Of a stretch of DNA of 39,870 nucleotides, positions 1 through 39,870 are shown piece after piece. The stretch covers positions 1 through 39,870 of the forward strand of contig JANWXU010000026.1 of NCBI GenBank assembly GCA_025057395.1. The letters run 5' to 3'. The position numbers and the translations under genes are program-made. Positions within the stretch are counted from its first letter, which is position 1; each line of letters begins with the position of its first letter. The notes under the pieces were generated by a model. That model had not been told where the DNA came from. It searched no databases and saw only the letters and a program-made list of their open reading frames with translations. The stretch is from Bacteroidia bacterium (GTDB taxonomy: Bacteria > Bacteroidota > Bacteroidia > J057 > JANWXU01).

Positions 1-3000
1 ACTACTACTTTTTATGCTCAGCTCAAAAGTGCAGTGACAGGATGTTTAAGTTCGAGGGTAGCTGTAGTTGCTAGAATTAAGCCCGTACCCCCTCTTCCTA
101 GCGTAAATAATCAAGTATTTTTGTGTGGTCCAGGGGTAATGTTCTTTACTGTGAATGCTCCAGCAGCTGATGAAGTAGCCATTTATGAAAATCCTACTAG
201 CACTCTTGCGCTGTTTGTAGATAATACTCCTCAGCCCTTTATCCTTTCTACAGGGATGATTTATACCACTACTACTTTTTATATAGCTTCTTATAATAGC
301 AGTACAAGATGTCAAAGTCAGCGAAGAGAGGTAGTAGCTACTATTCAGCCTTTGCCAGCTGCTCCTAGCGCCCAGGGCGTAAATCGATGTGGTCCTGGAA
401 CTTTGGTGATTACCGTAACTTTTAGTTCTCCCTCCCCCAGTACTTGGGTAAATTTATATACCACTCCTACAGCGACCTCTCCCACAGGCAATATGGGGAT
501 TCCGCCCAGTTATCAAATAACTATTCCTGATGTGGAATTAGAAGGAACTATTACTTACTATTTAGAGAGTATAAATAATGTTACGGGCTGTAGAAGTCAG
601 CGAGTTCCTGTATTAGCTACTGTAAATCCTATTCCGGGTGCTGTGCAAGTAGAGGAAGTTGCGCGGTGTGGAAGAGGAACTGTGACTTTTACGGTAAGAA
701 TGGGGCAACCAGCGGGTACGGAGGTTCGATTGTATGATTCTAGCTTGCCAACTGCCGCTGCCATTGCTTCTGATAATAATCCACCATTTGAGCTTATGAC
801 GCCCATTCTGGAAACTTCTCGCACTTTTTGGGTAAGAAGCATTAATTTGGCTACAGGGTGTACTAGTTCAGCAGTAAGTGTAGATGCCACTATAAATCCG
901 GTAATTCAGCCGCCCATCTTTTCTAATGGGGTTCGATGTGGTGCGGGTGAAGTAAAAGTAGAGTTTAAGTTAAATAATAACTTTCCGGGTAATCAGGTAA
1001 GGATTTATACCTCTGAGGTAGGAGGAGCGAATATTCGAGTTAAGTCACCTGCTATGCAGGAAGATTTTATTGCTTTGCCTTCTGTAGTTTCTTCTACTAC
1101 TTATTATGCTGAGGCAAGAGATAGTATTACAGGTTGTTTCAGTACTCGGAGTGCATTTATTGTGAATATTTTACCTTTGCCCGGTCCTCCTGTGGTTTCT
1201 GACTATCGTAGGTGTGGCCCGGGTGCGATTACTATTAGTGCTGCAATGGGTAATCCGGCGGGTGATCAATTAATAGTGTACCATCCTGACAATTCTCAGC
1301 AAGTTATTGCTACCTCTTCTTTTCCGTTTGAGGTTGTGGTACCAGAGCAAGTATTTGATCCTAATAAATCAACTTTTCAAATACCTGTTCGGATAAAAAG
1401 TAGTACAACAGGATGTGAAAGCCCTATAACCATGATCTCTGTAGTCCAACATATGCTTCCTGCAAAGCCACAGGCCGCGGATGTTTTTAGATGTGGTATA
1501 GGAGGCGTTGAAATTACTGTTCAACTAGGAAATCCTGCAGGCAATGTAGTTAATTTGTATTCTTTAGATAATCCAGAAGTACCGATATTTTCTAGGAATA
1601 CAGCCCCATTTGTTTTTAATATTCCTAATGTTACTACTACCACTACTTGGGTGGTTGAAAGTATGAATTCAGCAACAGGGTGTAGAAGCTTGCGAGATAC
1701 TGTTCAAATTGAAATTAAGCCCTTGCCCGAGATAAATCAAGTAAGTGCGGCCCCACGCTGTGGACCTGGTTTCTTTTCTATACAGGTCAACTCGCAGGGT
1801 GAAGGATGGGTAGAATTTTTTGAAATAGTTGAGGGCGGCAGTAGTATGGCTCAAGTATATGGTAGCGGTCCTCATTTTGAATTTCAAACTCCCTCGTACT
1901 CCTCTTCTACTACACTTTTTGTCCAAAAGCGTGGATTAAACGGATGTACCAGCGTGCGAGTCCCTATTCAACTAATGGTTGTTGAACCTCCGAAGAGACC
2001 CTTAGTAGCAGACGTTTTTATTTGCGGGAATAACATGGCAGTTTTTAGTGTGGAGCCTTTAGATAATGAAATAGCAGCTGTTCGCCTTTATACCCAAGTG
2101 AGTGGGGGAGAGCCCGTTGCTATTGCTACGAATTCTCCTTACACACTTTCGGTAAATATTCACCAAAATTCTACTTTTTATGTGGAGTCGGTCAGGACTT
2201 TGTATAATTGCCCGGGGCCAAGAGCTTTAGCAAAAGCTTTCCTTATTGAAAGGCCAGGGATTCCTTCGGCACAGAATGTTTCACGTTGTGGCCCAGGTGT
2301 AGCTTCAATCTCCGCAATTATGGGCTCTCCCCTGGGTAATCAGATTCGACTTTATTCTCAGCCTTCAGGAGGGCAGCCTTTGAGTGTAAGCTCTTTAGTA
2401 CCCTATGTTGTTACCACCCCTTTCATAAATACTACCACTACCTTTTACATTTCTAGCTATAATTCTACTGTAGTTTGTGAAAGTGAAAGAGTACCCGTAG
2501 TTGTTAGGGTAAATTCAGTACCTTTGCCTCCTTTAACAACTAGAGTTTCGCGTTGTGGGAGTGGAAGTGTTACTTTTAGTTTGGTGCACCCCGTGGATTC
2601 TGCCAAGATTCGTCTATTAGACTCATCGACGGGTGGTAATATCCTAGCTGTGTCGGGTGGGCCTATTTATTACCTTTCTTCACCGGTAGTATCTCAAACT
2701 ACAACTTTTTTCACGGAGGCTTATTATGAAAGTACAGGTTGCTTTAGTGGAAGAAACTTAGCGGTTGTTGAAATTAAGTCTGAAGTGGGGCAGCCTACTG
2801 CTTCTAATGTGGTGCGCTGTGGTCCTGGAGTAGTTACTATTACTGCAAAAATGGGCTTGCCTGCTGGCAATGAAATTCGGCTTTATACCAGCGAAGAAGC
2901 TACTACTTTTATTGCTTCTAGTTCTGTAACACCCTATTTACTTACACAAAACATTGTAGGCACTACCACTTATTTCATTGAGGCTTATAACAGTTTTACA

Positions 3001-3054
3001 GAATGTAAAAGTATTCGTATGCCTGTGATTGCATCCGTTAAGCCTGTACCTTTA
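1..3054 (+). repeat. Array of 11 type-1 Ig-like modules plus a 5' partial
   Basis: Eleven modules of roughly 90 residues can be counted from the signature [VR]RCGPG, followed by a segment like GNxIRLY, then TTTTFY and TGCxSxRVPV, with Pro-rich linkers such as PLPxxP. The array begins with the tail of a twelfth copy cut by the window edge. The eighth copy is degenerate at the signature (ICGNN). The pattern resembles the Ig-like domains found in CHU_C-type Bacteroidota surface proteins; the exact Pfam name cannot be settled here. Confidence 0.85.
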
Positions 3055-6000
3055 ATTACCAGCATTGGTAATGATGGTCCTATATGTACAGGCAGGCTTC
3101 TATCGTTAAGTGCCCAAGCTAGTGATAATGCGCTTATTTTCTGGAAAGGGCCTAATGGTTTTGAAGCAATAGGCAACAATATTACTCTGATGGTAAATTC
3201 TTTGGAAAATGAAGGGAGGTATCAAGCATGGGCAATAAGCGAGGGTTGCACTTCTGCACCCGCCTTTACAGACGTAGATGTCCACTTAACGCCACCAACT
3301 CCTATCATTAGTTTTACTAATGAGCCTGTAAGTACTCTAAGCATTTGCCAGGGAAATCTCATTCCTTTAGAAATTTCTAACTATTCGGCTTTCCCTAGTG
3401 GCACGCAATTTCGGTGGTTTGGCCCTGATACGTTTATTGTAACTTCGGGTTCTACTTTTACCCGTAATAATGCCCGGCCTGCTAACCAGGGACTCTATAC
3501 TGTTTATGCCGTGATAGAAGGGTGTACTTCAGCTTTTTCTAATACGCTTGAAGTATTTATTAATCCGCCTTTGCCCCCCCCCGCTCTGTCTCATAACGCG
3601 CCTCTGTGTTCAGGTAGTGGGCGTATTTTTCTTACTGCAACAGTAGGTACAGAAGTAATTGATTATTATTGGAGTGGACCTAATAATTTTAGGGCTCAGG
3701 GGAGCTTGTTTCAATCAATTCCTGCTTTGCCGGAAAATGCGGGTATATATGTTTTTCGTGCGAGGAATCGTTGCGGCTGGCAAGAAGTTCGTACAAACGT
3801 GGATATTTTACCTACTCCTCCCGCTCCTGTTGTAGTAGAGAGGAGAAGGGTGTGCGAGGGAGATACTCTGGTATTAAATATTAAGCAGCCTGAGGGTTAT
3901 CTAACTTACTGGCACGGACCACTAGATTGGACCGCAACGATTGATGATGCAATAGTAGTGCGTAGAGTTGCTTCTTTAGAAATGGCGGGTGCTTATAGTG
4001 TAGTTAATATAGCAGGGGGTTGTACTTCTAACTCCAGCAGGGTGGTAGTAGACATTATTCCATCACCTCCGGCGCCTGAGATATCTGCAAATTCGCCTAT
4101 TTGCAGGGGGCAAGACCTGGTTCTATCTGCAACTTTGCAGGATAATGCTACTTATCACTGGCAAGGACCTAACGGAGAACTTTATGAAAGTAACCAAAAT
4201 TTCTGGAAACGCTTGAATGCTAACTCTACTCATAGTGGTAAGTACTGGCTTCGCACTAGAATAAATGGTTGTTTTTCAAAAGCTAGCCCAATTGATGTCC
4301 ACGTATTGGACGCGCCCCAAGCCCTGCAGCCCTTTAGCAATGCTCCTATTTGTAGGGGACAGCTTCTTTCTTTGACCGTTACTCCCCAGCCAAGTGTTAC
4401 TTATTTATGGCAAGGGCCCGCTGGATTTAGTGCTACTGGAAGTGCCGTTTCTAGAAGACTAGAGCGTGATAATGAGGCAGGGATTTATACTTTGTTAGCT
4501 ATAGCTGGGGGATGTACAAGTGAGCCGCAAACCATAGCTATACGCCTATTACCTTCTCCCGCTTTACCACAAGTGACTAATAACGGTCCGGTATGTAGCG
4601 GTAACACTGCTAGTTTTAGAATTCAAAATTATATACAAAATGTCGAATATATTTGGGCAGGACCTGCCGGTTTTGCTTTTACAAGTTCTCAACCTAGTTT
4701 GAGCTTGAGTGACGTAACAATTCAGCAGGCAGGTGTGTATTCAATAGTGGCCGTAGGAGGAGGATGTACCTCAGCAGTAGCTACAAGCTCCTTGGCTGTG
4801 AAGTTGGCGCCTCCTCTACCGCTAATTTCTCACAATGCTCCCATCTGTGCAGGGCAGAACCTATTGCTAACTGCTTATCCCGATAACCTACAAGGCTATA
4901 TTTGGTTAACTCCCTCGGGGCAAGGAATACGTTCGGTCTTACCTAATTTCAGTTTGCCGAATGTAAGTACCCAGCAGAGTGGTATTTATCAAGTAGCGGC
5001 AGTGCAAGCTGGTTGCACCTCGGCCTTTGCCAGTGCAAGTATTGAAGTAATGCCTGTTTCTGAACCACCCGCTCTCTCTTCTAATGGCCCTATTTGTACT
5101 CAACAGATTTTAGAACTTACTGCAATTTCCTCACAGCCGGGTACCATTTTCTGGAACGGACCCAATCACTTTACGGCTACTGGCGCTACTGTTCAAAGGG
5201 TAGCCAACACTATTTTAGAGGGGGGAGTATATTCCGCATTTGTGGTTTCTGGTAGTTGTACAAGTAGAACAGCAAGTATAAATGTAGAGGTGCATCCTGT
5301 TCCTTCTGCACCCGTAATTAGCATGGAAGGGCCTTTATGCCCAGGAGGTACAGTTACTTTAATTGCTAGAGGTGTACCAGGCTCTAGCTATCATTGGAGT
5401 GGGCCCAACAATTTTATTGCCGAAGGAAGCACTATTAACGTTCCCCTTGATGGTGCATGGAGGTCGGGTAATTATAGTGTGGTAGCAATTTTAGGCAATT
5501 GTTCTTCCGAGGTAGCAGTGCAAGCTATTAGGGTAGAGGAATTACTTTTTATGCCTATAATAGAAAGTAATGCTCCGGTTTGTGAAGGACAAGTTTTAGA
5601 ATTAACGGCGCCTCATATTTCGGGTGCTGAGTATTTGTGGTCAGGGCCTTCCGGCTTTTCAAGTACTCAACGTGATCCTAAAATTAATGTAAGCCGTAGT
5701 CACAGTGGTACTTTCTCTGTAATTATTCGTACGCGCCAATGTATTCTTGAACCAATAACAGTAGACGTGTACGTTAAGCCTACACCCCCGGCACCAATTG
5801 CATCTTACAATGGACCTATTTGTGAAAATCAAACGCTGCAGCTTTCTGCATCAAACATACCAGGTGCCACTTACGTATGGAATGGTCCCATGGGTTTTAG
5901 TAGTACACTTCGTAATCCTACTATCTTGAATCCTACAACGGCGCACTCAGGCAACTATAGTGTATATGCTAATTTGGATGGGTGTGCTTCTCCCGTAAAT

Positions 6001-9000
6001 ACTCTCTTAGTTCACGTCAACCCAGGTGTATCAGTTACAACAATTCAGCATAATTCACCCATTTGTGAAGGACAATCTATCTATCTTACTCCTAGCTCTA
6101 TATTACCAGGCTATACTTACTTATGGCGTGGCCCTAATGGGTTTGTAGCTCATACCCCAAGAGTCGCTCGTCATAACAGCAGCGTTAGAGATGCAGGGGT
6201 ATATTCTTTGGTTATATCTAATGGTACTTGTTCTTCTCGAGTGATAACTATTACAGTTCATGTGGATAGACTTTCTAGTCCGCCAGTAGTGAGTAGTAAT
6301 AGTCCGTTGTGTGAGGGGGAAACTTTGCGTCTTACTGCAACTTCTATAGCAGGGGTAAGTTATTTATGGTCGGGTCCATTGGGTTTCAGCAGTACTTTAA
6401 ATAATCCTACTATTCCAAATGTAACTACTCAACATGCTGGTAATTATCATCTCTTAGCTATACTTGGGGCTTGTACTAGCGAAGCAGCCACGCATCAGGT
6501 CCAAGTTCGTTCAATTCCTAGTAGGCTAAATATTACTACAAATGCGCCTATTTGTGAAGGAGGGGCACTGCAAGTACAAGCAACTAGCGTGGAAGGAGTA
6601 ACTTATCGCTGGAGTGGACCGGCAGGCTTTACTTCTTCTGCAGCAGCATTTATAATTTCTAATGTTAAAACTATTAACAGTGGAACCTATTCGTTGGTAG
6701 CAAGTGCTGGCAATTGTGCTTCGCCAGTGCAAACAATAGACATTACCATTCATCCAAGGCCTAATGCTCCTCAATTATCTAGTAGTATTTCGGTTTGTGC
6801 CAATCAAAGCTTGCAGCTTTCAGCTATAGCTCCTGCTGGTGTATCATATCATTGGTCAGGACCCAATGGTTTTTCAAGTACTTTGCAATCTCCTTCTATT
6901 TCTAATATCAATTTTAGCCATGCAGGCGTATACTCTTTAGTAGTAGCTTATCCTGGTTGTACTTCAGAGGTGGGTGTTCAACAAGTGCAAGTGAAACCTT
7001 CTCCGGTTGTTAATCCTCAATTAAGCAAGGTGCAAGCTTGTAGTAGTGAGTCAATTGAACTTACAACTCCTAGCCAGCCAGGTGTTAATTATAGGTGGAT
7101 AGGGCCAGCTGGTTTTACAGCTACGGGTCCAAGGGCTATTTTAGCTTCGGTATCTGTAAATAATCAAGGCAGTTATTCTCTAGAGGCAGAGTTAGGAGGG
7201 TGTACCACTCGTGCAGCTACTCCTGTTCTTAGCGTGGCTTCTACTCCAGATATTAGTAGTGCAACCACTAATTCACCCCTTTGTGAGGGAGGGACTTTAA
7301 TTTTGCAAACGCCCTCAATTTTAGGTACTCATTATTTGTGGTTGGGGCCCAATGGATATTCTTCTTCTACTTCATTGAGTACGATTTCGGGTGTGAGCTT
7401 ACGAAATGCAGGTATTTATACTTTGCAAGCTATAGCTAATGGTTGCACTTCTGCTAGAGTGTTTTCTGTTACGGTAACTCCTCAATTGCCGGCTCCACAG
7501 GTGCAGGGCGCAACTACAATTTGTCAGGGCCAAGCTCTAAATTTGAGTGTGGAAGCTCCCGAGGATGCAGTTATTTTCTGGAGTGGTCCTTTGGGGTTTG
7601 TAGAATCAAGTCGCAGTATTAGTATACCTAATATTTCACAGCAGCAGCAAGGCAATTATTCTGTAATGTTGCTTATCAATGGTTGTTTGACGGCTACAAG
7701 AATAATTCCTGTTACTGTTTTGCCCGCTCCAACAATTTTTGCTGCTACAAATTCTAGTATTATTTGCGAAGGAGCTTCGCTAGAATTAACAGCTTCTTTC
7801 ATATTAGGGGCTACATACCTTTGGACAGGACCTAATGGATTTGTTTCTTCCTTACAAAATCCTATTCTAGAAAATGTAACTGTAGAGCAAGCAGGGCACT
7901 ATGCTGTTACTGCAGTAGTAAGAGGCTGCACTTCAGAAATGCAAAGGGTAGTAGTAAATGTGCAAAAACTTCCTGAATTAAGAATTGTAAATCCTGGACC
8001 TGTTTGCAAGGGGAGTCGCTTAATCTTAAGTGCTTCTTCTGCTGAGGGAGCGAGTTATTTATGGCGAGGTCCAGCTAATTTTGTAAGTAATCAGTCCTTC
8101 ATTTTATTTAACTCTGTTGAAGAAAGTGCAGTAGGAGTTTATAGCGTTATGGCCATTCAAAATGGCTGTACTTCTGCGGTAGCTACTACAGAGGTGCAAT
8201 TTTTAGATTCTCCAGCTTTTAGTTCTATCCACTCTAATGCTCCTATTTGTAGTGGTAATACTTTACATCTTTCTGTGCCTTATCAGCCTAATATTACCTA
8301 TCAGTGGAGTGGACCCAATAATTTTAGAGCTTCGCAAGCCGCTGTAAGTATTCCTAATATTTCTACTCTGTATCAGGGTAGGTATACAGTTACTTTAAGT
8401 ACAGGTAGTTGCGAGGTTAGGCAGCATGTAGATGTGATTGTTTTACCCACACCTACTCTAAATCGAGTTTTTAGCAATAGTCCAGTTTGTGAAGGTCGTA
8501 TGCTACAGCTTAGCGCAGAAGGCAGTGGTGTTACTTACATTTGGAGTGGGCCGGCGAATTTTAGTTCTATGGGCCAGGTGGCTATTATTGCGAGTGCACA
8601 GACAGTACATAGTGGCACTTATTCTGTGGTTGCTATTCAGCAGGGTTGTACTTCAGCACCTGCTACAATTTCAGTAAGGGTGGAATCGGGAGTCGGGTTT
8701 GTTTCTGCAGGTTCTAATAGTCCAATTTGTAGTGGTAATACTTTGCTTTTAACTGTAACGCCAGTATTAGGTGCTTCATACAATTGGAGTGGGCCTAATG
8801 GTTATTCGTCTCAATCTCAAAATGTGAGTATTCCACGGGCTACTATGCAACATAGCGGCCTATATACGGTTGTAGTAAAAGTAGGAAATTGTAGTTCCGA
8901 GCCTGTTACAGTACCTGTATTAGTAAATCATCCGCCGGCTCCACCTTCAGCCACAAGTAATGGTCCAGTTTGTGTAGGGTCTACGCTTCAACTTTCGGCA

Positions 9001-9765
9001 GAATGGAGAAGTGGAGTACAGTATTTTTGGATAGGACCTAATGGTTTTAGTTCTTCCCTACAGGCACCCTGGGTATTAAATGCACAGACTAATGATGCAG
9101 GTATTTATACAGTAACTGCCATTCAAAATGGCTGTACTTCTGCACCTACTTTTGTGATGGTAGAAGTAAGAAATTGTAATAGAGACTGTATGGCTCCTTC
9201 TGTGATTACTGTATCGCGTATAAGTCATAATACGGCTACAGTACAATGGCAAGCTCCTAGTGGGAATCTGAATCCTGTTTGTTATCATTTGAGGTTTGGG
9301 CCTATTGAGGTGCCCCAAGAGAGTTGGGAAACTTTATTAGTTCCTGCTTCTTCAACTATTGTTACTTTGCCCAATTTAATGCCGGGGGTAGAATATGGGG
9401 CGCAAATTCGTTCTAATTGTTCTCAATGTTCTCCTTTAGGGGGAAATGTGAGCGGCTGGTCGAATATTGTTCAGTTTACTACATTGATGGCACGTCAGGT
9501 ATCTTCTTCAATGAATTGGCAAAGTAGTGTTTATCCTAATCCTAATAAAGGTAAGTTTGAGTTAAATCTCAGTACTTCTCGGGCAGGGAATGCATATTTA
9601 CAGCTAATTGATGTGAATGGAGAAGAAGTGTATAATGAAAGTTTTGTGGTTACTGAAGGAGATAATATTAAACTCATGAATATGGAAGGGTTAGCACCAG
9701 GGGTGTATACTTTAATACTTAAACATTTAGGGGAGAGTAATTACATTCGGTTAATTATCTACTAA
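1..9765 (+). CDS. Giant T9SS-secreted Ig-repeat surface protein (5' partial)
   Basis: The reading frame is open from base 1, so the true start is upstream; the GTG at 34 lies inside a repeat (it follows a TTTFY repeat signature) and is not the start. The visible 3254 residues contain 11 full Ig-like modules of one type (signature RCGPG ... TTTTFY ... TGCxSxR), 25 of a second type (PICxG ... YxWSGPNGF ... GCTS), a fibronectin type III domain at about residues 3064-3160, and a C-terminal sorting domain from about 3177 (VYPNPNKGKFELNL ... LAPGVYTLIL). This tail is the T9SS type A pattern, so the protein is expected to cross the outer membrane and be attached to the surface or released. Each module carries two conserved cysteines. 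A role as adhesin or surface filament is inferred from architecture alone. No catalytic domain is visible. A strong terminator follows the stop. Confidence 0.93.
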   Translation, partial: TTTFYAQLKSAVTGCLSSRVAVVARIKPVPPLPSVNNQVFLCGPGVMFFTVNAPAADEVAIYENPTSTLALFVDNTPQPFILSTGMIYTTTTFYIASYNSSTRCQSQRREVVATIQPLPAAPSAQGVNRCGPGTLVITVTFSSPSPSTWVNLYTTPTATSPTGNMGIPPSYQITIPDVELEGTITYYLESINNVTGCRSQRVPVLATVNPIPGAVQVEEVARCGRGTVTFTVRMGQPAGTEVRLYDSSLPTAAAIASDNNPPFELMTPILETSRTFWVRSINLATGCTSSAVSVDATINPVIQPPIFSNGVRCGAGEVKVEFKLNNNFPGNQVRIYTSEVGGANIRVKSPAMQEDFIALPSVVSSTTYYAEARDSITGCFSTRSAFIVNILPLPGPPVVSDYRRCGPGAITISAAMGNPAGDQLIVYHPDNSQQVIATSSFPFEVVVPEQVFDPNKSTFQIPVRIKSSTTGCESPITMISVVQHMLPAKPQAADVFRCGIGGVEITVQLGNPAGNVVNLYSLDNPEVPIFSRNTAPFVFNIPNVTTTTTWVVESMNSATGCRSLRDTVQIEIKPLPEINQVSAAPRCGPGFFSIQVNSQGEGWVEFFEIVEGGSSMAQVYGSGPHFEFQTPSYSSSTTLFVQKRGLNGCTSVRVPIQLMVVEPPKRPLVADVFICGNNMAVFSVEPLDNEIAAVRLYTQVSGGEPVAIATNSPYTLSVNIHQNSTFYVESVRTLYNCPGPRALAKAFLIERPGIPSAQNVSRCGPGVASISAIMGSPLGNQIRLYSQPSGGQPLSVSSLVPYVVTTPFINTTTTFYISSYNSTVVCESERVPVVVRVNSVPLPPLTTRVSRCGSGSVTFSLVHPVDSAKIRLLDSSTGGNILAVSGGPIYYLSSPVVSQTTTFFTEAYYESTGCFSGRNLAVVEIKSEVGQPTASNVVRCGPGVVTITAKMGLPAGNEIRLYTSEEATTFIASSSVTPYLLTQNIVGTTTYFIEAYNSFTECKSIRMPVIASVKPVPLITSIGNDGPICTGRLLSLSAQASDNALIFWKGPNGFEAIGNNITLMVNSLENEGRYQAWAISEGCTSAPAFTDVDVHLTPPTPIISFTNEPVSTLSICQGNLIPLEISNYSAFPSGTQFRWFGPDTFIVTSGSTFTRNNARPANQGLYTVYAVIEGCTSAFSNTLEVFINPPLPPPALSHNAPLCSGSGRIFLTATVGTEVIDYYWSGPNNFRAQGSLFQSIPALPENAGIYVFRARNRCGWQEVRTNVDILPTPPAPVVVERRRVCEGDTLVLNIKQPEGYLTYWHGPLDWTATIDDAIVVRRVASLEMAGAYSVVNIAGGCTSNSSRVVVDIIPSPPAPEISANSPICRGQDLVLSATLQDNATYHWQGPNGELYESNQNFWKRLNANSTHSGKYWLRTRINGCFSKASPIDVHVLDAPQALQPFSNAPICRGQLLSLTVTPQPSVTYLWQGPAGFSATGSAVSRRLERDNEAGIYTLLAIAGGCTSEPQTIAIRLLPSPALPQVTNNGPVCSGNTASFRIQNYIQNVEYIWAGPAGFAFTSSQPSLSLSDVTIQQAGVYSIVAVGGGCTSAVATSSLAVKLAPPLPLISHNAPICAGQNLLLTAYPDNLQGYIWLTPSGQGIRSVLPNFSLPNVSTQQSGIYQVAAVQAGCTSAFASASIEVMPVSEPPALSSNGPICTQQILELTAISSQPGTIFWNGPNHFTATGATVQRVANTILEGGVYSAFVVSGSCTSRTASINVEVHPVPSAPVISMEGPLCPGGTVTLIARGVPGSSYHWSGPNNFIAEGSTINVPLDGAWRSGNYSVVAILGNCSSEVAVQAIRVEELLFMPIIESNAPVCEGQVLELTAPHISGAEYLWSGPSGFSSTQRDPKINVSRSHSGTFSVIIRTRQCILEPITVDVYVKPTPPAPIASYNGPICENQTLQLSASNIPGATYVWNGPMGFSSTLRNPTILNPTTAHSGNYSVYANLDGCASPVNTLLVHVNPGVSVTTIQHNSPICEGQSIYLTPSSILPGYTYLWRGPNGFVAHTPRVARHNSSVRDAGVYSLVISNGTCSSRVITITVHVDRLSSPPVVSSNSPLCEGETLRLTATSIAGVSYLWSGPLGFSSTLNNPTIPNVTTQHAGNYHLLAILGACTSEAATHQVQVRSIPSRLNITTNAPICEGGALQVQATSVEGVTYRWSGPAGFTSSAAAFIISNVKTINSGTYSLVASAGNCASPVQTIDITIHPRPNAPQLSSSISVCANQSLQLSAIAPAGVSYHWSGPNGFSSTLQSPSISNINFSHAGVYSLVVAYPGCTSEVGVQQVQVKPSPVVNPQLSKVQACSSESIELTTPSQPGVNYRWIGPAGFTATGPRAILASVSVNNQGSYSLEAELGGCTTRAATPVLSVASTPDISSATTNSPLCEGGTLILQTPSILGTHYLWLGPNGYSSSTSLSTISGVSLRNAGIYTLQAIANGCTSARVFSVTVTPQLPAPQVQGATTICQGQALNLSVEAPEDAVIFWSGPLGFVESSRSISIPNISQQQQGNYSVMLLINGCLTATRIIPVTVLPAPTIFAATNSSIICEGASLELTASFILGATYLWTGPNGFVSSLQNPILENVTVEQAGHYAVTAVVRGCTSEMQRVVVNVQKLPELRIVNPGPVCKGSRLILSASSAEGASYLWRGPANFVSNQSFILFNSVEESAVGVYSVMAIQNGCTSAVATTEVQFLDSPAFSSIHSNAPICSGNTLHLSVPYQPNITYQWSGPNNFRASQAAVSIPNISTLYQGRYTVTLSTGSCEVRQHVDVIVLPTPTLNRVFSNSPVCEGRMLQLSAEGSGVTYIWSGPANFSSMGQVAIIASAQTVHSGTYSVVAIQQGCTSAPATISVRVESGVGFVSAGSNSPICSGNTLLLTVTPVLGASYNWSGPNGYSSQSQNVSIPRATMQHSGLYTVVVKVGNCSSEPVTVPVLVNHPPAPPSATSNGPVCVGSTLQLSAEWRSGVQYFWIGPNGFSSSLQAPWVLNAQTNDAGIYTVTAIQNGCTSAPTFVMVEVRNCNRDCMAPSVITVSRISHNTATVQWQAPSGNLNPVCYHLRFGPIEVPQESWETLLVPASSTIVTLPNLMPGVEYGAQIRSNCSQCSPLGGNVSGWSNIVQFTTLMARQVSSSMNWQSSVYPNPNKGKFELNLSTSRAGNAYLQLIDVNGEEVYNESFVVTEGDNIKLMNMEGLAPGVYTLILKHLGESNYIRLIIY
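3055..9171 (+). repeat. Array of 25 type-2 Ig-like modules (PICxG...WSGPNGF...GCTS)
   Basis: Twenty-five modules averaging about 82 residues follow directly after the type-1 array, with no non-repeat linker. The core signature is SNxPICEGxxLxLTA, then YxWSGPxGFSS, then SGxYSVxA and GCTSxxxxxxVxV. The copies nearer the C terminus match each other more closely than the first few. The eighth copy has lost the WSGP signature (it reads WLTPSG). The first and last cysteines of each copy are placed as expected for an intradomain disulfide. Confidence 0.87.
9190..9480 (+). other. Fibronectin type III domain coding segment
   Basis: The segment encodes MAPSVITVSRISHNTATVQW, then WETLLVPASSTIVTLPNL, then PGVEYGAQIRSNC and GWSNIVQFTT. 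This is the usual strand order of a fibronectin type III fold, including the Trp in strand B and the PGxxY motif before strand F. It links the repeat arrays to the sorting tail. Confidence 0.78.
9529..9762 (+). other. T9SS type A C-terminal sorting domain coding segment
   Basis: The last 78 residues begin VYPNPNKGKFELNLS, continue with AYLQLIDVNGEEVY and end LAPGVYTLILKHLGESNYIR. The YPNP start, the central [LV]xDxxG turn and the GVYxL strand are the hallmarks of the type A (Por secretion system) sorting domain. In the family this domain is recognised by the T9SS translocon and is usually removed by the PorU sortase. Confidence 0.9.
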
Positions 9766-9796
9766 GCTTTTAGGGTATTTTTGATAGATATTTTTG

Positions 9797-9840
9797 ATAG
9801 AAAAGCTCCTAATGAATTTTAGGAGCTTTTCTATTTTTTT
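9797..9840 (+). terminator. Rho-independent terminator after the giant repeat gene
   Basis: A 16-bp stem pairs 9797-9812 with 9819-9834 around a 6-base loop, with the core AAAAGCTCCT / AGGAGCTTTT fully complementary. Bases 9834-9840 are a run of T. The hairpin starts 31 bases after the stop codon. A-rich sequence on the left arm means it could also work in the reverse direction, but no gene converges on it. Confidence 0.9.
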
Positions 9841-9930
9841 AGAAGTCATTATGTATTTAGGACTTAAGATTGATGAAAAGACTTTAAAGGGATGGCTCTA
9901 ATCATGAATTATGTAATTTTATCGTGAATT

Positions 9931-9962
9931 TTTGTACAAATATTGTGAATTTCATAAGTTTG
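9931..9962 (+). promoter_or_regulatory. Bacteroidota-type promoter for the OmpA-family gene
   Basis: TTTG at 9931-9934 is separated by 20 bases from TAAGTTTG at 9955-9962, an exact match to the TAnnTTTG -7 element with a -33 TTTG recognised by the Bacteroidota primary sigma factor. The start codon lies 33 bases downstream at 9996, after the terminator of the previous gene, which is where a promoter is needed. No operator was recognised. Confidence 0.6.
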
Positions 9963-9995
9963 TGTTTACAATAAAAAAATTACAGGGCATCTACT

Positions 9996-12167
9996 ATGAT
10001 TAAATACTTAAAACTACTTTTGGGGGCATTAATGATAACATATTTCCCTTTTGTATTAATAGCGCAAGAGGGTACAAGTACAGAAGCATCCCCCAAAAAA
10101 TCAAAAAAAGAAAAGAGCCTTAGTGAGCAAGATATAAAAAGACTGATTCGGCAGGGCGATAAGCGATTTTTTAACCGTGAAATGGTAAAAGCTACGGAAC
10201 TTTATAGAAAAGCTTTTGATGCCAATAGTAATAATTTTTATTTAGCCTATCGTATCGGGAGGTGTATGTGGTACCGCGGTGAGCCAGATTCTGCCAAAGA
10301 TTACTATGAACACGCACTGCAAGTAGACCCTAATGGTAATGATACTCTTTATTATGATTTAGGTATAGCGCTGAAGAAGCTAGGAATGTACAGTGAGTCT
10401 AAGGGAGCTTTTAAAGAGTTTATTCGGCGTTGTGATGAAAAAGGTATTAAAGACGAATTTTACACAGATGCTAAAAATGAGATAGAGGCTTGCGACGTGG
10501 CAATAGAGCTTATGAAAAAAGATCCAGAATATGAGGTGCAAAATGTTTCTTTTAATTCCTTTTTGCCCAATGAAGAAAAAGAAAGGCTTAATGATATTAA
10601 CTTAGAACATCGTGATTTTAACCCTGTATTTTGGCCTACAAAGGCGGATTCATTTTTAATTTTTACTACCCATCGTAAAAAAAATAGAGGTCGTAAGCGT
10701 TATCCCTTCACGGGGGAAAAGTTCAGTGATCTTTGGTATGCTAAAATGGAAACAGATAGTACTTTTGGCAAGTTAGAGAATATGGGTAGAAAAATTAATA
10801 CTAAAGCTAATGATGGGGCAGCTTGTTTGGATCCTTCGGGCACAGTAATGTATTACTCTATTTGTGGCGGCGGAAAGTATAAAAAATATTATGGGTGCAG
10901 TATCTATATGTCTGAGTATAATGAAGAGACTAAGAAGTGGTCTAAATTTAGAAAAGTGGAGGGGGTGAATGGAACAACTACAGTAGTGGTGAATAGCCGA
11001 GGAAAAACTAAGAAGGTGCCTACTTATGATACTCAGCCTTGCCTTACTCCAGACGGTAATACGATGTACTTTGTTTCTAAGAGAGAAGGAGGGCAAGGGG
11101 GGCATGATATATGGTATTCTCAAAAATCGGGTTCGGGTTGGTCGGAACCTAAAAATGCAGGCCCTGTTATTAATACTGAATTTGATGAATTATTTCCTTC
11201 TATTGGTCCGGATGGTAAAAGTATTTATTTTTCTTCTGATGGACATAAGGTTAGCTATGGTTCATTAGATATTTATAAAGCAGAGGGGCAGTTAGATACT
11301 TGGTCGGAGCCGCAAAATTTAGGCTATCCTTTAAATACTAGCTTCGATGATTATTCTTTGCTTTGGATAATTCAAGATTCAATAGGCTTTTTAGCTTCTG
11401 ATAGAAAGTATGATAAGGGTAGCCAAGGAAAAATTCCTAGCTATGGACATGATGATATATGGAGAGTTAAGAAGTTACCTAAGTGCAAGGATGTGAAATT
11501 GACTGCCCATGGTAGAATTCGAGATAGAGATTCTAAGCAAGTAATTCCTTTCGCAACCGTTACTCTCTACAAAGTATTAGCCGATAAAAAGATACAGCCT
11601 GTTGATACCTTCAAAACTTCTCAAAATGGGTATTATGAATTTAGTTTAGAAATAAATACTGATTATAAGTTAGTAGGAAATGCGCCTGAATATTTGGCTA
11701 ATGAGGTTTTTGTTTCTACCAAAGATTTACCCAAATGTAAAGATGCGGAACTGGAGGCAGATATAGATATTTTCTTAGAAGGTATTGAGATTGATAAGCC
11801 TATTGTATTGCAAAATATTTATTATGATTTTGATAAAGCAGATTTACGTCCAGAGTCAATTGCTGAACTTGATAAATTATTAAAGCTTTTAAATGATAAT
11901 CCGACTATTGTTATTCAAATAGGTTCCCATACGGATACTAATGGTACGGAGCGCTACAACATTAAGCTTTCGGATAGGAGGGCGAAATCTGTAGTGGATT
12001 ACTTGCGGCAAAAAGGAATTCCTAAAGAAAGGCTTTTTTCATTTGGGTTTGGAGAGTCTGATCCTATGGTTTATCCTGAGTTATCTGATGCTGATGAGCA
12101 GGCGAATCGAAGAACAGAATTCCGAATTAAGTCTATGGACTATAATCCAAGTGGAAAAGCACAATAA
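9996..12167 (+). CDS. TPR / PD40 beta-propeller / OmpA-like peptidoglycan-binding protein (PorE-like)
   Basis: The 723-residue protein starts with a signal peptide (MIKYLKLLLGALMITYFPF... LIAQ) lacking a lipobox. TPR-like helices cover about residues 50-145. PD40 propeller blades follow at about 200-495, for example LDPSGTVMYYS, TPDGNTMYFVSKREGGQGG and IGPDGKSIYFSSDG. A carboxypeptidase-regulatory-like beta sandwich lies at about 505-585. The OmpA peptidoglycan-binding domain is at about 600-710 (IYYDFDKADLRPES, GSHTDTNGTERYN, LSDRRAKSVVDYL, NRRTEFRI). This domain order is that of PorE, which tethers the T9SS to peptidoglycan, but Bacteroidota carry many paralogs, and known PorE is a lipoprotein. 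Placement next to a T9SS cargo gene fits an envelope-anchoring role; assignment to PorE itself is uncertain. It has its own promoter and terminator. Confidence 0.88.
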   Translation: MIKYLKLLLGALMITYFPFVLIAQEGTSTEASPKKSKKEKSLSEQDIKRLIRQGDKRFFNREMVKATELYRKAFDANSNNFYLAYRIGRCMWYRGEPDSAKDYYEHALQVDPNGNDTLYYDLGIALKKLGMYSESKGAFKEFIRRCDEKGIKDEFYTDAKNEIEACDVAIELMKKDPEYEVQNVSFNSFLPNEEKERLNDINLEHRDFNPVFWPTKADSFLIFTTHRKKNRGRKRYPFTGEKFSDLWYAKMETDSTFGKLENMGRKINTKANDGAACLDPSGTVMYYSICGGGKYKKYYGCSIYMSEYNEETKKWSKFRKVEGVNGTTTVVVNSRGKTKKVPTYDTQPCLTPDGNTMYFVSKREGGQGGHDIWYSQKSGSGWSEPKNAGPVINTEFDELFPSIGPDGKSIYFSSDGHKVSYGSLDIYKAEGQLDTWSEPQNLGYPLNTSFDDYSLLWIIQDSIGFLASDRKYDKGSQGKIPSYGHDDIWRVKKLPKCKDVKLTAHGRIRDRDSKQVIPFATVTLYKVLADKKIQPVDTFKTSQNGYYEFSLEINTDYKLVGNAPEYLANEVFVSTKDLPKCKDAELEADIDIFLEGIEIDKPIVLQNIYYDFDKADLRPESIAELDKLLKLLNDNPTIVIQIGSHTDTNGTERYNIKLSDRRAKSVVDYLRQKGIPKERLFSFGFGESDPMVYPELSDADEQANRRTEFRIKSMDYNPSGKAQ

Positions 12168-12191
12168 ATTGATTAATTTTTGTCTTTGCAA

Positions 12192-12222
12192 AGCCCTCTT
12201 GCTGGAAAAGAGGGCTATTTAT
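12192..12222 (+). terminator. Terminator after the OmpA-family gene
   Basis: A perfect 9-bp stem, AGCCCTCTT (12192-12200) with AAGAGGGCT (12208-12216), encloses a 7-base loop and is followed by the T-rich ATTTATTT. It begins 25 bases past the stop codon and separates this gene from nuoE. Confidence 0.8.
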
Positions 12223-12262
12223 TTAGGTAACAAGGCATTCCAAGAATAAAACTACTTATTTG

Positions 12263-12297
12263 TTTGAAATGTTTTTTATTTGAAATATTTATATTTA
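12263..12297 (+). promoter_or_regulatory. Candidate promoter of nuoE
   Basis: TTTG at 12263-12266 precedes TATATTTA at 12290-12297 by 23 bases; the second matches TAnnTTTG at seven of eight positions. It sits after the preceding terminator and 30 bases before the chosen nuoE start. The same TATATTT core recurs before several other genes here. The spacing is at the long end, so confidence is modest. Confidence 0.35.
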
Positions 12298-12327
12298 CCT
12301 AATCATAAACTACTTTTTATATATACT

Positions 12328-12897
12328 ATGGCACATCATGATTTTATTGAATATCCACAGCCGCAGCAGGATGATACTCAATATGAATTTAGTGCGGAAG
12401 AATTGGCTGCTATTCAAAAACATATTGCAAAATATCCAGATAAAACCTCGGCGGTTATGCCTGCTCTGTGGATTGCTCAAGAAAAATATGGTTGGTTACC
12501 GCAGGGGGCTATTAAGTTAGTGGCGGATACTTTAGGTCTTTCTTTTGCGCATGTGTACGGGGTAGCCACTTTTTATACTATGTACCTTAAGGAGTATAAA
12601 GCCAAACATTTGGTGGAAATTTGTACTTGTTTTTCTTGCGGAGAATGTGGCGGTGAAGAGCTATTTGCTTTTGCTAAAAAGTACTTACACCTAGACGAAG
12701 AGGGAGTATCACCCGATAAGCTTTTTTGGGTACGTGAGGCGGAATGCTTAGGTGCATGTGATACCGCACCAGTAGTTCAAATTAATAACCGCCGAATGCG
12801 TTTTAATTGCGATGAAAAATTATTTATGCAAATTATTGAAGATTTAAAGGCGGGAAAAGAAATTCCCTTTATCTCTGTGCCCTTATCTAAACAATAA
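12328..12897 (+). CDS. nuoE: NADH-quinone oxidoreductase subunit E (24 kDa, [2Fe-2S])
   Basis: The 189-residue product is the thioredoxin-fold subunit that holds the N1a [2Fe-2S] cluster in the NADH-oxidising arm of respiratory complex I. Cluster ligands follow the family pattern: Cys99-x4-Cys104 and Cys140-x3-Cys144 (ECLGACDTAPVVQIN). The helical N-terminal part, containing ALWIAQEKYGWLP and the following GVATFYTMY, is typical. I chose the ATG at 12328 (MAHHDF); the upstream in-frame TTG at 12280 would add 16 residues with no family counterpart. Two further cysteines, 101 and 107, flank the first ligand pair. carA starts two bases after the stop, so the two are probably co-transcribed. nuoF lies one gene downstream. 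Confidence 0.95.
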   Translation: MAHHDFIEYPQPQQDDTQYEFSAEELAAIQKHIAKYPDKTSAVMPALWIAQEKYGWLPQGAIKLVADTLGLSFAHVYGVATFYTMYLKEYKAKHLVEICTCFSCGECGGEELFAFAKKYLHLDEEGVSPDKLFWVREAECLGACDTAPVVQINNRRMRFNCDEKLFMQIIEDLKAGKEIPFISVPLSKQ

Positions 12898-12899
12898 GA

Positions 12900-14015
12900 A
12901 TGTTTCGTTCTTTTTCACTTTCTGATTTTCATCCAGCCATCTTACTTCTGGAAGATGGCTCTTTTTTTGAAGGTTTTGCAGTTGGGAGAATTGGCACCAC
13001 GGTGGGTGAAATATGTTTTAATACCGGAATGACAGGCTACCAAGAAATATTTACTGATCCCTCCTACTATGGCCAAATTCTTATTACTACCCATTGTCAT
13101 ATTGGAAATTATGGAACGAATTTGTTTGAATCGGAAAGCGACGGCTGTAAAATAGCAGGTCTAATTTGTAAAAATTTTTCTTTTCAAGCTTCGGGCTCGT
13201 ATGTGCATCAAATGTTACAAGATTTTTTGGAGTATAGTGGTGTAGTAGCAATTGGGGGAATTGATACTCGGGCTTTGGTTCGAAAAATTAGGTGCCAAGG
13301 GGTTATGAATGCTATAATAAGTTCGGAAATCTTGGATATTCAACAACTTCGTTTTCTCCTAGCGGATGCGCCTTCCATGGAAGGTAGGGAATTAGCTACG
13401 CAAGTATCTACTCCGAAGCCCTACTTTGTAGAAGCTATAGAAACGGAGAAATACAAAGTAGCAGTAATAGATTTTGGGGTTAAAAAAAGTATTCTTCAAA
13501 ATTTGGCGATAAGAGGCTGCAAATGTTGTGTTTTTCCCGCTGATACAAGTTTGCAAAAAATTTTGCAGTTTGAACCCGATGGCATTGTTTTGAGCAATGG
13601 GCCGGGAGATCCAGCTTCTATGGGTTATGCTGTTTCAATGGTTCGCCGCTTACTTGTTTATTCTTTCCCTATCATGGGAATTTGTTTAGGGCATCAAATT
13701 TTAGCGTTAGCTTTGGGTGCTCAAACCTACAAAATGCATTTTGGACATAGAGGCCTCAACCATCCTGTAATCAATCTAAAAACTACTAAAGCTGAGATTA
13801 CTTCTCAAAATCACGGATTTGCTATAGAGCCCCAGTCTATTAAGAAGTTGGATTCTATTATCGCTATTACCCATATTAATCTTAATGATAAATCAATAGA
13901 AGGAATTGAGCACAAAGAAAAACCTTGGTTTTCGATACAATACCACCCTGAGGCTTCGCCAGGAACTCATGATAGTAATTATTTATTTCAGCAATTTGTT
14001 GATTGGCTAAATTAA
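12900..14015 (+). CDS. carA: Carbamoyl-phosphate synthase small (glutaminase) chain
   Basis: The 371-residue protein supplies ammonia from glutamine to the large subunit (CarB) for making carbamoyl phosphate, used for pyrimidines and arginine in the cytosol. The N-terminal CPSase small-chain domain has GMTGYQEIFTDPSYYGQ and GIDTRALVRKIR. The C-terminal class I amidotransferase domain has SNGPGDPA, the nucleophile Cys262 in GICLGHQ, ITSQNHGFAIE, and the His/Glu pair in HPEASPGTHD. Length is close to the E. coli protein (382). It begins two bases after nuoE, in an unusual position between nuoE and nuoF. carB is not in the window. No truncation or missing catalytic residue is seen. Confidence 0.95.
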   Translation: MFRSFSLSDFHPAILLLEDGSFFEGFAVGRIGTTVGEICFNTGMTGYQEIFTDPSYYGQILITTHCHIGNYGTNLFESESDGCKIAGLICKNFSFQASGSYVHQMLQDFLEYSGVVAIGGIDTRALVRKIRCQGVMNAIISSEILDIQQLRFLLADAPSMEGRELATQVSTPKPYFVEAIETEKYKVAVIDFGVKKSILQNLAIRGCKCCVFPADTSLQKILQFEPDGIVLSNGPGDPASMGYAVSMVRRLLVYSFPIMGICLGHQILALALGAQTYKMHFGHRGLNHPVINLKTTKAEITSQNHGFAIEPQSIKKLDSIIAITHINLNDKSIEGIEHKEKPWFSIQYHPEASPGTHDSNYLFQQFVDWLN

Positions 14016-14088
14016 CTAAGTACTGAATTTATCTTTATTTATCTTCGTAATTCGCGGTGCACTCCCGTAATTATCCTATCATATTGAT

Positions 14089-14120
14089 TTTGGAATATAT
14101 TTGTAACCAATTTAACTTTT
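14089..14120 (+). promoter_or_regulatory. Candidate promoter(s) of nuoF
   Basis: Two overlapping candidates occur in the 143-base gap. TATATTTG at 14096-14103 is a full match to TAnnTTTG but has no TTTG at the right distance upstream. Alternatively TTTG at 14089-14092 is followed after 20 bases by TAACTTTT at 14113-14120, a seven-of-eight match. Either would give a leader of about 35-55 bases. Confidence 0.4.
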
Positions 14121-14158
14121 TTCTTGTTTTTATTGTAAATAATAAATAGATTTTCCTT

Positions 14159-15448
14159 ATGATACAAGAGTGGAGAAATTATAAAAAAGTAATATTACCT
14201 GATATACCTAATCTTCGCGATATAGATATTTATATTAAAAATGGTGGTTACCAGGCATGGAAGGAGGTGGTAGGGGGTAAGTGGGAGCGAAAAGAGATTA
14301 TTGAGATGGTAAAAAGCGCCAACATTAGGGGGCGAGGAGGAGCAGGTTTTAATGCTGGTTTGAAGTGGTCTTTTATGCCTCCTAAGAAAGAGGGGGTGCC
14401 TAGGTATTTAGCCTGTAATGGAGATGAGTCTGAGCCGGGCACTTGCAAAGATAGAAGGATCTTTGAATTTAACCCGCACCTATTCATAGAGGGAGCTCTT
14501 ATTGCATGCTATGCTATGGAGATGGACGCTGCCTATGTTTATATTCGAGGAGAGTATGCAGATTGGATTGATATGATGCAAGCTGCAATAGACCAAGCTT
14601 ATGAAAAAGGTTTTATTGGAAAAAATATTTTAGGTACTGGCATAAATATAGAGATGCATATTCATAAAGGAGCAGGGGCTTATATTTGTGGAGAAGAAAC
14701 TTCTCTAATGGAATCTTTAGAGGGTAAAAGGCCTTATCCGCGCTCTAAGCCCCCCTTTCCAGCGCAATATGGGCTTTGGGGAAAACCTACTACTATTAAT
14801 AATATTGAAACACTTGCTTGTGTTCCTTTGGTTATTAAGAACGGTCCTGAGTGGTTCAAAAGTATAGGCGCACCCGACCATCCTGGTCCTATTCTTTATG
14901 GTATTTCAGGGCATGTTAATAAGCCGGGAGTTTATGAATATCCAACAGGGATGAAAATTACCGATTTAATATACGAGGTAGCCGGCGGTATTCGAAATGG
15001 CAAAAAACTGAAAGCGGTAGTGCCAGGTGGCTCCTCGGTACCTATATTGCGAGCGGACGAAATTGAAGGAATTACAATGAACGCGGCTTCTTTAGCTAAG
15101 GTAGGTACCTTTTTAGGAACCGCAGGCATGTGCGTTTTGGACGAAGATACTGATATTGTGAAATTTTTGTATCGTATTACTCGCTTTTATGACCATGAGT
15201 CCTGTGGTCAGTGTACTCCTTGCCGAGAGGGTACGGGTTGGCTTCGCAAGTTAGTAGGCCGTTTTATGACAGGGGACGCTACAATGCGAGACTTAGACCT
15301 CTTGCTAGATTTATGTGATAATATGGAGGGGCGCACCGTTTGTGCATTAGCAGATGCTGCTGCTTGGCCTGTTCGAAATACAATTTTACGTTTTCGTCAA
15401 GATTTTGAAAAGCGTGTTAGACCTACAGCTATCCTTGTTAATGCCTAA
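14159..15448 (+). CDS. nuoF: NADH-quinone oxidoreductase subunit F (51 kDa, NADH/FMN-binding)
   Basis: The 429-residue protein is the complex I subunit that oxidises NADH and passes electrons through FMN to an iron-sulfur cluster. The FMN/NADH site is clear: RGRGGAGFNAGLKWSF, then NGDESEPGTCKDR, then GAGAYICGEETSLMESLEGK and the following RPYPRSKPPFPA. The N3 [4Fe-4S] ligands are Cys349, Cys352 and Cys355 in ESCGQCTPCREGTGWL, with Cys395 in RTVCALADAAAWP. Length matches the family (about 430-445). It is preceded by carA and followed after 43 bases by sucA, and no terminator is visible between it and sucA, so read-through into sucA is plausible. Confidence 0.97.
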   Translation: MIQEWRNYKKVILPDIPNLRDIDIYIKNGGYQAWKEVVGGKWERKEIIEMVKSANIRGRGGAGFNAGLKWSFMPPKKEGVPRYLACNGDESEPGTCKDRRIFEFNPHLFIEGALIACYAMEMDAAYVYIRGEYADWIDMMQAAIDQAYEKGFIGKNILGTGINIEMHIHKGAGAYICGEETSLMESLEGKRPYPRSKPPFPAQYGLWGKPTTINNIETLACVPLVIKNGPEWFKSIGAPDHPGPILYGISGHVNKPGVYEYPTGMKITDLIYEVAGGIRNGKKLKAVVPGGSSVPILRADEIEGITMNAASLAKVGTFLGTAGMCVLDEDTDIVKFLYRITRFYDHESCGQCTPCREGTGWLRKLVGRFMTGDATMRDLDLLLDLCDNMEGRTVCALADAAAWPVRNTILRFRQDFEKRVRPTAILVNA

Positions 15449-15491
15449 ATTTAGTTAACTTTTTCAATCCTTCGTCTAATTTTATTGCACT

Positions 15492-18245
15492 ATGGATAAA
15501 CATAGTTATCTTAGTAATGCTGATACCCAGTATATAGAGCAACTTTACGAAGTTTATTTACAGAACCCAAGTAGCATAGATATTTCTTGGCAAAAGTTTT
15601 TTGAAGGTTTTGAATTTGCTACGTCTTACCTTAATAAAGATTCTTCTTTTGCTTTAAGAGTTTCTGCAGATAGTTCCAAAGTTGCTAAAGAGTTTGCGGT
15701 TATTAATTTAATAAATGCATATCGTTCTAGGGGGCATTTATACGCAAAGGTAAATCCTATTTTGCCTAACCCTGAGCATAGAGAAACTTTGGCATACACC
15801 AATTTTGGTTTGGAAGAATCAGATTTGCGGGAAACTTTTTTGGCGGGTAATGAAGTGGGCTTAGGACCTGCTACTTTGCAGGAGATTATAAATTTTTTGG
15901 AGACCATATATTGCCAACATATTGGAATTGAATACAAATACATACGCGATCCCGAAAAAGTTAAATGGATAGAAAATAAAATTGAAAGAGGTAATCTTTC
16001 CCCTACTTACAATAATGAAGAAAAAAATATGATTCTTCGTAAGTTAGGGCAGGCTTCCTCCTTTGAAAACTTCTTACACAGAAAGTTTGTAGGGCAGAAA
16101 AGATTTTCTTTAGAGGGAGCAGAATCTATTATTCCGGCTCTAGAAGCAATTATTGAGCAGGGGGCGGAGTTAGGTGTCCAAGAATTTACAATTGGCATGG
16201 CGCATCGCGGAAGGCTAAATGTTCTTACCAATATTTTGCAGAAAGAATATGATGCGGTTTTTGGTGAATTCACAGGCAAAGGAATTGCTAATAGTGAATT
16301 TGATGGTGATGTGAAATACCACTTGGGGTATTCAAGTGATCGAATTCTCAAAAATGGTAAGAAAGTACACATGAGCTTGGCACCCAATCCTTCGCACCTG
16401 GAGGCAGTGGTACCTGTTTTGTTAGGGATTACTCGTGCAAAGATGGAAAATATATATGATAGTGATAATAGTAGAATATGTCCTATTTTGATACATGGGG
16501 ATGCTTCTCTATCGGGGCAAGGAGTAGTATATGAGGCAATTCAAATGTCTAAATTACCAGGATACGAGGTGGGGGGAAGTGTACATATTGTTATTAATAA
16601 CCAAGTAGGTTTTACTACTAATCCTGCCGACGGACGTTCGAGTACTTACTGCACAGACGTGGGAAAAGTAACCTTAAGTCCTGTTTTTCATGTTAACGGC
16701 GATGATCCCGAAGCAGTAGTGTATGTAGCCAAATTGGCCATGGAATTTCGTCAGCAGTTTAAAACCGATGTATTCATCGACTTAGTTTGTTACCGTAAGT
16801 ACGGACATAATGAGGGGGATGAGCCGCGTTATACGCAGCCTATTTTATATAATGCTATAGCAAAACATATTTCTCCATTTGAGGTATATTCTCGAAAGTT
16901 ATTGCAGCAAAATGTAATTACTCCCCAAAGTTTAGAGCAATTACAAAAAGAGTTAAACGACTATTTGGATAAAGAATGGGAAGAATGCAAGGTAAATGAG
17001 TATGAACTGGAAACGGAACCTAAAAGGTTGTGGAGTGGAATACAATTCTATAAAGATCATGAACTAGAACCTAACCCCGATACCAAAGTTACCCCTGATG
17101 TTATACACCTTATTGCTGAGCGAATTTCTCGGGTACCCGAAAACTTTAAGATTCACAAAAACTTAGAAAAATTGCTTAAAGATAGGCTAGATATGGTAAA
17201 ACAAACTAATAAGATTGATTGGGGCATGGCCGAGCATCTAGCCTATGGTTCTTTAATTTTGGAGGGGTATAATGTACGCATTTCAGGGCAAGACGTAGAA
17301 AGGGGCACTTTCTCTCATAGACATGCTGTGCTTAAAGATATTGAGACTGAGGAAAAGTATGTTCCCCTCAATAATTTGAAAGAAGACCAGAGGGCAAAGC
17401 TTAAAATATACAACTCTTTGCTTTCGGAATTTGGAGTAATGGGTTTTGAGCTAGGTTATGCGTATTCTGCTCCATATACTCTTACCATTTGGGAAGCGCA
17501 GTTTGGTGATTTTGCTAATGGTGCCCAAATTATCATTGATCAATTTTTAAGTGCAGGTAAAACCAAATGGCAAAGATTGTGTGGATTAACCCTTCTTTTG
17601 CCACATGGCTATGAGGGCCAAGGGCCTGAACATTCTAGTGCTCGCCCTGAGCGTTTTCTTGCTCTGTGTGCTGAAAATAATATGTATGTTTGTAATTTCA
17701 CTAAGCCTGCTAATTTATTTCATGCCTTTCGTAGGCAAATTCATAGTAATACTCGGCGTCCTCTAGTAGTATTTACACCCAAAAGTCTTCTACGGCACCC
17801 TCTGTGTGTTTCTTCCATGGAAGAATTTACACAACAAGGACTGCAGGAGGTATATGACGATGTGCTAGCCAATCCTAAAAAAGTACAACGAGTTATTTTC
17901 TGCACGGGTAAGATTTACTACGACTTGCATGCTCGCAGAGAAAAACAAAACTTAGAAGAAGTGGCTCTTATTCGTCTAGAGCAGCTCTATCCATTTCCTG
18001 CCGATCAGCTTCATGAAATAATAAAGAAATACAAAAAGGTTAAATCTTTTGTTTGGGCGCAGGAGGAACCTGAGAACATGGGTTATTGGTCCTTTATACT
18101 TAGGAAGTTCAAGGAAGTGGAATTGGAGCTAGTGGCTAGGAAAGAATCTGCCAGTCCTGCCACAGGGAGTTCTTCTATACATGCTTTGCAGCAGGAAGAA
18201 ATTATTACGAGGGCTCTTTGGGTAGAAGAAAAGGTAAAAATATAA
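15492..18245 (+). CDS. sucA: 2-oxoglutarate dehydrogenase E1 component
   Basis: The 917-residue protein is the thiamine-diphosphate decarboxylase of the 2-oxoglutarate dehydrogenase complex in the TCA cycle. The N-terminal E1 segment has [17 protein letters not shown] and SWQKFFEGF. Substrate-site motifs include [22 protein letters not shown] and [14 protein letters not shown]. The thiamine-diphosphate motif runs from Asp337 (GDASLSGQG) to Asn369-Asn370 ([11 protein letters not shown]). The transketolase pyrimidine domain follows with [15 protein letters not shown] and [20 protein letters not shown]. Length is close to the E. coli protein (933). sucB starts 10 bases downstream, giving the standard sucAB pair. 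The dihydrolipoamide dehydrogenase (E3) gene is not in the window. Confidence 0.97.
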
Positions 18246-18255
18246 TATAACTAAT

Positions 18256-19524
18256 ATGTTACTTGAAGTAAAAGTTCCTAGCCCGGGTGAGTCGGTTACA
18301 GAGGTGACCATAGAAACTTGGTATAAAAAAACGGGTGATTATGTAAAAAAAGATGAACACCTGGCAGATATTCAGTCGGATAAAGCAATGCTAGCCTTAT
18401 ATGCGGAGGAAGCGGGTATATTAAATATTTTAGTAGAGGCAGGTAGTACCGTAGCAGTAGGTACTGTAGTCTGTACGATAGATACTGCTGCCCAGCCACA
18501 AGTTTCACAACCTACGATATCTGCACCTGCTGCATCTGCTACTGTGCAAGATAAGGGTAAAGAGCAATCAACTTCGGCAGTAACCTCTTCAGCTACTACG
18601 GAAAGTTATGCTAAAGGGTGGGCTTCCCCGGCTGCAGAAAAATTAATTGTTGAAAAGCAATTAAACAAAGAGACAATTATTGGCACAGGTCTAGGAGGTA
18701 GAATTACTAAAGCCGATGTGGTACAAGCTCTTGCTCAGCAGCCGGCAATTGCTTCGGCGCCGAGGGTGGAAAGAAAACCTGAAGTTAGTGTACCGGCAGC
18801 CTCTGTAGCCCCCTCAGTTGATGGCCGTAGTACTCGCATAGAAAAAATCAGTCAACTTCGTAAAACTTTAGCGCATAGGCTAGTTTCTGTTAAAAATGAA
18901 ACCGCTATGCTTACTACCTTTAACGAGGTAGACCTAAGCGCTATTGTTGAAATTCGAAAGAAATATAAAGAAAGATTTCAGCAGGTCCATGAGGTAGGCC
19001 TTGGATTTATGTCTTTCTTTGCTAAGGCCTGCTGTTATGCGTTAAAAGAGTTTCCCCAAGTCAATGCTTACTTTTTAGGCGATAGTATAGAGTATCATGA
19101 TTATGTGGATATGGGTATTGCGGTGAGTACTGATAGAGGGCTGGTTGTACCTGTTATCCGAAACGCTGAAACCTTATCCCTAGCTGAAATTGAAGCTAAA
19201 ATAGTGGAGCTTGCTAATAAGGCGAGAAAAAATCAAATTACTATTCAAGAAATGACAGGAGGTACTTTTACCATTACTAATGGAGGCGTATTTGGCTCCC
19301 TAATGTCTACTCCTATTTTAAATCCCCCTCAAAGTGCAATTCTTGGAATGCATAAAGTACAAGAACGTCCGGTCGTAGTAAATGGTGAAATTCAAATTCG
19401 ACCTATGATGTACGTTGCTTTATCTTACGACCACCGTATCATTGATGGCAAAGAATCTGTTAGCTTTTTGGTGAGGGTAAAAGAATATTTGGAAGATCCC
19501 ATTCGACTTTTACTTAATGTATAG
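18256..19524 (+). CDS. sucB: Dihydrolipoyllysine-residue succinyltransferase (2-oxoglutarate dehydrogenase E2)
   Basis: The 422-residue protein forms the core of the 2-oxoglutarate dehydrogenase complex and transfers the succinyl group from lipoamide to CoA. A single lipoyl domain occupies about residues 1-78, with lipoyl-lysine Lys43 in QSDKAML. An Ala/Ser/Thr/Pro-rich linker leads to the peripheral subunit-binding domain at about 118-155 ([14 protein letters not shown] ... GGRITKADV). The catalytic acyltransferase domain ends with His393 and Asp397 in [16 protein letters not shown], the expected active-site pair. [20 protein letters not shown] is also typical. It follows sucA by 10 bases and is closed by a strong terminator. 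A pyruvate-specific E2 is less likely given the sucA partner. Confidence 0.96.
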
Positions 19525-19553
19525 TTCTATATTTACGTCTAATGTTTGAAGCA

Positions 19554-19600
19554 AAGAAAGGATGAGAAAAATATTTCTTCTCATCCTTTCTTATTTTTAT
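19554..19600 (+). terminator. Rho-independent terminator after sucB
   Basis: A perfect 15-bp stem pairs 19554-19568 (AAGAAAGGATGAGAA) with 19578-19592 (TTCTCATCCTTTCTT) around a 9-base loop and is followed by ATTTTTAT. It lies 30 bases after the sucB stop and closes the sucAB transcript. Confidence 0.92.
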
Positions 19601-19613
19601 TACCTAAGTTTTA

Positions 19614-19647
19614 TTTGTATAAATTATATCCAAAGTTTTTATATTTA
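19614..19647 (+). promoter_or_regulatory. Candidate promoter of the alpha-2-macroglobulin gene
   Basis: TTTG at 19614-19617 is followed after 22 bases by TATATTTA at 19640-19647, a seven-of-eight match to TAnnTTTG. It lies just after the sucB terminator and 40 bases before the start codon, so a promoter is required about here. Confidence 0.42.
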
Positions 19648-19687
19648 TAGAATAGCTATCTATTTCTTCAAATAAATTACAGTTAAC

Positions 19688-22600
19688 ATGGTGCGCCTAC
19701 TTTCTCACTTAATAGTGTTGTTTTTAGCTTGGTTTTTCCTAACTACTTGTGGGTTACAAAGGACAGCTATTCGCAAAACGAATTTCGAAGAAGAAATTGA
19801 TCTTTTTCAGAATTTAACTTTTGATTTTAATCGTCCTATGGTTTCGACTGCTGAGTTAGGCAAGTGGGATACTACTCCTTACTTACATTTTAAGCCCCAA
19901 GTACCAGGACGCTTTCAATGGGCTTCTCCTACGAAATTGATTTTTTCGCCTGCCTATGGTTTTGAAGCAAGTACTTTATACGAGGCTCAAGTGAATAGTG
20001 CAGCATTTAAACGCATAGAGCCCAAATATCCTATTGAAGAGCAGATATTTACCTTTCATACACCCTACCTGCAGCCCTTGGCAGTATATCCTTTTTGGTA
20101 CGAAGAAAATAATACTTTTCGTGTAGGCGCCAAGATAGTATTTAATTATTTAGTAGAACCGTTCCGGCTGCAACCCCTTGTTACTCTGCAGTTAGGCAAA
20201 GATAGGTATAAATCTGTAGCTCTTAGTCAAAGCTCAGCCAAGGCGATAGATTTAGTTTTTCCCAACGTTACCCTTAGTGGAGAAGAGAGTGTAATGCTTA
20301 ACTTTGTTATTGCTGCAGGCTTAGAGTGTAAAGGAAGTAATTTCCGCACCCCAGAACCCTTTCATTTTAGTTTACCTTTAGAAGTAAGCAGGCGAGTGGT
20401 GATTTATGAAGCTATAGTAGAGCCTACAGAAAATGGTGAAATGCAGATTAACGTGATTGCTTCTCAAGCTCTTAGAGAAGATTCAAAAAATATCCAATTA
20501 TTAGAAAAGCCCTACTCAGCTTATTACTATTACTACGATTCTACTTTTGTTCCGATAAATATACACCCTACTCCCACAGGCGCTCTAATTACTGTATCAT
20601 TACAACCCAATTTAGACTATGAACTTCTTATCCGAAAAGGAACCCAGGGAATAATAGGAGAAGTTGCAGAATTATTTTCAGTACCTATTCAAGCAGGTCC
20701 TGCTCTTCCTTCTATTACTTTTACAGACCCTAATGCAAAAGTGCTTAGTAGCCAAGGGAGTAGGAGTATAAGCATAAAAATTAGTGGGGTGGACGAATTT
20801 AACGTAAGAATTGCTAAAATTTATGAAAATAACCTTTTGCAATTTTTGAAGCGTGGTTTAACATGGGGATACTACTGGGATAACATTACTTATCGTTCTT
20901 TTGAATATGTCGAATGGGATATAGAAGGGTTAGGAGATGTTGTTTATGAAAAAGTTTATCACCTGAGCGACTTGCCTAAAGTGGCTAATTCGCAAGAGCG
21001 TATTTTGGAAATTGATGAGTTGGAGAAAAATAAACAATACAGGGGAATATATATAATACAAGTAGTAGCAAAAGACCAATACTGGATTCGCGCTACTAAA
21101 GAGTTGGTTTTAAGCGATATCGGGCTTATTGCTCATAAGGGTAAGACTAAATTGTGGATCTCAGCACAGTCGCTACTCACTGCTTTACCTATTCCAGGGG
21201 TTAAAATTCAGCTTATTAGTACTAACAATCAAATTATAGGTTCAGCTACAACAAAAGCTGATGGAATTGCTATTATGCCTTTGCCAGATAGTGCTACTAC
21301 AGGCTTTCATCCTGCCCTTATAACTGCCTCTTTTGAGAGGGAATTAAGTTACCTCGATTTGACTAAAAACCGGGTAGAAACATCCCGCTTCCCTGTAGAA
21401 GGAAAATTTTTAGTTCACCCCGAATATGATGCTTATATCTATGGAGATAGAACAATCTATCGTCCTGGAGAAAAAGTAAATATAAATATTTTGTGTCGTA
21501 CCCATCAAAGACAAACACCCGTACATTTACCCTTAGAACTTAAAGTGTATGCACCGGGTAGTAAACTCCTTCAGCAGTTGAAATTTCAACTGAATTCAGA
21601 GGGGGCTTATTGCCTGGAATTCGAATTGCCCTCCACAGCAATTACTGGCCAGTATAACATGGAACTTTCTACCCCAAGTGGAAAATTACTTCAAACCTAT
21701 AGTATTTTAGTAGAGGAATTTACTCCAGATAAAATAAAATTAAACGTAAACTTAGGAAAAAAGCAATATAACGTAGGAGATAAAGTGGAAGCTAAGATTC
21801 AAGCAGATTATTTTTGGGGCGGAGCTGCTTCGGGTACCAAAGTGGAAGCTGAACTACAAATAGTGCAGCAGCCGCTAGTAAGTAAAAGTTATTCTAATTA
21901 TCACTTTCGACTAGAAAAAAGCTTTCCATCTTCTCCTATTCAAACCCAAACTTTCACAGATGAGCAAGGTAACGCTACTCTACATTGGAACCTAGACCCT
22001 TCTCTGAAGAACCAGGGACTTTTACAAGGAAAAATTTATACTACATTATTTGATGAATCTGGAAATTTTGTCTCGCAATTCCAAACATTTGATATTTTTT
22101 CACAGGAGTACTTTTTAGGAATTCGAAAAACAGACTATTATTTTTCTACAGGTAAAAATATTCCCTTCTCGCTAGTAGCGGTTAATGGTTACGGAGAACG
22201 ATATTCCTATACAGCGTGGGCAAATATTAAGATTTTATATTATGAGTGGGAAAACGCATTAGAAAGGGTAGAAGGAAATTTACAATATATTGCTAAAGCC
22301 AAAACTAAAGTACTACAAGAAAAGCTAGTAGCTCTTCAAAAAGGAGAGGGAGTAATCGAATTCAATCCTATTATGCCAGGGGAGTATGAATTACGTTTAT
22401 ATGTACCGGGTGCGGAAAATTATGTAAGTTATAAATTTTACGCTTATGGATTTAGTACTTTTGCCACAGCTTCCTTTGCTTTACAAAAAGAGGGGAATAT
22501 AGAAATGGTTGCCAATAAAAGATCTTATCGAGTAGGGGAAGTTGCAAATATTTTAATCAAGGCTCCTTTTGATGGAATCTTAAAGGTTTGCTTGGCAACA

Positions 22601-25138
22601 GAAGAAATTTTAGATATTCGCACTCTAGAAGTAAAAAACAATGTAGCTGAATTTCGAGTCTCTATTGCCTCTCAACATTTACCTAATGTATATGTTCTTG
22701 CTACTCTTATTCGTCCAGTGGAAGTTCAGGCTGCTTACCCTTTAATAGTAGCTAATGGTATCATAAGCCTCAAGGTAGAAGACCCGTTACTAAAATTACC
22801 AGTTACCATTATAGCACCTAAAACATCACGTTCTCAGTGTCAAATAACGGTGCAAGTACAAACTGAACCAGGTGCAGAGGTTACATTGGCATGCGTAGAC
22901 GAAGGAATCCTACAATTAATAGGCCTAGAGCCTCCTAGCGCTTATAATTATTTCTATGCTAAAAAGGCCCTACAAGTAGATTCTTATCATTTTTATGGCT
23001 TGTTATTACCTGAGCTGGGCAAAAAGAGATTAAAAAGTACAGGTGGAAGTTCTATGAGTGAAAGTTCTTTAGCACGTAGGCAAAATCCTTTTGGAAATTA
23101 CAAAAAACCCATTGCTTTTTGGTTCCCTGCTCAAAAAGCTAATGCTAATGGATTAGTCACTTTCGCCTTTACTCTTCCCCAGTTTGCAGGAAGCCTGCGA
23201 TGTATGGCTATAGCTTATCGTGGACAAAAGATGGGCGATGCTTCTCATTCTATTACTGTAGTAGATCCGTTAGTTCTAAATCTTAATAGTCCTGAATTTC
23301 TGTCGCCGGCTGATACACTGGTGTTATCGGTAATTTGTCAAAACACTCTAAATACGGCTGCCCAATATGCTATACAGATAAAAGTATCTTCTCCTCTAAA
23401 ACTAATTGGCAATAGCAGACAATATATTCACTTACAGCCCAAGGGGCGGCAACCACTTACGTTTCAATTGGTAGCTCAAAGCGTGGGTAAGGGTAATATA
23501 GAAGTTTTAGCTACAGGAAATAATACTAATTTCCGGGTGGAGGCACCTATTTCTATTCGCCCCCCTTATCCATTAACTTACGAGACGGGAAGTGGTTATA
23601 TTGCTGCTGGTGAGAAGTTAAATCTTTCATTTTCTACTTCTTGGATGTTATCTGACTATCAATTAGTAGTTTCCCCCTCGCCACTTGCTCAAGGTTATAG
23701 TTTTTTGCGCTCCCTTATTCGTTATCCTTATGGTTGTTTAGAGCAAACAGTGGCAATGGCTTTTCCACAAATTTACTGTTTGCAAGGAAAAGAAAATAGT
23801 TTAATAGATGCCTCACTTGCTAGAAAAAATGTTAGTGCAGCTATCAATAAAATTTTAGCCTTACAGTTGAGTGATGGATCATTAGCTTTTTGGCAGGGAG
23901 GAGAAGCAGCATCTCCCTGGGCACAGGTTTTTGCTGCTCACTTTTTAACGGAAGCAAAGAAAGCAGGATTTTATGTTCCAGAGGTTGCACTAGATAAATT
24001 ACTACGTTACCTGGAATCATATGCTAGCCAGATGCCTGAGGTTAAGATAGAAAAAACTGAAAACGGTAAAAATGGTGGAAAGTATACTTACCTTAGCCGA
24101 GCCTCAGTGTATGCCCTTTGGGTGTTAGCGGAAAATGGTAAAAAGCCCTTATCTCTGCTAACTCGATATAGAGAAAAACGAAATTTTCTAAGGCCTGAGA
24201 GCCAGGTAGTATTAGCTTGTACTTATGGTTTGCTTGGCGATAAAAAAAGCTTTCAAGCACTTTTACCTAAGCCCATTGTATTTACTACTGTTAAGCGAGA
24301 GTGGGGGCAAGATTTTGCTTCTCCCCTTCGGGAGAGGTCTTTTGTATATTATGTTTTGGTATCGGTAGAGCCTTTTAATTCTCAATATTTACAGGCAGTA
24401 AGGCAGCTAGCTAAAAATTTGCAGCAAGAAAAATTTTTGAATACTCAGGAAGCAGTATTTGGTTTTTTAGCTATACTCAAACTGGCTAATCAGGAAGCTA
24501 TTAATACGCAGGCACAGGCACAAATTATAACGGGTAATAAAACTTATTCATATTCTGGTAAGGAGCTTAAATTATCTGCTGCTCAGCTTGGTGATAAGGC
24601 TCAAATAGTAACCGCTGGTAAAGGAGGGATTTATTATTATTGGGAAAAAAGTGGTATTCCGTCCCAGCAAGAACCCTTAGCTGCCTTGAAAGAAGAAAAA
24701 GGAATTCGTATCGAACGACAGTATTTTAATAAAAACGGACAGATAATAAAAGGAAATCAGTTTGTACAAAATGAACTGGTAATAGTACAATTAAAAGTGC
24801 AAACTATTTTGGCGCAGTCTATTGATAATGTAGTAATAACGGATCTTATTCCTGCAGGTTTTCAATTAGAAAATCCTAGAGTTCGTCTTTCTAGTAGTTT
24901 AAACTGGCTAGTGGAAAATCAAAAAATTCAACATCGGGATTTTCGTGCAGATAGGGTGCACTTTTTCCTTTCAACCTTAGAGAATACTGCTGAGGTATAC
25001 TACGCAATGCGGGCTACTCAGAGTGGGATTTTTACTCAAGGTGCAGCAAGCGTAGAAGCTATGTATGACCCTGCTTTTTATTCTCAAACTTCTATTAATA
25101 AGGTTAAAATTACTACCTATTCGCCTAAAGCATTGTAA
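19688..25138 (+). CDS. Bacterial alpha-2-macroglobulin family lipoprotein with CLEQ thioester
   Basis: The 1816-residue protein belongs to the bacterial alpha-2-macroglobulins, thought to trap attacking proteases in or on the envelope. The N terminus is a lipoprotein-type signal (LIVLFLAWFFLTTC, Cys21), although Thr at -1 is not the preferred lipobox residue. An MG2-type domain lies near residue 580-680 (IYGDRTIYRPGEKVNI). The A2M signature is near 1137-1230 (KPIAFWFPAQ ... LRCMAIAYRGQKMGDAS). The thioester motif is Cys1350-Leu-Glu-Gln1353 in PYGCLEQTVAMAFPQ, followed by an alpha-helical thioester domain. A C-terminal macroglobulin-like domain contains VITDLIPAGFQLENPR. Length is in the range of E. 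coli YfhM (1653). The usual partner gene pbpC is not adjacent; downstream folB converges with a 13-base gap. Confidence 0.93.
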   Translation: MVRLLSHLIVLFLAWFFLTTCGLQRTAIRKTNFEEEIDLFQNLTFDFNRPMVSTAELGKWDTTPYLHFKPQVPGRFQWASPTKLIFSPAYGFEASTLYEAQVNSAAFKRIEPKYPIEEQIFTFHTPYLQPLAVYPFWYEENNTFRVGAKIVFNYLVEPFRLQPLVTLQLGKDRYKSVALSQSSAKAIDLVFPNVTLSGEESVMLNFVIAAGLECKGSNFRTPEPFHFSLPLEVSRRVVIYEAIVEPTENGEMQINVIASQALREDSKNIQLLEKPYSAYYYYYDSTFVPINIHPTPTGALITVSLQPNLDYELLIRKGTQGIIGEVAELFSVPIQAGPALPSITFTDPNAKVLSSQGSRSISIKISGVDEFNVRIAKIYENNLLQFLKRGLTWGYYWDNITYRSFEYVEWDIEGLGDVVYEKVYHLSDLPKVANSQERILEIDELEKNKQYRGIYIIQVVAKDQYWIRATKELVLSDIGLIAHKGKTKLWISAQSLLTALPIPGVKIQLISTNNQIIGSATTKADGIAIMPLPDSATTGFHPALITASFERELSYLDLTKNRVETSRFPVEGKFLVHPEYDAYIYGDRTIYRPGEKVNINILCRTHQRQTPVHLPLELKVYAPGSKLLQQLKFQLNSEGAYCLEFELPSTAITGQYNMELSTPSGKLLQTYSILVEEFTPDKIKLNVNLGKKQYNVGDKVEAKIQADYFWGGAASGTKVEAELQIVQQPLVSKSYSNYHFRLEKSFPSSPIQTQTFTDEQGNATLHWNLDPSLKNQGLLQGKIYTTLFDESGNFVSQFQTFDIFSQEYFLGIRKTDYYFSTGKNIPFSLVAVNGYGERYSYTAWANIKILYYEWENALERVEGNLQYIAKAKTKVLQEKLVALQKGEGVIEFNPIMPGEYELRLYVPGAENYVSYKFYAYGFSTFATASFALQKEGNIEMVANKRSYRVGEVANILIKAPFDGILKVCLATEEILDIRTLEVKNNVAEFRVSIASQHLPNVYVLATLIRPVEVQAAYPLIVANGIISLKVEDPLLKLPVTIIAPKTSRSQCQITVQVQTEPGAEVTLACVDEGILQLIGLEPPSAYNYFYAKKALQVDSYHFYGLLLPELGKKRLKSTGGSSMSESSLARRQNPFGNYKKPIAFWFPAQKANANGLVTFAFTLPQFAGSLRCMAIAYRGQKMGDASHSITVVDPLVLNLNSPEFLSPADTLVLSVICQNTLNTAAQYAIQIKVSSPLKLIGNSRQYIHLQPKGRQPLTFQLVAQSVGKGNIEVLATGNNTNFRVEAPISIRPPYPLTYETGSGYIAAGEKLNLSFSTSWMLSDYQLVVSPSPLAQGYSFLRSLIRYPYGCLEQTVAMAFPQIYCLQGKENSLIDASLARKNVSAAINKILALQLSDGSLAFWQGGEAASPWAQVFAAHFLTEAKKAGFYVPEVALDKLLRYLESYASQMPEVKIEKTENGKNGGKYTYLSRASVYALWVLAENGKKPLSLLTRYREKRNFLRPESQVVLACTYGLLGDKKSFQALLPKPIVFTTVKREWGQDFASPLRERSFVYYVLVSVEPFNSQYLQAVRQLAKNLQQEKFLNTQEAVFGFLAILKLANQEAINTQAQAQIITGNKTYSYSGKELKLSAAQLGDKAQIVTAGKGGIYYYWEKSGIPSQQEPLAALKEEKGIRIERQYFNKNGQIIKGNQFVQNELVIVQLKVQTILAQSIDNVVITDLIPAGFQLENPRVRLSSSLNWLVENQKIQHRDFRADRVHFFLSTLENTAEVYYAMRATQSGIFTQGAASVEAMYDPAFYSQTSINKVKITTYSPKAL

Positions 25139-25151
25139 TAAAACTGTAATA

Positions 25152-25487
25152 CTAATACTGTTGTATTCTTCGAATAGCAGCATATTTGCAGATTCCGTTA
25201 ATAGGGGGTAAATGTTTGCGCACTTCGATGGTTATCCTGTAGATTTGTGGATAATGACTTTTTATACAGTTACAAATTTTTTGTGAAAGTTCTTCTAGGG
25301 TAGATACTGCGTTACTGTTCATTTCTTGAGCCACTAATTGATATAATTGTGAATAATCAACCAAAGAAGAGGGGTTTTTTATAGCTACCCTTAAATGAAC
25401 CGTGAATTTATTACCTAGCTTTTTTTCTTCGGGGTACATGCCATGAAAGGCATAAAATTCCATTTCTTCTAATATAATCTCTAGCAT
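25152..25487 (-). CDS. folB: Dihydroneopterin aldolase
   Basis: The 111-residue product fits FolB, which cleaves 7,8-dihydroneopterin to 6-hydroxymethyl-7,8-dihydropterin and glycolaldehyde in folate synthesis. Family features are MEFYAFHGMYPEEKKLGNKF at the N terminus (with the conserved HG and the Glu after the Pro), SLVDYSQLYQLV, LEELSQKICNCI, and VRKHLPPINGICKYAAIRR with the catalytic Lys near the C terminus. I start at the ATG at 25487 (MLEIILEEM), because the in-frame TTG at 25532 would add 15 residues with no family match. It is the only minus-strand gene, convergent with the alpha-2-macroglobulin gene and divergent from nuoD across 129 bases. Confidence 0.92.
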   Translation of the reverse strand: MLEIILEEMEFYAFHGMYPEEKKLGNKFTVHLRVAIKNPSSLVDYSQLYQLVAQEMNSNAVSTLEELSQKICNCIKSHYPQIYRITIEVRKHLPPINGICKYAAIRRIQQY

Positions 25488-25559
25488 GTTTTCTTTGAAG
25501 AGGGAAGCTAATGCTTTCCACCGTTTTTGCAATTATATTAAATTTATTTTTAACAAAAG

Positions 25560-25588
25560 TTGTTTTTCAAGTATAATTTCTATATTTA
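25560..25588 (+). promoter_or_regulatory. Candidate promoter of nuoD in the folB-nuoD divergent gap
   Basis: TTG at 25560-25562 is followed after 18 bases by TATATTTA at 25581-25588, one mismatch from TAnnTTTG; the nuoD start is 28 bases further. The folB promoter should read the other way from the same gap, but I see no convincing match for it. Confidence 0.42.
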
Positions 25589-25616
25589 AGGGTTACAAAA
25601 GCAGTAGAAATTTCAT

Positions 25617-26921
25617 ATGGAAACTTTAGAAAAGAAAGTTACAAGAATTGAAGATAAAGTAAACCCTACTTTTTTCCCCAAGCACCAATTAGCCCTTTAC
25701 CGCCGACTAGAGACCAAGCATGCTAGGGTGGAAGTGGATGAATCCGACCCCTTAGGAAGTCAAATGATCCTTAATATTGGGCCACAACATCCGGCTACAC
25801 ACGGTGTTTTAAGGGTAGTTACGCAATTGGATGGAGAAAAGATAGCCAAGTGTGTGTTGGATATAGGGTATTTGCACCGAGGTATTGAAAAACTAGCTGA
25901 GTATAAAACTTTTCAGGAATTTATGCCTTATACTGATAGAATGGATTATCTTTCTCCCTATTCTAATAACGTAGCTTTATGTACCGCCGTGGAAAAAATT
26001 TGTCAAATTGAGGTTCCCGAAAGAGCTCAATATATCCGTACTATTGCTTGCGAACTAGCTAGAATTTCTGCCCACTTGCTTTGGATAGGCACTATGGTAA
26101 TGGATGCAGGAGCAATTAGTATGTTTATGTATGCCTTTCGTGAAAGAGAGAATTTATATACTATTTTTGATAAACTTACAGGAGTACGTTTTACTGTTAG
26201 CCATTGTCGCATTGGGGGGGTTCAATTTGATATTACCGACGAGGTAATTTCTATGATCCGCAATTTTATCAAGAATTTTAGAAAGGAATTGGCAGGCTGG
26301 AAGAAATTTTTGAATCGGAATGCCATTTGGCTCAACCGTAATATTGGTATTGGAGTAGTTACTAAAGAAGAGGCTATTGCTTATGGGTTCACGGGGCCTA
26401 ATCTTCGAGCAAGTGGTGTTCCGCATGATATTCGTATTTTTGAGCCCTACTTAGTTTATGACCAATTGGATTTTGATATTCCTATTCGTACGGAGGGAGA
26501 TTGTTTGGCGCGCTATTTTGTTCGGCTGGAAGAAATGGAACAAAGCACTCGTATTGTAGAGCAGTGTCTAAATAAGTTACCTAAAGGACCTATTCGTACA
26601 GATGATGCTAAAAAAGCCTATCCTTCTAAAGAGGAAGTATATTATTCAATGGAAGGAATGATTCATGATTTTATGATGACAGACGTAGGAGTCTGCCCCC
26701 CAAAGGGGGCTGAAGCTTACCACGCAATTGAGGCTCCCAAAGGGGAATTGGGAATATATATTTACTCCGACGGAACAGGAATACCCTGGCGCCTTAAATT
26801 TAAAACTCCCTCTTTTAGTAACTTACAAGTGCTGGAGCGAATGATGGAAGGTTCCATGGTAGCAGATACAGTAGTACTTATTGGCTCTATTGATCCTGTA
26901 ATGGGCGAAGCAGATAAGTAA
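25617..26921 (+). CDS. nuoD: NADH-quinone oxidoreductase subunit D (49 kDa)
   Basis: The 434-residue protein is the complex I subunit that forms the quinone-binding pocket together with NuoB. Clear family motifs are NIGPQHPATHGVLRVV, with the quinone-pocket His residues, DIGYLHRGIEKLAEYKTFQE, PYTDRMDYLSPYSNN, RTIACELARISAHLLWIGT, TGPNLRASGVPHDIR and the C-terminal IGSIDPVMGEADK. It is a separate polypeptide and is not fused to NuoC. Other nuo genes are not adjacent: nuoE and nuoF lie more than 10 kb upstream, and the next gene downstream is a giant surface protein. The N-terminal 40 residues are divergent and slightly longer than in short homologs, but the ATG at 25617 is the only suitable start. 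Confidence 0.97.
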   Translation: METLEKKVTRIEDKVNPTFFPKHQLALYRRLETKHARVEVDESDPLGSQMILNIGPQHPATHGVLRVVTQLDGEKIAKCVLDIGYLHRGIEKLAEYKTFQEFMPYTDRMDYLSPYSNNVALCTAVEKICQIEVPERAQYIRTIACELARISAHLLWIGTMVMDAGAISMFMYAFRERENLYTIFDKLTGVRFTVSHCRIGGVQFDITDEVISMIRNFIKNFRKELAGWKKFLNRNAIWLNRNIGIGVVTKEEAIAYGFTGPNLRASGVPHDIRIFEPYLVYDQLDFDIPIRTEGDCLARYFVRLEEMEQSTRIVEQCLNKLPKGPIRTDDAKKAYPSKEEVYYSMEGMIHDFMMTDVGVCPPKGAEAYHAIEAPKGELGIYIYSDGTGIPWRLKFKTPSFSNLQVLERMMEGSMVADTVVLIGSIDPVMGEADK

Positions 26922-26955
26922 GTTCAAAATTCAATTAATACAGTTGCAATTTTTA

Positions 26956-26981
26956 GTTGTAGGGTAATATTACCCTACAAC
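26956..26981. other. Perfect 26-bp palindrome downstream of nuoD
   Basis: Bases 26956-26968 (GTTGTAGGGTAAT) are the exact reverse complement of 26969-26981. As RNA it can fold into a 10-bp stem with an AATATT loop. No T run follows on either strand (CCTTTCC on the plus side), so it is not a textbook terminator. It may still act as a transcript-end hairpin or as a dimeric protein binding site. It lies 35 bases after the nuoD stop. Confidence 0.7.
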
Positions 26982-27069
26982 CTTTCCAAGTTAATACCAC
27001 TTTATAACTACTGCCGCTTTATTTTTGTAATTCTATGCTTCCCACCTTACAAGGCAAAGGTATTAATTT

Positions 27070-27077
27070 TATATTTA
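27070..27077 (+). promoter_or_regulatory. Candidate -7 element upstream of the second giant gene
   Basis: TATATTTA matches TAnnTTTG at seven of eight positions and lies 57 bases before the start codon. No TTTG is found at the expected distance upstream, so this is weak evidence on its own. The rest of the 213-base gap holds the nuoD palindrome and nothing else I recognise. Confidence 0.3.
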
Positions 27078-27134
27078 TAGATTTTTTTAGAAATATCTAC
27101 ATTTTGTATTGAAATACATTTTTTTAGTAGGTTT

Positions 27135-30100
27135 ATGCCGTTGTTAGGTCTACTACTTTACTTATTGTTTCTACCCACAAGCTCTTCCTTTTCTCAAATT
27201 CGTGTATTTCAAGATAAAACCCCTGAGCAGTTGGTACGGGATATTTTTTTAGGTAATGGTGTAAGGGTGTTTAATATTCGGTATAGCGGCGCAGACTCAG
27301 CAATAGGCTACTATTTGCGTGACCCTTCAGCTCCTAATCTAATTTTTGCTAAGGGAATTATTCTTTCCACAGGCAATGCAAAACATGCAGAAGGACCTAA
27401 TACTAATTATAACCATACTGATTCTATTCCGGGCGCTAGTACCATAAACGGTATGCCCCAAGATCCTCTCCTTTCTGCCATTGTAGGGGATTCTACTCGT
27501 GATGCTGCTATTTTAGAATTTGATTTTATTCCTACTTCAGATACTATTCGTTTTAACTATATTTTTGCTTCCGAAGAATATACAGAGTACGTAGACTGGA
27601 ATTTTAATGACATCTTTGCTTTCTTTATTTCTGGGCCCGGCATTGCAGGAGTACGCAATATCGCTTTATTGCCTGGTACTCAAACACCCGTGACCATAAA
27701 AAACGTAAACCATATTACTAACTCACAATATTATGTAGATAATGAATATAATGGGCCTAATAATCCTGCTCCATTTGATCTTGAATATGATGGATTTACG
27801 TTTGATGTTCGTAATAATCGAGCTTTAACAGCTATTGCATATATTCCTGAGCCCTGTCAGGTATACCACTTGCGTATCTCTATTGCTGATGTTTATGATG
27901 GTGAGTGGGACTCTGCTGTTTTACTAGAAGCCAATAGTCTTACTTCTGCTACTTATGTTGCTTCTGCTACTCCAGGTATTATGGGAAGAAGAGATTCTGC
28001 CATTACCTATGAGGCTTGTAATGGAGATATTACTTTAACTTTTGAACGCCCCTATGCAATAGGGGCGGAAAATATTCCTCTTACCCTAGCAGGAACCGCT
28101 AGGAATGGTGTGGACTATACTCTTTCCCGAACTTACATTCAGTTCTTGCCAGGAGTAACTAGAGACCAAATTACAGTGCATGCTTTATTGGATGCTGAAA
28201 ATGAGGGAATAGAGTCGGTTCATGTGATTTTTCGGTCTCGCTTAATGTGTGAGCCTGAAACTCTGACTTTTTATATTAGTGATGCTCCTACCAGAATTCT
28301 TGTTTCGCCTTCACCAGATACTGCCTTTTGTTTTGTTTCAGGAGGGAGACGTCTTACTTATACGGCGCTAGTGCCTCCTGCATTTCAGAATTTTAATTAT
28401 GAGTGGCGTGTTCCTCCTAATTTAATTTTAGGAGTGGGAAGTACATTTTCTTTTACTGCTAATAGAGATACTACGCTACAGGTAGTTGCTCGAGATAGAG
28501 TTTGCAATCTTCCCCCCCTGCAAAAGACTATTAGAGTAAAAGTATATTATGCAGACCGTACTTTACGCCTCAGTTTAGTGGATACAATTCTTTGTTCAAA
28601 TAGAAATTTCACTTTAACTCCCCGCATAATTCAAAGTGAGAATTTACCGCTTCAATATCAATGGCAGGATGGAACTACGCAAAGAGAAAAAAATATATTT
28701 GTTGTACAGGATACCTTTTTTCGCTTGCAAGTGCAGGATATGTGCAGTACGGCGCATGCGGTGGCTCGTTTAAGAGTAGCGCGCATTAGTATTCCTAATG
28801 ATACAGTGGTTTGTCAAGGTGCTACTCTTACGTTATGGGCGCGTTTATTTCCTTCTAATCTTTCAGCTAATTTTCACTGGCTGGATATATCCAATACTGT
28901 TCTAGGCAATACTACTCCTATTTTTATTCGTGCTTCTACTGATAATCGTTATTCAATTCGTTTTGCTACTCCTTACGAATGTTTAAACCGAAGTTTTGGC
29001 GTAAGAACTCTTCCTGCTTTAACTGTTGTTTTTCCACAAGATACACAAGTATGTGCAGGCCAAAATTTTACTCGTAAAGTGCAAGCTAGAGGAGGAGATA
29101 ATCAAACTTTTATCTACGAATGGTATCTACTTAATAATCCTATTACTCCTATTCACACAGGACCTATTTTTTCATATCAATTAAGTCAGGACCAAGCTTT
29201 TTTGGTAAAGGTTAGCTCCCCTATTTGCAACACGCAGGAACAATGGCCTTTTTATGTTCGTGTAATTCCACCTAATTTTACTCTTTCTCCTATTCAAGCG
29301 TTGGTTAGACTACCCACTTGTCCTAACCGTTGGGTGCCGCTTCGAGTAACAGCTAGAGGTGGGAGTGGTAATTATAGTTATCGTTGGGATAGTAATCCTG
29401 CCTTTAATACCGATACATATACTCCATGGATTACCCAAACAAGAGAGGTAGAGGTAGAGGCCACAGATAATTGCATGGTACAAAAGCAAAAGAAAACGCT
29501 TACAGCTTTTAGTAATATTGAGGTAAGAGCTCAAAATTTAAATCTTTGTTCTGGGCAAGTAGTTACTTTACAACCTATTATAACGGGCGGCTGTGGAGTC
29601 CATACAGTCTCTTGGTTTGATGAGCGCCAAAATTTAATAGCTATTTCTGATATTTTAAGTCTGCTTCCCCAAACAGACCGCAGGGTGATAGTGAAAGTTA
29701 CCGATACCTGTGGAAGTACAGCATCAGATACTTTTAGAATTACGGTAGCTTCTCCCCTTCGGGTAATTAATCGTTTGCCACGTGATACAACCCTTTGTGT
29801 AGGTCAGCCTTTGCAATATACTGTACAAGTAGCGGGAGCAGGTCCTATTCGTTATGTTTGGCAAGATAGTGCAAGTGGGCAGATTTTAAGTAACGAAGCC
29901 TCTCTTGTTTTTCAACCCTTGCGGGGTAAAAATGTTTTATACTTGACTATCTCGGATACTTGCTCCACTCTTACCCAAACGTATTATGTTCATGCGGCAC
30001 CTCGTGATTTGAGGTGGGAGGCCATTTTAGGAGCTTCAGATACGATTCTCTGTATTAATTCTCTAGTCAAATTAAAGGCTTATGTAAGTGGGGGAAGTGG

Positions 30101-33100
30101 TAATTATCGCTTCAATTGGAGCACAGGTTCAAGTAGAGATTCTGTGCAATTTGTTTTAACGGATACCACCACTATTACCCTTACAGTTACAGATGGCTGC
30201 TCTCGCCTAGATACCACCTTGCGATTCTATACTTTAGACGTTACTTACAGCATAGAAGCTTCAGGCGGTATTTATAATAACCCCCAGTATCCGATGGTAT
30301 TTAAATCTTGTAATGAATATATCAAAATCATTTTTCGACGCTCTGCGGATATAGGGGAGCAGAAGTTTCGAATTTATTTTGAACCAGTATCTTTTCCTAT
30401 CTCACCTGCTATTGAAGGTTATGATTTTACTATAAATCGAGATACTGTACATTTTCGAGCAGGGTCTTTAATGGACACCCTACTATTAAGCGCTCTTATG
30501 AATCCTGATTTAGCTCCTTTAAAGACAGTACGCTTAATATTTGAGCCAAGTAATTGTCAGCGTCTTAAGCAGGAGGTTTATATTTTACCGCCCGATACTT
30601 CGGGAATAGCTATTGAAACTAATCTAAATCCTAATAATATATGCGTTCGTCCGGGTGGTACGCCGCTAATAATAGTTGCTTCTGCATTTGGCGGTAGTAA
30701 CATTGCTCGTTACGAATGGCGTAATCGCAAAGGTGAATTAATAGCCAGCGGAAGTAGAGTTAATTTTTCTATTTTGAGTGATACTGTTTTTTATGTAACA
30801 GCTATCGATACAAGTTGTGCTCTTCCTGCCCAAAGAGACTCTGTAAAAGTTAGAGTACTAAATCCAGGTCCACGTTTTCTCTCACTTACTCTAAAAGACA
30901 CAATTGTTTGTCCAAGAAGTACAATACCTATTTTAGCGGTAGTAAATGGCGAAACTCTTCCTATTAATATTGTTTGGAGTAATGGTACTTCAGGGAATAG
31001 AGCTAATTATACTATTCTTTCTGATACCACTATTTGGGCAAGAGCCACGGATCGCTGTTTCCGAGTAGTAGATACAGCGAAAATATATTTAGCTAAACTG
31101 AAAACCACAAGAGATACGACTGTTTGTTTTGGTGAGTCCTTGGTACTACAAGCTCAATTCGAGCCTAATTTATCATTGGCATTGCCTATTCAATGGTATT
31201 CTGCTGATAACCAACTTTTGCACGTAGGTTCACGTTTTCAATCAACAGCTATTCAAACTACTTATTACATTATAAGAGTGCCAGAGTTGCCCTGTATTGA
31301 AGACACAATAAACATCAATGTTCTTCCTTCAATAGAGCTATCAGTGGCTGCTCCACCAGCTATATGCCAAGGCAATACAATCACTCTTAATGCTCAAGGT
31401 AGGGGGGGAGACGGTAATTTTATCTGGCAATGGAAAGAGCTGGATACTCAAAATATATTAAGTACAGCTTCTTCGCTTACCTTATCTCCCACTCGAACAA
31501 CTCGATTATCTGTAGAATTAAAGAATTTGCGGTGTAGCGTTATCCAGTCTGATACTCTTACGATAGTGGTATATCCACGTACTCTTAGTATAGATTCTCT
31601 TTTACCTATTACTTCTTTTCCACTTTGCCCTAGCGATACCTTGCGTATTAGAGCTTATGTGAGCGGCGGAAGTGGAAAATATACTTACCGCTGGAATGTA
31701 GGGCAACAAATAGATGAGCGTACTATTGCCCTAGTAGTAGCTGAAACTACGCGGGTAACTGTGACTGTGGAAGATAGCTGCCAAAGACTACAAAGTAGTA
31801 TTGATGTTTGGCCCTACCCTGAACCTAGAGTTCAGCTAAAGGATACTACTGTATGCTCAGGAAGACCTATAACTTTATTGTCTCAAATTGTAGGAGGAGA
31901 TGGAAATCATCGCTTTACTTGGCAAAATGAAGAGAATATTATATTAGGTACAGAATCTCAATTAAATTATATTCCTTCTAAAGAGGAGACGATTCGTGTG
32001 ACTATAACTGATGGTTGCAATCGTACTACTTGGGCTCAAAGTAAAATTTCTCTTTTTCCTACTTTTTCTCATAATTTGGCTACGTTGCGCGATACCACTC
32101 TTTGCTTAGGTCAATCGGTTACTTATGTCGCTCACGCAAGAGGAGGAGGAAATATTTATTTTCAATGGGTAGATAGTGCTAGCGGAAATTTACTTTCTAA
32201 AACGCCAGGAATTAGTCTTACCCCTACTAATAATACTACACTTTTAGTGACTATAAGTGATACCTGTGAGGTAGTAACAAAAGCAATTAAAGTACGAGTA
32301 ATACCTCCTACTCTTAGTTGGCAGGAGGTTTCACTTACTCCACCTGCCCAAGTAGTTTGTCCAAATTCCGAGGTGACAATTACCGTGGTAGCAAAGGGTG
32401 GAAGTGGGAATTACTCATACTTATGGGATAATAATAGCCGGGGTTCAACACAAAAATTTAGAATTACGCATTCTCCTTTTTGGGTAAAAGTTCAGGCTCA
32501 AGATGGATGTAATGCAATTGATTCTCTCTTAGAATTTCGTACCTTTTCGCCTTTAGTGTTAGAGCCGCTTTTAGATACTGTAGTTTGTGCGGGTACTAGT
32601 TTACAGTATGCTGCTATAGTGCAAGGGGGCGGGGGAAACTATTCTTTCGTGTGGCAGGATAGCGCTAGTAGCCAAGTGTATTCCAGGCAGCCTACTTTAT
32701 TTTTAAGGCCTACTCAGAGTCAAACGATACAACTTACAGTTCAAGATTCTTGTGGTCAGCGGCAAACGGTTTATGCTAAAGTTAAAGTAAAGCCTACGCC
32801 TACTGTAGAATTAATTCCAGATACCTCGATTTGTGCAGGGCAATGTGTACAACTTTCGGCTGCTATAAGTCCGGCGGGGGCTAATTTTCGGTGGAGTCCC
32901 TCTAGCTTCTTAGATGACCCTCTAGCCACAAGGCCCATTGCATGTCCTCAGAGAAGTATAACCTATACCCTAAATGCTTTTTGGGAAGATTGTTATGCTT
33001 CTCCCGCTGTTGTAAGGGTAGAGGTAAATTCTCCACCTACAGTACGAATAGTTCAAGCTCCTGCGCCTATATGTCGAGGTGATACTACCAATATTATAGC

Positions 33101-35282
33101 CAGTGTTGTAGGTAGTTCAACTTCTTACCGAGTTTTATGGCAACCTACCTTGGGTTTAGATGATTCTATGGCGATAAGAGTTCGGGTCTCGCCTCCCCAA
33201 ACAACAGGTTATACTCTTAGGGTAGTAGATGTCAAAGGATGTACTTCTAATACTGTTCAAACTCGTGTTTTAGTACATCCTTTACCGATTGCTGATGCAG
33301 GGCCTGATCTAATCTTTTGTGAAGGGGAAAATGGTGTTCAGCTCAAAGGTAAGGGCAGGGGCGGAAATACGAGCCATTATCGTTATGAATGGAGCCCTCC
33401 ATTAGGGTTAAATAATCCCTATTTGGCAGAGCCATGGGCTTTCCCTAATACGCCTACTGCTGTTTATACTTTAACTGTAGTAAGTATACCCTATGGCTGC
33501 AAAAGTCAGAATCGCGATACGCTAAGTACTGTAATAGTTCGAAAAAATCCTCGACCGGTTGCCGATGCAGGAGGTAATGTGGAGGTGTGCTTTGGGAAAA
33601 GTGTTTTAATTGGTACACCGGCGCAAGCAGGATATACATATCACTGGACGCCTACTTTAGGCTTGACAGACCCAACCATAGCACAGCCAGGCGCTTCACC
33701 TTCTTATACCACTACTTACTATTTACATGTAACTGCAAATGGTTGCCAAAGTACTGCAGATTCTGTTATTGTAAAAGTGAATCGTTTACCTACGGTGCAA
33801 GTTCAGTCTACACCTAGTATTTGTCGTGGTGATAGTATTGTACTTTCTGCTATAGTAAGTGGTGATGGACCTTTTACATATTTTTGGCAGCCTTCTGAAG
33901 GTTTAGATAATCCTAATTTTCCTACTCCTAAGGCTAGCCCTAGTCAAAGTACTACCTATTCTTTAACTGTAAGTAGCCAGGCAGGATGTCAAAATCAGGT
34001 GCCAGCAAGGACTTATTTGGAAGTAATACCCCCCCCTATTATTGCAGCTGATTCTACGAGTAAAGGCCAGGTGGTTATAGAAGCAGGGGGCTCGATAGTT
34101 TTACCAGCTAAAGTTAAGGCTTACAATCCTATTATTCGGTGGGAGCCGCAGCTAGGCTTGAATAAGTTTGATATTGTACAGCCAGTCGCAAGCCCGCCTA
34201 CTTCAATTACTTATACTTTAAATGTGTATACTTCCGCCTGTAAGGCAAAAGATAGTATTCGGGTAGTAGTGGTACGGCCGCTTAAGCTAAAATCAAATTT
34301 AGAAGATACAGTAGTTTGTAAAGGAAGCTTTGTCTTATTAAGAACTTTTGTTAATAAACCAATTGAGCGTGTAGAGTGGCGTCCTACTCTAGGTTTATCT
34401 AATCCTAACAGTTTAGATACTTGGGCTACACCCCTGGAAACTACTACATATACTGTTGCTGTAACAGCCGACGGCGTAACTAAGGAAAGATATTTTAGGA
34501 TTCGTGTTTTACCCCAGCCTAAAGCTAAATTTAGTATGAGCTACCCGCAGGGGTGTAATCGCCTAGCAATAAAGTTTAATAATCTTTCAGAAGACGCTAT
34601 TTTTTATCGTTGGTATTTTGGAGATGGTGCACCCGTAAGCAATGAAGTACATCCTAAGCATATTTATCAACAAAAGGGTAGCTATCAAGTAAAGCTTTGG
34701 GCTATGGGTCAGGGAGGTTGCCAGGATTCTACTACAGCGAATGCCGAAGCTTATATAGTCGACTCTTTGGCAATTTGGGTACGAAGTTTGCCTGCAGCTC
34801 CAGCGCAGCTTATTGTTCCTGAAAGTCAGGTTTATTTTGAGGGGGGGAGTAATGTTGCAGCGGCTCGCTGGCTTTGGCAAGTAGGAGACGGCACTACTTA
34901 TAATACTGCTACTTTTTACCACCGCTTTTTAACACCTGGTAGTTTCTATGTTACAGTGGTGGCAGAAGATAATTGGGGATGTAAGATCAGTAACGTACTA
35001 GGACCTTATATTGTCACTAATTTACCTATTGAAATTCCTAATATTTTTACTCCTAACGGAGATGGAATAAATGATTCCTGGCAAGTTTTATATTATGGTT
35101 CAGAGAGAATTATAGTAGAGGTTTTTGATAGAAATGGAGAGCTTGTCTTTTCAGCAAATGATAGTTTAACTCCATGGGATGGTAATACTAAAAGAGGAGA
35201 GCCGGCACCGCCAGGTATTTATTTTTACCGTATTAAAATTGGTAAACAAGAATACAAGGGAACTATTACTCTTTTGCGTTAG
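27135..35282 (+). CDS. Giant choice-of-anchor L / Ig-repeat surface protein with gliding-type (CHU_C, T9SS type B) tail
   Basis: The 2715-residue protein begins with a signal peptide (MPLLGLLLYLLFLPTSSSFS). A choice-of-anchor L domain follows at about residues 25-270 (FNYIFASEEYTEYVDWNFND, FAFFISGPGIAG). Two tandem blocks of about 765 residues come next (273-1035 and 1036-1806), each with one Calx-beta-like and eight Ig-like modules. Then come one more Ig-like module, seven modules with WxPTLGLxxP signatures, two PKD-like domains from about 2468 (YRWYFGDGAPVSNEVHPKHI), and the C-terminal gliding-associated domain from about 2632 (IPNIFTPNGDGINDSWQ, PWDGNTKRGEPAPPG, YFYRIKIGKQEYKGTITL). This tail directs secretion by the T9SS (type B). 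An adhesin or gliding-related surface role is inferred. No enzyme domain is visible. Confidence 0.93.
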   Translation: MPLLGLLLYLLFLPTSSSFSQIRVFQDKTPEQLVRDIFLGNGVRVFNIRYSGADSAIGYYLRDPSAPNLIFAKGIILSTGNAKHAEGPNTNYNHTDSIPGASTINGMPQDPLLSAIVGDSTRDAAILEFDFIPTSDTIRFNYIFASEEYTEYVDWNFNDIFAFFISGPGIAGVRNIALLPGTQTPVTIKNVNHITNSQYYVDNEYNGPNNPAPFDLEYDGFTFDVRNNRALTAIAYIPEPCQVYHLRISIADVYDGEWDSAVLLEANSLTSATYVASATPGIMGRRDSAITYEACNGDITLTFERPYAIGAENIPLTLAGTARNGVDYTLSRTYIQFLPGVTRDQITVHALLDAENEGIESVHVIFRSRLMCEPETLTFYISDAPTRILVSPSPDTAFCFVSGGRRLTYTALVPPAFQNFNYEWRVPPNLILGVGSTFSFTANRDTTLQVVARDRVCNLPPLQKTIRVKVYYADRTLRLSLVDTILCSNRNFTLTPRIIQSENLPLQYQWQDGTTQREKNIFVVQDTFFRLQVQDMCSTAHAVARLRVARISIPNDTVVCQGATLTLWARLFPSNLSANFHWLDISNTVLGNTTPIFIRASTDNRYSIRFATPYECLNRSFGVRTLPALTVVFPQDTQVCAGQNFTRKVQARGGDNQTFIYEWYLLNNPITPIHTGPIFSYQLSQDQAFLVKVSSPICNTQEQWPFYVRVIPPNFTLSPIQALVRLPTCPNRWVPLRVTARGGSGNYSYRWDSNPAFNTDTYTPWITQTREVEVEATDNCMVQKQKKTLTAFSNIEVRAQNLNLCSGQVVTLQPIITGGCGVHTVSWFDERQNLIAISDILSLLPQTDRRVIVKVTDTCGSTASDTFRITVASPLRVINRLPRDTTLCVGQPLQYTVQVAGAGPIRYVWQDSASGQILSNEASLVFQPLRGKNVLYLTISDTCSTLTQTYYVHAAPRDLRWEAILGASDTILCINSLVKLKAYVSGGSGNYRFNWSTGSSRDSVQFVLTDTTTITLTVTDGCSRLDTTLRFYTLDVTYSIEASGGIYNNPQYPMVFKSCNEYIKIIFRRSADIGEQKFRIYFEPVSFPISPAIEGYDFTINRDTVHFRAGSLMDTLLLSALMNPDLAPLKTVRLIFEPSNCQRLKQEVYILPPDTSGIAIETNLNPNNICVRPGGTPLIIVASAFGGSNIARYEWRNRKGELIASGSRVNFSILSDTVFYVTAIDTSCALPAQRDSVKVRVLNPGPRFLSLTLKDTIVCPRSTIPILAVVNGETLPINIVWSNGTSGNRANYTILSDTTIWARATDRCFRVVDTAKIYLAKLKTTRDTTVCFGESLVLQAQFEPNLSLALPIQWYSADNQLLHVGSRFQSTAIQTTYYIIRVPELPCIEDTININVLPSIELSVAAPPAICQGNTITLNAQGRGGDGNFIWQWKELDTQNILSTASSLTLSPTRTTRLSVELKNLRCSVIQSDTLTIVVYPRTLSIDSLLPITSFPLCPSDTLRIRAYVSGGSGKYTYRWNVGQQIDERTIALVVAETTRVTVTVEDSCQRLQSSIDVWPYPEPRVQLKDTTVCSGRPITLLSQIVGGDGNHRFTWQNEENIILGTESQLNYIPSKEETIRVTITDGCNRTTWAQSKISLFPTFSHNLATLRDTTLCLGQSVTYVAHARGGGNIYFQWVDSASGNLLSKTPGISLTPTNNTTLLVTISDTCEVVTKAIKVRVIPPTLSWQEVSLTPPAQVVCPNSEVTITVVAKGGSGNYSYLWDNNSRGSTQKFRITHSPFWVKVQAQDGCNAIDSLLEFRTFSPLVLEPLLDTVVCAGTSLQYAAIVQGGGGNYSFVWQDSASSQVYSRQPTLFLRPTQSQTIQLTVQDSCGQRQTVYAKVKVKPTPTVELIPDTSICAGQCVQLSAAISPAGANFRWSPSSFLDDPLATRPIACPQRSITYTLNAFWEDCYASPAVVRVEVNSPPTVRIVQAPAPICRGDTTNIIASVVGSSTSYRVLWQPTLGLDDSMAIRVRVSPPQTTGYTLRVVDVKGCTSNTVQTRVLVHPLPIADAGPDLIFCEGENGVQLKGKGRGGNTSHYRYEWSPPLGLNNPYLAEPWAFPNTPTAVYTLTVVSIPYGCKSQNRDTLSTVIVRKNPRPVADAGGNVEVCFGKSVLIGTPAQAGYTYHWTPTLGLTDPTIAQPGASPSYTTTYYLHVTANGCQSTADSVIVKVNRLPTVQVQSTPSICRGDSIVLSAIVSGDGPFTYFWQPSEGLDNPNFPTPKASPSQSTTYSLTVSSQAGCQNQVPARTYLEVIPPPIIAADSTSKGQVVIEAGGSIVLPAKVKAYNPIIRWEPQLGLNKFDIVQPVASPPTSITYTLNVYTSACKAKDSIRVVVVRPLKLKSNLEDTVVCKGSFVLLRTFVNKPIERVEWRPTLGLSNPNSLDTWATPLETTTYTVAVTADGVTKERYFRIRVLPQPKAKFSMSYPQGCNRLAIKFNNLSEDAIFYRWYFGDGAPVSNEVHPKHIYQQKGSYQVKLWAMGQGGCQDSTTANAEAYIVDSLAIWVRSLPAAPAQLIVPESQVYFEGGSNVAAARWLWQVGDGTTYNTATFYHRFLTPGSFYVTVVAEDNWGCKISNVLGPYIVTNLPIEIPNIFTPNGDGINDSWQVLYYGSERIIVEVFDRNGELVFSANDSLTPWDGNTKRGEPAPPGIYFYRIKIGKQEYKGTITLLR
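27207..27945 (+). other. Choice-of-anchor L domain coding segment
   Basis: The segment encodes TPEQLVRDIFLGNGV near its start, GIILSTGNAKHAEGPN, then FNYIFASEEYTEYVDWNFND and FAFFISGPGIAGVRNIALLP, and ends near IADVYDGEWDSAVLLEA. This order matches choice-of-anchor L domains, which sit at the N terminus of secreted Bacteroidota proteins carrying varied C-terminal anchors. Confidence 0.82.
27951..30240 (+). repeat. Internal superrepeat, copy A (about 763 residues)
   Basis: The block contains a Calx-beta-like module (EACNGDITLTFERPYAIGAE ... NGVDYTLSRTYIQFLPGVTR) followed by eight Ig-like modules in fixed order. The fifth carries GGSGNYSYRW, the seventh WQDSASGQ and the eighth GGSGNYRFNW. The same order recurs immediately downstream in copy B. 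Confidence 0.75.
30241..32550 (+). repeat. Internal superrepeat, copy B (about 770 residues)
   Basis: The block opens with a second Calx-beta-like module (SCNEYIKIIFRRSADIGEQ ... EGYDFTINRDTVHFRAGSL) and repeats the eight Ig-like modules. The fifth has GGSGKYTYRW, the seventh WVDSASGN and the eighth GGSGNYSYLW, matching copy A in order and type. The copies are well diverged, so the duplication is old. Confidence 0.75.
32818..34520 (+). repeat. Array of seven WxPTLGL-type Ig-like modules
   Basis: Seven modules of about 80 residues share ICxGxxxxL near the start, W-x-P-x-x-G-L-x-[DN] in the middle (WQPTLGLDD, WSPPLGLNN, WTPTLGLTD, WQPSEGLDN, WEPQLGLNK, WRPTLGLSN, and WSPSSFLDD in the first), then AxPxxTTTYTLTV and usually a Cys. 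They form a different class from the superrepeat modules before them. Confidence 0.75.
35029..35279 (+). other. Gliding motility-associated C-terminal (CHU_C, T9SS type B) sorting domain segment
   Basis: The segment encodes IEIPNIFTPNGDGINDSWQV, then EVFDRNGELVF, then PWDGNTKRGEPAPPGIYFYR and KGTITLLR. The FTPNGDGxND opening and the PPGxYFYxI ending define the CHU_C/type B sorting domain. Confidence 0.92.
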
Positions 35283-35343
35283 AATTATTTATATGCATTA
35301 GTATTTGAATAATAGTTGAATAGATTCCTAATGATTTTTGTTT

Positions 35344-35351
35344 TATATTTG
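35344..35351 (+). promoter_or_regulatory. Candidate -7 element upstream of the 'asparagine synthetase B'-like gene
   Basis: TATATTTG is an exact match to TAnnTTTG, 24 bases before the chosen ATG at 35376. The nearest upstream TTG (35316-35318) is 25 bases away, which is somewhat long. No terminator was found after the preceding giant gene, so this promoter may not be the only source of transcript. Confidence 0.4.
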
Positions 35352-35375
35352 TGATAAATCAATTTGAAAAGCAGA

Positions 35376-36632
35376 ATGCGTAGAATTATCATATTAGTAG
35401 CATTTTTAGTATCTGCTCTTTTTACTAAAGCTGACTACTTGTTAATACCCATGGATAAACTCCAAACCGATCACCTTAAAGCATATGGTGTAGCGTACTG
35501 GGTATTAGCGCAGGGCGTAGAGGTAGATTGGTTATTGAATTATAGAGGTGGTAGCTTTGCCTTTCGATATGCAAAATCTTTTGTGGATTTGATGCTAGAG
35601 AGGGGCGTTCGTTATGAAGTAATTTCTGATAGTAAGTACAATCAAATTTTGGCTTTGTTAGCATCCGAAAGTAATAATATGGATGCTGTAAAGTTAGAAA
35701 AGGCGCCTAAGATAGCCGTATATTCTCCTAAGTCGAATCAGCCGTGGGACGATGCTGTAACATTAGTATTAACTTACGCTGAGATACCCTATGACGTGTT
35801 GTATGACGAAGAGGTATACCGCGATTCTTTGAGGAAGTACGACTGGCTGCATTTGCATCATGAAGATTTTACAGGCCAATATGGCAAATTTTATGCAAGT
35901 TACCATACGCAGGCTTGGTATAAGGAGCAGGTGAAAGAAAATGAAGATATTGCTGCGAGGTTAGGCTTTAGTAAGGTATCAAAATTAAAATTAGCAGTAG
36001 CCCAAAAAATTCGTGACTTTTGCTATAACGGGGGCTTTCTCTTTGCAATGTGTTCTGCTACAGATTCTTACGATATTGCTTTGGCTGCCGAAAATACGGA
36101 TATATGTGATGTAATGTACGATGGAGACCCTATTGACCCTGATTGCCAGCAAAAATTAGATTATAATAAGTGCTTTGCTTTTCATAATTTCACGCTAGAG
36201 CTAAATCCTTATGTATACGAGTATTCCGATATTGATGTGACCAATACTCGTAATATTCCTCAAGATATGGACTACTTTCACTTGTTTGAATTCTCTGCAA
36301 AGTGGGATCCCGTGCCTACCATGCTTTGTCAAAATCATGAAAATAAAATCAAGGGCTTTATGGGGCAGACTACAGCGTTTCGAAAGTCTTTGATAAAGAA
36401 AGACGTACTAATCATGGGAGAGTTAAAAGCAGCAGATGAAGCACGTTATATTCATGGAAATTACGGACGGGGAATGTGGACTTTCTATGGAGGTCATGAC
36501 CCTGAGGACTATCAGCATTTTGTACATGAGCCTCCCACAGACTTAAGTCTTCATAAAAATAGTGCAGGTTATCGTTTGATATTAAATAATATTTTGTTTC
36601 CTGCAGCTAGAAAGAAAAAACAAAAAACTTGA
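35376..36632 (+). CDS. Exported protein of the family annotated 'asparagine synthetase B' in Bacteroidota; function unknown
   Basis: The 418-residue product has a signal peptide (MRRIIILVAFLVSALFTKA) and ends in FPAARKKKQKT. I recognise it as a family found across Bacteroidota that databases often label asparagine synthetase B. It has neither the N-terminal Cys glutaminase domain nor the SGGxDS ATP-pyrophosphatase motif of AsnB, and it is exported, so that name is probably wrong. Visible conserved-looking segments are QPWDDAVTLVLTYAEIPYD, LHLHHEDFTGQYGKFY (His159-Asp164), GGFLFAMCSATDS with Cys226, PTMLCQNH, and FYGGHDPEDYQH with His374. The Cys226 segment resembles the nucleophile turn of glutamine-amidotransferase-like folds, which is inference only. 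I chose the ATG at 35376 over a TTG at 35364 because it starts the signal peptide cleanly. The next gene follows after 27 bases. Confidence 0.85.
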   Translation: MRRIIILVAFLVSALFTKADYLLIPMDKLQTDHLKAYGVAYWVLAQGVEVDWLLNYRGGSFAFRYAKSFVDLMLERGVRYEVISDSKYNQILALLASESNNMDAVKLEKAPKIAVYSPKSNQPWDDAVTLVLTYAEIPYDVLYDEEVYRDSLRKYDWLHLHHEDFTGQYGKFYASYHTQAWYKEQVKENEDIAARLGFSKVSKLKLAVAQKIRDFCYNGGFLFAMCSATDSYDIALAAENTDICDVMYDGDPIDPDCQQKLDYNKCFAFHNFTLELNPYVYEYSDIDVTNTRNIPQDMDYFHLFEFSAKWDPVPTMLCQNHENKIKGFMGQTTAFRKSLIKKDVLIMGELKAADEARYIHGNYGRGMWTFYGGHDPEDYQHFVHEPPTDLSLHKNSAGYRLILNNILFPAARKKKQKT

Positions 36633-36659
36633 TGAAATAAAAATCTATGTAATTTTCAT

Positions 36660-36953
36660 ATGTCACTTTCAAGGGAGCCACTTTCGCCGCACGATATAGA
36701 GAGTCACTTATCTACCCTAAAGGGGTGGAGTGTAAAAGAAGGAAAGCTTTGCAAAGATTTTAGCTTCAAAGATTTTATTAGTGCCTTTAGCTTTTTGACA
36801 AGGGTTGCCCTTTTAGCGGAAAAGATGAATCATCACCCAGAAATATATAATTCTTATAATCGTATAACTTTATCTTTATATACGCACGATAAAAAGGCTA
36901 TTACAATGTGGGATATACATTTTGCTCAAAGCATTCAAAAGTGGAATGAATGA
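36660..36953 (+). CDS. 4a-hydroxytetrahydrobiopterin (pterin-4a-carbinolamine) dehydratase
   Basis: The 97-residue protein matches the PCD/DCoH family in length and motif. It dehydrates 4a-hydroxytetrahydrobiopterin, so that the pterin cofactor of aromatic amino acid hydroxylases can be recycled. The active-site region reads EKMNHHPEIYNSYNR, with His58, His59 and Pro60, followed by YTHDKKAITMWDIHFA with the conserved His and Asp. The N-terminal part contains LKGWSVKEGKLCKDFSFKDF, which fits the family. The stop codon overlaps the start of the dUTPase gene by 8 bases, so the two are likely translationally coupled. A hydroxylase partner is not in the window. Confidence 0.93.
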   Translation: MSLSREPLSPHDIESHLSTLKGWSVKEGKLCKDFSFKDFISAFSFLTRVALLAEKMNHHPEIYNSYNRITLSLYTHDKKAITMWDIHFAQSIQKWNE

Positions 36954-37395
36954 CCGACAACTTAGCGTAAAAGTAGTAAATCGAAGCAAATATGGTTTGC
37001 CTGCCAAGCAAACGCCAGGTTCTTCGGGGTATGATTTATTTGCAGACCTTGAAACGCCGCTAGTACTAATGCAGTTAGAAAGGAAATTGATTCCAACAGG
37101 GCTTTATGTTGAAATACCTTTAGGGTGGGAAGCTCAAGTTCGTCCGCGTAGTGGTTTGGCCTGGGAAGCAGGTATAACAGTTTTAAATACTCCCGGGACT
37201 ATAGATGCCGACTATAGGGGAGAAGTTAAAGTTCTACTTATAAATCTGGGCAAAGAGCCCTATACAATAAAACCTGGGCAACGAATAGCACAATTGGTCT
37301 TTTGTCCTATTGTTACTTCTGTTCTTTGGGAAACGGTACAAGAGTGCTCGCCCACTATTCGAGGCACAGGAGGACTAGGACATACAGGTGAATAA
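36946..37395 (+). CDS. dut: Deoxyuridine 5'-triphosphate nucleotidohydrolase (dUTPase)
   Basis: The 149-residue protein is a homotrimeric-type dUTPase, which hydrolyses dUTP to dUMP and pyrophosphate to keep uracil out of DNA and feed thymidylate synthesis. All five motifs are present: GSSGYDLFAD, RPRSGLAWEAG, NTPGTIDADYRGEVKVLLIN with the catalytic Asp, PGQRIAQLVFCPI, and RGTGGLGHTG. In motif 5 the usual Phe that stacks on uracil is Leu144. The ATG at 36946 (MNDRQLSV) was chosen over an upstream TTG at 36922, because the longer form would start with residues unlike the family. It overlaps the preceding gene by 8 bases, and the next gene follows after 24 bases. Confidence 0.95.
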   Translation: MNDRQLSVKVVNRSKYGLPAKQTPGSSGYDLFADLETPLVLMQLERKLIPTGLYVEIPLGWEAQVRPRSGLAWEAGITVLNTPGTIDADYRGEVKVLLINLGKEPYTIKPGQRIAQLVFCPIVTSVLWETVQECSPTIRGTGGLGHTGE

Positions 37396-37419
37396 AAAAC
37401 TAAATAGTAGATGAATTAG

Positions 37420-38424
37420 ATGAATATTATCATTCCGATGGCAGGCAGTGGCAAACGCCTTAGACCACATACCTTAACTACCCCAAAGCCTTTGTTCCCT
37501 ATTGCGGGGAAAACTATTGTTGCTAGATTAATAGAAGACCTAACTCGTTTATGGGCAACTAGAATACAGAATGTGGGCTTTATAGTGGGCGATTTTGGTA
37601 CTGAGGTAGAGAAAAGTTTGATTTCTATTTCGCAAGATTTAGGGCTTACTCCCCATATTTTTTACCAGCGAGAGCCTTTGGGTACGGCGCACGCAGTTTA
37701 TTGTGCCCAGGAATTACTCGATGACGATGAAGTAGTAATTGCCTTTGCAGATACCCTATTTTCCGTAGAGGACTTGCCTCAAGCGGATGTGGAAGGCGTA
37801 ATTTGGGTAAAGGAAGTAGAAGATCCGCGAGCATATGGTGTTGTTACGGTGGATGAGCGTAACTATATAACTGCTTTGGTAGAAAAACCTGAAAATTTTG
37901 TTTCTAACCTTGCAATAATAGGTATCTACTACCTTAAAAAGGGTAATGTACTCAAAAGTGCTTTGGAATATATTTTTGAAAAGAAAATTAAAACCAAGGG
38001 TGAATTTCAGCTTACTGATGCCTTATCTGTACTTTTATCAAAAGGGCTTTCATTTATGCCAGGGAAGGTTCAGCAGTGGTTAGATTGCGGCAATAAGGCT
38101 TCCCTTTTGGAAGCAAGTCGGGTAATTTTGAGCCAATTTGGCGAGCAGTCTCATATAGCTGCTTCTGCCACTATCGAAAATAGTTTGGTCCTGCCCCCTT
38201 GCTTTATAGGTGCCTATACAAGTATTAAAAATTCAATAGTGGGTCCCTTTGTTAGTATTGGAGAATATGGAATAGTGGAAAATTCTATAGTTCAAGACTC
38301 TATTTTTCGTGATCAAGTTTGGGTATCAAATGCACATCTTAATCACAGTATTGTAGGAAATAAAGCTGCTTATCAAGGGCAGCCGCATCAAATTAATTTA
38401 GGCGATTATTCTTCAATCAATTAA
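37420..38424 (+). CDS. Sugar-phosphate nucleotidyltransferase with C-terminal beta-helix
   Basis: The 334-residue protein has the N-terminal nucleotidyltransferase fold seen in RmlA, GlmU and ManC relatives. The signature is MAGSGKRLRPHTLTTPKPLF, followed by EPLGTAHAVYCAQE and VVIAFADTLF. The expected GxGxRLxPxTxxxPKPLxP loop that binds the nucleotide is intact. The segment KIKTKGEFQLTDALSVLL and the following WLDCGNKASLLEA are also typical. The C-terminal 90 residues show hexapeptide-like repeats (ATIENSLVLPPCFIG, TSIKNSIVGPFVSIG, GIVENSIVQDSIFRD) of a left-handed beta-helix. It should make a nucleotide sugar for cell-surface glycans, but the sugar and nucleotide cannot be told from sequence alone. 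It sits 24 bases after dut and 11 bases before the TPR gene. Confidence 0.9.
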   Translation: MNIIIPMAGSGKRLRPHTLTTPKPLFPIAGKTIVARLIEDLTRLWATRIQNVGFIVGDFGTEVEKSLISISQDLGLTPHIFYQREPLGTAHAVYCAQELLDDDEVVIAFADTLFSVEDLPQADVEGVIWVKEVEDPRAYGVVTVDERNYITALVEKPENFVSNLAIIGIYYLKKGNVLKSALEYIFEKKIKTKGEFQLTDALSVLLSKGLSFMPGKVQQWLDCGNKASLLEASRVILSQFGEQSHIAASATIENSLVLPPCFIGAYTSIKNSIVGPFVSIGEYGIVENSIVQDSIFRDQVWVSNAHLNHSIVGNKAAYQGQPHQINLGDYSSIN

Positions 38425-38435
38425 TATTTCTATTG

Positions 38436-39870
38436 ATGAACCACAAAAAAATTTGTACTCCAACCATTTTCATAGCTTTACTAGGTTCCTTCTTGATTTT
38501 TATACAGTTGCAGAGTTGGGCGCAAAAAAAAGGAAAAAAAAATGAAAATAAGCTAAACCCCGAAATTGAAGCAAAAGTTAATACAGAATTTATAAAAGGA
38601 GTGGTAAAACTAGCACAAGGATATCCAGAGGAGGCTTTACAATCTTTTGAAGAAGTATTAAAAATTGTGCCCAACCATACTGCAAGTATTTATAACATTG
38701 CTAGAATTTACACTGAAAAAAAAGATTATGCCCGCGCTCTTCCTTTTGCTCAAAAGGTTATAAAAGCAGATCCCCATAATCTTTGGTATTATTTGCTGTT
38801 AGTATCTATACAAGAAAATCAGGGCTTATATCCTCAGGCAGCTCAAACGTTGGAGAAAGCAATTAAAAAGTTTCCAAAAGAGCTAGATTTGCGAATGCAG
38901 CTTGCTGAAGTCTTTATCAAGCAAAAAAAATTTAATGCTGCTATAGCTCAGTTAGACTCTATAGAATATCGCTCCGGCATAAATGAAGTATGTAGTTATA
39001 GGAAAAAAGATATTTACCTTAATGCACTAGGAAAGCCAGAAAAAGCTATTGAAGAAATTCGCCGCTTAATTAATGCTTCTGCCGAAAATCGCAAGTACTA
39101 TTACGATATGTACCTTCTTTATCGCAATTTGGGCAGAAGCGACGAAGCTATTCAAACGCTGCAAGAAGTATATCAGAAATATCCTTATGATTCGTGGATA
39201 GTTTTTAATCTTTCAGAGTACTATAGGCAGTTGGGTAAGTACGCTGAGCTTGAAAAGCTGATGGAAAAAGCAATGAATGATCCTAATTTTCCGGTAGATG
39301 GGCGAGTGCAATATATTTATCAAATGGTAAATATGCATCCCGATAGAATGGCTAGAGCAAAACAAATGACCGTGGAGCTTGTCAAACAATATCCCAAGTC
39401 TTCTTCCCCGGTATCTTTATTGGCATATTTGTATGCTATTAATAACCAGTCAGATTCTTCGCGCTTCTTCTACAAGAAGGCTACTATTCTAGAACCCTCT
39501 AACCAGTATTCTTGGGAACAATTGCTTAATAAAGATTATGAGTTAGGTAAAAGTAATGAGTTAGTAGAAGATGCTGAAGCTGCCTTAGAGGTGTTTCCCG
39601 ATCATCCAAGTTTTATTTATTTTTCGGGTTTAGGGCACTATCAAACTAAAAATTACAAAATGGCAGTACAACGTTTTGAAAAATATCTCAAGCATGCTAG
39701 TGGCTTGGATGCAAGGAATGAGTCGTTAGTACTATCTCATTTAGGGGATTGTTATCATTATTTAGCACTTTATGAAAAGTCGGATGCAAATTTCAAGAAA
39801 GCCCTTGAAAGGGATCCTAATAATGCCCTAGCCCTAAATAATTATGCTTACTTTTTAGCCCTTCGAAAAG
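38436..39870 (+). CDS. Exported TPR-repeat protein (3' partial)
   Basis: The frame from the ATG at 38436 stays open to the end of the window (478 codons, then one base), so the gene is cut by the right edge. It begins with a signal peptide (TIFIALLGSFLIFIQLQSWA) followed by a Lys-rich stretch. From about residue 48 it is built of tetratricopeptide repeats, for example GYPEEALQSFEEVLKIVPNH, KDYARALPFAQKVIKADPHN, YPQAAQTLEKAIKKFPKELD, YEKSDANFKKALERDPNNAL. It is expected to be a periplasmic or outer-membrane-associated scaffold. From family knowledge, Bacteroidota often have dut, a nucleotidyltransferase, a TPR protein, a DUF4292 protein and an M23 peptidase in a row, so the last two may lie just beyond the window. 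Its precise role is unknown. Confidence 0.88.
   Translation, partial: MNHKKICTPTIFIALLGSFLIFIQLQSWAQKKGKKNENKLNPEIEAKVNTEFIKGVVKLAQGYPEEALQSFEEVLKIVPNHTASIYNIARIYTEKKDYARALPFAQKVIKADPHNLWYYLLLVSIQENQGLYPQAAQTLEKAIKKFPKELDLRMQLAEVFIKQKKFNAAIAQLDSIEYRSGINEVCSYRKKDIYLNALGKPEKAIEEIRRLINASAENRKYYYDMYLLYRNLGRSDEAIQTLQEVYQKYPYDSWIVFNLSEYYRQLGKYAELEKLMEKAMNDPNFPVDGRVQYIYQMVNMHPDRMARAKQMTVELVKQYPKSSSPVSLLAYLYAINNQSDSSRFFYKKATILEPSNQYSWEQLLNKDYELGKSNELVEDAEAALEVFPDHPSFIYFSGLGHYQTKNYKMAVQRFEKYLKHASGLDARNESLVLSHLGDCYHYLALYEKSDANFKKALERDPNNALALNNYAYFLALRK

Follow-up and report, generated by a model that had tools for sequence, protein, structure and literature searches.

An old tandem duplication of a nine-module block in a giant choice-of-anchor-L surface protein of a Bacteroidia bacterium

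Background

Choice-of-anchor-L (anchL; NF038133) proteins of the T9SS type B class in Bacteroidota consist of a signal peptide, the anchL domain, an adjoining Calx-beta module, an array of Ig/PKD modules and a CHU_C domain; a literature search for the anchL domain by name returned no paper. In the species that have been studied, PorP-like proteins hold T9SS type B cargo at the cell surface (PMC9143113). How repeat regions grow has been surveyed in 24 proteomes: duplication of several domains at once, such as that of the seven-domain unit of nebulin, is commoner there than duplication of single domains, with Ig domains as an exception that is mostly duplicated singly (PMC1553488). In periscope proteins, the length of the stalk is set by the number of repeat modules (PMC8201768). 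Another described system with a bearing on the present one is GhpA, the grappling-hook protein of Aureispira sp. CCB-QB (PDB 9flp and others).

Here we analyze P0001, a giant protein encoded in a window of 39,870 nucleotides (contig JANWXU010000026.1 of the Bacteroidia bacterium assembly GCA_025057395.1, the whole stretch of DNA under study). P0001 has all the parts of the choice-of-anchor-L architecture, and an initial annotation made from the sequence alone had proposed that it contains two tandem copies, A and B, of a block of one Calx-beta-like and eight Ig-like modules.

Results and discussion

Architecture of P0001

P0001 begins with a signal peptide, as read from its sequence, and scores 236.2 bits against the choice-of-anchor-L model NF038133 (curated cut-off 27). 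At the other end, scores of 56.2 bits for TIGR04131 (cut-off 35) and 67.3 bits for PF13585 (cut-off 27) place it among T9SS type B cargo. The features of the gene are collected in Table 1, where modules C2-C8 are grouped on the basis of a single clade that they form with their paralogue counterparts in the module tree (support 99/98). The boundaries proposed earlier for the two blocks (27951-30240 and 30241-32550) were correctly placed except for one base, and we shifted them to stay in frame; the lengths of about 763 and 770 residues proved to be exact. The neighbours of the gene are the housekeeping genes nuo, carA, sucA, sucB and nuoD, together with an alpha-2-macroglobulin gene.

Table 1. 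Features of the P0001 gene in window coordinates.
Feature	Position	Strand	Evidence
P0001 gene, 2715-aa choice-of-anchor-L surface protein with T9SS type B sorting domain	27135..35282	+	ORF; NF038133, TIGR04131
choice_anch_L domain, residues 33-269	27231..27941	+	NF038133, E 2.9e-70
A1, Calx-beta module heading block A	27951..28289	+	Pfam Calx-beta; anchL+Calx family profile vs NCX1; conservation
Block A, Calx-beta and eight Ig-like modules (A1-A9), residues 273-1035, 763 aa	27951..30239	+	BLASTP, order tests
Block B, Calx-beta and eight Ig-like modules (B1-B9), residues 1036-1805, 770 aa	30240..32549	+	BLASTP, order tests
B1, second Calx module	30240..30599	+	Acidic positions; clade with A1 and P1
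C1, Ig module after block B, resembling modules 7 and 8; Ig9 position in triplet phase	32550..32795	+	
C2-C10, separate Ig/PKD module class; C9-C10 PKD	32796..35033	+	C2-C8 clade
CHU_C / T9SS type B sorting domain, residues 2634-2715	35034..35279	+	PF13585, E 1.3e-18; TIGR04131, E 2.8e-15

Blocks A and B are colinear copies

BLASTP aligned the two blocks in a single colinear match (residues 1-761 of A with 2-768 of B, 26% identity, E-value 1e-95). Since a whole-length match of this kind could by itself reflect two generic Ig arrays, we tested the order of the modules. Of all 40320 orders in which the eight Ig modules of A can be paired with those of B, the original one ranked 7, and the in-order alignment scored 707, whereas order-shuffled controls (n = 300) averaged 343 and reached 574 at most. 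Mean module similarity across A1-C1 peaked at offset 9 with 15.3 and did not exceed 8.0 at the remaining offsets from 1 to 13. The strongest evidence that the nine modules were gained or lost together comes from a paralogue encoded on another contig of the same genome (G000:C211, 1957 aa; its block and modules are denoted P), which matches P0001 module by module through the anchor-L domain, one nine-module block, C1-C10 and the sorting domain, and which has exactly one block fewer. In the Calx tree, which comprises 90 modules, A1, B1 and P1 form one clade (support 100/99.9). Tandem Repeats Finder detected no repeat in the DNA of blocks A and B; there is no recent repeat at the DNA level. We conclude that the nine-module block duplication in P0001 is real, beyond chance and old, and that the in-order duplication initially proposed is borne out by the colinear match, the Calx-beta module heading each copy and the one-block paralogue.

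The sequence landmarks listed in the initial annotation fared somewhat less uniformly. CN-xx-I, GGSG[NK]Y[ST]YRW, W[QV]DSASG and GGSGNY were all found as described, but GxDYT is absent from B, where the sequence is GYDFT. Some of the landmarks are also less specific than had been supposed, as W[QV]DSAS occurs in C1 as well and GGSG-Y marks a module class that recurs inside each block. In the module tree that had been suggested as a check on whether A-modules group with one another, resolution was poor and pairs formed across blocks (A2 with B2, A3 with P3, and B4 with P4); modules 3, 6 and 9 made up a class of their own.

The register of the two blocks might also arise with no block duplication, if Ig modules had been added singly and had fallen into step through general Ig similarity and a three-module period (see below). 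The mostly single growth of Ig domains in surveyed proteomes (PMC1553488) fits this account, as does the finding that modules 6 and 9 are interchangeable in trees, but it is at odds with a second Calx module lying exactly nine modules downstream, with a similarity at offset 9 about twice that at any other offset, 3, 6 and 12 included, and with a paralogue that has one block and otherwise the same layout. We regard it as extremely improbable; in practice, the similarity at offset 9 and the existence of a one-block paralogue suffice to refute it.

Age and origin of the two copies

Identity between blocks is 27.6% for A and B, 27.0% for A and P, and 31.8% for B and P, that is, A and B are as distant from each other as from the C211 block. 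The tail modules common to P0001 and C211 are 28-51% identical, and their N-terminal anchor-L domains 51-56%. Comparison of the block identities with those of the tail modules suggests that the blocks are probably as old as the split of the two paralogues, or older. In five-taxon trees with a further paralogue (C7) and a protein of another family from the same order (L133) as outgroups, A, B and P stayed together in the three best topologies. The best tree was ((B,P),A), and ((A,B),P), 1.7 log-likelihood units lower, was not rejected (AU 0.44). Likewise, a tree of the Calx modules only joined B1 with P1 (support 100/98), and the AU test did not reject (A1,B1) (p 0.34). The sequence data thus lean towards a duplication that preceded the split of P0001 and C211, and three candidate histories would fit them, namely, a duplication before the split followed by loss in C211, a fusion of tandem paralogues, and a duplication specific to P0001 with fast divergence. 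We also considered the C211 block as a mosaic of A-like modules 1-3 and B-like modules 4-9 (permutation p 0.012), but did not adopt this, since both halves prefer the same five-taxon topology.

The explanation that we consider probable is an ancestral head-to-tail duplication of nine modules, the product of which would now be a longer stalk with a degenerate second Calx module. As to the recombination route, the segment that opens with the Calx-beta module and closes with the eighth Ig module would have been copied head to tail in an ancestral gene, turning a one-block protein of ~1960 residues into a two-block protein of 2715 residues, and the copies would then have diverged to 26-28% identity.

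A fusion of already diverged paralogues would yield an identical layout without internal duplication: two tandem genes, the blocks of which had diverged beforehand, would have been joined such that the head of the first (anchor-L and block A) was followed by everything from the Calx module onwards in the second (block B and the tail). An A-B identity that is not above that of A and P, is under that of B and P and lies at the low end of the tail-module range agrees with such a history, as do the ((B,P),A) topology, the pairing of B1 with P1 and the frequency of tandem anchL genes in relatives (L057, L059, L081, L099, L113, L116, L122). However, no tandem anchL pair was seen in the genome itself, where the anchL paralogues found sit on other contigs; the N-terminal anchor-L domain matches that of C211 as it would within one gene lineage; and the Calx-starting blocks of other sizes described below are more simply internal duplications. 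We judge a fusion unlikely.

A narrower version of the ancestral duplication, which differs from it in timing, would place the event in P0001 after the split from C211, with both copies diverging fast. The ((A,B),P) tree is only slightly inferior to the best one and the nearest pairs for modules 2 and 8 are between A and B, both of which would suit this timing, but the A-B identity is below the P0001-C211 identity of most other modules, which would then have to be older than the blocks, and the nearest pair overall is B and P. Such a late duplication appears somewhat unlikely to us, and we retain the ancestral one as the more probable explanation for the two blocks.

A three-Ig super-repeat

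The paralogue C7 has 28 Ig modules, among which those at a distance of three resemble one another more than other pairs do (0 of 5000 permutations, p < 0.0002), and L133 shows a stronger period of three (contrast 7.1, again 0 of 5000 permutations, p < 0.0002). Comparison of the eight Ig modules of P0001 with L133 gave top scores at offsets 0, 3, 6, 9 and 12. Phase tests yielded p-values of 0.03 for A and 0.003 for B against C7, and of 0.018 and 0.027, respectively, against L133. Blocks A, B and that of C211, tested singly, displayed no triplet period (p 0.08-0.31), nor did L135, and no period from 2 to 9 emerged at p <= 0.01 in a further 18 giant Ig arrays, P0002 of the window among them. One Calx and eight Ig modules amount to three triplets in which the Calx module occupies slot one; since the phase within P0001 alone is only suggestive (p 0.09), this reading of the block as three slots leans mainly on the relatives. 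In these terms, the ancestral duplication would have acted on a super-repeat of three modules older than itself, copying three of its slots and inserting the copy without upsetting the phase. The super-repeat, which together with the degenerate second Calx module was the result that we least expected, hints in a testable way that Ig stalks of some bacterial proteins repeat above the level of the single domain.

The anchor-L/Calx pair and the proposed nine-module unit

The anchor-L and Calx domains go together. A Calx module follows the anchL domain in 89 of the 98 sampled anchL ORFs, and when the two were modelled jointly with AlphaFold2 from 62 sequences, the pLDDT was 91.9 and the pTM 0.88. 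That the module is of the Calx type is indicated by the Pfam score of A1 (PF03160, 27.5 bits, cut-off 27), by a match of a family profile made from 62 anchL+Calx sequences to the Calx-beta domains of NCX1 (E-value 4.4e-13), and by Foldseek matches to the Calx domains of NCX1, CALX and integrin beta4.

The initial annotation had gone further and suggested that the nine modules form a structural unit. Were they one cooperative unit, copied as a whole for the sake of its folding or function, the coincidence of the duplication edges with module boundaries would follow. A predicted structure of one block, however, reached a pTM of only 0.34, obtained with a shallow three-row alignment and with the Calx part poorly modelled; in addition, the Calx module pairs with anchor-L instead, relatives duplicate smaller Calx-led blocks, and B1 has lost acidic residues (see below). 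We find a structural unit of nine modules very unlikely: the block model, although weak evidence, lends it no support, and the signals point to natural units smaller than nine, i.e., the anchL-Calx pair and the Ig triplet.

Divergence of the second Calx module

Acidic residues of NCX1-type Calx domains usually serve in calcium binding. Five Calx positions are acidic in at least 94% of the 86 other Calx modules, and A1 and P1 keep all five, whereas B1 has lost four (K1057, N1123, A1127 and K1130) and retains D1097. When scanned alone against PF03160, one of four modules matched, A1 being the one listed, and B1 did not, its homology to A1 being given by the A1/B1/P1 clade. In L144 and L145, two relatives described in the next section, inspection of the alignment by eye showed that the extra Calx copies keep their acidic residues. 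B1, distant from anchor-L, has probably lost whatever its acidic residues do. Within the ancestral duplication, the second Calx module, once separated from its usual anchor-L partner, would have shed most of these residues; probably, it no longer provides a Calx site of the calcium type and serves as a spacer.

Calx-led blocks in relatives

A search of order-level relatives with the whole of P0001 gave tail-only PKD/CHU_C matches, in which no anchL or Calx was detected, and for this reason the anchL+Calx head was used as the query. A class-level scan of 295 genomes yielded, among the matches listed and hence not as a count, L144 and L145. The former has the layout anchor-L + [Calx-Ig]x4 with blocks 37-43% identical, and the latter anchor-L + [Calx-Ig-Ig]x2 followed by two more Ig modules, with blocks 51% identical. 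In both, as in P0001, the repeated segment begins at the Calx module; the Calx-led units seen comprise two, three and nine modules, P0001 having the largest among these. P0001 had appeared to be the sole anchL protein with two Calx modules in our first sample, which these two proteins from the wider scan overturned.

Block-wise growth, which the initial annotation held to be uncommon, is thus not rare in general, although Ig domains mostly multiply singly: multi-domain duplication was the commoner kind in the proteome survey, and the family itself contains Calx-led blocks of two and three modules. A broader proposal, that amplification of Calx-led blocks is a general and repeatedly evolved growth mode of anchor-L proteins, phase-locked to a three-module super-repeat that would reflect a physical period of the Ig stalk, in its packing or as a superhelix, is one that we would sooner doubt than adopt. 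At the least, the recurrence of Calx-led blocks of varied size suggests a common growth mode in a large and little-studied protein family, in which the Calx module serves as a marker that labels the duplication event. The one-block and two-block paralogues in one genome make a clean pair for studying how giant surface proteins of Bacteroidota lengthen.

Probable surface display

By analogy with the studied type B cargo, P0001 is expected at the outer membrane, held through a PorP/SprF-like protein; the genome has five PorP/SprF genes, none of them on the contig of the window. Most likely the Ig array would form a stalk tipped by the anchor-L/Calx pair; the additional block would lengthen this stalk, placing the N-terminal pair further off the cell.

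Comparison with known systems

Within the choice-of-anchor-L family, all other anchL ORFs with Calx in the first sample have a single Calx module, whereas P0001 has two that are nine modules apart; in L144 and L145, found later, the several Calx modules are spaced more closely than in P0001. As in the multi-domain tandem duplication of nebulin (PMC1553488), a unit of several domains has been copied in the middle of a repeat region, leaving an off-diagonal peak of similarity, but the unit of P0001 is heterogeneous (Calx and Ig), old, and part of a bacterial T9SS protein. Stalk length in P0001 would, as in periscope proteins, depend on the number of modules. Length variation of the periscope type requires near-identical repeats. 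With 26-28% identity between its copies and no DNA repeat, P0001 is not of that type, and its length cannot vary by simple slippage. GhpA is a clear sequence relative of the tail Ig modules (E-value 5.9e-119), P0001 as a whole matching it best in these modules. It is the top fold match of block A. The anchor-L/Calx head gave no match to GhpA, so P0001 is no orthologue of it. P0001 is thus a larger instance of a recurring growth mode in a known family, and not a new system.

Calx-led blocks and three-module periods in related proteins

Two further choice-of-anchor-L proteins of relatives contain blocks that each open with a Calx-beta module, the pattern being [Calx-Ig]x4 in L144 and [Calx-Ig-Ig]x2 in L145; they are two additional instances of Calx-led block duplication. 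The strongest three-Ig period that we saw is that of the choice-of-anchor-L protein L133, in which modules of the same phase are more alike by 7 z-units. A clear three-module super-repeat also runs through the 28 Ig modules of a third choice-of-anchor-L paralogue in the same genome as the window, and the one Calx-beta module of this protein, like the second one of P0001, has lost conserved acidic residues, three of them in its case.

Coordinates of the proteins and genes discussed
Feature	Location	Strand	Remark
L133	G001:C50:1-8000		source from another family, same order
Third paralogue, 3080 aa	G000:C7:1790-10969 (L012 1291-10530)	- (in L012)	
P0002, giant protein, at least 3254 aa	window 1-9765		cut by contig start
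nuo region	window 12280-26921		
P0001, giant protein	window 27135-35282	+	
422-aa ORF	window 35364-36632		immediately past the P0001 gene

Other giant proteins and neighboring genes

In the genome that the window comes from, giant ORFs with Ig-like arrays are apparently numerous for a size of 4.1 Mb, the longest open frames reaching 7941 aa. The window's other giant, P0002, has Ig modules of two classes, whose array showed no module period, as well as an fn3 domain and a T9SS sorting domain of type A. Between the two giants, nuoE-like, nuoF-like and nuoD genes are broken up by carA, sucA, sucB and an alpha-2-macroglobulin gene, names that, except for nuoD and alpha-2-macroglobulin, come from reading the sequence with no search. 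The 422-aa ORF had no Pfam match at E 1e-4.

Likeness to the grappling-hook protein

The tail Ig modules of P0001 are strong sequence relatives (E 5.9e-119) of GhpA, the Aureispira grappling-hook protein, for which cryo-EM structures exist.
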